From Kiritimatiellia bacterium (GTDB taxonomy: Bacteria; Verrucomicrobiota; Kiritimatiellia; UBA8416; JADHWI01): DNA of 64,000 nucleotides. Below are positions 1 through 64,000 of the stretch, piece by piece. Below the pieces are notes generated by a model that did not search any database, had not been told where the DNA came from, and worked only from the letters and a program-made list of their open reading frames with translations. A program made the translations under genes and the position numbers. Where the stretch lies: contig JASLPY010000019.1 of assembly GCA_030744755.1 (NCBI GenBank), positions 1 to 64,000 of the forward strand, given 5' to 3'. The stretch's first letter is position 1, and the number at the start of each line of letters is the position of its first letter.

Positions 1-167
1 GCTTGGGGGAACGCTATTCTGACACCACTCCATAACTCCATTACTCCACGCTGGTTGCGCCACAGCGCAATCGGCTCCAGTATCCGTCAATTTCCTTTCA
101 TGAAATGCTATCTTTTCCTATGCTTCGAACCGGGACCTCAATCAAATCATGAAAGGTGCGAACAGTT

Positions 168-1577
168 ATGAGAAGATGGATTGGAGCCTTAGCATGTGCC
201 GCAGTGGGAGTTTTGCTGGCGCTTTTCACCCCCATAGCAACACTGAGTCCACTGGGTCATAAAGTCCTGATGGGTCTGTTGGCTGGCGTAGGTTTATGGA
301 TCTTCCAACCGGGGAAGATGCCCTTCTCTGTTGCCTCCTGCCTGGTGATGGCCATTTTCGTAATGGCGGGAGTTAGCGAAAAGCTGGTTTTTGCAGGCTT
401 TACGTCTAAAGCAACGTGGATTCTTATTCCTGCAACAGCCTTCGGCTATGTGTTGACGAAGACCGGACTGGGCAAGCGCCTGGCGCTCCTCGTTATCAAG
501 ACATTCCACCCCACCTACCTCAACATGACCTTTGCCTGGTTGATCATCGGGCTGATTCTGTCCGCCTTCACCCCGTCAATCCTGATTCGCATTGCCATCG
601 TGATGCCTATTGCCACGGGCTGCGTCAGTACGCTCAAGCTTGAACCCGATTCCAGGGGCAATGCATTTATCTTACTGATCGCCTGGGCCATGGCGATAAT
701 CCCCGGATCGGGCTGGCTCACCGGATCCCTATGGGGGCCGATAACCATGGGCATGTACGGAAAGACCGAAGGGCTCGGAGGGCTGATTACGCAGGGCTCA
801 TGGATCCACGCCATGATGCTGCCGATGTTTCTCCTGACCGGGTTGATTATCGCGGGGCTGTACCTGGCGCTTAGACCGGGCAAACTTATCACGCAGACCC
901 GCGACGCTTTTGTTGAAGAATACAAGGAGCTTGGTCCCTGGAGCCGTGAGGAAAAATGGGCTACGGTAATCATGGTGCTTACCTTCCTGCTGTTCCCGAC
1001 AGAGAAACTGCATGGATTGGGCAACGTGCCCGCATGCCTCATGGCCTTCTTCCTGCTCTTTGCCGTGCGGGTACTGGAGCCCGCCGATGTTGCCAAGGGT
1101 GTGGCATGGAACCTGATCATCTTTCTCGGTTGCGTCCTCGCCCTGCCGGCCATATTCGGCAATCCGGATGTAGGTGTCTCTGCCTGGATCAAAGAGTTGA
1201 TCTTTCCCATCCTTACCCATTTCGGACAGAACCCATGGATGTTCGTAATGGTCGTTCCCCTGCTGATGTTCGCCTGGCGTTTCCTTGATATCGCCTGGAT
1301 GATTCCCACCATGGCCCTGCTGGTCTCCATGCTGCCGTTCATCCACAGCGAGTTCGGGATTCACCCGCTGGTGACAAGCTGCCTGATGATCATGGCCGGC
1401 AACTTCGCTTTCCTCCACTACATGCAGCCCTTCGCGCTAATGGGTTCGGCCCTGGCCAAAGAACGGAGCTGGACGCCAAACCAGTTGATGCGGTACGGCG
1501 TGGTCTACCTGGTCAGTTGCATGATAACCCTTGCCATCAGCATCATCTACTGGCAGCAGACCGGGTTCATCGAGTAG
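168..1577 (+). CDS. SLC13/DASS-family anion transporter
   Basis: Polytopic inner-membrane protein of about 469 residues with roughly a dozen hydrophobic segments, the usual length and pattern of the divalent anion:sodium symporter (SLC13/CitT) family, which moves di- and tricarboxylates or sulfate. A helix-break region reading LSAFTPSILIRIAI followed by a hydrophobic helix resembles the first substrate/sodium-binding hairpin, although the classical Ser-Asn-Thr motif is not obvious there. I prefer the ATG at 168 (MRRWIG), preceded by AAAGG about 11 nt upstream; a GTG at 156 is possible. No partner gene nearby reveals the substrate; sulfate would fit the sulfatases further on, but that is inference. 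Confidence 0.8.
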   Translation: MRRWIGALACAAVGVLLALFTPIATLSPLGHKVLMGLLAGVGLWIFQPGKMPFSVASCLVMAIFVMAGVSEKLVFAGFTSKATWILIPATAFGYVLTKTGLGKRLALLVIKTFHPTYLNMTFAWLIIGLILSAFTPSILIRIAIVMPIATGCVSTLKLEPDSRGNAFILLIAWAMAIIPGSGWLTGSLWGPITMGMYGKTEGLGGLITQGSWIHAMMLPMFLLTGLIIAGLYLALRPGKLITQTRDAFVEEYKELGPWSREEKWATVIMVLTFLLFPTEKLHGLGNVPACLMAFFLLFAVRVLEPADVAKGVAWNLIIFLGCVLALPAIFGNPDVGVSAWIKELIFPILTHFGQNPWMFVMVVPLLMFAWRFLDIAWMIPTMALLVSMLPFIHSEFGIHPLVTSCLMIMAGNFAFLHYMQPFALMGSALAKERSWTPNQLMRYGVVYLVSCMITLAISIIYWQQTGFIE

Positions 1578-1620
1578 TTTCTTCACGAGAAGTAGTTAGA
1601 GCCTGTCAGAAAAGGGGTAC

Positions 1621-1750
1621 TGGAGCCCGGCGGGCCTCCTCCGGCCGCGCAATGCCAGCGCGTTTGCCTGCGACAGCGAGAACTTCGTTCACTTCTGTCA
1701 CATCTATGCACATTGCTTGCTCCATAGCGGCGGAGGCCCGCCGCACTCCA
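1621..1750. repeat. TGGAG/CTCCA-bounded palindromic element, copy 1
   Basis: A 130-bp element starting TGGAG and ending CTCCA. Near the left end a stem CCGGCGG / CCTCCGG encloses loop GCCT; near the right end GCGGCGG / CCGCCGC encloses loop AGGC, the reverse complement of the first loop. The middle is closely similar to the copy at 35479-35638. It fills the gap between the transporter and the sigma factor and has no credible coding sequence. Confidence 0.85.
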
Positions 1751-1870
1751 TGCACCTCCCTATCCACAGCGGGAATTCTCGTTGTCTCCCCGGGCTTGAA
1801 TTGTGCTGAAAAAGTCTGAAAGATAGACGAAACCAGCCTGCAGCAACGCTATATGTGTGAAGAGAGCTTA

Positions 1871-2368
1871 ATGGACTGGAAGAAACTTATCGATGAGCAT
1901 GGCGCGAAGCTTGTTCTTTATGCCCGGCAGTGGTGTGACAGCCTTGTCGACGCAGAAGATGCAGTCCAGACCGCTGTTGTTAAGCTCTGGAAGAAGCACG
2001 AAGCCGATGAGAGCCTGCCGCTGGGGAGAGTCTTCGTGGCGGTTAAACATGCGGCTATTGACACGGTCCGGAGCAGCAAACGGCGCAGGCTCAGAGAGCT
2101 AAAGGCAAATGAGGAAGAACTGGAAGGGACCAGCCTGTTCGAAGCCGCCGAGATCGAGGAAGAAAGACGGAAGCTCATTGAGCATGCCCTGGGGAGGCTG
2201 CCGGTCGAACAACGCGAAGTGATTGTGATGAAGATCTGGAGCGAAATGACCTTCAAGGAGATAGGTAGAGCGCTTGGGATATCACAGAACACGGCCGCTG
2301 CCAGGTACAGGTACGGGTTACGGGCTTTGGTTAGGATGTTACCGCATTCGACGGCGTCCACCTCGTAG
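1871..2368 (+). CDS. ECF-type RNA polymerase sigma factor
   Basis: A 165-residue sigma-70 family protein of extracytoplasmic-function size. Region 2 is visible as DAEDAVQTAVVKLWKK followed by the helix HAAIDTVRSSKRRR; region 4 as LPVEQREVIVMKIW then the helix-turn-helix FKEIGRALGISQNTAAAR. I start it at the ATG at 1871 (MDWKK), which follows a GAAGAGAG ribosome-binding sequence, not the ATG 18 nt upstream. The next two genes encode a one-TM protein and an exported PDZ protein, so regulation by membrane sequestration is plausible. The last residues (STASTS) and the TAG stop lie inside a palindromic repeat, so the original C-terminus may have been altered. Confidence 0.92.
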   Translation: MDWKKLIDEHGAKLVLYARQWCDSLVDAEDAVQTAVVKLWKKHEADESLPLGRVFVAVKHAAIDTVRSSKRRRLRELKANEEELEGTSLFEAAEIEEERRKLIEHALGRLPVEQREVIVMKIWSEMTFKEIGRALGISQNTAAARYRYGLRALVRMLPHSTASTS

Positions 2369-2418
2369 CGGTGGACGTACTGGGAAACGGAAGTAGGTCC
2401 ACCGCTACGAGGTGGACC
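2356..2418. repeat. Paired hairpin element (loop TCGTAGC / GCTACGA)
   Basis: Two hairpins in mirror orientation: stem GTCCACC/GGTGGAC with loop TCGTAGC, then GTAC, a 12-nt spacer, GTAG, and stem GGTCCACC/GGTGGACC with loop GCTACGA (the reverse complement of the first loop). The TAG inside the first loop is the stop codon of the sigma-factor gene. There is no T-tract, so it is not a standard intrinsic terminator. Confidence 0.9.
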
Positions 2419-2485
2419 AAGCGATAGGGTGGTGAAGATCTGTCGCTATGGAAGTGCACGCTGATGCAGAAGAGCCCAGAATAGT

Positions 2486-2995
2486 ATGATGGACGAGGAA
2501 CTGAAAAAGCTTGAGGCGGAACTAGCCAGATTAAAGCCACGGCAGCCCAGCCGGCGCCTGGAAGCAGGCATCGCCGGTGAGTTGGCGAATCCCCAATCAG
2601 GCAGTGTTGCCTGGTGGAAGCCTGTTCTTGCGGCAGCGGCGACTATTGCGCTTGCCGCTGGCGCCTGGTCCTTCTTCATTCCCGGGCAAAAGGTGCCGAA
2701 GGTTGCTGAGGTCTCTCCGCCTTCCACTGTTGCTGTCGACACACAGAACGATCTTGCCTCGGCACGGACTTCTGCGGACAGAGCCCGCCGTGTTTTTCGT
2801 CCAGTGAAGGTGCAGACAGCGTTGCTGGGATACAGGGATGACGGGATAATTCTGACCTCGCGGAACAGGCCGGTACGCAGCAGATCGTGTCAGCTGCTAG
2901 ACTACGTGGAACTGGAAAGTCTGGATGGAAAACGAAAGATCATGGTGACGAAACCCAGGAAAGAGATTGTGCTGGCAAGGGCGCATGTTCTTTAG
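2486..2995 (+). CDS. Single-TM protein, possible anti-sigma factor
   Basis: A 169-residue protein with a charged N-terminal helix (MMDEELKKLEAELARL), one transmembrane segment around residues 46-65 (VLAAAATIALAAGAWSFFI) and a C-terminal domain of about 100 residues. Topology (cytosolic N-terminus, single TM, periplasmic tail) and position directly after an ECF sigma factor are those of an anti-sigma factor. I see no CHCC zinc motif or recognisable RsiW/RseA-type domain, so the assignment rests on context. Two ATGs are adjacent at 2486 and 2489. The ribosome-binding sequence is weak (AGAAGAG), so it may be translated less than its neighbours. Confidence 0.6.
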   Translation: MMDEELKKLEAELARLKPRQPSRRLEAGIAGELANPQSGSVAWWKPVLAAAATIALAAGAWSFFIPGQKVPKVAEVSPPSTVAVDTQNDLASARTSADRARRVFRPVKVQTALLGYRDDGIILTSRNRPVRSRSCQLLDYVELESLDGKRKIMVTKPRKEIVLARAHVL

Positions 2996-3031
2996 CCGGG
3001 TGAACGGAAACAAAACAGAGGAGGGTGAAGG

Positions 3032-3970
3032 ATGAAGAAGATGATCGTATGTTGGTTTGTTGCGGCGATGGTCGCGGCGGTGGGTCTGGCGGGAGCTGCC
3101 GAGGAGGCCGAAAAGGAGGCGTTTCTGGGAGTGTCGACAGGACCCATTGGAGAGGCCCTGGTGAGTCATCTAGGCCTGAAAGATGGGCTGGGGCTGATCG
3201 TGACGCATGTTGCGCCCGGGAGTCCGGCGGCGGAGGCGCTCGAGAAAAACGATATCCTCCTGAAAGTGGGTGACCAGAAGCTCGTGAATCATGACCAACT
3301 GGCCACGCTGATTCGCGCACAAGGTCCAGGTGCCGAAGTTAATCTGGAGGTCATGCGCGGCGGAAAGACGCAATACAAGAAGGTGACCCTAGGGGAAAGG
3401 GAAGCCCGGAAATGGGGACGTGGCCGCTGGAAGGGCGCATGGGATGGGAGTAAATGGCAACACGGCGAATGGCCTGAATTTCACATCTCCGGCCCCATGG
3501 TCAACTGGTTCAATTCCACCAACGTCCCCGGGAACCTGAAAGGCCTGAATGGCGAAGGCGTCGAAGAGCTGATGAAGGGGATCAGAGAGAAGAGCAAGGA
3601 ATGGCACAAAATGTCGGACGAGGCCCGCAAGGATATCATGGACTCCGTTAGCAATGCCGTGAAAGAGGCCCACTCGTCACACTCATTCCGTATCAAGGAC
3701 ATACTTGGCCGTCACGGCAGCAAGAGCGTGTCTTCAAGCGCATCGGCCAGCATCTCGACAACGATGATTGACGATGACGGCGTTACCATTTCGATCTCAG
3801 ACAACAACGAAAGCCGCCAGCTGACCATCAAGGATAAAGACGGCAAAACTGTTTTCGATGGTCCGATCACTACTGACGAACAGATGGAGAAGATTCCCGA
3901 GGAGTACAAGGACCGTATCAAGGAACTCTCAGACACGGTTCATATTGATGTGAATGTGGATCTGCAGTAG
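3032..3970 (+). CDS. Exported PDZ-domain protein
   Basis: A 312-residue protein with a cleavable signal peptide (cleavage near AGA-AEE, residue 22-23). Residues about 30-120 form a PDZ domain of the HtrA/DegP type: a carboxylate-binding-loop-like stretch, then VTHVAPGSPAAEALEKNDILLKV. The rest is Ser/Lys/Asp-rich with no protease triad visible, so this is a binding or adaptor protein rather than an HtrA enzyme. The start is set by GGAGG just upstream of 3032. It follows the sigma/anti-sigma-like pair at short distance, consistent with one transcript and a role in envelope stress sensing (inference). Confidence 0.8.
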   Translation: MKKMIVCWFVAAMVAAVGLAGAAEEAEKEAFLGVSTGPIGEALVSHLGLKDGLGLIVTHVAPGSPAAEALEKNDILLKVGDQKLVNHDQLATLIRAQGPGAEVNLEVMRGGKTQYKKVTLGEREARKWGRGRWKGAWDGSKWQHGEWPEFHISGPMVNWFNSTNVPGNLKGLNGEGVEELMKGIREKSKEWHKMSDEARKDIMDSVSNAVKEAHSSHSFRIKDILGRHGSKSVSSSASASISTTMIDDDGVTISISDNNESRQLTIKDKDGKTVFDGPITTDEQMEKIPEEYKDRIKELSDTVHIDVNVDLQ

Positions 3971-4078
3971 TAATGAACAAAGGGATGCAGCGACAGTCAC
4001 AGCGGAATTCCTCTGGCACGTTCTAACTCGCCGATCGGCCGCAATATGTGGTAGATCCATTCCCGGAGGGAGCATCCG

Positions 4079-6862
4079 ATGCGAGAAACACGGCAACTGA
4101 AGAGCACGAGCGTGATCACGGCAACCATGACCGTGCTCTTCCTGATCCTGACTGCCGTCTGCTCCACGGGACGCGTCCCTCCACCGTCAGAGACGCCGGC
4201 CAAGATCATCATCAATGGCCGCACCTCCACGGCAGTCGATATCAAGATCGTGAAGGTAGGGCAGGAACTGCCCGACACCCTGTCGGCGCCGAAAATCAAG
4301 AGCATTCGCGGTTACGACTGGTACGTGAGCGAGCACTTTGCCTTGAGGTCGGAAGTGGATGAGAAGCAGTCGCGCGACTACTTGACGATCTCGGAGTTGG
4401 CCTATCCGCATTACGTGTGGATCTTCGGCGGTGAGCCTGCCGGAATCGAGACGAAACGCATTGCCTTGTCGTTTTCAAAAAGCATGGAGCGGCTCAAAAA
4501 AGCCAGCGACATTGATTTTGATGGCGTAGGATGGCGCGGCGGAGGCGGAGGCGTCACCCTGCACGGGAACCGGGTCTCCTACAACTATCCCGGTGGCGGA
4601 CTTCGGTCGCATAAGCGGGGCTTGGTCATGCACGAGAACCTGCACGCGTTCCACATGCATCGGGCCGACCGTAGTTCCGACGATCTTCCCGTCTGGTTCT
4701 ATGAAGGGATTACTCACGCCCTCGAGCAGCATGTGTATGATCCGGAGAAAAGGCAATTGACGATCCTGGTGCTGGATCGCCTGTCAGGCAACAACTACAC
4801 GGATTCAGGCTTGGCCGATTTGCGGAAGGACTTTGTCGAAGCCGAACAGTTCTGGCTCGGCAAGGAGGGCATGGGCTACGAGCCGGATATCTACCAACTA
4901 TGGATGCAGTTCCTGTGGTCGGACCTGGACCGCCAGATGCGCCATAGAGTCTGGCTTAATGAGCGAATGGCCCTGGATCTGAGTATTTCCAGGGCCGATT
5001 TCGACAAGGCGATCATGCCGCAACTCTTCGACGTGCCGGCCCTGAACAAGGCGTGGCGGGAATGGGTGGCTGAACGTCAGAATACTTTCCATTACGTCGA
5101 TTGGGGTTTCGAACAGGAGGCGGACACGCTGTGGTCGTACGGATATCCCAACTGGGCGCGATATGCCCAGAAGAACGTGAACCTGCTCCTGAAAGACAAG
5201 GTTGAAACCGCCGACCCCTTCATTATGGACTGGCCGATCTACGCGTCGAAACCGCCGATCGTGGGCGAGGTCAAACGAGGTGTTCGCGAACCATCCGTAG
5301 GATGTGTCATCAACTTCTCGCGGGCTATGCATTACTCGGGTGACTGGGGCCAGGCCGGTCTCGGTTTCGGGGTTGGCGGAACCGGGAAACGGGAGAGCGG
5401 CAATAAGTCGAACGTGGACCAGGAACACCTCGACATTCTGATCATGCATCTCGGCAAAAAGGACAGGGCCCATCTTCTTCTGGATGGATCGACCATCGGT
5501 CTGCCGCGTACCACAGAGCCATTCACTCCGGCATTTCAGTCTGCGGCGGTCACGGGTGACCAGTCGATCGGGTTAACCGTAAAGATGACGTCCGGATCGG
5601 TTGACATTGTTCTGCGGACGGGTCCAGACGACGCGATACAGACTCACCGTACGTCTGTCGCGATCACGCAGGAAACGCGCGAGCGAATTCTCTCAAAGCC
5701 CTGGTGTATTCTATCTAAAGGAACTCATCACGGCTTCACGCTCTTTCCTGACGTGCATCGAGTTGGCACACGTGATTACTCGAAGCCGGGGCCGGTGGGT
5801 CGCACTCGGTTTCTGCCGACGGATGAGACGTATCGCCTGTATCGCGCCGCCTGGCGTCTGGGCGACCAGGCGCCCCGTTCACTGCTGGCTTTGCGCGCGG
5901 ATATGATTGCCTGCGCGGCCAGGTCCCTGGGGGCGCATGAAAAGGCTCTCGCAAAGTTCCATACCGAGATTGCCGACGTGGCAAAGGACGTGGCCGAGGG
6001 GCCGGACAGGGAACGGGCGGCGTTGGCCGTGGCGGACCTCCTGGGGCTCGACCTGCAGTTCAATGTCGAAGCGGGGGCCGAAGCGGGGGACGTCGTTTTG
6101 ACGTCGCTCGTGTCCAGTCGGCTCAGGGGTGCTTTGAAGGGGCAGGTCGCACTAACCGTCTCACCTGCTAAACCGGGCCTGTTGTCGGGATCTCCGGCCC
6201 CGATCGTTGTGTCGGCCACTGAGGATGCCGGCAAAACGTGGAAACTCGAGATTGCGGGGCGCGAGCAGTCCTTCATGGAGTTCACGGTAACAGCCACCCT
6301 GGCTTGGAATGGAATGACGGCGCGCGTGAAGAAGAACCAGCGATTATACCCTTCCGTCTCGCGTTGGTGGACGCTGGGTCCGTTCGACAACAAGGGTGAT
6401 GGTACCGTGGACACGGTTCTCCCCCCTGAAACGGAACCGATAGACCTTGCCAAGTCCTACGCGGGCAAGGGCGGCAAACGGATCGCGTGGCAGAAGAGGG
6501 AATGGCCTGCGACATTGCAGCCAACATCGAATTTCGTCCTGAACTTCGGCGACAACAGGAACTCGGCGGCCTATGCACTGACCTGGATCGACTCGCCAAC
6601 GGCCCGTGACGCCATTCTGGCCGTCGGCTCCGACGATGGTGTGGTGGTTTGGTTGAACGATGAACGGGTTCACGCCAACCTGGTCCACCGCGGCCACGAA
6701 TCGAAGAGTGACAAGATCCCGGTGAAACTGAAAACCGGCCGCAACAAGCTCCTGCTGAAGGTCACGCAGGCCTGGGGTGGCTGGCTGGCCAGTACGCATG
6801 TACTCGACAAGGACGGCAACGAGCTTGCCGACCTCAGCTACGTGCTGGATCCCGATAACTGA
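4079..6862 (+). CDS. Exported HExxH metallopeptidase-like protein with C-terminal beta domain
   Basis: A 927-residue protein with an N-terminal export signal (hydrophobic residues 13-29; a Cys at 28 has only a poor lipobox). The motif HENLH at residues 185-189 followed 20 residues later by WFYEG (Glu 209) is the HExxH + EG arrangement of gluzincin-type zinc peptidases, so a zinc hydrolase is likely. The middle of the protein is not recognised. The C-terminal 170 residues (WWTLGPFDN..., SDDGVVVWLNDERV) look like a PA14/carbohydrate-binding-type beta-sandwich common in exported PVC proteins. The start at 4079 has GGAGG 8 nt upstream. Peptide or glycoprotein substrate is unknown. Confidence 0.65.
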   Translation: MRETRQLKSTSVITATMTVLFLILTAVCSTGRVPPPSETPAKIIINGRTSTAVDIKIVKVGQELPDTLSAPKIKSIRGYDWYVSEHFALRSEVDEKQSRDYLTISELAYPHYVWIFGGEPAGIETKRIALSFSKSMERLKKASDIDFDGVGWRGGGGGVTLHGNRVSYNYPGGGLRSHKRGLVMHENLHAFHMHRADRSSDDLPVWFYEGITHALEQHVYDPEKRQLTILVLDRLSGNNYTDSGLADLRKDFVEAEQFWLGKEGMGYEPDIYQLWMQFLWSDLDRQMRHRVWLNERMALDLSISRADFDKAIMPQLFDVPALNKAWREWVAERQNTFHYVDWGFEQEADTLWSYGYPNWARYAQKNVNLLLKDKVETADPFIMDWPIYASKPPIVGEVKRGVREPSVGCVINFSRAMHYSGDWGQAGLGFGVGGTGKRESGNKSNVDQEHLDILIMHLGKKDRAHLLLDGSTIGLPRTTEPFTPAFQSAAVTGDQSIGLTVKMTSGSVDIVLRTGPDDAIQTHRTSVAITQETRERILSKPWCILSKGTHHGFTLFPDVHRVGTRDYSKPGPVGRTRFLPTDETYRLYRAAWRLGDQAPRSLLALRADMIACAARSLGAHEKALAKFHTEIADVAKDVAEGPDRERAALAVADLLGLDLQFNVEAGAEAGDVVLTSLVSSRLRGALKGQVALTVSPAKPGLLSGSPAPIVVSATEDAGKTWKLEIAGREQSFMEFTVTATLAWNGMTARVKKNQRLYPSVSRWWTLGPFDNKGDGTVDTVLPPETEPIDLAKSYAGKGGKRIAWQKREWPATLQPTSNFVLNFGDNRNSAAYALTWIDSPTARDAILAVGSDDGVVVWLNDERVHANLVHRGHESKSDKIPVKLKTGRNKLLLKVTQAWGGWLASTHVLDKDGNELADLSYVLDPDN

Positions 6863-6893
6863 AAAAACTGTGAACTCGTGGTCGTTGGTGAAC

Positions 6894-7018
6894 GGCACTG
6901 GTTTGAGGTTCTTCACCGCAGCAAAGAAGAACAGCCCTTACGGGCTTAACTACAAACATTGGAACGCGTTGCCGTTCGTAGTTAACGCCGTGAGGCGTGT
7001 CGGCCTTAAACCAGTGCC
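6894..7018. repeat. Long palindrome with inner paired hairpins
   Basis: Outer arms of about 15 nt (6894-6908 starting GGCACTGG and 7004-7018 ending CCAGTGCC) enclose an inner pair of small hairpins: GCCC-TTAC-GGGC followed by TTAACTAC, and GTAGTTAA followed by CGCC-GTGA-GGCG. The inner loops correspond to each other on opposite strands (TTAC and TCAC). It lies between two convergent genes; the rest of 6863-7090 holds nothing else I recognise. Confidence 0.8.
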
Positions 7019-7090
7019 ATTCTGGCCAGTGCCATTCTGCACATGGCGCTTTGGGCCGGCGCGTCCAACAATTCCCTGTGCATCACGGCC

Positions 7091-8380
7091 CTATCTAGTC
7101 TTTTCTTCAATGCGGTACAGGTGGGTTTTGGTTCGTACGATCAGCGAATTTCCCAGCACGGCGGGTGAGGCCATACAGCCGGCGTCCAGCTTGTTTTCCG
7201 CAAGCGTTTCGAACTTGCGGCCCGCGCGGATAACTACTGCTCTGCCGGACGTGCTGAAGAAATAGATCCGTTTGCCGTTATGGATTGGCGAAGCCAGGTA
7301 GTTTCCACCAAGTCGCTCTCTCCAGACGGTCTTTCCCGATTTGGTCTCAAGGCAGGTAAGGGTTCCCTTGTTGTTGGGCATGTAGAACAAGTCTCCGATT
7401 GCCACGGATGACGTAGTTGTTGGCACGTCTTTTCCCTTGATACGCCACGCTACATGCGTCTTAGTCAGGTCGCCCGTTCCATCAGGCCTGATCGCCAGCA
7501 TCTCGGCATCGCTCTGTCCATGCCCCGTCGCTGTCATAACAAGCCCGCTGGAATAGATGGGGCTCACCGCGGGTGTGTGTGCGGAGTTCCCGACCCGCCA
7601 GATCTCTTTTCCGGTGGCGGGTTCATAGGCGATGCAGAAGGTCGAAACCGGGCTGACGAGCTGTTCTTTTCCTCCAACTTCAATAACCAGGGGAGTGGTA
7701 TAGCCCTTGTGGAAGTCGCCTTCACGTTTAGGTACACCGTTCGCGTCCAGATCTTTCCACTTGATATTGCGATCGGTTCTCCAGACCGTCTTGCCGGTGC
7801 GTTTGTCCAGTGCCACCAGGTACTGAACATCCACTCCGTCGAAAGTCACTATGAGGAAGTCCCTGTACAGTATGACAGAGGAGCCCGGACCACGATAATG
7901 ACGGCATGGGAAATCTTCGCGCTTCCAAATCACTTTGCCCGTCGCGGTATCGAGGCAGGCTGTTCCGTAACTTCCGAAGTGAACAAATACCCGCCCCTTT
8001 TCAATGGCGGAAGATGGTGATGCATAGCAGTTGACACTGTTTGAGAGGGATTCCGGCTTGTCGCAATGGAATAGGTGCTTCTCACGGACAATATTGCCGG
8101 TTTCTGCATCCACGCAATAGGCATAGAAGTCGTTACCCTTTTCCGTTGCGCTGGTCAGCCACACCTGGCCGTCCTGAATCACCGGGGTGCACCATCCCAC
8201 GTGCGGAATAGCGGTCTTCCATCGCACGTTCTCACTCTCGCTCCAGCTCAATGGAAGTCCGGAGGACACTACTGAACCGTCACCCCGGGGTCCTCGAAAC
8301 ATCGGCCATCGCTCCTCGGCACAAACCATCCCGCGCACAAGCACGAGCCCAACCAGTAATCCAAACATTTTCCTTTTCAT
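7091..8380 (-). CDS. Exported PQQ-like beta-propeller protein
   Basis: A 429-residue protein with a signal peptide (cleavage after MVCA, about residue 21) and an all-beta sequence of repeated blades of the PQQ/BamB type, recognisable by DAETGNIV, DTATGKVIW, DKRTGKTVW, EPATGKEIW and ETKSGKTVW at regular spacing. The opening WPMFRGPRGDGS is typical of PVC outer-membrane/periplasmic propellers. True PQQ dehydrogenase residues are not evident, so this is a structural or binding propeller rather than a proven quinoprotein. It is divergent from the DUF1080 gene across 145 bp, so the two may share a control region. Confidence 0.8.
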   Translation of the reverse strand: MKRKMFGLLVGLVLVRGMVCAEERWPMFRGPRGDGSVVSSGLPLSWSESENVRWKTAIPHVGWCTPVIQDGQVWLTSATEKGNDFYAYCVDAETGNIVREKHLFHCDKPESLSNSVNCYASPSSAIEKGRVFVHFGSYGTACLDTATGKVIWKREDFPCRHYRGPGSSVILYRDFLIVTFDGVDVQYLVALDKRTGKTVWRTDRNIKWKDLDANGVPKREGDFHKGYTTPLVIEVGGKEQLVSPVSTFCIAYEPATGKEIWRVGNSAHTPAVSPIYSSGLVMTATGHGQSDAEMLAIRPDGTGDLTKTHVAWRIKGKDVPTTTSSVAIGDLFYMPNNKGTLTCLETKSGKTVWRERLGGNYLASPIHNGKRIYFFSTSGRAVVIRAGRKFETLAENKLDAGCMASPAVLGNSLIVRTKTHLYRIEEKTR

Positions 8381-8525
8381 AGTGGGGCAGATGCTACAAA
8401 AAAGAAGGCAGGAAGTCTACGAGCGAGTTCTTCATGAGGATTCTGCTCCCCTTGACGCTTTCATGCAGAAGTCCTATCGTTAATCCAAGCCACAGTGCAA
8501 ACATCTCTAATTGGGAAGAGGAGCG

Positions 8526-9521
8526 ATGAATACAGTCACGCGTAATGAACAATCGGCATGGATCAGAAACACTATTTGGCTGGCAGCATTGACCGTAATA
8601 ATCGGACTGACGCACGTTGCTTGTGCGCAGGAGATTGTCGATCCGCAGGAGGCCAAAACTGATCCCGATTTTGCCGTTCAGGGCGAGTACGTTGGCGAGG
8701 GCACTCTCACGGACGGTACCAAGGCGAAGGTCGGAGCCCATGTCATTGCCATGGGCGACAGCGAATTCGACATCGTCGTCTATACGGGGGGTCTGCCCGG
8801 TGACGGGTGGAAGCGCGGAGACAATCGCCTGTTCATGAAGGCGAAAGGCAAGGGCGGAAGCGGTGATATACATGGCGATGGGATAACCGGAACGGTTGCC
8901 GGCGGGAAACTGAGTGCCGCCGCAGCCGGGAACGACGGCAAACTCGACATCAGACTTGAGAAGACAGAGAGAAGAAGCCCCTCGCTGGGTGCGAAACCGC
9001 CTGAGGGGGCAGTTGTCCTGTTTGACGGGACTGACGTGAAGAACTTTCCCGGAGCCACGCTGACGGAGATGAAAACACTCCAGGCCGGGACGAAATGGAA
9101 TTCACAGGCGGCGATATCGAAGTTTCACCTGGAGTTCCGCCTCTCCTACAAGCCGAAGGCACGTGGCCAGGGCCGCTCAAACAGTGGTGTCTTCCTTGGG
9201 GGCTGCCCTGAGATCCAGGTCTTGGACTCGTTCGGACTCGAGGGCCGCAAGAACGAGTGCGGCGCACTGTACAATCGCCGGGAGCCGGATGTTAACATGT
9301 GTTTTCCGCCACTCACATGGCAGACCTATGATGTGGAGTTCAAGCCGATCAAGAGCGACGACGGCAACTCCACAGCAAAGACCGGCTTCACCGTCCGTCA
9401 TAACGGTGTCGTGATCCACCCTGGCTACCAGGTTGGCGGCAAGCCGTCCGATCCGCGGGGACTCAGCCTTCAGAAGCACGGCAACCGGGTACAGTACCGG
9501 AACATTTGGCTTCTTCCGTAA
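8526..9521 (+). CDS. DUF1080 (3-keto-disaccharide hydrolase-type) secreted protein
   Basis: A 331-residue exported protein. After the signal peptide (to about ACAQ) comes a beta-rich region of some 120 residues, then from GAVVLFDGTDVKNF to the end a DUF1080 domain, a concanavalin-like beta-sandwich; family hallmarks seen are LEFRLSYKP, SGVFLGG, EIQVLDSFG and the closing RVQYRNIWLLP. Some members of this family hydrolyse 3-keto-glycosides. ATG 8526 follows a strong GAAGAGGAG site; an in-frame ATG at 8511 is less likely. The next gene is a Gfo/Idh/MocA oxidoreductase, the type of enzyme that could make 3-keto sugars, which supports a joint role. Confidence 0.85.
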   Translation: MNTVTRNEQSAWIRNTIWLAALTVIIGLTHVACAQEIVDPQEAKTDPDFAVQGEYVGEGTLTDGTKAKVGAHVIAMGDSEFDIVVYTGGLPGDGWKRGDNRLFMKAKGKGGSGDIHGDGITGTVAGGKLSAAAAGNDGKLDIRLEKTERRSPSLGAKPPEGAVVLFDGTDVKNFPGATLTEMKTLQAGTKWNSQAAISKFHLEFRLSYKPKARGQGRSNSGVFLGGCPEIQVLDSFGLEGRKNECGALYNRREPDVNMCFPPLTWQTYDVEFKPIKSDDGNSTAKTGFTVRHNGVVIHPGYQVGGKPSDPRGLSLQKHGNRVQYRNIWLLP

Positions 9522-9604
9522 TCCTTGCCGCGTGCAGTGTGTGGCCCGCGGCTTGCGTGGCTATCCTGAGATTCTTCGAAGATAAAGAACATATTGTGCA
9601 AGAT

Positions 9605-9668
9605 GCGGCGGAGGCCCGCCGCACTCCAGAAGATTCTGCCAACATGGAGCGCGGCGGGCCTCCGCCGC
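9605..9668. repeat. Paired hairpin element (loops AGGC / GCCT)
   Basis: Two GC-rich hairpins, GCGGCGG-AGGC-CCGCCGC and GCGGCGG-GCCT-CCGCCGC, separated by 28 nt that begin ACTCCA and end near TGGAGC. Loops are reverse complements. It has the same loops and terminal words as the 1621 and 35479 elements but inside-out order (hairpin-CTCCA...TGGAG-hairpin). It sits after the DUF1080 gene. Confidence 0.9.
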
Positions 9669-9850
9669 CTGGGGCATCCAGGGGATACTGTCAGAAAATA
9701 GTCCACTGCCGGCGAAGACCTCAATTATCGCGCAGCACCTTGGCCAAACTGCTTTTGTGAGCTATTGATAAGGGACTGGAAAAGGAAACGCGGTAATCCG
9801 GCCGAAAGCGGATTTCCGCCGGAATTGCCTGAAACAAAGGAGAGTCGATC

Positions 9851-11065
9851 ATGAGCGTACCAGTTAGTGCTACCCGGCGCGGGTTCCTTCGAGGAGCCGC
9901 ATCGGCAACAATTGCTGCCCCAATGATTCTTCCAAGCTCCGTTCTGGGAGCCGAGGGGACAACTCCTCCGAGCGAACGCATCACGATGGCAGCCATCGGC
10001 GTGGGTGGTCGCGGCACGGGCAATATGAGGGGTCTCTGCGGCTTTAAGGAAGTGCAGATGCTTGCCGTTTGCGATCCCGTTCTTGCTCACCGAGAACGTG
10101 CCAAGGATCACGTTAACCAGCGGTACAATAACAAAGACTGCAAGGCGTACGTTGATTTTCGCGAGATCATGATTCGGGACGACATTGATGCCATAGCCAT
10201 CGGCACACCCGACCACTGGCACGCAATTATGACCATCGAGGCTTGCAAGCACGGCAAGGACGTTTTCTGCGAGAAACCGGAGACGTTGACTATCCGCGAA
10301 GGGCGCGCCATGGCCGACGCGGTCCGCAGGTATGACCGTGTCTTCGCCGGCGGTTCCCAGCGGGTATTGGGTGACTACAAAAACTGGCCCGAACTGGTAC
10401 GCGGCGGTGCCCTGGGAGAGATCAAGGAAGCTTTCGTGGCTTGTGGCGGTCCGTCAGGTGTCTGCAATCTCCCCGAAGAACCTGAGCCTGAAGGACTCGA
10501 TTGGGACATGTGGCTTGGTCCGGCTCCCTGGCGCCCATACAACAGCAGGCTGACCCGCGGCGGATTTCGCCCGTACCGCGATTACTCCGGCGGCGGAATG
10601 ACCGACTGGGGAGCCCACCGTTTCGGTGCCGCGACGTTCGCAATCGGCGTACACAAGACGGGGCCCGTAGAGGTGATTCCCCCCGATGGTAAGGACGTAG
10701 ACAAGCTGACCTTCCGCTATGCCAACGGGCTGAAGATCTATCATGGCGGTACGGGTAACATTACCTACAAGGGCACCAAGGGTGAGCTGCCCGGAAAACA
10801 TGGTGAGCTGTCGGGTCCGGTGGACATGGAACGCTACAGGGGCCGTGGTATCCTTGGCGACTTTGTGGAATGCGTGAAGACCCGGAAACGGGCGTTCCGT
10901 GATATCGAAATCGCACACCGTGCCACGACTGTCTGCCATCTCGGCAACATCGCGTACTGGCTCAAACGCCCACTGAAATGGGATCCCGACAAAGAGGAGA
11001 TAATAGGGGATCCGGAAGCGGCCCGCTGGCTTGACCGGCCAAAACGCGGGACCTGGGCAACCTGA
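9851..11065 (+). CDS. Tat-exported Gfo/Idh/MocA family oxidoreductase
   Basis: A 404-residue NAD(P)-dependent sugar oxidoreductase. The N-terminus carries a twin-arginine signal (RRGFLRG, residues 9-15, then a hydrophobic stretch to VLGAE). The mature part begins with a Rossmann glycine motif (AAIGVGGRGTGNM) and has the family signature DVFCEKPETL, whose lysine acts in catalysis, and the substrate-side SGGGMTDWGAH region. Tat export fits a protein folded with its nicotinamide cofactor before transport. AAAGGAGAG lies 7 nt before the start. Together with the DUF1080 gene upstream it could form an oxidise-then-cleave pathway for glycosides; substrate not known. Confidence 0.9.
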   Translation: MSVPVSATRRGFLRGAASATIAAPMILPSSVLGAEGTTPPSERITMAAIGVGGRGTGNMRGLCGFKEVQMLAVCDPVLAHRERAKDHVNQRYNNKDCKAYVDFREIMIRDDIDAIAIGTPDHWHAIMTIEACKHGKDVFCEKPETLTIREGRAMADAVRRYDRVFAGGSQRVLGDYKNWPELVRGGALGEIKEAFVACGGPSGVCNLPEEPEPEGLDWDMWLGPAPWRPYNSRLTRGGFRPYRDYSGGGMTDWGAHRFGAATFAIGVHKTGPVEVIPPDGKDVDKLTFRYANGLKIYHGGTGNITYKGTKGELPGKHGELSGPVDMERYRGRGILGDFVECVKTRKRAFRDIEIAHRATTVCHLGNIAYWLKRPLKWDPDKEEIIGDPEAARWLDRPKRGTWAT

Positions 11066-11153
11066 TCGGGGTCAGACACTTTTTAACGTTAGACACAACA
11101 TTCGAAAGCAGAAAGAAATGGGCGTTAGACAAGGCCGATCTTGGACGAGTAGA

Positions 11154-11284
11154 GTAGGCACCTATCTCCGAGAGGTGCCAGCGGCAGGACCGCGGCGGCA
11201 TGGTGAACGGATAGTGCCTGCGCCGCCAATTCACCCGGCCGCCACTCTCTTGCCGAGGGGCGCCTCTCGGAGATAGGCGCCTAC
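11154..11284. repeat. GTAG/CTAC paired-hairpin element, 131 bp, copy A
   Basis: Left hairpin: GTAG then stem GGCACCT, loop ATCTCCGAG, stem AGGTGCC. Right hairpin: stem GGCGCCT, loop CTCGGAGAT, stem AGGCGCC, then TAC. The loops are exact reverse complements, while the stems differ between the hairpins yet each is self-complementary. The element is exactly as long as copy B at 14294-14424, but the 80-nt interior is largely different. The remainder of 11066-11344 shows nothing I recognise. Confidence 0.95.
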
Positions 11285-11344
11285 TGGGAGAGTGTCCGAG
11301 AAAATGCTTAAGTCAGAGTCATTCAACAATAGGGAGTTCTTACC

Positions 11345-12151
11345 ATGAGATATTCTAGACTTACAACTACCGTTCTGGTCCTCATTGCAGTCGCCGGATC
11401 TATCGGCCTGGCACAGGATGTGGACCTGAAGAAGACCCTCGATGAACTATTGCCTGCTATGAACGCAGAGAAGATCCCGGACCGGTCCAACGCGGAAAAG
11501 AAGTGGGAAGAGATTTGCTTTCAGCTTGGGGCGCCTGGAAAAGAAGCCCAGAGGTCTGAGGCCTGCAAGCTCATGGTGGCGAAAGTAGGCAAAGACACCC
11601 CAACACCCGTTCGCTTGTGGATGCTGAGGCAGCTCGAGCGCATTGGCAAAGATGAGTGCGTTGATGCCACGGCAGCTCTGCTGGATGACAAGAATGCCAC
11701 TGTCCGCGATGCCGCCCGCCGCGTGCTGACCAACAATCCTTCGCCAAAGGCCAATGCCGTGCTGCTCGACAAGATGCAGGGCACGGGCGAAAGAGATTTC
11801 AAGGTTGCGCTGCTGAACTCGCTCGGGTATCGGGCTGATCCCGGGAGCACGGCCGCTGCAGCCAGGGAGTTGCGGAATTCGGATCGTGCTGTAGCAGTCG
11901 CAGCAGCGGCAACGTTGGGCAAGGTTGGCGATGTCGCCGCCGTCAATGCACTGGTCGCAGCGCGGAAGAAAGCAACCGGTGATCTACGCCGTTGCATCAA
12001 CGACGCCTGCCTGGCATGTGCCGAGAACCTGTTGGAACATGGCAAGACCAGGGAGGCGACGGCCATCTACAAAGAGCTCAACAAGCCGGAGGAAGGCCGT
12101 ACGGTTCAACTTGCCGCGATGAAGGGTCTGCTCAAGGCCGCAGGCAAGTAG
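11345..12151 (+). CDS. Exported HEAT-repeat protein
   Basis: A 268-residue protein with a signal peptide (cleavage after IGLA-QD, about residue 23). The mature part is all-helical with HEAT-type repeats, for example ATAALLDDKNATVRDAARRVL and AVAVAAAATLGKVGDVAAVNAL. Such repeats serve as scaffolds for protein binding; no catalytic motif is visible. The start is preceded by AGGGAG at 8 nt. It lies 19 nt upstream of a short-chain dehydrogenase gene, so the two are probably co-transcribed, but a functional link is not apparent. Confidence 0.75.
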   Translation: MRYSRLTTTVLVLIAVAGSIGLAQDVDLKKTLDELLPAMNAEKIPDRSNAEKKWEEICFQLGAPGKEAQRSEACKLMVAKVGKDTPTPVRLWMLRQLERIGKDECVDATAALLDDKNATVRDAARRVLTNNPSPKANAVLLDKMQGTGERDFKVALLNSLGYRADPGSTAAAARELRNSDRAVAVAAAATLGKVGDVAAVNALVAARKKATGDLRRCINDACLACAENLLEHGKTREATAIYKELNKPEEGRTVQLAAMKGLLKAAGK

Positions 12152-12170
12152 GGCGCAGGATCATCCGCAC

Positions 12171-12884
12171 ATGAACGAGCTGAGTTCTATTAAGGACAAG
12201 TGGATACTGATCACAGGTGCGTCGAAGGGGCTCGGCCGGGAAATGGCGGTGCTTTTTGGAGAGGCGGGAGCGAATCTCATCGTAACCGCCCGAAGCTCTG
12301 AGCTGCTCGAAGAACTCAGATCGGATGTTGTTGCCAGTGGCGTTGAGTGTGTCACTGTTGCCGGCGATCTTCGTGATGCCGCGATGCTTGAGAAGGTCAA
12401 ATCGCTCTGCATCAATAAACAGATCGATGTCCTCGTCAACAACGCGGGCGTAGTGGATATCACACCGCTGGAAGGCGTGTCCGACGAAAGGATCGACGAG
12501 GTCATAGAACTGAACCTGCTGATACCGATCAAACTGACCAAAGCCGTCATCGGAATGTTCAAGGATCGCAAGCGCGGGGTGATAGTTAACGTTAACTCGG
12601 CCGGTGGCAAGAAGCCGGTCCCTGATCACACGATCTATTGCGCTTCGAAGTACGGGTTCAACGGATTCGCCGAGACGCTCAAACTGGAGATCAAGGGACT
12701 TGGCATTCGGATCATAACGGTTTGCCCCGGCAAGATGGCTACCGAACTGTTCAACGCGGCGGGACGCACCATGGACACCGACGCGTTTATCTCGCCGCGC
12801 GAAGTTGCCCAGGGCGTCTTGTACATGCTGGAGATGTCGCCCAAATGCTCACACGCGGCATTGGATGTCGACAGGATGTCGTGA
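12171..12884 (+). CDS. Short-chain dehydrogenase/reductase (SDR)
   Basis: A 237-residue cytosolic classical SDR. Cofactor motif TGASKGLG at residues 15-22, structural NNAG at 90-93, catalytic Ser 143, Tyr 156 and Lys 160 (YCASK) are all present, so the protein should be an active NAD(P)-dependent oxidoreductase. Arg 41 after the second beta strand (TARSSE) suggests NADP preference (inference). No signal peptide, unlike most neighbours. A second SDR follows after a repeat-filled gap; together they may process oxidised sugars made by the exported enzymes, but the substrate cannot be read from sequence. Confidence 0.88.
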   Translation: MNELSSIKDKWILITGASKGLGREMAVLFGEAGANLIVTARSSELLEELRSDVVASGVECVTVAGDLRDAAMLEKVKSLCINKQIDVLVNNAGVVDITPLEGVSDERIDEVIELNLLIPIKLTKAVIGMFKDRKRGVIVNVNSAGGKKPVPDHTIYCASKYGFNGFAETLKLEIKGLGIRIITVCPGKMATELFNAAGRTMDTDAFISPREVAQGVLYMLEMSPKCSHAALDVDRMS

Positions 12885-12894
12885 TACCGGAGAT

Positions 12895-13003
12895 CTGAAT
12901 TCTCACGAATCCAGCTACGGGAATGCGGTGACTCCTCTTGTAGCTGAATCCGCTTGCCACGCCGAATGCGCCGCAGGCACAGAAGGAGGGTGAGGATTCA
13001 GAT
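12895..13003. repeat. GTAGCTGGATTC-family palindromic element
   Basis: Contains CTGAATTCTCACG then AATCCAGCTAC, a 21-nt spacer, then GTAGCTGAATCC, and later TGAGGATTCAG. Arms match those of the element at 35346-35429 but in inside-out order (CTAC...GTAG). It begins 10 nt after the SDR stop codon. The rest of the gap to 13117 holds nothing recognised. Confidence 0.8.
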
Positions 13004-13116
13004 GTACAAGGCTTGAGGATCCTTGGCCCATGGTTCGAATTTCCACTTTGAATGATACGTCTCCCCATTTTACGCCTTTATTGAACTGAACATACTCCCT
13101 ATGCTGTTTGATTGAT

Positions 13117-13842
13117 ATGCAATTGGATCTGACAGCGAAAACAGCGATAGTCACTGGTGCCGGCCGCGGAATTGGCAGAGCCATTTCCATGATGCTTGCA
13201 TCTGCAGGGGCACATGTCATTCTCACCGCCAGGACAGAAGAGCAGCTTGAGAGTGCAGTGGACGAGATCACGTCCGCCGGTGGCAGCGCCGAGGCCTTTC
13301 CCGCGGATCTTGCCGATGAACCCGGCATCCTGTCCCTCTTCCAGGCCGTCAGCGCAAACCACTCCCAACTGGATATTCTTGTCAACAATGCGGGATACGG
13401 AGTGTTCGGACCGTTGGCGGACTTCAAAACGGAGGACTTCGATACAGTCATCGATGTAAATCTGCGGGGAGCGTTTATCTGCTGCAGGGAAGCCATGAAG
13501 CTGATGATCCCTAACAGAAGCGGATACATCATCAATGTTTCCAGCGTTGTAGGGTTCAAAGGCTATCCAAACCAGGCGGCTTATACCGCCGCCAAACACG
13601 GAATCATGGGCATAACCAAGTCCCTCGCCGCGGAGGCACAGGAACACAACATACGTGCCAGCGTTATCTCCCCCGGCGGCGTGTCTACAGAACTGATACA
13701 TAACGCAAGGCCTGACTTGGATCCCAACGAACTGATGCAGCCCGAAGATATTGCGCAGGCGGTAGAATACCTGCTTTCGTTATCTGACCGTGCCGCCATC
13801 GACGAAATCTATATCAGAAGAAAGAACAGTCAGCCCTTTTGA
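13117..13842 (+). CDS. Short-chain dehydrogenase/reductase (SDR), FabG-like
   Basis: A 241-residue classical SDR related to, but clearly different from, the one just upstream. It has TGAGRGIG at residues 13-20, NNAG at 90-93, Ser 142/143, Tyr 156 and Lys 160 (YTAAK). The FabG-like features include INVSSVVG and VISPGGVSTEL near the end. The ATG at 13117 is my start; a TTG 9 nt earlier is in frame but there is no convincing ribosome-binding sequence for either. Probably NAD(P)-dependent oxidation or reduction of a hydroxyl/keto metabolite in the cytosol. Confidence 0.87.
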   Translation: MQLDLTAKTAIVTGAGRGIGRAISMMLASAGAHVILTARTEEQLESAVDEITSAGGSAEAFPADLADEPGILSLFQAVSANHSQLDILVNNAGYGVFGPLADFKTEDFDTVIDVNLRGAFICCREAMKLMIPNRSGYIINVSSVVGFKGYPNQAAYTAAKHGIMGITKSLAAEAQEHNIRASVISPGGVSTELIHNARPDLDPNELMQPEDIAQAVEYLLSLSDRAAIDEIYIRRKNSQPF

Positions 13843-13869
13843 CAGAATCCTTGCGCTGGACATAGGACA

Positions 13870-13946
13870 ATCTGAATTCTAACCTGCCCGCAATGGCTGC
13901 GCCATAGTCGCTGCAGGCGGGCGAATCCAGACGAATCGCGCTTGAG
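13870..13946. repeat. Degenerate GTAGCTGGATTC-family fragment with hairpin
   Basis: CTGAATTCTAAC at the left and GCGAATCCAG at the right flank a hairpin with arms CCTGCCCGC and GCAGGCGGG. The flanks match half-arms of the repeats at 12895 and 35346. It lies between the second SDR and the glutaredoxin-like gene. Confidence 0.55.
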
Positions 13947-13976
13947 TAATGCACTCTAAGGATTGGAGGGATCATC

Positions 13977-14252
13977 GTGCCGAAAGTAGAGATCTATTAT
14001 GCCCAGATGTGCGGGCTATGTCACAAGGCCATGGATTATTTCGATGAGCATGGTGTTGAGTACACGTCTTACGAAGTGTTCTGGAGAGACGAGCAATGGG
14101 TTGATGATGACAACTCCCGCGCAATGCTGAAGCGCTGTGGTGTCGTCGACTATGTCCCTCAAGTGTTCATCAACGACGAACACATAGAGGGCTGGAAGAC
14201 TCTATCCCGACTCATAGAAACGGGCGAGATTGATAGGTTGCTGGGAGATTGA
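13977..14252 (+). CDS. Glutaredoxin-like protein
   Basis: A 91-residue thioredoxin-fold protein with redox motif CGLC (Cys 12, Cys 15) after the first beta strand, a cis-proline stretch VPQVFIND and the closing glycine region HIEGWKTL, all as in glutaredoxins of 80-95 residues. It starts at GTG 13977, fixed by GGAGG 6 nt upstream. It lacks a signal peptide and so works in the cytosol as a dithiol oxidoreductase. The acidic insertion WRDEQWVDDDN between the motif and the cis-proline is longer than in typical GrxC. It is the last gene of the plus-strand group. Confidence 0.85.
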   Translation: MPKVEIYYAQMCGLCHKAMDYFDEHGVEYTSYEVFWRDEQWVDDDNSRAMLKRCGVVDYVPQVFINDEHIEGWKTLSRLIETGEIDRLLGD

Positions 14253-14293
14253 TTCGGAATGGTACCTGGTAAGAGCGGTTTGGTGCGAATGAA

Positions 14294-14424
14294 GTAGGCA
14301 CCTATCTCCGAGAGGTGCCCAGTGGCAGAAAAGCTGCTACCGCGAGAATAGCCGGGGCACGGCTCTTTCCATTCTCTCTCTATGCATCGATCTGCCGCGG
14401 CGCCTCTCGGAGATAGGCGCCTAC
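14294..14424. repeat. GTAG/CTAC paired-hairpin element, 131 bp, copy B
   Basis: Arms identical to copy A at 11154-11284: GTAG, stem GGCACCT, loop ATCTCCGAG, stem AGGTGCC on the left and stem GGCGCCT, loop CTCGGAGAT, stem AGGCGCC, TAC on the right. Total length is again 131 bp, although the interior is different apart from a GGCAG.../...TGCC continuation of the long outer stem. It sits between convergent genes. Confidence 0.95.
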
Positions 14425-14446
14425 TTAGAATGCCCCGCCAATCTAC

Positions 14447-17419
14447 CTACCGTACCGCCTGTCCAGTCTCCCTCGCAATCTGTCCATGCTCCGGGCAGCG
14501 CAGGGGATGAAGTTCGCTGATATTGCCGCCCGAACTTACTTCGACGCGAAATCGCAAACTCGTGGTCATAGGTATTCTGTACATGGCACTTCGGTCCGGT
14601 GCTCCGAACGACTGCCATTTCTCTTTGATCCAGGCGTCCACCTTCAACGATCCAGAGCCCTGTCGCACGAAACCGGAGAGCTCTGTCGGCTTGTCGAATT
14701 CGTAATGGACGACAAGTGGGCCCTTGTTGCCGATTGCAATGACAGTTTCGGTATCCTTGTCTATGAGGATTCCCCCCTTGCCTGCGAAGTCACCTTTGCA
14801 GGTTACATTCAACGGTTTCACTGTACCGTACCACGGATTCGCGATCTCAATTCCATGGACAAGGCCTTCCCACTGATCTCCCGCCGACACCAGGAACCTG
14901 CCTGGAGTTCCGGCGGGGATCACCGGCCAGCCCACTCCACTCTCAGACTGATCAGTGCAGTTGAGTGTTTGCCCGGAAGGAAGAAGGATCTGGAAGGACC
15001 ATTCAAAATAGTCGCGGGCCAGTTTTCCCTCTACCCATACCTTCCTTACGTTGTGAAATCTGCGATGCCTGGTGAATGGTTCGATCTCGACAGGCCGGCT
15101 GTACTTCACGTGCAGGTCACCTACCGTGTAATCCACAACGGCCTCGAACGTGAACTTGGCCTTCTCAGGGGCAATGAAAGAAGGGCATTCCCTGGGGGGT
15201 GATTCCTTACCCCTTGTGCTCTGGACGTTGGCGATCCTGATCATCTTTCCCGGCTTGATGGTGAGGGGCTCCCTGAGATATGCCCCTGAGGGGTCTATGA
15301 CAACGATGGTACCGACGGGCGTCAACTGCTTTGCGGCAGGGTCGTCTGCTTTCTTCCAGTCGCCGGGAACAAGGCGGGGGAACATGCTCATAGGCGTATA
15401 GGCTTCTGCCCAGAGGAAAACTCGATCCCGCCCCTCCTTCAGTCCATTGACCTTCTTCCCGTCTCGCTTTGCAAGTCTGCGGTCGGAATCCATCACGCAG
15501 TGAAAGCCGATGCCGAGCACCATCTCGGCCAGGTATCCGCGCCGGTTTTCCTCAAGGCCCTTGATGGACAGGATGGACCTTGCGACATTCAGAGCATCGT
15601 CCTGCATGAATTGCCACATGCGTGTGTCCAGGTCTGAACCGTTTTCCATCCTACGAAGCTTCGCGAGTGATTCCCCCATTTCGGGAGGCGCCTTCTCGCC
15701 AAGCAAAATGTGTGCGGTATTCCAGTTACGCAGCACGAACCGCCTGAAAGCATCATCCATGTGCCCGCTCGGCGTGCTGGGCATTGGCTTTTCAGATTTG
15801 AACTTCGGGTTGCAGGTCATGAAAAGGTTTCGCTTGTGTGCGTTGAGGATCAGCAGGTAACCGCCAGTTCGCCAGAACGGATACCCCAGTACTGCGTCCC
15901 CGCCATGCAGTTCAAGGTTGTTTGTGTTCGCGGTTATAAATCCGTTGAACCTTCGGTGCGTGGTCAGTTTCCACAGGAAGACTCGGAAATGTTCCTCCAG
16001 TGCCTTGTCCCCACAGGCATTGACGGCAAGCGCGCCAAAAACAAAAGGAAGGACGGCCGAAGCGTGTCCCGCGTCCACGTTGCCGTAGGGTGGATTCCCG
16101 TAGCGCTTCTTGAAGACCCTGGTCAGGTGTTCCGGACCGCCCGCCATTATCGAGGCAACGGCGTACAATCCGGACCCTGCCGAGGCGCTCTGTCCTTTAA
16201 CGTCGTCTAATTTGACCTGTGAGAAATCCACATTCTTTCCGTAATCACGGCTGTAGGGAATAAACCCGGTCGGGGCGAGGTCCTCTGCCCGGAGCAGCAT
16301 CTTTCGCAGCAGATGCTCAACGCTTCCGTCGCTGCCGAGCGGTGTGTGACGCGCGGCCGCCAGCGCGCAGCAAAGGGAACTGCCCAAGCCGATATATCCA
16401 GGACCCCCATATCCGGGATGGAGCTTGTGCCCTGCGGTGCCGTCAGCCAACACGTTCTGGCATGACAACAGGTAAAGCCTGCGCATAGCGGGCAGTACCT
16501 CCTTGTCCCCGGTTTTCAGGTAGTATTCCGATAGAAACAGTAAGTGGAGTCCCCGGGCAAACGTCCATACCGGCTGGTTTGCATCGTAGGCAACGTAGTG
16601 GGCCGCGCGCCGGATGTTTTCGTTATAGGCGGGGTCACCATTGGCCAGCAACCCTAACCCGCATATTGCCGTACAGAGCGAATGCTTGACGTATCCGCCG
16701 CCAGCCCACTTCCCGTCTTCGTCCTGCTGAAGGGCTAGCCGGTGTGCAAGCATGGCGCGATAAACTGTTACCTTTTCGCCTTCCGGGTTGTAGCGGCCGT
16801 CGAAACTGCCGATCCGGGGGATCTCGAATTCGATATCCACGGTGGCGTAGCCATGCCCTTCCTTTTCCGGGCGCATGACCTTTGCCTCGATTACTCCACG
16901 CCCCTCGGCCTCATCGATGAGGTGGCCGGCCTGTATCTCCAGTCCGCGTTTATCTTTAACCAGGACGGTTTCGCCTGGGAACATCTCCTGGGCCGACTTC
17001 AATTCCTCGCCATTGAACTCCATGATGAGATCCCCAACCAGCAGGTGGCCGGCTGCAGGGCCGTCCGGAGCGACGCCAACAACTTCAAGCGCGTTGGCCT
17101 TAAGCTCCCCATCCTTCCCTTTCAACACATCTGGGAAGAGGGACTTGAACGCGGGGTAGATCTTCCATGTGCGATCATGCATCAGGGTCGTGACGCCGAG
17201 TGGACCCAGCTCGACGAGCCAATTCCTCGCGCCCTTGACATCGTTCTTGGGGAAGTAACCACTGTGGGGCATCGGGTAAAGCGCACGCCACCCTTTTTCG
17301 GGTACTACCTTTTTGCCATGCCCGGCTTTCCATTCAGCGAGATCGAATGCGGCCAGCGCGGCACCGGCTACTAGACTACAGGCTGCAATTAAGGCGACGG
17401 TTCTTGTCGTTACCTTCAA
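14447..17419 (-). CDS. DUF6288-like exported protein with PDZ and helical-barrel regions
   Basis: A 990-residue exported protein. The start is a TTG at 17419, chosen because AAGGAGGG lies 9 nt upstream and the product then opens with a signal peptide (KVTTRTVALIAACSLVAGAALA). Residues about 80-170 form a PDZ-like domain (VVGVAPDGPAAGHLLVGDLIMEFNG). Residues about 220-600 are helical with repeated Gly/Ala-rich turns resembling an alpha/alpha barrel of the prenyltransferase/squalene-cyclase type; the C-terminal third is beta-rich. This arrangement matches proteins annotated DUF6288 in PVC bacteria, which have no known activity. It lies downstream of the GH5-like gene; a role in polysaccharide handling is inferred from context. 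Confidence 0.7.
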   Translation of the reverse strand: MKVTTRTVALIAACSLVAGAALAAFDLAEWKAGHGKKVVPEKGWRALYPMPHSGYFPKNDVKGARNWLVELGPLGVTTLMHDRTWKIYPAFKSLFPDVLKGKDGELKANALEVVGVAPDGPAAGHLLVGDLIMEFNGEELKSAQEMFPGETVLVKDKRGLEIQAGHLIDEAEGRGVIEAKVMRPEKEGHGYATVDIEFEIPRIGSFDGRYNPEGEKVTVYRAMLAHRLALQQDEDGKWAGGGYVKHSLCTAICGLGLLANGDPAYNENIRRAAHYVAYDANQPVWTFARGLHLLFLSEYYLKTGDKEVLPAMRRLYLLSCQNVLADGTAGHKLHPGYGGPGYIGLGSSLCCALAAARHTPLGSDGSVEHLLRKMLLRAEDLAPTGFIPYSRDYGKNVDFSQVKLDDVKGQSASAGSGLYAVASIMAGGPEHLTRVFKKRYGNPPYGNVDAGHASAVLPFVFGALAVNACGDKALEEHFRVFLWKLTTHRRFNGFITANTNNLELHGGDAVLGYPFWRTGGYLLILNAHKRNLFMTCNPKFKSEKPMPSTPSGHMDDAFRRFVLRNWNTAHILLGEKAPPEMGESLAKLRRMENGSDLDTRMWQFMQDDALNVARSILSIKGLEENRRGYLAEMVLGIGFHCVMDSDRRLAKRDGKKVNGLKEGRDRVFLWAEAYTPMSMFPRLVPGDWKKADDPAAKQLTPVGTIVVIDPSGAYLREPLTIKPGKMIRIANVQSTRGKESPPRECPSFIAPEKAKFTFEAVVDYTVGDLHVKYSRPVEIEPFTRHRRFHNVRKVWVEGKLARDYFEWSFQILLPSGQTLNCTDQSESGVGWPVIPAGTPGRFLVSAGDQWEGLVHGIEIANPWYGTVKPLNVTCKGDFAGKGGILIDKDTETVIAIGNKGPLVVHYEFDKPTELSGFVRQGSGSLKVDAWIKEKWQSFGAPDRSAMYRIPMTTSLRFRVEVSSGGNISELHPLRCPEHGQIARETGQAVR

Positions 17420-17470
17420 TTCTATGATCCCTCCTTGATAGATCCTCTTCCTCAGGCGGACATCGGGGCC

Positions 17471-17498
17471 ATGATCCGATTGCAAATCGGACCTACAA
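17471..17498. repeat. Half-element ending CTAC, copy 1
   Basis: A near-palindrome TCCGATT-GC-AAATCGGA followed by CCTAC, 52-79 nt upstream of the TTG start of the DUF6288-like gene. A second copy (two differences over 28 nt) lies at 61821-61848 at a similar distance upstream of another exported-protein gene. It could be an operator or half of a GTAG/CTAC element. Confidence 0.7.
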
Positions 17499-17527
17499 AT
17501 CCCTCCGAGAACTCTAGCTCTTTCCCA

Positions 17528-17578
17528 GTAGGACAGGTGTCCTCACCTGTCCTGGACGGACGAAGACGTCCGTCCTAC
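17528..17578. repeat. GTAG/CTAC paired-hairpin element, 51 bp
   Basis: GTAG, then hairpin GGACAGGTG-TCCT-CACCTGTCC, then hairpin GGACGGACG-AAGA-CGTCCGTCC, then TAC. Extended loops GTCCTC and GAAGAC are near reverse complements of each other, whereas the stems differ but pair perfectly. It is the most compact member of the class. Confidence 0.9.
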
Positions 17579-17590
17579 AAGTTGAGCGCG

Positions 17591-19204
17591 TTACTCCCAG
17601 TCAACCGGCATGACGACAACATTGTCAAACCATGCGTCCACACCATGCGCCCTTACCCCTATGTTTCCAGAAAGGACTGGTGATCCTTCGTCCTTCACGT
17701 CTATCCTCAAGCCCTTCTCCGGATCGGATGACGGATGCATCCTGTTGAACCACACCTTTATACGATCACCCCTGCACTCTGCCCTGATCTGGTTCCACAC
17801 GCCCGGTACAACTTTGCAGTCCAGCTTGCCCAGGTCGTACTCCTTGAGCGGCTGCCAGCTGTTGTTCATTTTTCCGAGATAAAGTTTTTTCGTATCGAAG
17901 CCAACATAGTATCCCTGCATCTGATCGCTGCGGTCTCCGGGCTCGCTGACGCGAAAAACCAATCCCGCATTTCCCGTATCACCCTTGAGCATGACAACCC
18001 CCTCAAGGACATAATCCTTCCACGCGGGATCTCCAGTGATCATCTTCATGCCCGGCCCGAGCTTCAATACCCGGCTGGCACCGGTTCCGCCGCCGCCATA
18101 GCCTGTCCAACCGGCCCGCTTCATGCTCGGAGCATTCTGGAAGTTGTCATAGAACAGGGCGTTTCCCTTGCCCTTTGCGTATTTCAGACAGGCCTCCGCC
18201 TCCGCCAGTGAAACCGGCGTTGCGTCGGGCCACATGAGTCCACACCAGGGGAACGTGGGCTCCGGCGTCCCGTGTTTTGTCCCCCAATACCACCGGCAGT
18301 TGGAATTGCCCGCCAGCAGTTCCCAGCACAGGTAAACACCGGGCGTGCTCTTTCCAGCCGCACGGCGCTGCTCCAGCCAGTGTATTACCTCGCAGGGTTC
18401 ACCGTTACTGGGACGAGGCGCGAACCACCTGGCGCCGGCTTCCGTGAAAACGGTTCCCTTGTTCGGATTCCTGTCGGCCTGTCTGTCCCAGCCGCCCGGG
18501 CCCCACCGGTAGTTATGGGCATTGACGATATCCGTCGCCTCGTTGTCGTCCCAGCAGGCGATCACAGGATGAATGGGTTTCACCTCTTTTGCCCACTTGT
18601 AGCCTTCCCTTCGGATACGTTCGCTGAAATTGCCCTTCTTGATTCTGGGCTCGTTGAATATCTCCCACCACAACACGCGCTTGTCTTTTCTGAAGGGGCG
18701 GATTGTTTCCTGTATGTAAGGCTTGAACTTCTCCAGGTTCTGCGGATCGCGATCACGGTCCTGCGGGCTGGCGGCCCAGCGCCCGTTATGGTAGCCCTTG
18801 ATAGGCGTAGTAGGTTTCTCAAGATAGATGTCGGCATGGCGGTGACAGTCATCAAAGAAGCAGAAGCCCGGCTTGATGTCGTACTTTGCGCAAATCTTCA
18901 GGCACTTCTCAATGTTAGCCAGGAAGACGTCTTTCTCTTCATCGAAGTTGATGTTGTGCAGGTATATCCGGAGCGTCCTGATTCCGTAGTACTTGCTGGC
19001 CGCGGCCATTTCCTTCTCAATCACGTCCGGCCGGAAGTCATGCCAGAACTGAACCTGGTTAACTGCATAGGCCGCGGTATAATTGGCACCCACCAACCCG
19101 TCTGTAGGGGGTTTGGGATTAGCCATGTATATCTCGTCGGCACCGTACGAGTAGGAATCGAAAACGGACAAAAGCACCATCACCAAAACAACTCTCTTCA
19201 ACAT
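17591..19204 (-). CDS. GH5-like glycoside hydrolase with C-terminal beta-sandwich
   Basis: A 537-residue exported enzyme. ATG 19204 (MLKRVV) is preceded by AAGGAGG and opens a signal peptide ending near SYG-ADE. The body is a TIM-barrel hydrolase of clan GH-A: WWEIFNEPR carries the acid/base Glu, and the later TVFTEAGARWF carries the likely nucleophile Glu, as in GH5. The last 190 residues (ALFYDNFQNAP ... AWFDNVVVMP) form a LamG/DUF1080-like sandwich that may bind carbohydrate. Beta-mannanase or cellulase-type activity is possible but not decidable. It is followed on the same strand by the DUF6288-like gene. Confidence 0.75.
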   Translation of the reverse strand: MLKRVVLVMVLLSVFDSYSYGADEIYMANPKPPTDGLVGANYTAAYAVNQVQFWHDFRPDVIEKEMAAASKYYGIRTLRIYLHNINFDEEKDVFLANIEKCLKICAKYDIKPGFCFFDDCHRHADIYLEKPTTPIKGYHNGRWAASPQDRDRDPQNLEKFKPYIQETIRPFRKDKRVLWWEIFNEPRIKKGNFSERIRREGYKWAKEVKPIHPVIACWDDNEATDIVNAHNYRWGPGGWDRQADRNPNKGTVFTEAGARWFAPRPSNGEPCEVIHWLEQRRAAGKSTPGVYLCWELLAGNSNCRWYWGTKHGTPEPTFPWCGLMWPDATPVSLAEAEACLKYAKGKGNALFYDNFQNAPSMKRAGWTGYGGGGTGASRVLKLGPGMKMITGDPAWKDYVLEGVVMLKGDTGNAGLVFRVSEPGDRSDQMQGYYVGFDTKKLYLGKMNNSWQPLKEYDLGKLDCKVVPGVWNQIRAECRGDRIKVWFNRMHPSSDPEKGLRIDVKDEGSPVLSGNIGVRAHGVDAWFDNVVVMPVDWE

Positions 19205-19291
19205 ACCTATCTGTTCCTCCTTTATCATCGTCTCGTAAGCGGCCGCGAAATCAGATTACAAACTCCCTGGTGTAACTGCGCGCAAGTGGTC

Positions 19292-21328
19292 TTACCCCCT
19301 CAGTGCTTCGACAGGATCCATGCGGGCGGCCGTCCAGGCCGGGTAGAGGCCAAACCCGATGCCAACAGCCATGGCCACGCCGACGCTGATGCCCATGATC
19401 AAGGTGCTGTAGGCTACCGGGAACTGGAACAGTACGGCGACCAGTTCACCTCCAAGCACACCGGTTAAAACACCGAGTATACCACCAATCACGGAAATGA
19501 CACAGGCTTCGGCAAGGAATTGCTTCAGGACTTCATTTCTCGGAGCCCCGACAGCCCGGCGAATGCCTATTTCGCGCGTACGCTCGCTTACGCTGGCCAG
19601 CATGATATTCATGATCCCGATGCCGCCCACGAGCAATGACATACCCGCGATCACTGTGATAATGACGTTGAAGACTTCTTTCGTCTTCTGAGACTGCCGC
19701 AGGTTCTCGAGCGGGACGGACACGGCAAAGTCGTCGGAGTCATTGTGCAGGCTACGGACGACACGTTCGAGATGTTGGGAGTCGGCAACGAGCTGTTCAC
19801 TGGACGCCATGCGCAGGGAAACGGAGTCGTAGGTGCCGGCGCGCTTGACCCTGGGATAGTATCGGTCGGCTACCGAATGGGGGATGTAGACGTCCAGGTT
19901 GCGGTTGACTATGTTGACGTCCTTGACCGTGCTGGCGGTGAAAGGCCGGTTTTGCATGATGCCTACGACCACGAAGATCTGGTCTCCAATGACCAGGGTC
20001 TGGCCCAGTGGTTCGTCAGAAATACCAAGTGCCTCTGCAATAGCGACTCCGAGTACACAGACGCGGCGATACTCTTCCGCATCGCGCTGGTTGAGAAAGC
20101 GTCCCCGGCCGACGAAGAAGTTGACTACCTCCTGGAAATCGCCGGTAACGCCGAGGACACGGGCGGCGTCTGCGCGGGTACGGTCACGAGTCACGACTGC
20201 CTTGATCCTCTTCCAGGCAGCCAGGCGTTCGACGCCCGGGAGTTCGCGGCGTACGGCTTCGATGTCCCTGTCACTTATGCCGAAAGGATTGCGTTGCCGG
20301 GCCTGGCGCAGACGTTCACCGTCCAGCTGTGTGTCGATTACCTGGATGTTGTTGAGGCCGATCTGTCTTATTTGTTCGAGCTGTTGGCGCTTGCCGCCCT
20401 CGGTGATGGCAGTCATGCCGATAACGGAGGCGATACCGAAGACTATGCCGAGCATTGTGAGCAGGCTCCTGAGCTTATGGGCGAGCAGTCCTTCACGGAT
20501 AGCAATTCGGGCGATATCGAACCAGCGGACGTTTCTGCTGACCTGGCGCACTTTGGGCTCTACGGGTGCCTTCCTGGCGATCTCCTTGCGCTCGTCGGAA
20601 TGGATCTTTCCATCTTCAATACGGACCACGCGCTCGGCCTGGGCGGCTACCTTCGGGTCGTGGGTTACCATGATGATGGTGTTGCCCTGGGCGTGGAGTT
20701 CGTGGAAAACGTCCATGATCTCCCTGCCGGTGACTGAATCGAGGTTGCCGGTAGGTTCGTCGCAAAGGAGCAGGTGTGGTGATCCTGAGAGGGCGCGGCA
20801 GATGGCGACGCGCTGCATCTGGCCGCCTGACAGTTCGTTGGGGTTGTGATCCTGGCGGCCATCCAGCCCCAACCGGTTCGCCAGTACCTCTGCCGCATTA
20901 AGGCGGGAGCGACGGGGCGTGCCGCGATAGACCAGGCCGAGTGACACGTTTTCCAGAACGTTCAGTTCCGACAAAAGGTTGTACTCCTGGAAGACGAAGC
21001 CAATATCGCGATTGCGAGTGCGGGACAGCTTAACGTCCGAGAGGGCGGAAACCTCTTCGCCTCCGAGCCAGTACTGACCGCCTGTGGGCCTGTCGAGGCA
21101 GCCGAGGAGATACATGAGTGTCGATTTACCGCTGCCCGAGGGGCCAATAATGGCCACGAACTCACCGGAATGAATGTCCAGATCGACCCCGTCCAGGGCA
21201 CGCACCACGTGCTGGCCCATTTGATAGTGGCGCGTTAGACGGCGGATCTTTATTAAGGGGGGCGTGCCGAGTGTCGAATGCGGAGTCTCCAGTGTGCCAT
21301 CGGCCGAAACGTGTCGAGAATTGCTCAT
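19292..21328 (-). CDS. macB: MacB-type ABC transporter (ATPase-permease fusion)
   Basis: A 678-residue inner-membrane protein. The N-terminal ATPase has Walker A GPSGSGKST (62-70), signature LSGGQ (166-170) and Walker B LLLCDEPTGNLD (187-198). It is followed by TM1 at about 286-306, a large periplasmic domain with MacB core features, and three C-terminal TMs including the typical ERTREIGIRRAVGA stretch. This is the full MacB layout, the energy source of tripartite macrolide/lipoprotein/toxin efflux pumps. It overlaps the upstream fusion-protein gene by 4 nt (ATGA) and is the last gene of a five-gene operon. An unusual 25-residue N-terminal tail precedes the ATPase. Its cargo is unknown. Confidence 0.93.
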   Translation of the reverse strand: MSNSRHVSADGTLETPHSTLGTPPLIKIRRLTRHYQMGQHVVRALDGVDLDIHSGEFVAIIGPSGSGKSTLMYLLGCLDRPTGGQYWLGGEEVSALSDVKLSRTRNRDIGFVFQEYNLLSELNVLENVSLGLVYRGTPRRSRLNAAEVLANRLGLDGRQDHNPNELSGGQMQRVAICRALSGSPHLLLCDEPTGNLDSVTGREIMDVFHELHAQGNTIIMVTHDPKVAAQAERVVRIEDGKIHSDERKEIARKAPVEPKVRQVSRNVRWFDIARIAIREGLLAHKLRSLLTMLGIVFGIASVIGMTAITEGGKRQQLEQIRQIGLNNIQVIDTQLDGERLRQARQRNPFGISDRDIEAVRRELPGVERLAAWKRIKAVVTRDRTRADAARVLGVTGDFQEVVNFFVGRGRFLNQRDAEEYRRVCVLGVAIAEALGISDEPLGQTLVIGDQIFVVVGIMQNRPFTASTVKDVNIVNRNLDVYIPHSVADRYYPRVKRAGTYDSVSLRMASSEQLVADSQHLERVVRSLHNDSDDFAVSVPLENLRQSQKTKEVFNVIITVIAGMSLLVGGIGIMNIMLASVSERTREIGIRRAVGAPRNEVLKQFLAEACVISVIGGILGVLTGVLGGELVAVLFQFPVAYSTLIMGISVGVAMAVGIGFGLYPAWTAARMDPVEALRG

Positions 21329-23346
21329 ATGTCCCTTCCTACCCCCGGATACCCGCGGTACACGGTGTCGCCTTCCTTGAGGCCGCCCGTGACAACGAAT
21401 GCATCGTCGCCGAAGAACTCGCCCTGGACAGGTACGCGGTTCTCGCTGTTCTTTTTCGAGAGGACCGAGAAGCCCCCCGCATCCTGTTGCACGGCGGCTG
21501 CCGGCAGATGCAGCACGTTCGCCCGTCGCTCTATCTCGATTTCGATCTGAACGGTCATTCCCTGCCGGAAGTCATCAACATCCCGCCCCAGGTCAACCGT
21601 CAGCGTGAAAACGATAATCCCGGATTTCGAGCTGGTATCCCATACGTGGCTTTGATCCCGGTCCCGCCCGATACGGGCCACGTGCTCGATCCTGGCGTCT
21701 GGGATTTCCATATCCAGCGCGGGAACACGTACCCGGCAGGGCATGCCGACCTTGAGCAGACGGAGATTTACCTCGTTGACACCGGTTTTGACGGACATGT
21801 TCTCGGGAGGATAGATCATGGCCAGGGTTTCTCGTTTGCCCCAGCTGTCTCCAATATCGGTGCGCCGCCCCTCCCTTTCCCGAAGACGGACCAGGCCGTT
21901 GGTCGTGGCCAGCACAACGTTGGCAGGGTTTGCTTCGGCGGCTTTAAGCTCTTCATCCAGCTGCTTCAGCTCGGACTCGATCTCGTCACGCCGGTCCGCT
22001 TCTGCCTCGGTAAGGAGTTCCCGTTCAGATTTCAGCATGGTGATGGTTCCTTTGATGGCGCCGGGGAACCCTTTACCGGTGCGCTCGAGGTCGCCTATGG
22101 CTTCTTCCAGTTCAGCTTCGAGCACAGCGATGTTATTGCTCACGATGGCCATTTCGCGATCGTAAACGGTCTGCGCGTTTTCAACGGCACGCTGTGCTGT
22201 TGCGAGAGTCGACTCGGAAGCGGCAACGACATCCTCAGTGGCCGGGCGCGCGGCAATCTCGTACTGTAACTCGAGGATCTCGAGCTGATCCTTCTTCGCT
22301 TTTGCAGTAGTGATTAGCTGGTCGCACTGGGTCCGGGAGATGGCTCCGGCCGCGAGGGCACGTTTGCCGCTTTCCACCTGGCGGTTGGCTTCAGCGAGCT
22401 GTAATCCGGCAATGTCACGATCAATAGCCAGGCGCGCCGCAGGCAACCCCAGTTTCTCGATCTCGATTTCCACGTAAAGTTCCTGTGCCTCATTGTCAAT
22501 CTTCTCGATTGAAGCGACGGCATCTTCGTAGGGCACGCGTGTTCTGTCGTATTCAACACGGGCAGTGGTAAGCGCAGACTGGAGTACCTTTCCCCTGTCT
22601 TTTGCCTCCTGGAGGTCAGACAGGATCTTTGCGGCTTTCTCCCGCTTCTTGATCTCCTCAGGGTCGATCCTGTCTTTCTCAGCGGTATCCTCGGTGGTCA
22701 TCCTGGCAAAGTCCGCCTTGGCCTGCAATTCGAGCAGTGTGCCGCGGCCCTCCTGCCATGCCTGAAGGGCGCTCAAGTATGTCTTGCGGGATTCTCGGTA
22801 TGTCTTCTCCAGCGGTTCGAGCTTCTCCTGCAACGTCTTCAAGCGTTCTTCGATGGGTCTTATCTGTTCATCCAGTTCCACGAGCCGCTGCCCTCTCTTG
22901 GGACGTGCGGTCAGTATCCGGTGGCGCAGGCCGACCAGGTGCAGGGTTTGCCTGGCCGTTTCGAGGCGCTCCTGTTCTGCAATCTCTGTTTGATCGGCTT
23001 GCAGCCTGGCAAGGCGCAATTGCTGTCGCTTGGCAACGACGTTGGCTCGCATGGTCGAGACCTGCTCAACCAGTGTCTTCTCATCGAGGCTGAATACACG
23101 TTCTCCTTTGCTCACCCAGGTGCCGTCCTCCAGTATCCAGTTGACCTCTCCGGCAAAGGGCGTATACAGAAGTATCGGATCCTGCGGGGTAAGCTCACCG
23201 ACCTCGCGGAGAACGTCGGTGACGGTCCCGCGAACCACGGTGAAACTTCGAAATTCAGTAGGAATCTCGCTGCCGTTCCGGTCGCCGACGACAAGTGCCA
23301 CGGCTCCGACGGTGCAGGCAGCAATCAGAAGAGTCCATCTTCTCAT
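21325..23346 (-). CDS. Membrane-fusion protein 3 of the efflux operon
   Basis: A 673-residue periplasmic adaptor with an N-terminal anchor (LLIAACTVGAVALVVG). A first beta strand/barrel region (FRSFTVVRGTVTDVLREVG) and half-lipoyl element (EVNWILEDGTWVSKGERVFSLD) are followed by about 380 residues of coiled coil, much longer than the roughly 100-residue hairpin of MacA, then the second lipoyl half and a beta-barrel (VNLRLLKVGMPCRVRVPALD) and membrane-proximal domain (KGIIVFTLTVDLG-type strand, LKEGDTVY). It is the conventional MacA/HlyD partner for the MacB gene it overlaps by 4 nt. Confidence 0.85.
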   Translation of the reverse strand: MRRWTLLIAACTVGAVALVVGDRNGSEIPTEFRSFTVVRGTVTDVLREVGELTPQDPILLYTPFAGEVNWILEDGTWVSKGERVFSLDEKTLVEQVSTMRANVVAKRQQLRLARLQADQTEIAEQERLETARQTLHLVGLRHRILTARPKRGQRLVELDEQIRPIEERLKTLQEKLEPLEKTYRESRKTYLSALQAWQEGRGTLLELQAKADFARMTTEDTAEKDRIDPEEIKKREKAAKILSDLQEAKDRGKVLQSALTTARVEYDRTRVPYEDAVASIEKIDNEAQELYVEIEIEKLGLPAARLAIDRDIAGLQLAEANRQVESGKRALAAGAISRTQCDQLITTAKAKKDQLEILELQYEIAARPATEDVVAASESTLATAQRAVENAQTVYDREMAIVSNNIAVLEAELEEAIGDLERTGKGFPGAIKGTITMLKSERELLTEAEADRRDEIESELKQLDEELKAAEANPANVVLATTNGLVRLREREGRRTDIGDSWGKRETLAMIYPPENMSVKTGVNEVNLRLLKVGMPCRVRVPALDMEIPDARIEHVARIGRDRDQSHVWDTSSKSGIIVFTLTVDLGRDVDDFRQGMTVQIEIEIERRANVLHLPAAAVQQDAGGFSVLSKKNSENRVPVQGEFFGDDAFVVTGGLKEGDTVYRGYPGVGRDI

Positions 23347-26300
23347 TTGAGTGTTACGGCTCCTCTCAGTCCGGGTTTCACACGACCCAGCAGGTTATTC
23401 GGCACGGTAAACGACAGCGTGACATCAAACACGCGGCGGAGGCTGATGGATTCTTTGTTTTTCCGGCCGTTTTTCTGTGGGGGATAGAGGACCCGCCCTT
23501 TGTCAACAACGCGTCCTGTAAGGATCCTGTCCCCAAGATCTTCCAATTCGATCGGCAGTTCCAGGTCCAGACGAATCGTGTCGTAGTATGTCTCGGGCAA
23601 GCTGATTTTGAAGGAGAGATCCGACAAGTCCAGGATATCGGCTATTGTCAATCCCTGCCAGACAACGAAATCCTCCTCTAGCCTTTCCATGCGTTTGGCC
23701 AGATCGTTGTAGCCTTTGCGATAGAAGATATGGCCGTCGGCAGGTGCGTGTAATCGGCGATGCTTTTCAAAATCCTTGCTCTTCATTCTGTCCTCAAGTC
23801 CCTGTTCGAGAAGATTTCGCGCCTGCTGGCTCATGAGGGCCTGTTGCTTCAGATTGAGGGCGATCCTGGCCTCGCGTCGGGTGAGCGTGGCGCGTGACTG
23901 TTGCCAGTTCAGGCTGTCCTGGAGCTGTACGGTGTAGTCCGATGAACGGAAAGCAGCAATCTCCTCGAGCTTCTTTTGCTTAACCTGCAGACGGAGAATA
24001 TCGCGTTGACGGCGGTAGGATTCGAACTCCAGCCTCGCAGATTCAAGCCCGGAGAGCGCATCGACCCGTTCTTCGATCAGTTTCAACTGCTCGTCAGTAT
24101 TTCGTTTGTCATCTTCCGCGGAAGCAAGTACGGCCAGGTCGCGCCGACGGTGTTCGGCGACACGATCGGCTGCTACCTTCTCATCGTAGACGGAGTCGGC
24201 GTGTACCTTTTTCCCCCGTTTGAATGTGTTCTTCAGTTTTCCGATTGTCTTCTGGTATTGAGCTTTCGAACGCTCTGCCCTGGCGTCGCTCTTAACATAC
24301 TGGTCATACTGCCTGTTCCTGAAGAGATCCACCACCAGGTCGCCTTTCTTAACCTTGCTCCCGTGCGGCACCATGCTTTCGACGCGGGCCCACGACTTGT
24401 GCCGTGCCGACATGGGAACCGCTGCCCCCGCGACCACCTCACCGGTGAAGCGGTTGGCGTCGGCTTCAGTGTTGTCTACTGAGGGAATCTCCAGGCGGTC
24501 ACCGGTCGATATGCCGCCGGACAACAGGAAGTGTTGATCGAAGCGCGTACCGGAGACGGGGAGACGTTGGCCGTCCCGCTGAACGACGAGGCCATCATCT
24601 CCTTCGTGAACCAGGAAGGCCGGAACCACCATGGTGCCTTGTTCTGGAACAGCAAAGGCACGACATTCGACATGCGATTCGGACACGAACCCGTTCGCCT
24701 GTTCGTCGGGTACCGCTATGCTGACTTCCCGGGCGGTCCGCTCTGCCGGGTCGACGGTCGATTCGTCATCGTCTTGATGTCTTTTCCGGTATAGTCCATC
24801 CGGGTCGGATTTGAAGTAGACAACGGGCTGGTCATTGATATTCACCTCTCCACCCGGAACCCATTCACCGTTGCTGTTGCGCAGTTCGATGCGGCGGGTG
24901 GCCCCGTCGGTCTCCTCGAAAAAGGGGATCTGAAGATGGTGGATATGTAACTTCGCGACCAGTTTTGGGGAAGGGATGATATAAAGGGCGGGAGGGTTCA
25001 CGTCGATCTTGTGGCCGAGCCTCAGCCAGTGCTGGTTCTTTATGACGCAGGAGGCAGGGGCTACGATCGCCTTCTGTGGTAGCCCGAAGTCAAGCTGAAG
25101 TCCGTCCTTCTCAACAACGACCTCGGCACTGTGAGTCTTGCCCTGGCCGGGTTCCAGGCGATGAACCGCCAGCAGGATCTTCTCCGCAGCCTTGACGACC
25201 ATGCAGCCCCATTCATTGTCGTCACCCACCACAAAGTTAACCCGGTAGCGGCCCGGGGGAAGGTCGCATTTCCAGGAAGCCATCCCCTGGATGACAAGGG
25301 CGTTGGTGGAAGGGTAAGTCGCAGGGGCCTCGAGCCAGCCGGAGCCACGGGAAGCGTCATAAACCGCAGTGGCTTCAGGGGTGCCCGGCACAATGCTGTG
25401 AAGCGGCCCCGTATCGTTGGAAACGCTGAGCTGCTCCAGGGGTACATGGGGCCAGCCACCGCGAGCCAGTTGCTGAAACTCCACTTCCCTGGCCTCAAGG
25501 TCCGTCTTGATGCTGTCCAGCTCCGCCTCCATGTTCTTGCGGAACTCTATGATCTCCTCGTTCTCAAGTTCCTTCTGAAGCGTCTCAAAATCAATGTCTT
25601 CACCAAACGTCGATTCGAGGCGGGCGACATCCCATTTTGCGCGGCGGGCAACTACTTCATCGCTGCCGTCACCTATGTCCTCAAGCTCAAGCTCTCTGAC
25701 CCGTATTGCGCGGCGGGTGGCAGCCAGGGTCAGTTCCAGATCCTCGACGGTAACACGTTTCTCCTGGCCTAGTTTGAGCAGGTTCTTCTTTCGCTTCAAT
25801 TCGGATTCCTGCACGTCGACGTTTCGTTTGGCAGACTCGATCCTTTGACGGGAAATGCCAAGTTCGTTATCGTCGGCAGCGGCAGCGGCAGCGGCATTGG
25901 CGCGGGCAACCCCAAGCATCAACAATTCGAGTGCCAGGTCTTCTTTCATCTGGAAAAGCTCTTTCTCTGCCTGGAGCCGGGTAGTGATGAGGGATTGCCT
26001 GCCGGAGGCGATCTCCGATCCCAGTTGGTAATAGCGGTTCTGCAGTTCAGTACAGTCCATTCTAAACAACTCATCGCCGTATTCCGCCTGCATTCCGTCC
26101 GGACAGCGCCAGACGACCATTGCGCCGGGACTGCCCGGGCGCATATCCTGGATGCTTGAGCGGACAATCTCTACCTTGCCCTGCACACGGATCTGCAGGG
26201 GCTCCGATGCCTGCGGGATTGTCCAGGAGGCTACGGGGGAGGGAATTGTCGCATCTTGCGCCTCGCGTGTCGTGCGTGGTGAATCCTGACCTGATTCCCG

Positions 26301-26357
26301 ACCCACGGTCCCCGCCACCAAGAGAACGCAAAGTGTTGTTGGGAGAAGCTGCTTCAT
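23343..26357 (-). CDS. Membrane-fusion protein 2: double-length, with embedded beta domain
   Basis: A 1004-residue exported protein (signal peptide to about residue 19). Residues 45-320 resemble the first half of a fusion protein (barrel/lipoyl strand, then coiled coil rich in Glu/Lys/Leu). Residues about 325-480 contain a malectin-like or galactose-binding beta-sandwich (VYDASRGSGWLE, LPPGRYRVNFVVGDD). Residues about 560-1004 are a second fusion-protein module: beta domain, lipoyl half (SMVPHGSKVKKGDLVVDLF), coiled coil to about 880, second lipoyl half (HRRLHAPADGHIFY) and barrel. I know of no MacA/HlyD protein with this arrangement. Both ends overlap neighbours by 4 nt. Confidence 0.75.
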   Translation of the reverse strand: MKQLLPTTLCVLLVAGTVGRESGQDSPRTTREAQDATIPSPVASWTIPQASEPLQIRVQGKVEIVRSSIQDMRPGSPGAMVVWRCPDGMQAEYGDELFRMDCTELQNRYYQLGSEIASGRQSLITTRLQAEKELFQMKEDLALELLMLGVARANAAAAAAADDNELGISRQRIESAKRNVDVQESELKRKKNLLKLGQEKRVTVEDLELTLAATRRAIRVRELELEDIGDGSDEVVARRAKWDVARLESTFGEDIDFETLQKELENEEIIEFRKNMEAELDSIKTDLEAREVEFQQLARGGWPHVPLEQLSVSNDTGPLHSIVPGTPEATAVYDASRGSGWLEAPATYPSTNALVIQGMASWKCDLPPGRYRVNFVVGDDNEWGCMVVKAAEKILLAVHRLEPGQGKTHSAEVVVEKDGLQLDFGLPQKAIVAPASCVIKNQHWLRLGHKIDVNPPALYIIPSPKLVAKLHIHHLQIPFFEETDGATRRIELRNSNGEWVPGGEVNINDQPVVYFKSDPDGLYRKRHQDDDESTVDPAERTAREVSIAVPDEQANGFVSESHVECRAFAVPEQGTMVVPAFLVHEGDDGLVVQRDGQRLPVSGTRFDQHFLLSGGISTGDRLEIPSVDNTEADANRFTGEVVAGAAVPMSARHKSWARVESMVPHGSKVKKGDLVVDLFRNRQYDQYVKSDARAERSKAQYQKTIGKLKNTFKRGKKVHADSVYDEKVAADRVAEHRRRDLAVLASAEDDKRNTDEQLKLIEERVDALSGLESARLEFESYRRQRDILRLQVKQKKLEEIAAFRSSDYTVQLQDSLNWQQSRATLTRREARIALNLKQQALMSQQARNLLEQGLEDRMKSKDFEKHRRLHAPADGHIFYRKGYNDLAKRMERLEEDFVVWQGLTIADILDLSDLSFKISLPETYYDTIRLDLELPIELEDLGDRILTGRVVDKGRVLYPPQKNGRKNKESISLRRVFDVTLSFTVPNNLLGRVKPGLRGAVTLK

Positions 26358-28930
26358 TGTTCGATCTCCACGACAACTGTTGAACCGGGTCGTGCGCTGC
26401 TTTCATGCTCCACGTTGAAAGCGACCTTTATCTGAACCGTCGTTTCGTCATCCAGGTCTTCTTCCTGCTTCTCTCCGGATCCTCTGCCTCCCCTGCCGCC
26501 GCGCCGCTTTTCGAAGTAATCTGCGATGTGAGTTATGCGGCCTGGATATTTCTTGGCGCCCTCAGCGGGGAGGTACAGGGCAAGTTTCTGCCCGACCTTC
26601 AGATCCCGGTAGAGCCGTCCCGGTACATGGATCCTGAACTCACGCTCCTTTCCCCGGGGGATATTGAACAGGTGGGACGTATAGGTGGGAACCCCAACCG
26701 CAGGCGTTCGCCAGCATTTGGGGTTATAGCAGAGATAACCGGAAACAGGACTGCGGATCTCTCCCATGCTGGCTTCTTGCTGGAGGTGCTCCACTCCTCT
26801 CATTCGCTCGACATGCGTCGCTTCGGCGGCGGTGATGGCAGTGCGATGCGTTATCCTGGCCTGCCGGTAGGTATGTTCCAGTGCCTTGGCACTGTCTACC
26901 GCCATCCGCCAGTTCTGCCGGGCGGCCTGGTGGTTGTCCCATATCCTGGCTTGCCGAGTAGCCGCCGCAGTCAGCATTGATTGACTGTGCTGTAATGCCC
27001 CGACTTGCATATTCAGCCGATCCTGCATCCGCTGGTTCTCGGAGCGAAGCTCCTTGTATACCGGCGCGGAGAAACGCTTGAACTCGGCTTCGACCTGCCG
27101 GTGGCTGATCTTGGCCAGCTCGGCTCCGGCCTCTGCCCGGACGAGGGACACATCGTCCACTTCAGTGCGTAAACGCAGGTAGTAGAGCCGTTTCCTCTCT
27201 GCTTTGATCAAAGCCTCCTGCCAGTTCATAAATGTGTCACCCAGGTTCCCGTTCGCCTGCATACGCTGAAGCTGGAGATCAGCGTCCGCCCTGAGCTGAG
27301 CCAATTCGGCAGAGTTCTTGCGTGTCTTCCTGCCGCGCACCTTTCGCAACCTGCAGATCACTTGCCCTGCCTCTACCTGACTGCCGTCATCGACAAGTTC
27401 TTCGATTACCCATTCCCAATTCCGGCCCTCGACGACGATTCTTTCATTGTCCGAGGCCTCAAGCGCCGCGTGGAATATCAAGCGACTGCTTTTCTCAGGT
27501 TCGGGCGGCAGTATCCTGTCGCCCGCGGCCAGTCCGCTGGTAACGAGTAACTTGTCGCCAAGCGGCTTCGCCACAAGACGCCGCTTCTCACCATTAGCCA
27601 GCCGAGCCACCGGACGAAAATCCCGGGTCGCCCACCAGCTTGGAATTACCACGGCAGATACCGGTATGGGTACCTGGAGCTCGCAATTCACATTCAGTCC
27701 CGGGGTCAGCTGGCCCAGCGGCGAGTCCAGAACCACGCTCCCTCTGTAAAACGATTCGCCACCCCGTCTCCTCTCTTTGACCGGGCTGACGGATACCAGT
27801 TTTCCGCCGAGCCAGGCACTTCCAAGGGATGGAACACGAACACGGGCGGCTAATTCGCTACCCCGGCTCACGCGTATCGAATTCCGCATGGATTCCGGGA
27901 TCCTTATTTCAATAACTGCGTCGTCCGGCGATATGACATTAACGATCTTCCGAGCACCCAGTGGAGTTCCAGCTACCATGGGTATGCCTCCCGAGTCGTC
28001 GGAAGGTGCCACAATGCCTCCCTTCTCCGTGCGGTAGACAGGATCAGCTGAGGCCTGTGTCGCCTCTTCAGCTCCTTCGGCGAGGCGTTGATGCTCGCTG
28101 GTAAGACCGTATTTGTCACGCTCCTGCTTGAGGACGATACGGGCCAGGTTGTTCCGCAGAGAGCCGAACTGTTTGTCGTTCCTCAAGAGGAGATCCAGCC
28201 AGGCCAGGTCCTGTTCCAGGTGCAGGCGGTCGTCGCTTCCGTCCTCTTCATCAAAGTCTTTCAGCCGGGCTTCCGGTACGTTGATATTAACCAGCGCCTG
28301 TTCGTAGTCGACCATGGCGGTCCGGACCTCGGCGGCGGACGCTCCGCCCACGAGTTCAACTTTTGTGATGGCGTCGAGCTTCTTGCGTGCTTCCGCAAGA
28401 CGTTCCCGTGCCTGTTCCAGGCTGCGGGCCAGGATCGCGCGCTCCGACCGGCGACGTACTGTCGATTCCTCGATTTCGAGTTGCTTCGCCTTCCTGTCTG
28501 TCTCCCTGGCAAGAAGGTTGTCTTTCAGATCATAGACCCATTTCGCATCCGTCAGTTCCCTGGCACGGAGCCGGCGTTCGATAAGTGTGAGCTGCTCGTT
28601 GTTGCTTCTCAACCACAGGTCCAGCCAGTCCGTATCGTATTCCACCACAACGGCGCCCGGTTTCATCGCTTCACCGAGCTTGGCCACGCTTTTCAGACGC
28701 AGTTGTTCTACCGGTGCCTTAACGATTTCTTCCCGGAGGTTGCCTACCTCCCCGTCAAACTTGAGTACGAGCTCAGCGGGCGGGGTCTCAACTATCCAGG
28801 TGTGCTCTTCTGTTATGCGGGATTCCAGCCGCCCACAGCCACAGAGGGAAGCCGTCGCGAAAAGCAGGGCGCAGAGCATGCGGCGTGATGCGTGCCATGT
28901 CTGATCCGCGTTTTGAGGCGATCCTATCAT
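26354..28930 (-). CDS. Membrane-fusion protein 1: double-length lipoprotein
   Basis: An 858-residue probable lipoprotein (lipobox LCGC around residues 29-32). Residues about 45-490 read as a complete fusion protein: barrel, lipoyl half with EAMKPGAVVVEYD, coiled coil, barrel RGSELAARVRVPSLG and membrane-proximal SGLAAGDRILPPE. Residues about 495-858 begin again with a lipoyl half (EELVDDGSQVEAGQVICRL), a second coiled coil, a second lipoyl half (MGEIRSPVSGYLCY) and a barrel (LKVGQKLALYLPAEGAKKYPG). It is therefore a head-to-tail fusion of two adaptors. It overlaps the TolC-like gene and the next adaptor gene by 4 nt each. Confidence 0.78.
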   Translation of the reverse strand: MIGSPQNADQTWHASRRMLCALLFATASLCGCGRLESRITEEHTWIVETPPAELVLKFDGEVGNLREEIVKAPVEQLRLKSVAKLGEAMKPGAVVVEYDTDWLDLWLRSNNEQLTLIERRLRARELTDAKWVYDLKDNLLARETDRKAKQLEIEESTVRRRSERAILARSLEQARERLAEARKKLDAITKVELVGGASAAEVRTAMVDYEQALVNINVPEARLKDFDEEDGSDDRLHLEQDLAWLDLLLRNDKQFGSLRNNLARIVLKQERDKYGLTSEHQRLAEGAEEATQASADPVYRTEKGGIVAPSDDSGGIPMVAGTPLGARKIVNVISPDDAVIEIRIPESMRNSIRVSRGSELAARVRVPSLGSAWLGGKLVSVSPVKERRRGGESFYRGSVVLDSPLGQLTPGLNVNCELQVPIPVSAVVIPSWWATRDFRPVARLANGEKRRLVAKPLGDKLLVTSGLAAGDRILPPEPEKSSRLIFHAALEASDNERIVVEGRNWEWVIEELVDDGSQVEAGQVICRLRKVRGRKTRKNSAELAQLRADADLQLQRMQANGNLGDTFMNWQEALIKAERKRLYYLRLRTEVDDVSLVRAEAGAELAKISHRQVEAEFKRFSAPVYKELRSENQRMQDRLNMQVGALQHSQSMLTAAATRQARIWDNHQAARQNWRMAVDSAKALEHTYRQARITHRTAITAAEATHVERMRGVEHLQQEASMGEIRSPVSGYLCYNPKCWRTPAVGVPTYTSHLFNIPRGKEREFRIHVPGRLYRDLKVGQKLALYLPAEGAKKYPGRITHIADYFEKRRGGRGGRGSGEKQEEDLDDETTVQIKVAFNVEHESSARPGSTVVVEIEQ

Positions 28931-30504
28931 GGACGTGTCAATTCCGTTTGAACCGGTGCATCAGGTGGGAGCAGTGAACGGTATTCTTCATGGGCCAGAA
29001 CCAGGTCGATGCGAGCATTGATTACGCTGATCTCGGCGTTGTCTACGGCCTGCTTGGCCCTGGTTACTTCCAGGTTGTCAACACCACCGTCTTCGTAGCG
29101 GACGAGCGTGGCGGCCAGTTTCTCGCGCTCGGCGGAGAGGCGCTGCTCGCTCAGCCCCAATTGCGTCTTCAGTCGGCCGGTGTTGCGATGAATGCTGCGC
29201 AGACGTAGCAATAAGCTGTTTTCCTTGTCCACTAAGCCGGCCTGGGAGTTCTCAAGGCCAAGCTTGAGCTGCTCCAATTCGGCCCTGTCGCCCTTCTTGA
29301 AATCCAGCTGTGTCGTATACGTCAATTGTACCGAGAATGCGTCGGACGTTTCGTCACGTTCGTTGAACGGGTCCGCTCCTTCGCTCTTGTGTTCGCCAGT
29401 CAGGGAAAGATCGACGCGCGGCCACAGGACGTCTTTCTGGATGCCTATATTGATCTCGGCGAGGGCAATATCCAGCCTGGTATTGACGAGTGATTCGTGA
29501 TGGGCGAGCATGTTCCTTGCATCGGCCTCAAGGTCGAGAGTGTTCTCCACAGTATTAGTTACCGCAAGAGGATCTATGGTCAAATCGTTGGTCACCGTCA
29601 CACCCATTGTGTTGAGCAGAGACTCAGTCTGGGTCTGCAGAGTTGTCTGCTGGCTCAATTCCTCGGCTTCCGCGGAGTTCAGGCTGATTTGAGCGTTCAC
29701 AATATCGACCCTTGGCGCCAGGCCATTGGCAACACGTTCCTCCGTCACCGTAAGGAAGGCCTTCGCATCGGCGACGCGGGCCCGGCGAACGTCGAGGCTT
29801 CGCTGTGTCCTTTGCACGGCAAGGAAGACCTGCATTACGGAATAATCCAGTTCGCGTTCATCCTGTCGCAGAGCGTTTGTGGCCTTGAGAATGTTGCGTT
29901 CGGCCGTGGTAAGGGGCATGCGCAGACGCCAACGTTCCGAGGCGGCGAACAGGCGGCGTTTCAGTGTGATACCCGCGTCGCTCGTCCATTCTTCTTCCTG
30001 TTCGCTGTCGGATGTCTCGCTCAGGAAGGAGGAAACTCCGATGCCCAGTGGAGTCAGGTAGTTCAACTCCGCTCGGGCCTCTCCGGAGTCGCTGCCGTCC
30101 TTGAACGCATGCGATATGTCAAACGTCGGGGCGAAGACCTCGGCCTCCGCGATCCGGCCCCCTGCCAGAGCCGAGGCCAGGTCGTTTCGCGCAGTCTGCA
30201 GTCCACGGTTCTTTCTGTGGGCGATTGCCCGGCATTCTGCGAGGTTCAGATTGGTTATTGATCCGGGGAGAGTTTCCATTGCGTTATCATCCGCAGTCTC
30301 CTCTGCAGCCTTCTGCGACGGTGTGGTGTCCGCACTTGCTTCGGGATTCGGTGCCTCTTTATTCAAGGAGACACAGCCTGAGAATATAAGAAATGAAAAA
30401 ACCGCAAGACAAGCGAATCCATGCCTTAAGATGCAGAGAATCCGCGTGGGCGTTCTGCCCTTTTCACCCCCGTCCAAGGCGGTGTCCGCGCTGAATATGA
30501 TCAT
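28927..30504 (-). CDS. TolC-like outer-membrane efflux lipoprotein
   Basis: A 525-residue protein with a lipobox (FSGC) after a hydrophobic stretch, then two outer-membrane-efflux (OEP) repeats: helical hairpins such as LAECRAIAHRKNRGLQTARNDLASALAGGRIAEAEV and the second-repeat ARNMLAHHESLVNTRLDIALAEINIGIQKDVLWPRVDLSL-like segment, with beta strands between. It should trimerise into the outer-membrane channel of the pump. I start at ATG 30504 because GGAG lies 7 nt upstream. It is the first gene of the five-gene operon; the 180 bp upstream contain a palindromic element (30552-30637) that could affect its promoter. Confidence 0.87.
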   Translation of the reverse strand: MIIFSADTALDGGEKGRTPTRILCILRHGFACLAVFSFLIFSGCVSLNKEAPNPEASADTTPSQKAAEETADDNAMETLPGSITNLNLAECRAIAHRKNRGLQTARNDLASALAGGRIAEAEVFAPTFDISHAFKDGSDSGEARAELNYLTPLGIGVSSFLSETSDSEQEEEWTSDAGITLKRRLFAASERWRLRMPLTTAERNILKATNALRQDERELDYSVMQVFLAVQRTQRSLDVRRARVADAKAFLTVTEERVANGLAPRVDIVNAQISLNSAEAEELSQQTTLQTQTESLLNTMGVTVTNDLTIDPLAVTNTVENTLDLEADARNMLAHHESLVNTRLDIALAEINIGIQKDVLWPRVDLSLTGEHKSEGADPFNERDETSDAFSVQLTYTTQLDFKKGDRAELEQLKLGLENSQAGLVDKENSLLLRLRSIHRNTGRLKTQLGLSEQRLSAEREKLAATLVRYEDGGVDNLEVTRAKQAVDNAEISVINARIDLVLAHEEYRSLLPPDAPVQTELTRP

Positions 30505-30551
30505 AAAAGAACTCTCCAATAGCCTATTCTGTCAGAAATCCTGCTTTAGTA

Positions 30552-30637
30552 TCTGAATCTTAACGAATCCAGCTGCTTACACCAATATCCCGTGGCCAAA
30601 TTCGCTTGGATTCCGGTGGATTCTGATTTGGGCGCCG
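30552..30637. repeat. GTAGCTGGATTC-family palindromic element
   Basis: CTGAATCTTAACG and AATCCAGCTGC on the left and GGATTCCGGTGGATTC on the right, matching arms of the 12895 and 35346 elements with degraded ends. It lies between the efflux operon start and the 3' end of the next upstream gene. Confidence 0.7.
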
Positions 30638-30685
30638 CCCTGTTGGATTGCGGTCAACACCCCTTTAGCTGATCCCTGTTAAGGG

Positions 30686-33600
30686 TCACAGTCGGTCTGC
30701 TGCCATACAGATCACGTCCCCCCCTGCCGTTGTAAGGTAGAGTCTGCCTTTGGCTGCGGCAATGCCGTTGAAGACTGGAGGTGAATCAAGTTTGTGTTCC
30801 GCAAGCTTCTTGCCTGTTTTGGCGTTGTAGATCCAGAGGTGCCCGCCTCTCTTGCCCTCAAAGGCCTCCAGGTCCGATTCATCCGGAGGTCCGGCCGCGA
30901 ATAGCACGTCGCCGGCCACGGTCAGTGCCTTAACGCGTACCGGAAGACGCGTGGACCAGGTGGGTTCTCTGCCTTCGTGGCCCTGGGCAAAAAGGCGATA
31001 CCCCTTGCCGCCCGGCACGAAATAGTTGTTGGACCTCAACAGCTTCATGTCATCAAACTGGCGCACGATGTAGAAGCGACTCCCATCGTGGACAATCAGC
31101 CTTCCGTAATTCAGGTAGGGTTTCTGGAAGAACCAGAACGCGCGGCGGAAATACGTGTCGTCCAGGAATCCACCCCGTGGCTGCACTCTCGGCGTTTTCG
31201 CCCCCTGTTTCTCGAGCTTCGTATTGAAGGCGTTATTTCGCAGGAAGATTCCCGACTCATCGGCCTGCAGAATATCATTCAGTGCCCCCGGTCCGGATTC
31301 ATAGGTGAAGTGCGTTGTTGTTTTCGTGAAATCCGGTTCCGGCGGTTCAAGACGTCTTTGACAAACGGTTTCTCCCGTGTCCACGTCCAGGCCGTACAGG
31401 TAAAGGCCGCCGTCCAGGTACGACGAACGGCCAGCGGAGCAATAGACAACACCGTTAACGACCGGCACACTTCCATGCACCGGCCACACGGATTCAACTT
31501 GCTCGAACGCACCCATTCGCCGATCTTCTGGAGCGGCCATGAATTTCCAGGCAAGCTCCCCGTCTTCAGCCCGCAGGCAATAGACCCATCCATCGGCGGA
31601 ACCGAAGAACACTCTTCCTTTTTCGTACGTCGGCGGCGAATCCACTCTCCCACCGGCAGCGAATCGCCAAAGCTCTTTCCCGTCACTTGCCCGTAATGCT
31701 GCAACGTGATGCTGGTCAACCAGCGCCACGAAGATCATGTTTCCCGCAACAGTTGGTGCACTCACCCTGGTGCCGAAGGCAACGGACCAACTCGGTTTAA
31801 CATCAGCGGATACCTTGTGAGCCGTTGCCCCCGTTCTCAGGGAGTCATGCCTGAAAGTGGGCCAGTCGGCTGCACCAGCAGCTGCGCCCTTTAGCTTTTC
31901 GTACGCCGCGCCCTTTACCACCCTGTCTCGTTTCATGTATTCCGCGTCACGAATCACCCTGGCGTGCGCGACTGCGTTGAAACCGGAAAGCTTCTCGTTG
32001 ATGTAACACCTGCAGGGATGGGGTGGGGCATATTGCAGGCCGTTGGCCGGCATCATGCCGTAGTGGCAGGTACCCCTTATCCAGTTATGGACCGTGTGAT
32101 TGCCTTCCTTGAGATCGACGAACTCCGTTCCTCTTCTGCTTGCCAGTACGTACCGGGTAGTCGCCTTGTTCCGGTAGCAGCGGTGGTGATGATGGGCCGT
32201 GAAGATGTGACCCAGCGGAACAGTCTTCTTTACTTCGCCTGTTATCGCGTCGTAGCCTGCCATGGACTCGGGCCAACGGGACCTGTTAGGCGCCTTCTGG
32301 GTTAGCGTCTTCGCGCCGTAGGTCCATACCAACCCGTCGATTACAAACACATCTTTCCATTCGTACCAGAGATGCCCCAGGTAGGTTTTCTGTTGTGCCC
32401 ATAACCTCTTCCCGGAATCCCGCGACAAGCCCATCAGCCCCTTTGCGGTTGCGCATATAACCACGTTTTCGTGCAGGATAAGCGTGCCCAGCCAGGTGTT
32501 GCCGGGTTCGTCTGCCACCTCCATACGCCATTTCTCCTTTCCCGTGTCATAGTCGAGGCAAACCAGGTCACGTCCATCAAGCAGACACGCAACCTTTCCG
32601 TCCACCGCGATGTTTACCGCGGGATCAAGCTTAACGGGTTTCATTCCGGGGCGATTGCCTTCGGTCCACTTGATGTAGTCCTTGGTAGTTCCCTTGAAGA
32701 AAGGATCAGCTTTCCAAAGCACTTTCCCGGACTGGCTCTCAAGACACACGATCTTAACGCCCTGTTCCCTGTTCATTGAGAGCACGAGCCTTCCGTCTTT
32801 GAAAAGGATCTCGTTTGTACGTTCAGTCCCCTTGTAGGTGTGGACAATCTTCCCGGTCTTTCCGTCAAGTCTCGATACGGGTGCTTTGTAGCCGAGTGTG
32901 ACATAGAGATCGTCGCCATTAGCCACGACCCGGCGGTGAAGGTTGAGCGGGAAGCCCCCCGGCCTTGCCTTGAACCAGCTTTCTTTCCATGCTCGCCATC
33001 CCCAGTCAGCTATAGGCTTCCGCCAGAGTTCCATTCCATTGAATGCATCGCGGGCTACAAGAAACCACTTGTCCGGCAAGTCATGCTGCCCGGGAGTTCC
33101 GGCCGGTGCCTCGTCAACAATGTAGTACAGCCGGCCGTTGGCTGTTACCAACGCGGTGAAGTTCGAATCCGTGTCGTGCGCACGAGACCAGAGCGGGCCC
33201 GATATCCACTGGTAATGATTCGGTGGCCCGACGAGCAGGTCTTTGGCAACCGGGTTGCCGTCGGGGCCGTGGCAGTAGTGGGACCATTCGTCGATATCGG
33301 GAGGGATGGGCTTCGTAGACTTCGTCCACTTGCCCGAGGGATGAGGGATGAAACCTGAGACCTGAAGTTGTGAACCGCCCGGGCACATGAGAATGCCGCG
33401 TGGGGCCAGGACCCTTGCGATTTCCTTTCCCGCAAGCCCGACATTTACCCCGCCTTCGGCGGGGCCTGAAACCAGCACATTAACGAAATTCTCCACGTAC
33501 GGCAGGTGCTTGCCATCCCACTGCATCGCGGAGACTTTGCCGTAAACGCCGCTCTTGCGGATTTCGGCGCGCGCCCGGTTCAAAACTTCTTCGTCACGGT

Positions 33601-33784
33601 ACAGACACTGTACAATGCCGCCGAACTTCCTGTGCAACTCAATAGCTTCGCTGGCATCAGAAGGTTCTAAAACAACACAAACACCTATCGGCCCGTCATG
33701 GCCAATTTCCGCCGCACCGGCGTCTGGACAACAGATTCCGGTTAGGACAAGAATCGCAAGTAACAGTGTTGAATACGATTTCAC
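30686..33784 (-). CDS. Exported methyltransferase-like/PQQ-propeller protein I
   Basis: About 1032 residues starting at GTG 33784 (GGAG upstream, then the signal peptide VKSYSTLLLAILVLTGICCPDAGA); an ATG some 36 nt further upstream is possible. Residues about 30-130 follow the class I methyltransferase fold (AEIRKSGVYGKVSAMQWDG..LPYVENFVNVLVS, EIARVLAPRGILMCPGG) but motif I is degenerate (VVLEPSDASEA), so SAM binding is doubtful. The remainder is two blocks of PQQ-type blades (DAFNGMELWRKP, DYDTGKEKWRMEV, RASDGKELWRFAAGG, NAKTGKKLAEH). Between them is a Cys-rich segment (RCYRNKAT, GTCHYGMMPANGL, HPCRCY) shared with the proteins at 35712 and 56130. Function unknown; neighbours are a GH10 xylanase and the efflux operon. 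Confidence 0.75.
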   Translation of the reverse strand: MKSYSTLLLAILVLTGICCPDAGAAEIGHDGPIGVCVVLEPSDASEAIELHRKFGGIVQCLYRDEEVLNRARAEIRKSGVYGKVSAMQWDGKHLPYVENFVNVLVSGPAEGGVNVGLAGKEIARVLAPRGILMCPGGSQLQVSGFIPHPSGKWTKSTKPIPPDIDEWSHYCHGPDGNPVAKDLLVGPPNHYQWISGPLWSRAHDTDSNFTALVTANGRLYYIVDEAPAGTPGQHDLPDKWFLVARDAFNGMELWRKPIADWGWRAWKESWFKARPGGFPLNLHRRVVANGDDLYVTLGYKAPVSRLDGKTGKIVHTYKGTERTNEILFKDGRLVLSMNREQGVKIVCLESQSGKVLWKADPFFKGTTKDYIKWTEGNRPGMKPVKLDPAVNIAVDGKVACLLDGRDLVCLDYDTGKEKWRMEVADEPGNTWLGTLILHENVVICATAKGLMGLSRDSGKRLWAQQKTYLGHLWYEWKDVFVIDGLVWTYGAKTLTQKAPNRSRWPESMAGYDAITGEVKKTVPLGHIFTAHHHHRCYRNKATTRYVLASRRGTEFVDLKEGNHTVHNWIRGTCHYGMMPANGLQYAPPHPCRCYINEKLSGFNAVAHARVIRDAEYMKRDRVVKGAAYEKLKGAAAGAADWPTFRHDSLRTGATAHKVSADVKPSWSVAFGTRVSAPTVAGNMIFVALVDQHHVAALRASDGKELWRFAAGGRVDSPPTYEKGRVFFGSADGWVYCLRAEDGELAWKFMAAPEDRRMGAFEQVESVWPVHGSVPVVNGVVYCSAGRSSYLDGGLYLYGLDVDTGETVCQRRLEPPEPDFTKTTTHFTYESGPGALNDILQADESGIFLRNNAFNTKLEKQGAKTPRVQPRGGFLDDTYFRRAFWFFQKPYLNYGRLIVHDGSRFYIVRQFDDMKLLRSNNYFVPGGKGYRLFAQGHEGREPTWSTRLPVRVKALTVAGDVLFAAGPPDESDLEAFEGKRGGHLWIYNAKTGKKLAEHKLDSPPVFNGIAAAKGRLYLTTAGGDVICMAADRL

Positions 33785-33959
33785 AAGTTCTCCGTCATCG
33801 TCAACCGATCCCCGCCTCATCGGCTTGTATTCAGTCTTTGACAGAAGCCTATATCGACTGCGATTCCGATTCCAACTAACCCGCACTACCAGCAGTGATC
33901 CTAGCTAACGAGTCCCAGGCGAACAACCATTTCATATCCCCTGGCAATATCCCAGCCGT

Positions 33960-35330
33960 TTACGGCGAACAATCCACCATCCAACTGGTGGGCTTCTGTT
34001 GTGGCGATTTCTTCATCTCAAGATTTCTGATCAATTTCCGGCTTCCGTCGCGCGCCTCTATTGTCAGTTCGTATTCGCCGTAGAAGCCGCGGAAGGTTGC
34101 TGTGCCGTCTGCATCTGTCGTGAGATCTGTTTCCGTCCACCAGTCTTTCTTGATCAGCTTAACCAATACGTTGTACGCGGGTTTTGGGGACATGTCCTTG
34201 TGCAGCAGGCCGGAAGGGGCCTGCATCCAGGCATGGCGGTCGGTAAGGTTCCACCAGGTAATTGCTTCGACTGAGGGGTGAGAGAAGAGCACGGTGTAGA
34301 TCCGCTTGACTTCGCGGGCCTGTTCCTTTTCGCCTTCCGGAGTTGACGCCCAGGGCTTTGGGCGGTGCCAGCCCTTCTTTCCCGACAGAATGGTAAGCTC
34401 GGTGAAATGGATTGGTTTCTTGAAGGGTGCGAAGCGCTCGCAGACATTCCATAGCTTTGTATTCGACCAGTTTCCGCCGTGCATATGTGACTGCAGTCCG
34501 ATCACGTCGAAAAACGGTTTGCCGTTTTCGTCTACCACTCCGCGAACGACTTCGGCGAAATCGTCGCCGACGTGAAAGTCATTGATCACGAGTGTGGCGT
34601 TCGGGTTAGCCTTTCTTGCCGTCCGAAAGGCCCTGCGCGGCAGTTCAATCCTTCCCACTTTCTCCCACATTGCTGTTACTGTCGGCGCACGTTTCTTGTT
34701 CGGACCCTGCGCGAAGTTCGTCGTTTCGTTGACCACGTCCCACATGTCGATCTTTCCTCGGAATCTCTCGACACAGTTCCCGACGTGGGCGAGTTGCAAC
34801 CTCTCGACTTCGGCAAGATCGTCCGGTAGCCACGGAAGCTGGCTGTAATTCCAGACGAGCGGATGCCCCTTGGTGGTGACGTTCTGATCTTTGCACCAGG
34901 CGGCGATACGTTCGCGGCTCTCATGCACCGGCTTTCCACGTTCCTTCTCGTAACCCCACCAGTAATAGGGAAGGGTAGCGAAGTTAAAGAGCCCGGTGTA
35001 CCGCTTGCTGAAGAGCTGAAGCGGTTCGCCTTCCTTGAACGGTAATTCCAGGTTGCCCCCCTGCAGTTCGTACACCAGCGGGAAGACGCTGCCGCCGAAG
35101 AGGAACTCGTGTCGAACCTGGCGAACCCGGACCGTTGCCCCCGCGAGAGGCTTGCCGTTCTGGCCTATCAGGGAAAGCCGGACGTCGCCTTTGCGGTGTT
35201 TTTCAATCCGTGCAGGTGCCGATTCGAGGAGATTCTCCGGGGATGCAGCAGGGGCTGCCTGTACAGCGTTTAGCAGAACCTGGCCGAAAACGGACATTAC
35301 CACCAGGGATGAAAGAAAGTACTTGTTCAT
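33960..35330 (-). CDS. GH10 endo-1,4-beta-xylanase
   Basis: A 456-residue exported enzyme. The ATG at 35330 opens a signal peptide (MNKYFLSSLVVMSVFG ... VQA-AP). After a short beta domain of about 45 residues (SLIGQNGKPLAGATVRVRQ) comes a GH10 barrel: GHPLVW at about 155-160, acid/base Glu 202 in WDVVNET, and nucleophile Glu 311 in HFTELT, with the conserved HMHGG near 282. These residues predict a retaining endo-xylanase acting on beta-1,4-xylan. The reading frame continues upstream of 35330 but only into the palindromic element at 35346-35429, so the longer start is unlikely. It lies between two giant propeller genes. Confidence 0.9.
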   Translation of the reverse strand: MNKYFLSSLVVMSVFGQVLLNAVQAAPAASPENLLESAPARIEKHRKGDVRLSLIGQNGKPLAGATVRVRQVRHEFLFGGSVFPLVYELQGGNLELPFKEGEPLQLFSKRYTGLFNFATLPYYWWGYEKERGKPVHESRERIAAWCKDQNVTTKGHPLVWNYSQLPWLPDDLAEVERLQLAHVGNCVERFRGKIDMWDVVNETTNFAQGPNKKRAPTVTAMWEKVGRIELPRRAFRTARKANPNATLVINDFHVGDDFAEVVRGVVDENGKPFFDVIGLQSHMHGGNWSNTKLWNVCERFAPFKKPIHFTELTILSGKKGWHRPKPWASTPEGEKEQAREVKRIYTVLFSHPSVEAITWWNLTDRHAWMQAPSGLLHKDMSPKPAYNVLVKLIKKDWWTETDLTTDADGTATFRGFYGEYELTIEARDGSRKLIRNLEMKKSPQQKPTSWMVDCSP

Positions 35331-35345
35331 TGGGGTTTTTCTCCC

Positions 35346-35429
35346 GTAGCTGGATTCGTTAGAATTCAGATCTTCTGTCGAATGTCCGCGTTTCTGGTTG
35401 CTCGTCTGAATCCTCACGGATCCAGCTAC
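35346..35429. repeat. GTAG/CTAC palindromic element (GTAGCTGGATTC family), 84 bp
   Basis: Left arm GTAGCTGGATTCGTTAG then AATTCAGA; right arm TCTGAATCC then TCACGGATCCAGCTAC. The arms pair over about 25 nt with a few mismatches. It is the best-preserved copy of the family also seen at 12895, 13870 and 30552 and begins 16 nt upstream of the xylanase start. Confidence 0.85.
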
Positions 35430-35478
35430 ATTCCTTCTGGCGTAGCTGGGTTAATTAGACCCCATCCGAAAAGGGTTC

Positions 35479-35638
35479 TGGAGCCCGGCGGGCCTCCGCC
35501 GGCCGCGCAATGCCAGTGCATTTGCATGCGACAGTGAGAACTTCATTCAATTCTGTCATTTTTATGCACATCCTTTGCTCCATAACGGCGGAGGCCCCTA
35601 CTTCGCCGAGGCGATGTAGGGCAGGCCGCCGCACTCCA
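35479..35638. repeat. TGGAG/CTCCA palindromic element, copy 2, with nested insertion
   Basis: Same element as 1621-1750 (left hairpin CCGGCGG-GCCT-CCGCCGG, here perfect; similar middle; right end CCGCCGCACTCCA), but the right hairpin is interrupted by exactly 30 nt: CTAC, TTCGCCGAGGCGAT, GTAG and GGCAGGCC. The insertion is itself a GTAG/CTAC-type hairpin and leaves AGGCC on both sides. Outside lies a further inverted repeat (CCGAAAAGGG at 35467 and CCCCTTTTCGG near 35672). Confidence 0.9.
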
Positions 35639-35711
35639 GCAAGTGTTTCCGGGCGTTTCAGTACATCACCCCTTTTCGGACAACGTCTAATTAGAATTCA
35701 GCTCCGCAATC

Positions 35712-38700
35712 CTACTCGTAGCAACTCACAGTCCCATCCAGCATGGAAATAAACAGCTTGCCCTCGGCTGCCGCCATCCCATCAAATACCGGAGCGCTTT
35801 CCAGTTTGAGTTCCGTGATAGCCTTGCCGTCCTTCGTCGATACGGCCTGTAGCAGGGCGCCCCGTTCTCCTTTCAGTGCGGCTACCTGTTCTGTCGCGCT
35901 CCTTTTCATTCCTTCATCGAACGGGTTGCCGAAGATGTCCTCTTCGTCAACAACATCCGGTGGGCCGGCCACAAAAAGCTTATCATCTGTCAACACCATT
36001 GCCCTGGCCTGTAATGGCGGGTTCTCCCGGCGCCAATCGAATTCGATCGCGGAGATCTCCTTAAGCGGGTATTTGCCGTAAGCTTTGCGGTCAAAGGTGA
36101 TGATGTGCCCGTGTGTCCCTTCCTGCTTCCTGTTCGTTGCCTGGACGCGGCCGATAGCTTCCGGGGTAATTTCCCGTTTCGCTGAGTAGAGCTGGTACTC
36201 GTTGGCGCTCGACCATACGTACATGCGCGGCTGGCGGCCGTAGCCGAAGACAGACTCTTCATTGAAAACCAGCATTCGACCGGCGGGCGCGAATCGACCT
36301 GCGCGAAACCAGCCGTTGTGCCCGGTTCCGTAACCGCGGCCGAACACCCAGTAGGCACGGTGAAACCATGTGTCGTCGAGATATCCGCTCGAGCAGACCA
36401 GGTGTGCATCCTCGCCACCCTGGTCCATGGCTCCCGACGCCCTGAGATTCGTCCGCTTGCCGTCAAGCCCAATAGCCTGTGAGCGCATATAGAGTTGCTT
36501 GCCGTCACTCGAAAGGATGTCGGGCAGGGCGACCGGCATATCGAGACCGCCGGCCGTTGTGTGCAGCGGCTTGCCCTGTTCCGGAATGGTGTCGCCCATG
36601 ATCTCCTCAAGCTGCATCTCGCCGGTCGTCGCGTCGAGTTTCAGCAGGTGCAGCCCGCCGTCAAGGAACATCGACCGCCCCGCCACACAATACACCGAAC
36701 CGCCCTGGACGAGCACTGCCCCGCTGACAGGCCATGTCGATTCGAGCTGATCGTACGAAACGATGGTTCGCTCCCGGGCCACTGCACGATATCGCCATGC
36801 AAGCCGGCCATCGGCTGCGGCCAGGCTGTAGATCCATCCGTCGCGGGAACCGAAAATGCACAGTCCGCCGGCAATGGTGGGCGGGGTGTCAACACGCCCC
36901 CCGGCGGTGTACTCCCACGCCACGTCGCCGGTTTTAGAGTCCAACGCGTAGACAGTGTGCTTGTCAACCGCGGCTATGAAGAGCTTACCGTTGGCCACTG
37001 TCACCGCTGAGAGTTTTCCACCAAGTTTCGTTTTCCAGCCCGCCTTTAACTTCGCCGCAAGTTCGGTCTGGCTGGCTCCGCTTCGCATATTATCGGACCG
37101 GTATGTGTGCCATCCATCGTTGCCGGATGACTTGGGTGACAGCGCGGTTACCTTTTTGTAAGCCGGTCCGGTTTCCAATCTTGGTAGGGACTCCCCGGTC
37201 GGCCTGGTCTCCGGGTTTGCCCCGACAAGAGCGTTAAACCCGTTCAGTTTTGATTCGATATAGCAAGCGCAGGGATGGGGTGGGGCGTATGAAAGCCCGT
37301 TTGCGGGCATCATCCCGTAGAGGCAGGCGCCCCGCACCCAGGGGTTGGGCTGCCACTTCCCGGTTTTCACGTCAACGTACTCGATACCCGTTCTCGACAT
37401 GATAAGAAACTGGTCGGTGGCTCGGCCACGATGGCAGCGATGATGAAACCAATCACTCTTTCCCGGCGGAAATTCTCTCTTGGTTTCGCCTGTGACCGGA
37501 TCACGCCCGAAGTATGTCCATGGCGGTTTGTTCACCACTTTCGGGCCTTTCCCGCTATTCTTCTTTGGTCTTCTCCCCCTGGCAGAGGTCGACCATACCA
37601 GTCCGTCGACCACCAGCAGGTCAAACGAGGACTGGTGCCCCGTGGGACCATGGAAATCGGACCAGAGTGTCTTGCCGTCCTTGATCGAGATCGACGAGAT
37701 CTTGCCCGGGCCGGCGGAGAACAGGACTACATCATTGTAAATCACCAGGTTCGGCGCCGATTTGACCAGAACCTTGACTCCCGCCGGGTCTTGTGATGTC
37801 CAGACCTCCTTCCCTGATTCTCGATCGAGACAGACCACGTTCATGCCGCTGTGGTAGATGACTCGCTGCTTGTCGGCCCCAAGGGTGATCGGGGCAACGG
37901 TGGTGTCCTTCGACCAGAGCACCTTCCCCGATGCAATGTCGACAGCAATGATTCTCTTCGGATCGCTCATTTCCCATTTCCAGGGGCGGGTGGCGTTGGA
38001 GCGTCTGGCCTCGGTCCAGCATTGAACAGTGTCCAGTTTCCATTTTCCTTCGGGGGGCGTTTTGGCGTGGGCGGTTACGTAGAGTTGACCATCAGAGACA
38101 ATGATCTCCTCGGTGTGCTCGGTGCCCTCGAAAGTCTTGAGCGTCTCGCCTGTTGCCGCGTCGAGCATGGTGACCGGTGTGTGGAGGCCTAGCGTTACGA
38201 AAACTCTTGCCTGCCCTGAGCCTGTTGAAGGGTCGGCAATAGCCACGAGTCGCCGGGGCAGTTGCGCTGGACCTGCTTTTGCGGGCCAGAGATCGGTGTG
38301 CCATTCCGAAATGGGACGTTTCCACAGCAGCGTGCCGTTGAACGCATCCCGCGCCACCAACTGCCACTCGGGCGGATACTGGATCGAAGCCCTGGGGCCC
38401 TCGTCGAGAATGGAGAAGATCCTGCCGCCGGCAGACACCACGGCACTGACGCTACTCATGTGATCGTGGTGTCTTGACCACCGTGGCCCGCTGTCCCACT
38501 GGAGGCTCGTTGGCGTGCAGACCTTCTTGTCATTCGATGCAGCGTTGTTTTTCGAGTCGTAGAGGTAGTGCGACCATTCTGCGATGTCGTCAGGAACCGG
38601 TTTTGTGGTCTTCTTTCCCTTAATGACCGATATCCCCCTCGGCGCCAACACCCGCATGATCTCCTTCTCTGTCAACTGAAACCCGGTGCCTGAAACCACC

Positions 38701-38993
38701 GCGTTGACCAGATTATCGGCGTACGGAAGGTTCTTTCCATCAAACAACACCGCACTGAGCCGGCCATAATTGCCGCTTTCTCGAATGGCCGCGCGTGCGT
38801 TCTCGACCTTGACCGGATCGGTATCCAATGCCTGGACAAGAAACGGCTTGTGCTGTGCAAATTCAGTGATCACTTTCGTGTCTTCACAACCTACGATGAC
38901 GACCAGGCCGCCTTTGACGCCGCTGTCGCCAATCACGCCCGCCTGTAAATGGGTGGCCGCGATGATACTTGCCAGGATCAGTAAGTGTTTCAT
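35712..38993 (-). CDS. Exported methyltransferase-like/PQQ-propeller protein II
   Basis: A 1093-residue paralogue of the protein at 30686. ATG 38993 (MKHLLILASIIAA) opens the signal peptide. Residues about 25-120 are the degenerate methyltransferase fold (VVIVGCEDTK for motif I, ALDTDPVKVENARAAI for the acidic strand, VLFDGKNLPYADNLVNAVVSG). Propeller blades follow (DAATGETLKTFEG, DIASGKVLWSKD, DRESGKEVWTSQ, DSKTGDVAWEYTAGG). The Cys-rich segment is RCHRGRAT, GACLYGMMPANGL and HPCACY. It carries an 8-9 residue insertion DPSTGSGQA encoded by a short repeat and absent from the paralogue. It is 100 nt downstream of the sulfatase gene and probably in one operon with it. Confidence 0.75.
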   Translation of the reverse strand: MKHLLILASIIAATHLQAGVIGDSGVKGGLVVIVGCEDTKVITEFAQHKPFLVQALDTDPVKVENARAAIRESGNYGRLSAVLFDGKNLPYADNLVNAVVSGTGFQLTEKEIMRVLAPRGISVIKGKKTTKPVPDDIAEWSHYLYDSKNNAASNDKKVCTPTSLQWDSGPRWSRHHDHMSSVSAVVSAGGRIFSILDEGPRASIQYPPEWQLVARDAFNGTLLWKRPISEWHTDLWPAKAGPAQLPRRLVAIADPSTGSGQARVFVTLGLHTPVTMLDAATGETLKTFEGTEHTEEIIVSDGQLYVTAHAKTPPEGKWKLDTVQCWTEARRSNATRPWKWEMSDPKRIIAVDIASGKVLWSKDTTVAPITLGADKQRVIYHSGMNVVCLDRESGKEVWTSQDPAGVKVLVKSAPNLVIYNDVVLFSAGPGKISSISIKDGKTLWSDFHGPTGHQSSFDLLVVDGLVWSTSARGRRPKKNSGKGPKVVNKPPWTYFGRDPVTGETKREFPPGKSDWFHHRCHRGRATDQFLIMSRTGIEYVDVKTGKWQPNPWVRGACLYGMMPANGLSYAPPHPCACYIESKLNGFNALVGANPETRPTGESLPRLETGPAYKKVTALSPKSSGNDGWHTYRSDNMRSGASQTELAAKLKAGWKTKLGGKLSAVTVANGKLFIAAVDKHTVYALDSKTGDVAWEYTAGGRVDTPPTIAGGLCIFGSRDGWIYSLAAADGRLAWRYRAVARERTIVSYDQLESTWPVSGAVLVQGGSVYCVAGRSMFLDGGLHLLKLDATTGEMQLEEIMGDTIPEQGKPLHTTAGGLDMPVALPDILSSDGKQLYMRSQAIGLDGKRTNLRASGAMDQGGEDAHLVCSSGYLDDTWFHRAYWVFGRGYGTGHNGWFRAGRFAPAGRMLVFNEESVFGYGRQPRMYVWSSANEYQLYSAKREITPEAIGRVQATNRKQEGTHGHIITFDRKAYGKYPLKEISAIEFDWRRENPPLQARAMVLTDDKLFVAGPPDVVDEEDIFGNPFDEGMKRSATEQVAALKGERGALLQAVSTKDGKAITELKLESAPVFDGMAAAEGKLFISMLDGTVSCYE
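38208..38234. repeat. Short repeat inserted in frame (DPSTGSGQA), copy 1
   Basis: GCCTGCCCTGAGCC followed by TGTTGAAGGGTC on the plus strand. It reads DPSTGSGQA in the propeller protein II frame. The paralogue aligns RRVVANGDDLYVTLG with RRLVAI...RVFVTLG here without these residues. One mismatch to the copy at 44029-44054. Confidence 0.85.
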
Positions 38994-39093
38994 TGTCGAT
39001 GCTTCTCTTTCTCTATGTTGAAGTGATGTGCGGCGTGCCATTGTCTCCCAGTAGCGGACCGCCGCCCTGTGATACTGATCCCGCTCGATATAG

Positions 39094-40644
39094 CTATCTC
39101 CTCTTGGGTTCAATCGGCGGCAGGGGGCCGAAGGGCCCCTTGGCGGCGGCCTTAACGCTGTAGTTCTTGTGCATCCAGTTGTCGCGATACCAGGAGCATG
39201 GCTTGAACTCGTCTTTGAGCCCGGCCATCTGGTCTTTCATGATCCCCTGTAACCTTGAAAGATCCTCTTTGTACGCCGGATCCGCCACAACGTCGGTCTT
39301 GCAGAAAGGATCTTCCTTCCGGTCGAACAGCAGCTCCTTTCCGTCACGAAGGTACTTCCCGTAAAGGAAACGCTTGTCGCGGATGGCCCGCCATTCGAAG
39401 CCGTCCATCCACCTGTAGGTATGACCGAGTCCCTGCATGAAAGCCGCTTTCGGTTCATTGCCCGGCTTGCCCTGGAGGTTCGCACTCAAGTCGGTGCCCT
39501 CAACTTCCTCAGGGGTCTTTTCACGAAGTCCCGCCAATCCCAGCAGCGTCGGCATGATGTCGGGGGTGTTGAGACAGGCGTCACTCTTGCAGGGCTTCAA
39601 CTTGCCGGGGTAGCGGACCAGGAAAGGAATCCGGGCAGCTTCATCATAGAAAGTGAGCTTATACATACGGCCCTGGGAACCAAACATCTCGCCATGATCG
39701 GAGGTGAAAACGACGATGGTGTTATCGGCAATCCCCAGCTCATCCAGCTTGTCCATGAGGCGGCCGAACTGCTCGTCGATGCTATTGACCATCGCGTAGT
39801 AAGGGCGCAGGAACTGCTCCATATTCTGCTTCACAATGTGATTGTGCCACTTGCGATCCTTGTCGAACGCCTCCCTGGGATAGCGATCCATGTAGGGGTC
39901 TGCTTCGAGCTTGAAGTTCTCGGGAAGCTCGAATTCCACATCTCTGAACCGCTCATAGTTCTCTTTCGGCACATTTCTCACCGACCAGGGATCGTGTGGC
40001 GGGTTCCAGGAGAGGAACATTGCAAACGGCTTGTCCTGTCTGGACGCCTTGTCGAGATAGTCAATGGCCAGGGTCGTGAACTCTTCGGGACCATACTTGC
40101 CCTTCAAATTCACGCGCTTCAGTTCCCCGTCCGAACCGTCCGTGTAGTAGTCAGCGGCATAGCTGTTGTGGTTGAATCCGTAGGCTGCCCAGTAGCCGTC
40201 AAACCCCATTCGCTCCGGTCCTCTTGGCGTGGGACGCCTGTGCTGGTCATTCAGGTGCCATTTGCCAACGTATCCCAGGTCGTATCCGGACTCGCCCAGA
40301 ACATGCGCGATGGTCCTGTGGTTGGGGTTCATGTTGACTTCGTTAATCACCATCCCTGTGCTGCTGGGATACTTGCCTGTAACCAGGCTGGCACGATACG
40401 CGGCGCAGACGGGCATGACCGAGACCGCATTGGTCATATCAACCGACTGCTTGGCGAACTTATCAATGTGGGGCGTGATCGCCTTCTTGTCACCCGCATA
40501 GCCCAGAACATCGGCTCGCAGTTGGTCAGCAAATACGTAAATGATGTTGGGGCGCCGCGATTCATTCTTGCCCTTGGCCAGTGAGGGCAGCAGAGAAACA
40601 CCAGTTGCCGCCCCCACTGTCTTCATGAAATCTCTCCTGTCCAT
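39094..40644 (-). CDS. S1-family sulfatase (CxAxR type)
   Basis: A 516-residue sulfatase with an N-terminal RRDFMKT twin-arginine-like leader. The formylglycine site is Cys 80 in PVCAAYRASLVTG; with Ala in place of Pro it would suit an anaerobic sulfatase-maturating enzyme (CxAxR) at least as well as FGE. Metal-binding residues are in FADQLR (Asp 40, Gln 41; Gln replaces the usual second Asp) and TSDHGEMFG. Length and C-terminus are normal for exported carbohydrate sulfatases. Substrate is not determined, but neighbours include a xylanase and another sulfatase. No maturating enzyme is present in the window. Confidence 0.92.
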   Translation of the reverse strand: MDRRDFMKTVGAATGVSLLPSLAKGKNESRRPNIIYVFADQLRADVLGYAGDKKAITPHIDKFAKQSVDMTNAVSVMPVCAAYRASLVTGKYPSSTGMVINEVNMNPNHRTIAHVLGESGYDLGYVGKWHLNDQHRRPTPRGPERMGFDGYWAAYGFNHNSYAADYYTDGSDGELKRVNLKGKYGPEEFTTLAIDYLDKASRQDKPFAMFLSWNPPHDPWSVRNVPKENYERFRDVEFELPENFKLEADPYMDRYPREAFDKDRKWHNHIVKQNMEQFLRPYYAMVNSIDEQFGRLMDKLDELGIADNTIVVFTSDHGEMFGSQGRMYKLTFYDEAARIPFLVRYPGKLKPCKSDACLNTPDIMPTLLGLAGLREKTPEEVEGTDLSANLQGKPGNEPKAAFMQGLGHTYRWMDGFEWRAIRDKRFLYGKYLRDGKELLFDRKEDPFCKTDVVADPAYKEDLSRLQGIMKDQMAGLKDEFKPCSWYRDNWMHKNYSVKAAAKGPFGPLPPIEPKRR

Positions 40645-40995
40645 GCTTACGAAGACCTTTCTTTCAGCATTTCAGAATCGCAAAGATAACAGAAACAGGG
40701 CGTGTTGTCTCAGGCTTTCGCGCCGGTAGCCACTTCAAATATGCGTGAATGCCGACTGTGCATCGCTTTCAGCGAAGATGTGGTTGGTGGATCCGCATAC
40801 CCAGCGTAGGCTCCACCAACGCTGGGCTATCCTGTGTATCGCCTTCGGCGAATGGCGTGTTTGGCCGGAGGCCATAAAAAGGACAGCCCAGCTTTGCCCA
40901 CAGGGCTAGACTGGGTATGTGCGCGACAACCAATCCCTTGGCTAAGGCCATGAACAAGACGAGTGTCGCGGATAACCGTGTGCTGCACCCGCAAC
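40645..40995. repeat. Gap with large imperfect inverted repeat
   Basis: No gene seen. GCATACCCAG at 40795 pairs with CTGGGTATGTGC ending at 40921, and GCTGGGCTATCC near 40820 pairs with GGACAGCCCAGC at 40881, forming a long stem. Small hairpins (ATCGC-TTTCA-GCGAAGAT and CGCCTTCGGCG) lie within or beside it. Probably another composite palindromic element. Confidence 0.6.
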
Positions 40996-41904
40996 TCACG
41001 CCGGATGGTCACCCTGGGGCAGCCCGTGTTGTTGTTTCAGACGACCGCGCAGGGGTACGAGCTGTGCGATCAGCATGCCGCTCAGCATGAGCGCGCAGCC
41101 AGCCAGGGAGCGGGTATTCATATGCTCGTTCAAAAAAAGCCAGCCAACCACCGCGGCGAATACTGCTTCCAGGCTGAGGATAATGGCCGCATGCGAGGCC
41201 AGCGCGTCGCGTTGGGCTCTGACTTGCAGGGTAAAACCAATACCAACTGAAAGAACGCCGCCATACAGAATCGGCCCGGCGCCGTCGATCACTGCTCCAA
41301 TGCTGATCGGTTCCATTACCACGGCTGCCATCAGGCTGCAGACGCTGCAAACTACGAACTGGATCAGGGCCAGGCGCAGCGTGGCGACACGATGGGCGAA
41401 TTGGCCAAGGAGAATCACGTGCAGAGCCCAAAACACCGTACCCGCCAGCACTATGGCGTCGCCGGGGACGAGTCGCAGATCTTCCGTAACGCTCAGAAGG
41501 TACAATCCTATCACGGCCAGTCCGACGCCCAGCCAGATAGCTCCGCTCACTTTCTGACGCAGAAACAGGCCAAATATAGGTACCAGCACTACGTAGAGGC
41601 CGGTGATGAACCCGGCCTTGCCTGCCGTCGTGAACACCAGTCCGGCCTGTTGCAGCAAGGCCCCCCCACAAAGAACCAGTCCGGCGCAGACGCCGCCCAC
41701 CCACAATGCGGGCTCGCGCCAGCGTCCCTTATCACCGCGCAGGGCCAGGGGCAATATGACAAGCGCACCGAGCCCGAAGCGTGTTCCGGTGAACAACATG
41801 GGCCCCATCGATTCCATGCCGACACGTTGAGCAACGAAAGCGCTGCCCCAAATCAGCGCAGTCAACAATAACAGGAGATCGGCTTTCAGCGTACTCGACT
41901 TCAT
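40996..41904 (-). CDS. DMT-superfamily (EamA) transporter
   Basis: A 302-residue inner-membrane protein with ten hydrophobic segments, the standard length and topology for two tandem EamA domains. Landmarks are LLLLLTALIWGSAFVAQ at the first TM, TAGKAGFITGLYVVLVPIFG in the middle and ALASHAAIILSLEAVFAAVVGWLFLNE near the end, all typical of drug/metabolite exporters and permeases. I start it at ATG 41904 (MKSSTLKAD); the longer frame upstream runs into repeat-rich DNA. Substrate is not predictable. It is separated by 350 bp from the sulfatase gene downstream and probably has its own promoter. Confidence 0.87.
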   Translation of the reverse strand: MKSSTLKADLLLLLTALIWGSAFVAQRVGMESMGPMLFTGTRFGLGALVILPLALRGDKGRWREPALWVGGVCAGLVLCGGALLQQAGLVFTTAGKAGFITGLYVVLVPIFGLFLRQKVSGAIWLGVGLAVIGLYLLSVTEDLRLVPGDAIVLAGTVFWALHVILLGQFAHRVATLRLALIQFVVCSVCSLMAAVVMEPISIGAVIDGAGPILYGGVLSVGIGFTLQVRAQRDALASHAAIILSLEAVFAAVVGWLFLNEHMNTRSLAGCALMLSGMLIAQLVPLRGRLKQQHGLPQGDHPA

Positions 41905-41988
41905 GGCGGGCAGACTACTACAAGCGGGGGTGGGGGACAAGTTTGCTGCGACGGCGCAGGCCCGCTTTCCCAACTGCCGGTATTCAAA

Positions 41989-42040
41989 TGGAGGGACGCG
42001 GGCCTCCGCGTCCGGGGTCACGGAGGCCCGTGACCCTCCA
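41989..42040. repeat. TGGAG/CTCCA paired-hairpin element, 52 bp
   Basis: Outer stem TGGAGG/CCTCCA encloses GGACGCGG-GCCT-CCGCGTCC and GGTCACGG-AGGC-CCGTGACC. Loops GCCT and AGGC are reverse complements; the 8-bp stems differ but each pairs perfectly. It lies upstream of the DMT transporter start. Confidence 0.9.
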
Positions 42041-42132
42041 CGAGCTGGCGCTCGCGGCTACGGGGGAAATGTGAAGCTCTTCTCTTTGTAGCCACCGGCG
42101 TTTAGCCGGTAGATCTGGATCACGGGTGGGGA

Positions 42133-42192
42133 GGGACCTCTCGGAGATAGGTCCCTACTTCTGTAGTACATGCCTATCTCCGAGAGGCATGC
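42133..42192. repeat. Paired-hairpin element, loop family ATCTCCGAG, inside-out copy
   Basis: Stem GGGACCT, loop CTCGGAGAT, stem AGGTCCC, then TAC; 4 nt; then GTAGTAC and stem ATGCCT, loop ATCTCCGAG, stem AGGCAT. It has the same loops as copies A and B at 11154 and 14294, but with different, still self-complementary stems, and the order of the two hairpins is reversed (CTAC facing GTAG). Nothing else is recognised between 41905 and 42215. Confidence 0.95.
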
Positions 42193-42215
42193 ACCTTCCC
42201 TCGTTTCCCCCATCC

Positions 42216-45200
42216 TCAATCCATCGGCCCGGGACGAACAATGCGGGGCGCTGTCTTGACCCTGGGGCGGACAGCCAGCCAATCGACACCCGGGAAGACT
42301 GGGTCTGGGATTTCACGCACTTCTTCTTCGCCGCGATAGGGCGCCATGGCATCTATCCAGGCGATGATTCTGCGTCGGCTGACTTCATCCACTTTGACTT
42401 TCGGGATCTTGCCGTCTTTGGAAGGCGGGTGATTGCCTGAGACAATCTCGACGAGTCGGCTCTTGTACGAGAGCTTTGTCATCGGTTCAGGCGTCTGGTA
42501 GGCCTTGGGGTCCGTCTGACTATATCCTTCAACCATGATCATGTCGGCAATGCCGAAGCCCGGAGGCGGGTTCGCGGGTTTCCTGTAGGCTTGTCCCCAT
42601 GATGGTTTGCCGATGAAGAGCGAATAGGTTGCGTCCCAACCCATCCAACCTTTTTTCGGGGTCAGATCAAGCGTCTTGCGTGCTTTTCCATCGCCCTGGT
42701 GACATTCCGCGCAGTGTTTGTCCAGTACGGGCCGCACGTAACGGTCCCAGCTTACTGTAAGGTCTTTCCAGGGCGGGGGTGTTATATCACTTGGCTTACG
42801 AGAAGCTGCAATAGTGCGAGTGACTCCTTGAGGCGCGTTACTGCGCGATTCATGACATCCCACGCATCCGCGGCGCTCACCGGGCATTACTCCTGTGAAA
42901 CTGCGCATGGTCTGCAGAGCACGGAACTTATCGTCGAGCAGCTGGAAATGGAGTGGAAGACCTGAAGGCGCATTGAATGAGACTGATCCGTCTCTTTCAA
43001 CTGGAACGGTTCCGAGGATTCTCTTAACTCCTTCTGACTGTACAGCGGAGACTACGGGGCCTGTCGAAAGCTGCGGACGCTTGTGCCAGTAAGTATAGGT
43101 CTTTGCGTCAATACTCAGTATCCGCATATATTTTACTTTTCCCTTCACCTCTTCCGGCATTCCTTCATATACATTGTTACTGAAAATCACGCCGTCCTTG
43201 GGGTTCAGACGTTCTTCTTTGGTTGGCCATTTGACCATGTCAGGGCGAACCGGCGGTTTCTTGCGCGCCTTTACGGGCATTGCATGAAATATGTTGTGAT
43301 GACCTTCGTAGATGATCTCGCGATTTCCATCCACATCCATCAGGTAAAGGACGAACTTGTTGTCCAGTTTTCTTGACTTGTCATTGCGTCTTGCTGAGAC
43401 GAGGAAATCCTTTTCACTGAGCGGGTATGGTGAATAGTAGGCTTTATAATTGCCGCTGTGGTGATAATTGGGGGATTCGACATTATGAATAGGACCATTC
43501 CCTACTTCAGCCCAGCGAATTTCAGCTGTGACCTTGGTCAGGCCGTCGGGATAATTGAAGCCCTTATTTGGATCGATGATTCCCACGGAGCCATCGAACC
43601 ACTGGTGATGACCTGCGCCAACAAACATAATTTTCTGACTGCCTGGAATGCTCCGTGCGTCTTTGAGCAGATCAGGCCATACGCTCTGGTTGCCCCACAG
43701 GGTATTTACCTGTGTGCCGTCAGGATTAACCGTCCAAAGCCCCTGTGCGCGCCATAAAGGTTTATCTGTGTATTCCCAGCGCGTGTATATAATACGCCCG
43801 TCGTTCATTACTGTGGGCAGGTAGTCCGGCTCATTGTTGCGGGAGACAATATAGATGTTATTTCCGTCCAGATCACAGCGGGTCAGTACATACGCGCTGG
43901 TAGGGGGCATGCATCGAACATAGGTATGCCCACGTGTGCTTGAGAACATGATGTGTTTCCCGTCGGGAAGGTAGATCGGGTCAAGATCATCATAAGGTCC
44001 TTTTGTGATCTGGCGCAGTCCCATGCCCGCCTGCCCTGAGCCTGTCGAAGGGTCCGCATTGATTTCGTAGATATGATATGACTTCTCGTTATGCGGTTGG
44101 TAGCAGAACAATATTTTCTCTCCGTCCCATGAAACATCCGGGCGCCAGAACGCGCCGTGCAGTGGTTTCTGAGGCATGAGCTGCTTGAGTTCGCCGGCGG
44201 GGGAGAGTCCGTCGAGTATCTGCAGTCTTGCGCCGGGCACAGCCATGTAGCCCAGTCGGTGCTTGGTTTCATGATTCCATTCGCGGCCTGCCGGAAACGG
44301 CATATCTACAAAGACAACCTTGCTGAAGTCCACTACCGGGTTCTTGAACATGATGCGGCGCTTTATTTCACGGATCTTGAAATAGAGTTCATTGACAGCT
44401 GTCTGGGTTTTAGGCGGTTCCTTGTCCAACTCAGCCAGTTCGGCCAGTTCCTTGTCGAAGTTGGCGTCGATTCTTTCAGCAAGTTCACGTGCCCGCTTGA
44501 TCTCGCTTTTTAAGTGGTGTTTGTTAGGTTTGCCTACCTGGTACAGCCAGTCCTGCTGGAGTACAGCTTTTGCCTCATCGGCTGTGAGGGTGCGCGTTTC
44601 AGGAGTTATTGGGTTGTTGACATGTGGGGCAGGGCTTTCTGCGCGTGGACGCGTGTTATTGATGTTCAGGGCTTCGATCCTGTTCCCCAGCAAAATCATC
44701 TCCTGTGCTGTTTCATCATCCTGCGGTTTGCCGCTTAGTTTTTCAAATGTCTTCTTTATATCTGCGACTTCTTTCCATTTCTTTTCTTCTTCAGGAGACA
44801 GGTTTTTCCATTGAAGGTCGGTAAGCGGGAGGTAAATGCAGATATCGTCGATTAGTGCCGCTGTAACGGTTCCAGGAGCCCGTTTGGGTGTGGGGCGTCC
44901 AGGGATTTGTCCGGCAGGTTTTATTGTTCCCAGCTTTGCGAGGGTCGCTTTTGATTTGGCAGGGAGTTCTTTTATGTTTTGTGTGGCCAGTTCGGCTATT
45001 TCTTTATCTGAAAGGGCCCGGTTGTATATGCGCAGATCATCCATTGCGCCCTGAAAGCATTCGCCGCCGTTCATGGATCCGATACAGCCGGGGGCGGAGC
45101 CGCCCGCTTTTATGGTGCCGGAGCGGTAGAGCGATTCAATCTCGTTTCCGTCCAGGTATACGCGCATTGTCTTGCCGTCGAATGTCGCGGAACAATGATG

Positions 45201-45665
45201 CCACTTCGCATCAAGAACAGTTGCTGGATTAAGGGCTGCATCGCACTCGATGTATCCATTGATGTTGAGCCCCAGTGACAAAATAGTCCCGTTGTTCTGA
45301 AATGAAAAGAGGACGCGGTTGTTACCGTCTTCCTTGCGGAAGATCTCGCGGTAGCTTGAAAGATCGGTTGGAAGCACCCAGGCGCTCATGGTGATTTCCT
45401 TCGTTTGAGAGAAATCAGGTTTTCCGGCAATCGACAGCTTATGGCCTCCGGCAAGACCTATAGCCGTACCGGAAACTCCAGGAATTCTGTCTATCTTGCC
45501 TGGCATTGACGCACTGTTCTTGTTACCGCTGGCGTCTTCGCAGACAGAAGCGGATTTTCCGTCGAATGTCCAATGTGCGAGAAGCGACTTATCAGCAGCG
45601 CTAGAAGGAAGTTCAGCGTATAGCAGGGACAGCGATATCAATAGAACGATACGTGATGTTTTCAT
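42216..45665 (-). CDS. HzsA-related LamG/beta-propeller/cytochrome c protein
   Basis: A 1149-residue exported protein (GGAGG before ATG 45665; signal peptide to about SSAA). Residues 25-215 are a LamG/concanavalin-like domain (LLAHWTFDGKSA ... GAMDDLRIYNRALSDKEI). A linker with helices leads to a TolB/PD40-type propeller (DDLDPIYLPDGKHIMFSSTRG, EPDYLPTVMNDGRIIYTRWEY) of the kind seen in proteins labelled HzsA-related. Two c-type heme sites follow: CVGCH at about 933-937 and CAECH at about 984-988. This suggests a periplasmic redox or carbohydrate-binding protein; hydrazine synthesis is not implied. An inserted DPSTGSGQA repeat lies in the propeller. Confidence 0.78.
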   Translation of the reverse strand: MKTSRIVLLISLSLLYAELPSSAADKSLLAHWTFDGKSASVCEDASGNKNSASMPGKIDRIPGVSGTAIGLAGGHKLSIAGKPDFSQTKEITMSAWVLPTDLSSYREIFRKEDGNNRVLFSFQNNGTILSLGLNINGYIECDAALNPATVLDAKWHHCSATFDGKTMRVYLDGNEIESLYRSGTIKAGGSAPGCIGSMNGGECFQGAMDDLRIYNRALSDKEIAELATQNIKELPAKSKATLAKLGTIKPAGQIPGRPTPKRAPGTVTAALIDDICIYLPLTDLQWKNLSPEEEKKWKEVADIKKTFEKLSGKPQDDETAQEMILLGNRIEALNINNTRPRAESPAPHVNNPITPETRTLTADEAKAVLQQDWLYQVGKPNKHHLKSEIKRARELAERIDANFDKELAELAELDKEPPKTQTAVNELYFKIREIKRRIMFKNPVVDFSKVVFVDMPFPAGREWNHETKHRLGYMAVPGARLQILDGLSPAGELKQLMPQKPLHGAFWRPDVSWDGEKILFCYQPHNEKSYHIYEINADPSTGSGQAGMGLRQITKGPYDDLDPIYLPDGKHIMFSSTRGHTYVRCMPPTSAYVLTRCDLDGNNIYIVSRNNEPDYLPTVMNDGRIIYTRWEYTDKPLWRAQGLWTVNPDGTQVNTLWGNQSVWPDLLKDARSIPGSQKIMFVGAGHHQWFDGSVGIIDPNKGFNYPDGLTKVTAEIRWAEVGNGPIHNVESPNYHHSGNYKAYYSPYPLSEKDFLVSARRNDKSRKLDNKFVLYLMDVDGNREIIYEGHHNIFHAMPVKARKKPPVRPDMVKWPTKEERLNPKDGVIFSNNVYEGMPEEVKGKVKYMRILSIDAKTYTYWHKRPQLSTGPVVSAVQSEGVKRILGTVPVERDGSVSFNAPSGLPLHFQLLDDKFRALQTMRSFTGVMPGERRGCVGCHESRSNAPQGVTRTIAASRKPSDITPPPWKDLTVSWDRYVRPVLDKHCAECHQGDGKARKTLDLTPKKGWMGWDATYSLFIGKPSWGQAYRKPANPPPGFGIADMIMVEGYSQTDPKAYQTPEPMTKLSYKSRLVEIVSGNHPPSKDGKIPKVKVDEVSRRRIIAWIDAMAPYRGEEEVREIPDPVFPGVDWLAVRPRVKTAPRIVRPGPMD
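44029..44054. repeat. Short repeat inserted in frame (DPSTGSGQA), copy 2
   Basis: GCCTGCCCTGAGCC then TGTCGAAGGGTC on the plus strand, encoding DPSTGSGQA between IYEINA and GMGLRQITKG in a propeller blade. One mismatch to the copy at 38208-38234. Confidence 0.85.
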
Positions 45666-46046
45666 TATTTCTCCTCCAGCCTTTCTAGGTACTGTCAAGA
45701 GCCTGCAGGCTCTTGATTCCTGAACCTTCTGTTTATCAACGGGTTACGGGATGTTAGCCGTTCTCCCCCGTTTCTGACCCTCTCGGTCGACGATTACGGC
45801 GACGACTACGGCAGACGATTGGAAGGATTCTCCTCGTAATCCGTAGTCGTCGCCGTAGTCGTCAACCCTCTCCGCTTTCATAGCTTTTCATACTTTTCAT
45901 TCAATTTTTGACAGAACCCCTTTCTATCCAGGTCTTATACCTATTACCCGTATAGCCAATATCAGCGGCAACCGCGGCGCCGCACTCCAGAACAAATCTC
46001 TCATATTCAAGCCAATGAGCTTTGTCTCGTCTAACGCTCATACCGG
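45666..46046. repeat. Gap with two palindromes
   Basis: No gene seen. A 20-nt palindrome CAAGAGCCTGCAGGCTCTTG lies at 45696-45715, in the 5' region of the HzsA-related gene and without a T-tract. A larger inverted repeat has arms 45789-45811 (beginning GACGATTACGG) and 45841-45863 (ending TAGTCGTC). A fragment GCGCCGCACTCCA near 45980 matches the right end of the TGGAG/CTCCA elements. Confidence 0.7.
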
Positions 46047-47387
46047 TCACCGGCCTACAATCGTTGCCGTGTCGGCCTTGTAAATCCAGGCCATGTCGGT
46101 GGACCGGTTTCCGTTGGCATCGTGACCGCCGAAGTATATCACGTCTTCTTCACCCTTGAACGGTGAATGCGCGAAGGCGCGAGGAGCGACCAGAATAAGT
46201 TTATCCGGGTTCCACTTACCATTGACCTCATGGGGCTCATACTCTTCAGGAGCAGTGCGAACGCTGTAACAGGCGCCGGCATAGTAGTGATTCCAAATCA
46301 ACTCTTGCGGCCCGCGAATCCGCTGTTCGTACCCCACTATGTGCGCTGTTTTCCCACTGCGCGGGTCTTTGAACGGGAAGAAGCGGTTGTAGCCCCCCAG
46401 GCTGAAAATCGCCGTTGCTTTCTCCTCCGTCATCGCCTTGTTGAACAGGGCACGAAGCGACGTTTCGTCCTTTGCCGGCATCAACTCAGGACCGTCGAGA
46501 CGTTTGATCTCGCCCGCACAGCGTCCCTTGGGAGTCCAGACAAAGATGATCGATTCCCCTGGCCCCACCGGGTTCTTGATTGTGCTGAGTCCACGGATCC
46601 CTCCTACATCGGTATTCACGTTTCCCGGGATACTGTAAGCCAGACTCCATGTCGGCTCCAGCCCGTTATTACGCACGAATATCTTGCCGGCGACGGAGAA
46701 GTAGAGCCTGCCGTTCGCCTCGGTGATCCCTAATGGTCTGGCCGGAAAACTCGAGTCATCCTTGGGATGCTCCTTCCTGGCATCCCACTCAATACTTTTC
46801 GTCTCTGAGTTGTAGACTCCGGAAAGAATGCCCGGATCGCCCACCAGCAGAAAGATACGGTCGACACCCGTCACACGATCGGTAAAAACTTCACAGTCAC
46901 GCGGCACCAGTCGACCGTGACCGCCCTGCATATGCATCGAGTGACTCCACTTCCCCGTAACATCATCCCGCACAAACACCGAAACCGCCCTTCCTCTGGA
47001 GGCGGCCACCAATAACGTCTCGTTGATCTTTTTTCCGTTCTTGTCGGTCTTGAACGTCACGGATTTCAGGATATTGCCCTTCATGTGATTGTAACCCACA
47101 CTCTTGGTCTCCAGATCCACCTGCCATAAGGCGTTCGGCTTATCGAGCCGCAATACCTGAGCCGACTGCTTTCCGTAATTCTCGTCCGTCCAGTATCCAT
47201 TAAACGCGTACAGCCTGCCTTTGTGAGGAACCAGATGCATGATCTCTGACCCGCCCGCATAACGACCCTGGTCATCCTGGTATCCGGATTTATAGGACAG
47301 GCGCCAACCCTTAACATCACCGGCTGAGGCTGAGAGAGTTGTTATGATGAGAGATGCGGCAAGCATCAGACAATGAGATCTCTTCAT
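46047..47387 (-). CDS. Unrecognised exported beta-propeller-like protein
   Basis: A 446-residue protein starting at ATG 47387 with a signal peptide (MKRSHCLMLAASLIITTLSASA-GD). The mature sequence is beta-rich with repeated strand-turn patterns (HLVPHKGRLYAFNGYW, VAASRGRAVSVFVRDDVTGKW, DRIFLLVGDPGILSGVYNSETKSIEW, EANGRLYFSVAGKIFVRNNG, EDVIYFGGHDANGNRSTDMAWIY), suggesting six or seven propeller blades. I do not recognise a family or active-site motif. It lies 67 nt downstream of the GH38-type mannosidase gene on the same strand, so the two are likely co-transcribed, and a carbohydrate-related role is inferred only from that. Confidence 0.7.
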   Translation of the reverse strand: MKRSHCLMLAASLIITTLSASAGDVKGWRLSYKSGYQDDQGRYAGGSEIMHLVPHKGRLYAFNGYWTDENYGKQSAQVLRLDKPNALWQVDLETKSVGYNHMKGNILKSVTFKTDKNGKKINETLLVAASRGRAVSVFVRDDVTGKWSHSMHMQGGHGRLVPRDCEVFTDRVTGVDRIFLLVGDPGILSGVYNSETKSIEWDARKEHPKDDSSFPARPLGITEANGRLYFSVAGKIFVRNNGLEPTWSLAYSIPGNVNTDVGGIRGLSTIKNPVGPGESIIFVWTPKGRCAGEIKRLDGPELMPAKDETSLRALFNKAMTEEKATAIFSLGGYNRFFPFKDPRSGKTAHIVGYEQRIRGPQELIWNHYYAGACYSVRTAPEEYEPHEVNGKWNPDKLILVAPRAFAHSPFKGEEDVIYFGGHDANGNRSTDMAWIYKADTATIVGR

Positions 47388-47454
47388 GACTCTTATCCTT
47401 TGGTTATATAGCAACGGAAACAGATAGGAAATTCTTACATCAGCTTCTTTCATT

Positions 47455-50163
47455 CTACTTCTTGGGTACAAGCTTAATCGTCTCAATGGAGTACTTGCCC
47501 ACGTCCATCCTGGCAACCTTTGACGAGTGCTCCATCTTGCCTGCATCTTCCTCTATAAGATTGGTCCGGCGGGCGTCCTTGATTTCAAAGGCTGGAGCAA
47601 GTTCGACCTCGGTCTCGTCCTTGCCGTCGGTTTCGTAGAAACGTATGGCGATATCGTCGCTGTCTTCAGACTTCTTAACCGCAGTGACAATGACGTTGTC
47701 GGCAGAGACACTCAAGAATGACTTGCTCGCCGGCAGAGTGCCGGAGGAGTTGGACTTGACTACTACCGGGATAAGCGGGTTGTTGACGCCTACACCACGC
47801 TGGCGTCCATTCCGCCAGTCCCCGGCGTGCGAGAAGATCGAGAAGGTAAAGGTGTGGTCTCCCGGCTGGGTCCAGAACGGCTTCCAACGGCTGCAGCTGT
47901 GGGCGGAGCAGAGCATGATAGGCTGGAGGACAGGATAGTCCACCGGCTCCCTGGTGGCATCCATGTAATCCCATGCGATGACGGAAGAGGCGATGGTGAC
48001 CCCGGCCTTGCCGTCGCCGGCGAAGATCCAGTTCTGGGTTTCACGCGGTCGGACGGGGGTATCGCCGAGGTAGCCCTCGCGGCGTTTCCTCTGTATGTGT
48101 TCGTTTCTGACGGTCTTGTTGCCTTCGTGGAACGCTTCGAGCTCCTCCTTGGTCCGCGTGGTCTTGAAGGCCAGTTGTCGCTGGACCTCGTCCTTGCCGA
48201 CTGTGACCTTGCCGTAGGGGGCACCATATGTCACGTTGTCGAAGTCTGCATTGAGCGGGAAGGTGAGACGGATCTGCTGGGCGGCCTCTTCGTCGCACTC
48301 GCGCATGGTGCAGCTTAGGTCGATCTGCTTGAGTCCATCGTAAAGCCTGAGCTGGAAGGAGACCTTGCCCCGGGGTGTTTCCACCTCTTTGGACTCGAAT
48401 GTGACGAAGAGCGGTCCGCTCTCCTTGCAGGCCCAACTCGTGGTGAACGCACCGAGCTTGTCGATGGTGTCGGCGATGGGCTTTGTGATGTGTGTGTGCT
48501 CGCCCGCGCCCTGGCCCTTGTAGATGAAGTTCAGCCACTGGGCTGCCTCGAACTTGTCGGTCTTCAGCAATTCTCGCTTAAGCGTCTTGTCGAAGATGCC
48601 GGCAATGCCCTGCTTGCCCGGTGTGACTTTGAAGTATTTGTTCTCATAGGGTTTGTTCCACGCCTCGCCCGGTTTGATTGGGGCGATGCCGGACTTGCCT
48701 GCCTTTACCAGGTAGAATGTCTTATAACCGAAGGAAGGAACATCCCTGGCAATGAAGACCACGTTCTTACCGCTGACCTGACTGGGAGCTTGCTTTCCGT
48801 CCTGGTCGAGCACCTCACAATCGGCCATGCCTTCCGGAATCGCCATCCGCACGATGTCGGTGCGTTTCCAGGAGAGATTGTTGAAGAGAACAACCGGTGT
48901 GCCCTTGGCGCTGGTCTTGACCTTGGCGCTGATGCCGGTCAATGCGGCATCGAGCATCTCTTTGCTGCTCTTGCGTGCATCGGCGTATTTCTTGTTGAAG
49001 TTCTCAATGCAGCTGTCCGGAGCAATGCCGTGGCAGGAGAAGGTGGCTTCGCACCAGGCCTGAAACAGTTTTTCGGTCGGGTACGCGTCCCACTGGTCGT
49101 CGAGCAGGGCCAGGAACGTGGTGAAGGCTTCGGCCGCGGTGAGTTGACGGGCCGCAGCGCGGTTGTTGACGAACATCTGGTAGTTGGCCGGTGCGGCTTC
49201 ATAGAGCCATCGGCAGGGCCAGTCGCCCTTGAGCTGCTTTAACGTAGTATTGGGCGAGGCCTTGACCCGGTCCATCATGTCGGCCATGGTGTCGTAGGTC
49301 ATCTTCGGCAGGTTCTTGCCTTCGACATACTCATTCCATTTCCTGATCATCGGCATCAGGTCGTTTCGCGGTCCGACATTGTCTTTGGAGATCAGGTGGG
49401 GCAGCACCGGTGGTAGGTTTCGCTTCTTGTACTCGGCTTCCTGGTCTGCGATCCACTGGGTCATCTTTGCGTTGTCTGACGCAATGCTCGGGGCTCCGGA
49501 ACGCCAGTGGATGTTTTCAGCGTAGTGAAACATCATGTAACAGAAGACCTTGGTGCCGTCCGGCGAGCTCCACTCGACAAAGTCGGTGTCGATATCATCG
49601 ATGTTCCAGCCACGGCAGAGGTAGGCTTTGTCGACGCCGGCCTTGACCATGATCTGCGGCATCTGGGCTGTCATTCCAGGGACGTCGGTGTTGTGCCAGA
49701 GCTTGGTGTCGGCGCCGAACTCTGCTTTGAACCAGCGGCGGCCCAGGTAGAACAAGCGCGCCAGCTGCTCGCCGGTGAGCAGGGTGGTGTAGGGTTGTGC
49801 ATACCCCGCGCCCCACTGGATGCGGCGCTCTTGGACGCGCTTCTTAAACCCTTCCACCTTCTCGGGATGCTTCTGGATATAATCATGCAGCCAGACGCCC
49901 GACTCGCCATCGTACTTGAAATCCGGGTCCTCATTCATCATCTGCATGGCCTTGTTGATGGAGCGGAAGACCACCTTGGCTTCCCCTTCGTAGGAGCCGC
50001 TGTGCCAGCCCAGGTCCTGGTGGGAGAGTTGCATGATGCTGACGGTACCCTTCTTGAGGTAGTCAATCTTAGGTGGTGGGGCTGTGGCTTTGGCCTCATT
50101 CTGTGCCATGGCGGGGCTGGCGAGTGTTAATGTGATGATTGAGGCTGCTATCACCCTGTGCAT
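47455..50163 (-). CDS. GH38-type alpha-mannosidase
   Basis: A 902-residue exported hydrolase (signal peptide cleaved after SPAMA-QN; GGGAG 7 nt before ATG 50163). The N-terminal domain has the zinc-binding HxD of GH38 as His 48 and Asp 50 in SHQDLGWH, and the probable nucleophile Asp 160 in WHNTDVPGMTAQMPQI, corresponding to the HxDxFG..xQLPQI region of the family. The central helical domain and the C-terminal beta-sandwiches (HEGNKTVRNEHIQRKRREG, HTFTFSIFSHAGDWRNG) complete the normal GH38 length. The substitutions around the motifs (QDLGW for TDxGW) mark a divergent clade, so the exact glycosidic bond is uncertain. Confidence 0.82.
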   Translation of the reverse strand: MHRVIAASIITLTLASPAMAQNEAKATAPPPKIDYLKKGTVSIMQLSHQDLGWHSGSYEGEAKVVFRSINKAMQMMNEDPDFKYDGESGVWLHDYIQKHPEKVEGFKKRVQERRIQWGAGYAQPYTTLLTGEQLARLFYLGRRWFKAEFGADTKLWHNTDVPGMTAQMPQIMVKAGVDKAYLCRGWNIDDIDTDFVEWSSPDGTKVFCYMMFHYAENIHWRSGAPSIASDNAKMTQWIADQEAEYKKRNLPPVLPHLISKDNVGPRNDLMPMIRKWNEYVEGKNLPKMTYDTMADMMDRVKASPNTTLKQLKGDWPCRWLYEAAPANYQMFVNNRAAARQLTAAEAFTTFLALLDDQWDAYPTEKLFQAWCEATFSCHGIAPDSCIENFNKKYADARKSSKEMLDAALTGISAKVKTSAKGTPVVLFNNLSWKRTDIVRMAIPEGMADCEVLDQDGKQAPSQVSGKNVVFIARDVPSFGYKTFYLVKAGKSGIAPIKPGEAWNKPYENKYFKVTPGKQGIAGIFDKTLKRELLKTDKFEAAQWLNFIYKGQGAGEHTHITKPIADTIDKLGAFTTSWACKESGPLFVTFESKEVETPRGKVSFQLRLYDGLKQIDLSCTMRECDEEAAQQIRLTFPLNADFDNVTYGAPYGKVTVGKDEVQRQLAFKTTRTKEELEAFHEGNKTVRNEHIQRKRREGYLGDTPVRPRETQNWIFAGDGKAGVTIASSVIAWDYMDATREPVDYPVLQPIMLCSAHSCSRWKPFWTQPGDHTFTFSIFSHAGDWRNGRQRGVGVNNPLIPVVVKSNSSGTLPASKSFLSVSADNVIVTAVKKSEDSDDIAIRFYETDGKDETEVELAPAFEIKDARRTNLIEEDAGKMEHSSKVARMDVGKYSIETIKLVPKK

Positions 50164-50469
50164 TGTAATCTCCCGCATTGTTGTTTGATTCAGAGATAAT
50201 AGGTATCGAGTGGAGAGATTTCAAGAGGAGGGAAGCCGATTTGGAGTCGGCTTGCCATAGGTCCATAGGGGTCGGACCACGGTAAGTCACATGCTTGGAG
50301 GGAGATAAGTGCGATGGAAAGTGGGGCTAATCTCTTTAACCACAAGCACTTGCCGTGGTCCGACCCCGTAGGTAGGCCGTAGGCTGGCCACTTTCATAGG
50401 GGCGGACAAGTCGGCGAGATTAGTGTAGGAATTGGCCGAAGGCCATGGAGAAGAAACTGTTCAACCCGC
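50164..50469. repeat. Gap with long inverted repeat
   Basis: No gene seen. Arms GGGGTCGGACCACGGTAAGT from 50268 and CACTTGCCGTGGTCCGACCC near 50347-50366 pair almost fully around a loop of about 60 nt, followed by CGTAGGTAGGCCGTAGG. A short hairpin GAAGCCGATTTGGAGTCGGCTT precursor lies at 50235-50255. No T-tract follows the arms. Confidence 0.75.
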
Positions 50470-51930
50470 CTACTTACCGTCAATCGCTTTCAGTGGGAAA
50501 CGTTCCGACGGCGTATGCTGTTGCGACATGATTTCAGTCATCCTGGCAACAATGTCGGGATGCTTCTGTGCCACATCGTCATCCTCCGACACATCTTTCT
50601 CCAAGTTGTAAAGCTGGATGGTTTTGTTTCCTTTCTGCATCCCGGTGCGGATGCCTTTCCAAGGGCCCATCCAGACGGCCTGGTGCCCGGAGTAACCGGA
50701 GAACTCACGATAAAGAAAGGGGCGCAGGTCCTGCGGAAGGCCCCGCAGTGTCTTCGCAAGAGAAATGCCGTCCGTCGATTCGGGAACGTCATTGGAATGT
50801 CCGACCATGTCGAGCAATGTCGGCATCCAGTCTTCAAACCCGGAGATTCGTTCAGATGTGCTTCCCGCCTTGGTTTTTCCGGGGTAGCGCACGATGGCCG
50901 GTACACGGAGACCACCTTCGTAGCTCTGCCCTTTCAATCCGCGCAAAGGTCCCACGGAGTTGAAGAACTCCGCCATTGGCCCCAGGTAGGTCGCTCCATT
51001 GTCGGATGTGAAGACCACGATAGTGTTTTCCTCAAGTCCGAGTTCCTTCAGTAAATCCATTACACGCCCGACATAATTGTCCATGCGAGTGATCATGCCG
51101 GCATAGCAGGCACGGGGATTGAAGTGCGGAGTGTAGCGTGCGGAGTGCGGAGGATCTTCCCAGCCCAGCTTCGTGTATTCCTTGAGGGAGTCCTCAGGCA
51201 CGTGCAGGGCCAGGTGTGGGATGATTGTGGGGTAATACACGAAAAAGGGTCTGTCCTTGCTGTCACGAATGAATGCGAGCACCTGTTCGGCAATACGGTC
51301 CGATGCGTAGTCCTTCCCCTTGTACCGTTCGTAGCTGGCGGGGTCTTTCGGATCGGCGTCTTTCGGCAGCCTCGCGTGACCAGGGACGGGCGGTTTGTTA
51401 TTGAGGGGAATGCGTTCATCGTCGGACCAGAGGTAGTTCGGGTAGTAACTGTGCGCGTGGCGCTGGCAGTTGTAACCGAAGAAGCGATCGAAGCCCTGCT
51501 TGAGCGGATCTCCCGCGCTGCCCGGGAAACCGAGTCCCCACTTTCCGAAAGCTCCGCACCGGTAGCCGCGTGCCTTGAGCAACTCGGCAATCGTTACATC
51601 TTCGCCGCGAATTGGACCCTGGCCCTCGGGCTTGTGTTCGCTGTTGTTGCGGATGGTAGCGTGACCGGTGTGCATTCCCGTCATCAGCACGCATCTCGAC
51701 GGAGCACAAACCGGCGCTCCGCTGTAGTGCCGCATGAAACGCATGCCCTGCGAAGCCAGCCTGTCGATGTTGGGGGTGCGGATCTTCTCCTGGCCGTAGC
51801 ACCCAAGTTCCCGGTAGCCGAGGTCATCGGCAAGGATGAATACGATATTGGGCTTGGCCGTTGAGATGTTGGCCATGATTGTGATCATGGCGAAGAATAC
51901 TGCGGCGAATAAATAGAATCTACGCGTCAT
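50470..51930 (-). CDS. Arylsulfatase-type S1 sulfatase (CxPxR)
   Basis: A 486-residue exported sulfatase with an uncleaved-or-cleaved N-terminal hydrophobic signal (FYLFAAVFFAMITIMANISTA). The formylglycine site is Cys 75 in GAPVCAPSRCVLMTG, the canonical C-x-P-x-R. Calcium ligands are Asp 35-Asp 36 in FILADDLGY and the later TSDNGATYLG. The PVC-typical AVWMGPWKGIRTGMQKG region near the C-terminus is present. This second sulfatase uses a different maturation motif from the CxAxR enzyme at 39094. It lies between a mannosidase and an acetylesterase gene on the same strand, but with 240-300 bp gaps, so separate promoters are likely. Confidence 0.94.
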   Translation of the reverse strand: MTRRFYLFAAVFFAMITIMANISTAKPNIVFILADDLGYRELGCYGQEKIRTPNIDRLASQGMRFMRHYSGAPVCAPSRCVLMTGMHTGHATIRNNSEHKPEGQGPIRGEDVTIAELLKARGYRCGAFGKWGLGFPGSAGDPLKQGFDRFFGYNCQRHAHSYYPNYLWSDDERIPLNNKPPVPGHARLPKDADPKDPASYERYKGKDYASDRIAEQVLAFIRDSKDRPFFVYYPTIIPHLALHVPEDSLKEYTKLGWEDPPHSARYTPHFNPRACYAGMITRMDNYVGRVMDLLKELGLEENTIVVFTSDNGATYLGPMAEFFNSVGPLRGLKGQSYEGGLRVPAIVRYPGKTKAGSTSERISGFEDWMPTLLDMVGHSNDVPESTDGISLAKTLRGLPQDLRPFLYREFSGYSGHQAVWMGPWKGIRTGMQKGNKTIQLYNLEKDVSEDDDVAQKHPDIVARMTEIMSQQHTPSERFPLKAIDGK

Positions 51931-52055
51931 GGATCTGTCTCCTTCGGAGTGGTATCAGTGAACTCCGTAGATAGTAACGCCGTTCAGGCCGGATCTCAAG
52001 GATGGGGGTGTGCGAGCGTTCTTGCGCTGTGGCGTCTTTTGAAACGCGAGTCTCT

Positions 52056-52123
52056 GTAGCGGAACTCGCCAAGAGTTCCGACAGTTGAGCCATGGGATCG
52101 GAAGTCTTAGTGACTTCCGCTAC
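52056..52123. repeat. GTAG/CTAC paired-hairpin element, 68 bp
   Basis: GTAG, stem CGGAACTC, loop GCCAA, stem GAGTTCCG; spacer; stem CGGAAGTC, loop TTAGT, stem GACTTCCG, CTAC. Read on opposite strands the extended loops are CGCCAAG and CACTAAG. It is upstream of the sulfatase gene; the rest of 51931-52171 shows nothing recognised. Confidence 0.88.
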
Positions 52124-52171
52124 ACGCCTCGGAGATTCGTGACTACTCCAGTACTCACGCACTCATTATGG

Positions 52172-53707
52172 TTATCGATCCGTCCGGAACGGACATGCCG
52201 GCAATCCTTCTTTATTGTAGAGTGTGCCTTTGCCCGTGTTTGTCAGGAAGAGGTAGCGGACGGCAACCGGCTTCGGTACCTTCGGCGAGGTCAGAATCAC
52301 CTTGTTGCCGTCGATTGTCGCCTCTGCCCAATGCCAGCTTTTCTCTCCTTCGCCCCTGACCGCAAATCCCTCCACCTTGTCGGCAGATTCCGGCGCATCC
52401 GGGCTCAGGGGTGTTGTCTTTCGTGCCGCCATCAAGCCCGATCCGGTGTGTCTGAATTCAACGATAGCTCTACCGCCTTCGTATTTGGCAGATTTGAAAA
52501 GCGGCCCCGAATAGACGATATTCTTGCCATAATCCTTAGCCAACGCCCACAGTGCGAGCCGTCGTCCGACCTCGTACTTGTTCTTAGGGTGGATATCGCG
52601 CGGATTGCCAATGTCGGTCGTAACGGCAAGGCCGGTCTTCGGCACGGCGAGCATGTCGCTTTGCGCTTCGCGGAGCGGTCCCCAACCAATGTTGTTGGGA
52701 TCATCTGCAGAACCGCGAAAAGAAGCCAACTGCGCAATGTAGAAGGACAACTCGTAATCGAATGCCTTGCGCCAAAGCGAGAGCATCTCGGTCAACAGTG
52801 CGGTATATTTGGAAGCCCTTCCCGCGTTACTTTCGCCCTGGTACCAGATCGCGCCCTGGATCCGAAACTTCTCTATCGGGTGGATCATGCCGTTGTACAG
52901 GCGTGTCGGCATGCGCTGTGCATCCTTCTGGGGGGCATCGGCTACCTGCTTCAATTCCCTGGTGTATCCCAATGCCTTGAGAGCTTCGGCGGGCGTCCAT
53001 TCTTCCGCCGAGCTGGCACCCCAGGACGAGTCGATGATCCCGATCGGCACATCGAGTTGCTTGTGCAACTCACGTGCGAAGAAGTAAGCGACGGCGGAGA
53101 ACTTTGCAACCGATTCCGACGAACAGGTTTTCCACAGGCGGTCGCTCCTCGGCGCACCATACATGTTGCCACCCACCTGTACGTCTTCCAACGGTTCCTT
53201 GCTGCTCATTTGACCAACGTGGAAAAGACGAAGCTTCGGATAGTCGGCTGCCTCCACCTCCTGCTTCCAGTTGTGAACTCCGGTGTAGGCCCCTGAGACC
53301 CGTAGAAACGGCATTTCCATGTTCGACTGCCCTGAGGCGAGCCACACCTCTCCAAAGAGAATGTCATCCAGTACGATCGTGTTCTTGCCGGTAACGGTGA
53401 TCTTGTGCGGTCCGCCTGCCTTCTGCGTTTTCATCTGCACCTGCCAGCGTCCGTCATCGCCGGCCGATGTCTCGACCGATCTGGACATCCAGTCACCCTT
53501 GACACTGACCTTTTCGCCGGCATCCGCGCTCCCCCAGAACCGGATTTCGCAGTTCTGTTGCATCACCATCTTCGAACCGAGGATCTTCGGCAGCACGACA
53601 TCCGCCCAGACCTCGGTGAAAGGTAATCCGAGAAGAGCTGCGGTCAGAATCGGCATCACACCGATCGACACCAGCTTACGAATGCGCAGAATAAACGAAT
53701 GATTCAT
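52172..53707 (-). CDS. Sialate O-acetylesterase-family (SASA) carbohydrate esterase
   Basis: A 511-residue exported esterase (signal peptide to about EVWA-DV). After a short N-terminal beta domain it shows the SGNH/GDSL block I as SGQSNMEMPF with catalytic Ser 128, the mid-domain IDSSWGASSAEEWTP, WYQGESNAGRASKY and the late Asp-x-His pair in NPRDIHPKNKYEVGRR. This is the SASA layout used by O-acetylesterases acting on sialic acid or, in polysaccharide degraders, on acetylated xylan and other glycans. With a GH10 xylanase nearby, xylan deacetylation is a reasonable guess. The downstream neighbour is the arylsulfatase. Confidence 0.9.
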   Translation of the reverse strand: MNHSFILRIRKLVSIGVMPILTAALLGLPFTEVWADVVLPKILGSKMVMQQNCEIRFWGSADAGEKVSVKGDWMSRSVETSAGDDGRWQVQMKTQKAGGPHKITVTGKNTIVLDDILFGEVWLASGQSNMEMPFLRVSGAYTGVHNWKQEVEAADYPKLRLFHVGQMSSKEPLEDVQVGGNMYGAPRSDRLWKTCSSESVAKFSAVAYFFARELHKQLDVPIGIIDSSWGASSAEEWTPAEALKALGYTRELKQVADAPQKDAQRMPTRLYNGMIHPIEKFRIQGAIWYQGESNAGRASKYTALLTEMLSLWRKAFDYELSFYIAQLASFRGSADDPNNIGWGPLREAQSDMLAVPKTGLAVTTDIGNPRDIHPKNKYEVGRRLALWALAKDYGKNIVYSGPLFKSAKYEGGRAIVEFRHTGSGLMAARKTTPLSPDAPESADKVEGFAVRGEGEKSWHWAEATIDGNKVILTSPKVPKPVAVRYLFLTNTGKGTLYNKEGLPACPFRTDR

Positions 53708-53831
53708 ATGTAACTCCTCATGTTGCTATTTCCGCACGTTCCTCCGGCGCCGCGCGTCGGCCTAAGATTCTTATCGTACTCTGGATTGCCGGCGGTGGCC
53801 GGGCGTCGATTACATGTACCCGGCAGCACAA

Positions 53832-55526
53832 TCACTTCGACAATCGTACGAGGACCACGCCGTGAGAGGGTACGGCCTCGAACTTCAGCGTCCCGTCATG
53901 CTTGCCAAGACTGCGCGTTTCCCAGAGATCGGTCACTTCCCGCGGGTCGGCGATGTTCAACTGCGCCCAGGTGACGTCGATGGCGCGGGGCTTCTCGTCG
54001 AGGTTCACAAACGCTGCGGCGATGTCACCGTTCTTCAAGGGGCGCTTCCAGACCTCGATCTGATCCAGCTTCTTGACGCGCCATCCGGGTACTCCCAGCG
54101 GATCCTGGTTGATGGCGATCACCTGCTTGTTCAGCAGGACGGCCTTGGTATGGTCGTTCATCGTGGTGACGTCGTTGGCGGCCAGCAGGGGTGAGGCGAG
54201 CATCGACCACAGGCTCATCTGGAACTTCTCTTCGTCGGGCGTGATATCGAAACCGACCTTCTTGCGATCGTGTCCATAGTCGTATCCATCGACGCCGATC
54301 TGCAGCATATCCAGATCGTTCCATCTCCCCGGGCCGACAAATGGCCCCAGTGCCTCGTTCTGGTGCGCCGAACGCAGCACACCGATACCGCCGTTGTTGT
54401 CGTACTTACTTGTCCATTTGTCCTTCACGTCATAAGTCGTGCGCCACATCTCGGCGTTGAAGCCGGGGGCCCAGAGCCAGGGGCGCTCGCGGCCCCACTC
54501 GCATACGGAGAAGACGACGTCCCGTCCGGCGACGCGGATGGCGTCGAGCGTGGCCTTCTGCTGTGCCTTGTTGCTGAAGTCATACTTCACCAGGTCCACG
54601 CCCCACTCGGCGTACCTCTCGGCAAACTGCGTTTCGTGACCCTTAACCCAGCCTGCCCGCGAGTAGACGCCGAACTTCAGTCCCTTGGAGTGGATATAGT
54701 CGCCCAGGGCTTTCATGCCGCTGGGAAATTTCTCGGGATCCCAGAGCGGATATCCTTTTTCATCGAACTTGGCACCCTTGGCCTGCCAGCCGTCGTCCAG
54801 GCCGACATATATATAACCTGCGTCACGCATGCCACTGGCAACCATCGCATCGACAACGCCCTTGATGAGCTCCTCGTTGATGCCAGTGCCATACCGGCAC
54901 CAGGAGTTCCATCCCATCGGCGGAGTCTTGGCCAACGTCTTGCCTTTATACGTGCCGACCTTATACTCCGGGGCGGATGCGGGCACGAATTTCGCGTCAC
55001 CCCAACCACCACTCAGACCGGCTTTGTCCCCGTCATCTTCACTCTGAAACGTCAGACGCAACTTCTCGACACCGGCGAGCGGAATCACCACGCGAATCGG
55101 CCGGGTGGGGTTCTGTGAACTCCCGCGCTTGGCTTCCTGGTTGATCACGCCGCTGTCGAACACCAGATCCTGATCGGCATACACGCGAAAGCGGCCCGAT
55201 CGCTTGGCCGACACCTTTGGATCGATGCCCGCCCACGCCTCGAAGCGGCCGTTATGTTTGCTTACGTCGTAGGTAAGCTCGGACCCTGCTTTCACTCCGA
55301 TGCCCTGCGCGTAGACAATGTCACCCAGGTCCAACGGATCTCCAGCCGGGCTGAGATCAGTCGATATCTCTCCCTTTTGCTGTGACGCCTTGACTGTTGC
55401 CAGATTGACGGTGTTGCCGGATGGAGCCAGCCCTATACATCCTGAGGCGCCAAGGATCAAAGTGAGCATGAGGCATGGGAACAGGGTCAAGATTGAGCGG
55501 AGATTCCAAGTCTTACCTTTGATCAC
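53832..55526 (-). CDS. GH27 alpha-galactosidase with N-terminal NPCBM domain, lipoprotein
   Basis: A 564-residue probable lipoprotein (lipobox ASGC, Cys 30). Residues about 35-185 form an NPCBM-type carbohydrate-binding domain (YAQGIGVKAGSELTYDVSKHNGRFEAWAGID). The catalytic GH27 barrel starts at KTPPMGWNSWCRYG; Asp 316 in LVKYDFSNK is the expected nucleophile, and the aspartates of GRWNDLDML (404-406) include the acid/base. The conserved NDVTTMNDHTKAVLLNKQVIAINQDPLG is present, followed by the antiparallel C-terminal domain. It should release terminal alpha-galactose (or the related sugars GH27 enzymes use) from oligo- or polysaccharide at the cell surface or in the periplasm. Confidence 0.93.
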   Translation of the reverse strand: MIKGKTWNLRSILTLFPCLMLTLILGASGCIGLAPSGNTVNLATVKASQQKGEISTDLSPAGDPLDLGDIVYAQGIGVKAGSELTYDVSKHNGRFEAWAGIDPKVSAKRSGRFRVYADQDLVFDSGVINQEAKRGSSQNPTRPIRVVIPLAGVEKLRLTFQSEDDGDKAGLSGGWGDAKFVPASAPEYKVGTYKGKTLAKTPPMGWNSWCRYGTGINEELIKGVVDAMVASGMRDAGYIYVGLDDGWQAKGAKFDEKGYPLWDPEKFPSGMKALGDYIHSKGLKFGVYSRAGWVKGHETQFAERYAEWGVDLVKYDFSNKAQQKATLDAIRVAGRDVVFSVCEWGRERPWLWAPGFNAEMWRTTYDVKDKWTSKYDNNGGIGVLRSAHQNEALGPFVGPGRWNDLDMLQIGVDGYDYGHDRKKVGFDITPDEEKFQMSLWSMLASPLLAANDVTTMNDHTKAVLLNKQVIAINQDPLGVPGWRVKKLDQIEVWKRPLKNGDIAAAFVNLDEKPRAIDVTWAQLNIADPREVTDLWETRSLGKHDGTLKFEAVPSHGVVLVRLSK

Positions 55527-56129
55527 AGTGCACTTCCTCCTTTGTGATTGATGTTCCAGGAATAGTCACAATCCCTGCAACCAGATGATAGGACAACCAG
55601 TTCACAAAACAAACCCAAGATCATGGAGAGATTTTACCGCAGTGGCACATTTCAGTAGCGAGAGCGTTTGGCATTGGGCACTGGAATCGGCCTGCTGCAG
55701 CACGCACATCGCGGCCTTCCCCGGGGATGGCCGGCATATATATGCACGTCCACCCCGGGCGCGGCCACGCTGCACGCCCTGCAACAAGCCAATTCCAGCG
55801 GCCGCTTCGCGGCAACCCAATGCCAAACGCGTTTCATCCTCGGCGGCGATTGACGACTCTGGGAATTACATCGCCTGCTAACGGCCGCCGAGGAGGCTCC
55901 AAGACACTCGCACGCCGTGTTTTGGAGTGTTTCGGCGGGGTCAATATCCTCGATCTGTACCGTCACACACTTTCATACCCACACACTCACGTACCCAACC
56001 TGAGGTGAACAATGGATCACTCGGCCCACTCATACTGGTATCATTGATTAGAACCGCACCTGGAATAGCTCGTGGAGGGATTTCAGCCTGGAAGGTAAAG
56101 GTGGCACTTGGCTGAAAGCCATGTACAAG
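55527..56129. repeat. 600-bp gap with long-arm palindrome
   Basis: No gene seen. Arms 55664-55678 (GCGTTTGGCATTGGG) and 55816-55830 (CCCAATGCCAAACGC) pair perfectly; GGAATCGGCCTGCTGCAG inside the left arm pairs imperfectly with CTGCAACAAGCCAATTCC, giving an extended stem of some 50 nt. The 46 nt 55655-55700 recur at 60222-60267 with one change. 55850-56129 shows nothing recognisable. Confidence 0.8.
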
Positions 56130-59100
56130 TTACTCCTCGGCAGTCAGTTCGATGCCGCAGATCAGGGGTGGGGCTGTTGGCCCGGTTTTGCCGCGGAGTG
56201 CGACGTGCAGCGTGTCCTTGATGGGGACATTCTTGAATTCCTTCATGATGCCTCCGCCTTTGCCGCGGGTCTCGGCAGCAATGTCGAAATCTTTGAGCGC
56301 GTCTTCGCCCTGCAACAGGACATCGAAAACACGCTTTCCCATGTCAATCTTGTCGACCTCGGCAAAATACAGCCTGACCGTAAAAGGCTTGGGAGACTCG
56401 AAACTGCCGACAGCATTGGGCAGCATCTCTTTGATCGTCTGATTGAGAGCGTTCTTCTTGAAACCCTGCACTTCTCCCCTGTCATTAACGTCACGAGACT
56501 TCGGTTGAACAAAGGGCCTGATGGTTATCGTCTTGATGCCCTCAAGCCCCGAGGCACAGACCCAGCTTACTGCTCCTTCGTTGCCCGTATTCTCGCTCTT
56601 CACACGGGAGACATGGTGGCGGAACAACTTCAGTTGTTCGGCCTCCACCTTGATGGGGACATCCGGTGAAGGTCCTCCGACGCTGGGGTGTTCCATCCAC
56701 AAGGTCCCGCTGGCGCTCATGCGGTTGCCCGGTGCCCCGAAATTGATGCCCAAACGTCTGACCGGCCGCGGTGATTTTGGAGGAGGTAGAGAATCGAAGC
56801 TCCAGGTTTCCACACCGGGGAACCGGGGATCGTCCGCGGGAAAATGCACGAGTGCCAGTGATGTCTGGTTCTGGTAGGAACAGGTGCAGGTGCGCGTATA
56901 GTCAGGGGCATTCAGCACTCCGTCGGCCGCTATCAGGTTGGAGGTACAGCCCGATTTGAATCCGCCGATTGAGACCGTGCCATGGGTGCAGGACAGGTTG
57001 GCGTACGCTGCCGAGGCCGAGCGAAAAGTCAGCAGGTGTTCGCTGGCGACGGCAGTGTTGCAACCCTTGAACCGCACCCATTGCCATGGAATGGTATCAC
57101 CAGTCAGAGGATGTTTTGTTGTGACACTTTGACCAGTCAACAGGCTGAAGGTTTTCGCCAGGCGGGCTTTTTGGTTGCTGCCGCCCGTCTGGGTGATGAT
57201 ACGGTCGTGATACAGGATGGGCGGACCAGAGTACGATTCATCAGAACGCCACAGTGACTCGCCACTGTCTCCACGATAAGCAGCCATACCTTTGCCGATC
57301 TCATCACGAGCCCTGTCACCGGCGCGGGCTCCGGCTTGCAGCAACACGTCATGCTGTTCGGAATAGCCCAGCCACGTGCCGAAAACATTCTGCTCCTCAA
57401 TCCAGAGTTCCTTCCCGGTAGCGGCATCAAGAGCCAGGATACGAGGCCGATCCTCAAAGCTTATTCCACGCCGCTCCATGAAATCCATATTCGACGGCGA
57501 AAGCCCATCGATACAAAAGACTTTGTCGTCGCCGGCAATGAGGGTGTTATGCCTGAAGTTGCAAGCGGCCTGACGCTCCCAGAGCACCTTGCCGGTATGC
57601 CGATCCAGTACGGTGATATAGCGGCTACCCGTGGCAAAGCGATTATTGAACTGCAGCATCCATTGTTTACCCTCTTTGGTGATATGCAACGGGGCCGTCG
57701 CGGCGATCAACAGGTCTTTGTAGACGCTGATGTACCCCCAGTGGGGAACGCCTATGTCGTGTTTCTCTTTAAGCCTCCATTCGTGCAGAGTATCACCAGT
57801 GGCCGGATCCATCACCAGGCACGTTTGCCCCGTGATCAGGTAAAGCCGGTCATGGGCTGCCACAAAATTGGAGCCCCAGGCGTTGGCCCCGGGGATGTGT
57901 ACCTGGTTATAACTTCGATCATAGATATCCGGATCAAAAGAACCATCGTAATACATGCCGAAGGTATCCAGCTGCGGCAACTCTTTCCGCCAGATCACAC
58001 GGCCGGTATAGACGTCCCGGGCACTGAGCATCTTGATACCCTCCAGAAACAGTCGTCCGCCAATCACCTGTTGTGGGGGGCCATGGCCGTGGCGCGGTAG
58101 AACGTCCAGATGTGACGACCCGCCAAACCAGAGCAGTCCCAGTGGCGCCTTGACGCGTTTGTCTTTTGAGAAAATCGAATTCGACGCGTCAGCATAATGA
58201 TGAGTCCAGGGAGCCGAGTCGAGCAATGGGCCGACTCTCCGCAAGATCGTCAAATCGCCCTGGATCCCGACGCTGGACCGCGGCAGTTCAGCAGCCTTCG
58301 CCAACTGCAGAAACTCCTCCCGCTGTCTTTTCTCCAGAGCCAGACACGCCACCCCGCCGTAAGGCCGCAGCACATGAAAGGCACGTGCAATAAACCCTTT
58401 TGCATGGTCTTTCGTATAGCCGGCAGCTTCGAGGTCTTCTGAAACCACCAGGCTGGCCAGGTAAGGCGAAATGGGCGTGTTCAGGATGGTGCCCTGCAGG
58501 ATCGCCACGCGGTCGCCATATATCCCGGCGTCATCGAAGCGCCGTCGCAAGGTCTCGACATTGTCGGCATTGCTATCCATGCCGATCACGTTCAGGTCGG
58601 ATTGACGGGCAATTTCCTCAAGCAACTGCCCCGAGCCCACGCCAAGCACGAGGGCATAACCTTCGGCTGCGCCGGCATTCTTGAGAATCTGACTGGCCCG
58701 ATCGACCCAGCGGCCATCGTTCTTTTTCTTCTCGGGGGCCTTCCGGGTGTGAGCCTGGGTAGATGCCTTTTCTCCGAAACAGAGAATGCTGCCTTCAACG
58801 GTTACCACAAAAAGTTTGCCGTCAGCCGCCAGCATGTTCCAGGGTTCACCTTCAACCTGCGTGATCCAAGAGATGTGTGCCTTTGGGTATTTGTGCCCTT
58901 TCTCAGTTGCTACAGCATTTTCGGAGGGTAAATCAACGGCCACAATCAAGCCGTTTGTGCTGCTGCCATATAACCGCGTACCGGCCTTGATGAGTACCGT
59001 TTTCACCTGCGGATCGCTCTCTAGCCTCCATAGAGTTTCAAACGCAGCCTGCTTCTTCTTCTGGCCTTTTCGATCAGTGACCTCCTGCGACCTGGAGGCC

Positions 59101-60083
59101 ATCGATTCGGCGCGGATTACACCTTTGTCGTCGACACTGTACATGGCCTGGCCGTCAAGGACCGAGGCGGTAGTTGACCTTACGGGTCTTCCGTCAGAGA
59201 CCCTGTACAGATTGCCGTCATTGATAAACCACTCATCGCCGACGTAAACCGCATAGTTCCCCAGTTTGGTATCAGCATGGAAGTAGAGATGCTGACCTGT
59301 ATGCCGATCGTAAACGGCCGGTACTGAACGACCGCCGGCCACCAGCAGTTTGTCACCTGAAATGGACATGTAGCCCTGCGGGGCTACGCCGGCGAAAGCG
59401 GGACTGGTGTGCGGCTGCAGAATGAAATCGCTGGAACTGCCGCTATTGGTCCAGATGATCTTACCATCTGTGGCATCCAGGGCATGGATAAAGGTACCCA
59501 TGAAGGGCCAGATGCTCGCAGCAAAATAGACAGTACCGTCATGGAGCACCGGGGCACCGCGTGCCGGCCACATTGAGATCAGCCGCTCGTTCCCCAGCAC
59601 TCGGTAACTGGAAGGCCCTCCACGAAACTTCCATAACAGCTGACCATTCCCTGCGTCCAAACAATAGAGATGCCCATCGTCGGAAACCACATAAAGTTTC
59701 CCTTCCCAACCCACTGGTGCGAAGCGCACCGGCCCGCCTGTATAGAATCGCCACTTCTCTTGACCAGTTTCAGTATCAAGGGCCGTAACGTTATCGCGTA
59801 CCATGGAGGGGACGAAGATCAGCTTGCCCATGACCACGGGTTCATAGCTGCGATCAAACTGCAGTTTAGGCTGACTGATCGGCCAGGCCGCACGTGGCCG
59901 TGGCATCTGCCTGACCCACTGCAGCTGCAAGTCCTGGGATAACTCTGCAGGGGTGCTGGCCCCATGCCCCACATCATAGCGCCACTGCGGCCAATCCTCA
60001 GCCCCGGCAGGCAGGGCCGACAGCAGTGTAAATATACTTAAGAAAGAAACAGTCCTGATCGTGGAATGCGAATAGTATGTCAT
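56130..60083 (-). CDS. Exported propeller/methyltransferase/malectin-like giant protein III
   Basis: A 1317-residue protein with signal peptide (FLSIFTLLSALPAGA-ED). Residues about 30-440 are PQQ-type blades (DTETGQEKWRFYTGG, DAGNGQLLWKFRGG). Residues about 450-620 are a class I methyltransferase fold with intact motif I (VLGVGSGQ), an acidic strand (VIGMDSNADNVETLRRRF) and FHVLRPYGGVACLAL. A second propeller block follows (DPATGDTLHEWRL, DRHTGKVLWERQ, DAATGKELWIEEQ) with the Cys segment GCNTAVAS, GCTSNLIAADGVLNAPDY, CTCSY. The last 150 residues resemble malectin (FTVRLYFAEVDKIDMGKRVFDVLLQGE), a glucan-binding fold. Function unknown. Two direct 46-nt repeats flank the gene. Confidence 0.75.
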   Translation of the reverse strand: MTYYSHSTIRTVSFLSIFTLLSALPAGAEDWPQWRYDVGHGASTPAELSQDLQLQWVRQMPRPRAAWPISQPKLQFDRSYEPVVMGKLIFVPSMVRDNVTALDTETGQEKWRFYTGGPVRFAPVGWEGKLYVVSDDGHLYCLDAGNGQLLWKFRGGPSSYRVLGNERLISMWPARGAPVLHDGTVYFAASIWPFMGTFIHALDATDGKIIWTNSGSSSDFILQPHTSPAFAGVAPQGYMSISGDKLLVAGGRSVPAVYDRHTGQHLYFHADTKLGNYAVYVGDEWFINDGNLYRVSDGRPVRSTTASVLDGQAMYSVDDKGVIRAESMASRSQEVTDRKGQKKKQAAFETLWRLESDPQVKTVLIKAGTRLYGSSTNGLIVAVDLPSENAVATEKGHKYPKAHISWITQVEGEPWNMLAADGKLFVVTVEGSILCFGEKASTQAHTRKAPEKKKNDGRWVDRASQILKNAGAAEGYALVLGVGSGQLLEEIARQSDLNVIGMDSNADNVETLRRRFDDAGIYGDRVAILQGTILNTPISPYLASLVVSEDLEAAGYTKDHAKGFIARAFHVLRPYGGVACLALEKRQREEFLQLAKAAELPRSSVGIQGDLTILRRVGPLLDSAPWTHHYADASNSIFSKDKRVKAPLGLLWFGGSSHLDVLPRHGHGPPQQVIGGRLFLEGIKMLSARDVYTGRVIWRKELPQLDTFGMYYDGSFDPDIYDRSYNQVHIPGANAWGSNFVAAHDRLYLITGQTCLVMDPATGDTLHEWRLKEKHDIGVPHWGYISVYKDLLIAATAPLHITKEGKQWMLQFNNRFATGSRYITVLDRHTGKVLWERQAACNFRHNTLIAGDDKVFCIDGLSPSNMDFMERRGISFEDRPRILALDAATGKELWIEEQNVFGTWLGYSEQHDVLLQAGARAGDRARDEIGKGMAAYRGDSGESLWRSDESYSGPPILYHDRIITQTGGSNQKARLAKTFSLLTGQSVTTKHPLTGDTIPWQWVRFKGCNTAVASEHLLTFRSASAAYANLSCTHGTVSIGGFKSGCTSNLIAADGVLNAPDYTRTCTCSYQNQTSLALVHFPADDPRFPGVETWSFDSLPPPKSPRPVRRLGINFGAPGNRMSASGTLWMEHPSVGGPSPDVPIKVEAEQLKLFRHHVSRVKSENTGNEGAVSWVCASGLEGIKTITIRPFVQPKSRDVNDRGEVQGFKKNALNQTIKEMLPNAVGSFESPKPFTVRLYFAEVDKIDMGKRVFDVLLQGEDALKDFDIAAETRGKGGGIMKEFKNVPIKDTLHVALRGKTGPTAPPLICGIELTAEE

Positions 60084-60221
60084 AGTTGCTTCATATCATC
60101 TGGTTGTTGGATCTGTCAGCTGACACCATCGTCATCTGATCTATTCCGAGATCATAGCACAGCATTAGTCAATCGAGAACGGCTGTTGATTCTTGAGCAT
60201 TTTCCGCTGTGAGGCATTTCT

Positions 60222-60325
60222 GTAGCGAGAGCGTTTGGCATTGGGCACCGGAATCGGCCTGCTGCAGCCCGCCTACATCGCTTTGCGAAGCAATGCGGGG
60301 AAGCAAGCACACCACGGTATTCCGC
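60222..60325. repeat. Direct copy of the 55655-55700 repeat plus GCCTACATCG repeats
   Basis: 60222-60267 repeats 55655-55700 with one mismatch in 46 nt. It is followed by CGCCTACATCG at about 60270, a hairpin GCTTTGCGAAGC, and a second CGCCTACATCG at 60324 whose CTA is the stop codon (TAG) of the next minus-strand gene. The rest of 60084-60221 holds nothing recognised. Confidence 0.8.
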
Positions 60326-61759
60326 CTACATCGTTGTGTATTTCTTGTCCGGTGGTAACGGTTTTCCGCCTTTGTTCTCTCGCAAGAGATCTTTCGGGTC
60401 CTTGCTGAGGCAAGCGTCACCAAAGGTGACGTTTTTCCAGTTTTTGAAGACGTCGGCGCTGGGAGCGATGATTCCGCCCCGGTGCAGGTCATCGAACCGG
60501 ACGTTCTCAAGTTTCGAATCACGACCGATCGAGACCGTGATCTTTGGAACAATACTGGGAAACACCTTTTTAAACACTTCGTCTGACCGCCCCCAGTTCC
60601 CGGCGCCACCGCTGGAATCTCGCTGCCAGCAAACAACCAGGCGTGCATCGCTTCCCCTTGCGGGGTATCCAAGCAGGTTGCCCTGGATATTCGCACTTGG
60701 CTGGCCATAGCCATAGTAGATCTTCGTGCCGTCTTCCAGAGTAGTAATACCTTTCTTGTCTCCTTCTTTTGGCGGTACCGGCAGATTCATCCAGTTGTGG
60801 TATCCAACACCAAAGTAAGCATCGCGTTTGAGCGGCCTGTCCGGTGTCCCGCCGGTGACCTCGCCGCCGCCGGCAATGTTCCAGTCTCTGTTAACAAACT
60901 GATTCTGTCCGTGTGAGCACATGGCCCCATCCATCAGGACGACTGTGGCGCCTCTACTAACCGAGACCGACGACGGGCCCATGCTGACGAATCGACTGTC
61001 ACGACCAACAATCAACTTGCCCGATTTGATTCCAACTTCGTCCAGCGAGCGCGCATACCCAATGATCTCGGTTGAGTTTCCCGAGGGCTTATCGTGCACC
61101 ATATACGTGGTGAAGGAGCGATCCTTCCTGCCGTCCTGCATCCAGTAGGGACGCTTCGCCTTCGGGTCAAAGGGCGTAACGAGTCTTTCGTCGTGCATCT
61201 TCTTCAGCTTGCCGTCTCCGGGCCAGTCTTGCCGAAAAAACGTATCTCGGCTTCCTGCGAACGTCATATTCCTCCAAGAGGTGACCATGCCCCCGTCGTG
61301 AACCCATAAGTTCCCGAAGATCGAAAAATTGCCGCCACCCTCGACACTGAAAGCGGCGTTCGTTCCGATGGTCAGGTGTCGGCAGGCAAAACTCTGCATC
61401 CCCATCGCCACTCTGTACGGCTTGTCGGCGCCCGGTATGATAATGTCCGTATCCATATCGGGAATCGATTCGGCAGGCTTGCCCGTCGCAGCGTCGATCC
61501 AATTGACCGAGTCCTTGGGGTCGATTTTCGGACCGCTCCTTTTTTGTGCCGTTCCCGGGTGACCCCAAATCAACACACGCGTCTTCGGCCAGTCCTGTCT
61601 GGGGAAATACTCGTCACCGACGAGCATAGGCCAGGCTTCCTTGTTTTTGTACTGCGGGCTGTCCCCGGTGGGCTTGGCGGTAATCGGCTTGATATCCAGC
61701 GCCTCTGTTTGAAGCGCAATAGCGAGGCTTGCAATAAGAACAAACAGTGTTGATTTCAC
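60326..61759 (-). CDS. Unrecognised exported beta-helix-like protein
   Basis: A 477-residue protein starting at GTG 61759 (GGGAG 7 nt upstream) with a signal peptide (STLFVLIASLAIALQTEA). The mature sequence is Gly/Asn-rich with short strands and turns (HLTIGTNAAFSVEGGGNFSIFGNLWVHDGGMVTSWRNMTF, SGKLIVGRDSRFVSMGPSSVSVSRGATVVLMDGA, KITVSIGRDSKLENVRFDDLHRGGIIAPSADVFKNWKNVTFG), a pattern expected for a right-handed parallel beta-helix, the fold of many polysaccharide lyases and hydrolases. I cannot place it in a named family or assign catalytic residues. Its TAG stop lies within a repeated CTAC-containing word. Confidence 0.65.
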   Translation of the reverse strand: MKSTLFVLIASLAIALQTEALDIKPITAKPTGDSPQYKNKEAWPMLVGDEYFPRQDWPKTRVLIWGHPGTAQKRSGPKIDPKDSVNWIDAATGKPAESIPDMDTDIIIPGADKPYRVAMGMQSFACRHLTIGTNAAFSVEGGGNFSIFGNLWVHDGGMVTSWRNMTFAGSRDTFFRQDWPGDGKLKKMHDERLVTPFDPKAKRPYWMQDGRKDRSFTTYMVHDKPSGNSTEIIGYARSLDEVGIKSGKLIVGRDSRFVSMGPSSVSVSRGATVVLMDGAMCSHGQNQFVNRDWNIAGGGEVTGGTPDRPLKRDAYFGVGYHNWMNLPVPPKEGDKKGITTLEDGTKIYYGYGQPSANIQGNLLGYPARGSDARLVVCWQRDSSGGAGNWGRSDEVFKKVFPSIVPKITVSIGRDSKLENVRFDDLHRGGIIAPSADVFKNWKNVTFGDACLSKDPKDLLRENKGGKPLPPDKKYTTM

Positions 61760-61820
61760 TTCCTTACTCCCATGTGCCGTAGCTTCTGCCGACTCTCTGA
61801 GACGTCGGGACATTTGGGTT

Positions 61821-61848
61821 ATGGTCCGATTGCAAATCGAACCTACAA
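61821..61848. repeat. Half-element ending CTAC, copy 2
   Basis: GGTCCGATT-GC-AAATCGAACC then TAC, matching 17471-17498 with two differences in 28 nt and lying 62-89 nt upstream of the GTG start at 61759, a placement much like the first copy. Confidence 0.7.
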
Positions 61849-61989
61849 GCCGGGCACCATACCAGAGAAGACGGCCCTTGTCTTACGCTTTTGTGCACAA
61901 TTGTGCGCGGGGCTTCGCGCTGCGACGCTTGATCTCCTTCGTCGAGCTGCTACTCTGTTCCTTTGATTGTTACTCATGGAGGTCTACTG

Positions 61990-62850
61990 ATGCGGAACAC
62001 GTTGCTGCCTGCATTCCGGCTATCTACTCTCTTGATTGCGCTGATCCTGTGTGTGTCGACGGCTCTTGCGGAGCAGGCGGGTTCGTATGCCGATCCCCCC
62101 ATGCCTCCATACAGGATCGAAGTTGAGGGTTTTGATGCGGGTGGCAGCGACATCAAGGCTGTCTGCGATTCCGCCGGCCGCGAATTGTGGAAGCATTTTC
62201 CGGGCTATAAGCTTGAGAAATTCGTTGTAAAACGTGGAAGGAACGGTCCTATAACCCTGTACTCGCGGAACAAGCAGGGCGAGATAGTAATTAAGCTGGA
62301 TACAGGCAACACGTATTGGTGTCAGTATGCCTACCAGTTCGCGCACGAGTTCTGTCATTTGTTGTGCTCTTTTGACGAGGACTACGAGGGGAACAAATGG
62401 TTCGAGGAAACTCTGGCCGAAACAGCATCGCTCTATGCACTGCGGGCAATGGCCAGGTCGTGGAAGGCGGATCCGCCATACGGCCACTGGAAGGATTACC
62501 GCGATTCTCTACGCAGCTACTCGGATGATGTCATCCTGAAGCGCATGAAGGTTCACGAGATCTACGAGAGTGGACTTGCCGGCTTCCTGAGAGTCCACAA
62601 GGATCGGCTCACGAAGGAACCTTGCGACCGCGACCTCAACGGTGCCATGTCGCTCGTCTTTCTGAAGCTGTTCGAGGAAGAACCCGGACGTTGGGAAAGC
62701 GTGCGCTGGTTGAACAGTTCTCCATCCCCGAAGGGCGAGACTTTTGAGCAGTACTTGAACAAATGGCACAAGGCAGTGCCGAACAGGCACAGGGCATTTG
62801 TCGAAAAAGTAGCGCGCCTTTTCGGCGTGTCATTGAACGCCGGGGATTAA
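61990..62850 (+). CDS. Exported HExxH metallohydrolase-like protein
   Basis: A 286-residue protein; ATG 61990 follows GGAGG at 7 nt and opens a signal peptide (FRLSTLLIALILCVSTALA-EQ). The mature domain has HEFCH at residues 119-123, preceded by QFAHE, and downstream WFEETLAETASLYAL, which could supply a third zinc ligand (Glu 139, 140 or 144). This is the layout of a small gluzincin-type zinc peptidase. No family name can be given with confidence. It converges with the downstream cytochrome gene, the two stop codons being one base apart. It shares the HExxH-plus-Glu plan with the 4079 protein but not overall sequence. Confidence 0.7.
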   Translation: MRNTLLPAFRLSTLLIALILCVSTALAEQAGSYADPPMPPYRIEVEGFDAGGSDIKAVCDSAGRELWKHFPGYKLEKFVVKRGRNGPITLYSRNKQGEIVIKLDTGNTYWCQYAYQFAHEFCHLLCSFDEDYEGNKWFEETLAETASLYALRAMARSWKADPPYGHWKDYRDSLRSYSDDVILKRMKVHEIYESGLAGFLRVHKDRLTKEPCDRDLNGAMSLVFLKLFEEEPGRWESVRWLNSSPSPKGETFEQYLNKWHKAVPNRHRAFVEKVARLFGVSLNAGD

Positions 62851-62851
62851 G

Positions 62852-64000
62852 TCATTTGACTTTCACGCTTACTCGTGCAGGTTCACTACGCTCGTTTTCG
62901 TTGTCAAACACCACGGCGTAGTGGTGATTGCCGGTGGGAAGTTCCGAGCGGTCAAAATAGCTGCCAAGCTCCGTTCGGGCGATCTTTGTCTCGTCGCTGA
63001 GTTTGAAACCAGGCTTGTCACTGCGGTAAATGTCTGCAAAGAGTCCCCACGTATGTGCCGTCATCCCCCAGCGGATCGCCACCTCTCCTTCCGGGACTTG
63101 TTCCGCGGTAATCCTGGGCAGTTCTTCAGGGATACGCACCGGAAAGATATTGCGATGCCGTCCGGCAATTGCGACCACCTCACCGCGAGGCATGTCAAGG
63201 CGTGGGTTAGCGAGGGCCGCCTCTCTTCCTTTGATGATGATATCAAGCATCTTCTGATAGTGCGGGTTCTTCGTATCCTCAAATGAAATGACCGGGCTGC
63301 CGCTGTCCTTGCCCTTGTCCCATTTTCGCCACACCTGCTTGGGAAAACTCTGGAGCGGTTTAACAGCATGCTCATATCGGCCGGTGCTGAAAATGCGGAG
63401 TCGCCTGAATCCGTCGACCTTCGCCTCACGACAAAGCGCCTCTCCATTGCCGTCTTTACTTTTTGCCAGTGGAGCACGGAGAATCCGACTGAACTCCGGA
63501 TTCCTGTAATTGAACCAGTCGTTTTCGAACCGCCCGCCGGTGTTGTGACATTCCACACACCCGGCAACCTTCATCTCGGCAACAAGCTGCCTCTTTGTGT
63601 TCTGCCAGTCCCCCAGACGGAACGCCCTTGGTGTGTAGTTCCAGGTCCCGTGGTAGGGGCCGTTCGCGTCGATCCAAGCAAGAACGAGATCGCTTTCAGC
63701 ACGCGACATCTTGAAACGGTCTTTGTGTCCGAGAGCTCCCTCTACGATTACTTTTCCCAGGGGCGCGGCTGGAGATCCGAGCGCGTAGGCCGGGAATATC
63801 TGCGTCGAGTAATGCGCCGTTCCGTTCATTGAGCAAACACCGGCAATCAGCGTGGACTTGTACTGGACTTCACGCCTGGAGACGAGGTTCTCATAGCTGT
63901 TATTGAAATACTCCGTCCAGCCGCCGGTCAAGTCGAGGCCCGCGGCAAATCCTTTTTCTCCGCCATGACACTTTACGCAGTGCTTGTCCAGGATCGGCTG
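62852..64000 (-). CDS. HzsA-related cytochrome c protein (3' part; N-terminus beyond window)
   Basis: Open reading frame of 382 codons running off the right edge, so the N-terminal part is missing. It begins in the window with ILDKHCVKCHGGEKGF, a c-type heme site (CVKCH) with a preceding stretch like the C-terminal heme region of the 42216 protein (LDKHCAECHQGDGKAR). A second heme motif, CVECH, lies about 140 residues on. The C-terminus (ITAEQVPEGEVAIRWGMTAHTWGLFADIYRS ... HYAVVFDNENERSEPARVSVKVK) is a fibronectin-III-like domain. It is probably a periplasmic multi-heme protein of the HzsA-related group. Its stop codon is one base from the convergent HExxH gene. Confidence 0.75.
   Translation of the reverse strand, partial: QPILDKHCVKCHGGEKGFAAGLDLTGGWTEYFNNSYENLVSRREVQYKSTLIAGVCSMNGTAHYSTQIFPAYALGSPAAPLGKVIVEGALGHKDRFKMSRAESDLVLAWIDANGPYHGTWNYTPRAFRLGDWQNTKRQLVAEMKVAGCVECHNTGGRFENDWFNYRNPEFSRILRAPLAKSKDGNGEALCREAKVDGFRRLRIFSTGRYEHAVKPLQSFPKQVWRKWDKGKDSGSPVISFEDTKNPHYQKMLDIIIKGREAALANPRLDMPRGEVVAIAGRHRNIFPVRIPEELPRITAEQVPEGEVAIRWGMTAHTWGLFADIYRSDKPGFKLSDETKIARTELGSYFDRSELPTGNHHYAVVFDNENERSEPARVSVKVK

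Follow-up and report, generated by a model that had tools for sequence, protein, structure and literature searches.

GTAG-tagged mirror hairpin pairs in a Kiritimatiellia genome resemble REPINs, and three RAYT-like genes are flanked by pairs of their own families

The hairpin pairs dispersed along the 64,000-nucleotide stretch analyzed here (the window, G000:C110:1-64000) are very probably GTAG-tagged REPs organized as mirror dimers (REPINs or BIMEs), non-autonomous elements that would be spread by Y1/HUH RAYT (TnpA-REP) transposases. This assignment builds on the architecture, dispersal, and copy number of the pairs, on the covariation of their stems, and on three RAYT-like genes that such pairs flank. 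The general hairpin rule proposed in an earlier, sequence-only reading of the window (the first-pass annotation) is the known build of REPs and REPINs.

The window belongs to an assembly of 6.28 Mb in 530 contigs that is 89.7% complete (the home genome, G000). The comparison genomes were RB_MAG_00009 (G016) and CSMAG_1684 (G020), completeness being 90, 88, and 74% for the three in this order. Scans beyond the window used a 0.856-Mb sample made up of the window and 40 stretches of the home genome; stretches C22, C44, C55, C233, and C500 were picked for listed family A copies, and densities in the sample do not equal genome averages.

Results

Architecture of the hairpin pairs

Each of the seven loci listed in the first-pass annotation (2356, 6934, 11154, 14294, 17528, 42133, and 52056) was read and proved to be a pair of mirror-oriented hairpins next to GTAG/CTAC or GTAC (Table 1). 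The loops of the two halves are in general (near) reverse complements, as had been proposed, but those of families F (tcct/tctt) and E (gccaa/actaa) agree only partly. Similarly, the stems do differ between halves, but solely in the outermost pair at 2356 and in one pair at 11154 and 14294. The loci fall into the five families that had been claimed as a minimum (A at 11154, 14294, and 42133; C at 2356; E at 52056; F at 17528; H at 6934), with the reservation that A and C look related. The list itself was incomplete, as the window holds further copies of families B and G.

Table 1. Hairpin elements of the GTAG-tagged families in the window
Element	Position	Strand	Structure	Remark
Family C inward dimer	2355-2418		left hairpin CGTCCACC-tcgtagc-GGTGGACG + TAC, spacer, GTA + GGTCCACC-gctacga-GGTGGACC	one GTAC half, one GTAG half
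Family H inward dimer	6931-7000		GTAGTTA-AGCCC-gtaa-GGGCT (-), GTAGTTA-ACGCC-gtga-GGCGT (+)	
Family A outward dimer	11154-11284		GTA-GGCACCT-atctccgag-AGGTGCC, 79 nt, minus-strand half GTA-GGCGCCT-atctccgag-AGGCGCC	
Family B single hairpin	12895-12918	-	GTAG-CTGGATTC-gtga-GAATTCAG	one pair non-Watson-Crick
Family A outward dimer	14294-14424			built like the 11154 dimer
Family G single hairpin	17475-17496	-	TCCGATT-tgc-AATCGGA	GTAGG foot
Family F outward dimer	17528-17578		GTA-GGACAGGTG-tcct-CACCTGTCC / GTA-GGACGGACG-tctt-CGTCCGTCC	
Family B outward dimer	35346-35429		GTAGCTGGATTC... on +, GTAGCTGGATCC... on -	
Family A inward dimer	42133-42191		GGGACCT-CTCGGAGAT-AGGTCCC + TAC, 7 nt, GTA + CATGCCT-ATCTCCGAG-AGGCATG	
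Family E outward dimer	52056-52123		GTAG-CGGAACTC-gccaa-GAGTTCCG / GTAG-CGGAAGTC-actaa-GACTTCCG	

The GTAC word, which the first-pass annotation had met once, is a regular component of inward dimers. All 16 inward A dimers sampled in the home genome combine a GTAG half (GGGACCT or near) with a GTAC half (CATGCCT or CATACCT); the gap measures 7 nt in 14 of the 16. The distinct inward C dimers of the sample (8/8) likewise join GTAG and GTAC halves and have a spacer similar to that of A. In family H, the seven readable inward pairs all join an AGCCC- or ACCCC-type half to an ACGCC-type half. As in REPINs, the inverted dimer is the copied unit; the family A pair at locus L112, whole or in parts, matched 51 stretches in G016, some of which are one place on both strands.

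All seven loci are extragenic according to a mechanical ORF list, with Pfam support for several of the neighboring genes. Overlapping ORFs at 6777-7265 (+) and 52085-53296 (+) are without a Pfam match and abut genes that have one, and the element at 2355-2418 overlaps the 3′ end of a sigma-factor ORF (1853-2368). The TAG stop codon of this sigma-70-like gene (Pfam), at 2366-2368, lies within the left-hairpin loop of the pair. Another neighbor, on the minus strand at 42216-45698, adjoins a family A pair and encodes a 1160-amino acid protein with laminin-G-like, HZS_alpha (E 2.8e-25), and WD40-like matches.

The hairpins exceed chance and carry a strand-specific foot

The window was compared with 20 dinucleotide shuffles and with other feet by counting perfect hairpins with a stem of at least 7 that begin 3-5 bases after the first base of GTA[GC]. 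It contains 14 of these (shuffle mean 0.85) and seven pairs of opposite-strand neighbors at most 170 bases apart, compared with none in each of the 20 shuffles. One of the seven pairs consists of the G hairpin and the adjoining F dimer, and the footed-hairpin match at 41592 appears accidental; locus 6934 is absent from the matches because its stems are of 5 bp. The pattern is thus far from equally frequent in shuffled sequence. That we are dealing with chance hairpins in intergenic DNA, for which only the large number of scanned loci speaks, is next to impossible: besides the pairs missing from every shuffle, tens to more than 100 exact copies genome-wide refute it for families A, C, H, and I, whereas F (3) and G (4) have few copies.

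Within the window, a hairpin follows the GTA[GC] foot at 14 of 675 sites, compared with 0/361 for CTA[GC], 3/1439 for GAT[GC], 4/1098 for ATG[GC], 4/685 for AGT[GC], and 2/874 for TGA[GC]; the control foot TAG[GC] (7/371) overlaps the same elements. In the 0.856-Mb sample, 52 of 4498 GTAG sites and 1 of 4499 CTAC sites are directly followed by a hairpin, and the foot is therefore strand-specific. A looser scan of the sample was less sharp (GTAG 102/4419, GTAC 59/5214, GATG 48/9258, CATC 43/9258, CTAC 11/4419), the 102 for GTAG comparing with 11 to 59 for eight other feet, of which GTAC is the 59. When all tetranucleotides were ranked in the sample, AGTA and TAGC came out level with GTAG and overlap the same elements. 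As in REPs, the GTAG foot marks one side of the hairpin in a strand-specific manner, family A being a variant with GTA and a paired fourth base.

The hairpins might instead be kept as RNA elements, namely as intrinsic or bidirectional terminators or as mRNA-end stabilizers, with stems that covary since the transcript must fold. Each of the seven loci is either intergenic or at the end of a presumed gene, covariation of pairs is expected of selected RNA, and Di Nocera 2013 (PMC3733652) takes many REPs to act as RNA. We nevertheless consider such a role very unlikely. Among the five listed loci within 1-20000, the range of the terminator scan (42133 and 52056 lie outside), only 6934 (-) has a terminator-like element hairpin, and the combination of a GC hairpin and a T run does not characterize these five. 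A purely RNA role also leaves unexplained why the foot is strand-specific and why pairs flank RAYT-like genes.

The ranking of sample feet placed GAGG and GGAG fourth and fifth, and these mark another repeat. Its GC-rich hairpins (e.g. GCGGCGG-gcct-CCGCCGC after a GGAG foot) also form mirrored pairs and occur in the window at 1611-1750, 9605-9676, 35469-35597, and 41988-42020. In addition, a repeat of 78 nt (87% alike) and a palindrome that is long but imperfect were seen at 55628-55803 and 60195-60272; they match no GTAG family. Rfam gave no match anywhere in the window.

The home genome holds about ten families

We sorted the families by the loop of their GTA[GC]-footed hairpins. The loops are ATCTCCGAG in A, GTGA/GTTA in B, GCTACGA in C, CTCCGA facing TCCA in D, GCCAA/ACTAA in E, TCCT/TCTT in F, TGC in G, GTAA/GTGA with a 5-bp stem in H, and CTCTCCAGAG in I; a further family with a CCAGTTG stem was found beside the RAYT-like gene C166. 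The home genome thus holds ∼10 GTAG-tagged families, seven of which (A, B, C, E, F, G, and H) occur within the window.

Many copies are dispersed, as in REPs and REPINs, and second genome copies, which the first-pass annotation had made decisive, are plentiful. Exact genome-wide matches number 113 for the family A core CTATCTCCGAGAG (control 0), 59 for the family C hairpin core (reversed-pattern control 0), 34 for H, and 24 for I (backwards-pattern control 0 in both). The 0.856-Mb sample contains 15 perfect-stem hairpins of B, 7 + 6 of D (a seventh D2 row, L038, being a family I hairpin and left out), 6 of E, 3 of F, and 4 of G; with so few sample copies, and unlike stems in G, families F and G are thin.

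The families had been described as unrelated, which does not hold for all of them. Families A and C have a common 26-nt layout, agree in 6 of 9 loop letters (atCTcCGAG and cgCTaCGAG), and build their inward dimers alike, with CTAC-TTC...GTAC feet and a similar spacer; the D loop CTCCGA recurs within that of A. On these sequence grounds, A and C may be kin.

Family A stems change but stay paired

For family A, we collected every GTA + 7 + loop + 7 without requiring pairing, which yielded 69 home copies along with 55 in RB_MAG_00009 and 34 in CSMAG_1684. The loop and GTA were required, and many loci were fetched via core patterns that fix pairs 1-2 (home) or pairs 1-3 and one side of pair 7 (RB_MAG_00009 and CSMAG_1684). 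Pairs 4-7 are Watson-Crick in 65, 66, 65, and 63 of the 69 home copies (shuffle means 33.9, 24.4, 34.5, and 32.6), in 53, 52, 51, and 42 of the 55 RB_MAG_00009 copies (36.3, 43.1, 21.9, and 24.4), and in 34, 31, 32, and 34 of the 34 CSMAG_1684 copies (25.4, 15.4, 12.6, and 20.9). The 55 copies taken from the sample stretches alone, which are free of the fetching bias, gave 51, 52, 52, and 50 (26.8, 19.0, 27.6, and 26.6), with pairs 1-3 near constant (CCT/AGG in 51 to 54). When the loop was left free, 65 sample hairpins of GTA + 7 bp + 9 nt were found, comprising 43 with the A loop, 3 with a one-letter variant of it, 17 with the C loop or a one-letter variant, and 2 others.

As the shuffles leave the kinship of copies in, the number of pair types is the sturdier sign, and each of places 4-7 shows 2 to 4 of them. 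Pairs 4-7 of family A change yet stay paired in all three genomes. Unpaired changes exist, pair 7 being non-Watson-Crick in 13 of 55 cells in RB_MAG_00009. Pair 7 uses the fourth base of "GTAG"; since this base is a covarying stem pair in family A, the constant foot is GTA. The running text of the literature covered contains no description that we could find of a family with its fourth foot base in a covarying stem pair; we make no claim to a first report.

The first-pass annotation regarded covarying stems as a departure from REP/RAYT elements. They are part of the known pattern: complementary changes in stems, and dimers with differing stems, are coded in the text of Di Nocera 2013, while Corneloup 2021 (PMC8266576) reports for two TnpA-REPs that some stem places can be changed although a perfect stem is required.

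Paired stems could also arise during replication by template switching (quasipalindrome correction), which would change both arms in one step and has been proposed to keep hairpin stems perfect (PMC8794818). The few unpaired cells at pairs 4-7, despite 2-4 pair types per place, agree with it, but single-sided differences such as those at pair 7 exist, and the process leaves the foot unexplained. We rate it as unlikely; it is compatible with spread of the REPs by RAYTs, and the present data do not separate the two.

Mixed-stem dimers and in silico folding

The three genomes contain 54 family A dimers, 3 of which have equal outer stems. In the set of all copies that excludes three inward dimers of the other two genomes, 3 of 51 dimers have equal stems, compared with 11.4 expected by random pairing, and none of 5000 shuffles gave so low a count. 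Once identical dimers are collapsed, the count is 3 of 29 against 3.2 expected (3047/5000 shuffles). Avoidance of homodimers is therefore not supported, and whole-dimer copying suffices to explain the excess of mixed stems.

Folding in silico indicates that, compared with equal-stem versions, the real mixed pairs weaken a single long hairpin by ∼7-16 kcal/mol, depending on the group. For most pairs, the computed energies still favor the long hairpin; two hairpins come out ahead in 2 of 9 outward home pairs and in none of 42 in the other groups. Formation of two separate hairpins would thus be a kinetic step. The preference for mixed dimers, described without an obvious explanation in the text of Di Nocera 2013, where protection from hairpin-removing enzymes is suggested, hereby gets a number in the form of this computed cost to the long hairpin.

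Three RAYT-like genes are flanked by their own hairpin families

The likeness to REP/BIME elements and RAYT (Y1) transposases suggested in the first-pass annotation is strengthened by a search for Y1 genes: such genes are present, and three of them are flanked on both sides by pairs of this kind. Pfam Y1_Tnp has seven matches in the home genome, six above the cut-off, and NCBIfam REP_Tyr_transpos has 14 rows at E up to 1, representing 10 genes and one chance-level row (C20, E 0.57). In total, the home genome contains 10 RAYT-like genes and one IS200-type gene (C497).

The C55 gene has three family H pairs before it and one after it. One half of these pairs is GTAGTTA-ACGCC, as in the window, and the other is a GTAGTGA-GCCCC variant that is found also away from the gene (L073). 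The C55 protein contains the motifs HWH and YIHANP, which we take to be Y1 transposase motifs. It matches NCBIfam REP_Tyr_transpos at 4e-20 and the solved TnpA-REP structure 4ER8 (E 4.7e-4); its scores lie below the curated cut-offs of NCBIfam (72.2 of 80 bits) and Pfam (22.2 of 23 bits). A homologue from another family of the order (G016:C97) is 50% identical and has GTAGTTGCGGCGTRAGCCGC-type hairpins on both sides.

The C365 gene (8202-8546; 91 bits on REP_Tyr_transpos, cut-off 80) is preceded by family I at 7872-7932 and followed by it at 8601-8727. The C166 gene (52.7 of 80 bits, missed by the motif scan) is preceded by three pairs of CCAGTTG hairpins and followed by a fourth; one half carries a GTAC foot. 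This CCAGTTG family has no copy in the 0.856-Mb sample, outside of which C166 lies, whereas H and I are also scattered through the home genome. A RAYT flanked by its own hairpins, the arrangement of a REPtron, is thus found for H, I, and the CCAGTTG family. In G020, which carries family A, other Y1 genes likewise adjoin GTAG hairpins of their own.

Further arrangements were seen at other Y1-type genes. A RAYT-like gene at L141 (G020:C264) is preceded by four tandem GTAGTG-TTGGCT-GTCCCT-AGCCAA hairpins and followed by one more. The IS200-type gene (L031, G000:C497:73534-76872) lies between GTGG-TATC-TCCCGC hairpins that are found elsewhere in the sample (10 pattern matches, some of them two strands of one hairpin). 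At L033 (G000:C320:1-2032), a RAYT-like gene of 345 amino acids is enclosed by inverted GGGACGTCCCTAGAACTTAGA-type repeats, similar to the TIR-flanked transposases in the text of Di Nocera 2013.

A single machinery common to the families, as the first-pass annotation had supposed, is not borne out by these findings, as each flanked RAYT bears its own hairpin family. Under such a proposal, one transposase would serve several or all families and recognize nothing but the foot, the two-hairpin shape, and a word in the loop, for example CTMCGA. The likeness of A and C in layout, loop letters, and GTAG + GTAC inward dimers, the D loop CTCCGA, and the lack of an adjoining RAYT for families A to F in the assembly would agree with it. 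However, the three RAYT-like genes go with three different hairpin families, C55 and G016:C97 keep a similar hairpin across families of the order, and published TnpA-REPs require particular loops or bulges in the texts consulted. We therefore judge a common transposase unlikely.

Spread of family A and the search for its transposase

A search of 387 genomes of the phylum recovered the 15-base core of family A from two, namely the home genome and G016. In named genomes, the matches comprise 52 stretches, all in RB_MAG_00009 and CSMAG_1684 (home records are possibly not covered). At one shared locus, CSMAG_1684 has a full A pair and RB_MAG_00009 a degraded half; at another (L113/L086), the pair is kept in both, with equal stems.

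No hairpin of families A to F was found beside 18 Y1 genes (11 from G000, 3 from G016, and 4 from G020, all of them incomplete genomes), for which flanks of at most 1.5 kb, shorter near contig ends, were scanned. The Y1 flank of C483 contains the A loop word once, with neither foot nor stem, and the flanks of the weak REP_Tyr_transpos rows L161 and L165 (G016 and G020) are likewise free of family A hairpins. Searching for a gene that recurs near family A, we found no cluster spanning all three genomes; clusters spanning two comprise, as judged by eye, ordinary genes and not transposases.

No excision or insertion was seen, nor was an empty site found in the compared genomes. The flanks of L112 were not found in G016, where only REPIN copies matched. 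The L090 site in G016, considered as an empty site, holds half a degraded pair, which indicates erosion instead. The predicted cleavage dinucleotides of GTAG copies are not conserved at the flanks and did no better than others (best 5/34 and 7/34 in RB_MAG_00009, 3/24 and 6/24 in CSMAG_1684), so that they lend no support to strand transfer at GTAG. A 5′ dinucleotide signal in the home genome (23/43), considered as a cleavage site, is the partner hairpin. One pair tried against phages and plasmids gave no match in either.

Discussion

In the cell, spread of these REPs by RAYTs would begin when the strand becomes single and the halves fold separately, one hairpin each. As their loops are complementary, the two mirror hairpins could instead zip into one long hairpin, a fold that differing stems would weaken. 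The RAYT would recognize the sequence of the foot (GTA or GTAG) and of the loop, but the stem chiefly for being a duplex, and would then cut and join beside the hairpin. As the stem would matter mainly as a duplex, its base would be free to change if both arms change.

The elements closely resemble the GTAG-tagged REP superfamily of Di Nocera, De Gregorio and Rocco 2013 (PMC3733652), described there with 5-13-bp stems, HH and TT dimers, several families per genome, and family-specific RAYTs. Shared features are the foot at one end, the short loop, complementary stem changes, mixed-stem dimers, and RAYT neighbors of particular families. In contrast to this superfamily, family A is constant in GTA alone, and the sampled inward dimers of A and C consist of GTAG and GTAC halves, for which the text of that paper (its figures aside) gives no case that we could find.

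For two group 3 TnpA-REPs, from Stenotrophomonas maltophilia and Marinomonas, Corneloup 2021 reports that the loop is read by sequence, that stem mismatches are harmful, and that GTAG acts guide-like. Several stem swaps, including at the base, were tolerated, and the S. maltophilia enzyme cut better when the three bottom places were swapped. The present elements agree with this system in their perfect stems, a loop that would be read by sequence, the changeability of some stem places, the GTAG before the hairpin, and the HUH Y1 enzyme, as far as sequence can tell. However, replacing GTAG by GTAC abolished S. maltophilia cutting and shifted the Marinomonas cut site, whereas GTAC halves are abundant here.

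The REPINs of Pseudomonas fluorescens SBW25 form three RAYT-linked groups with specific RAYTs (Bertels and Rainey 2011, PMC3116915). Compared with the text of that work, the home genome has more families, and many A pairs have their feet inward with a 7-nt gap. A Y1/HUH enzyme, subterminal hairpins, and guide tetranucleotides are also known from IS200/IS605 TnpA elements (PMC8266576). Unlike those, the elements here are gene-free, and the hairpins that flank the sole IS200-type gene (C497) have a GTGG foot and belong to none of these families.

For family A, a more specific scenario can be drawn, although we think it quite improbable. Families A, C, and D would be one REP lineage without a transposase of its own, moved in trans by the RAYTs of other families, with recognition confined to GTA, the CTMCGA-like loop, and the upper end of the stem. 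The fourth base of the foot would have become part of the stem, the fixed GTAG + GTAH pairs would have feet that set two cut sites (at the left and the right end), and the stems would be renewed arm-to-arm in replication.

Natural variation in three genomes shows that the lower REP stem is kept only as a duplex while its pairs change, in agreement with in vitro results for two RAYTs from other bacteria. A genome in which about ten families coexist, three of them accompanied by a RAYT and the largest counted one (A) by none that was found, lends itself to asking whether RAYTs serve their own family only.
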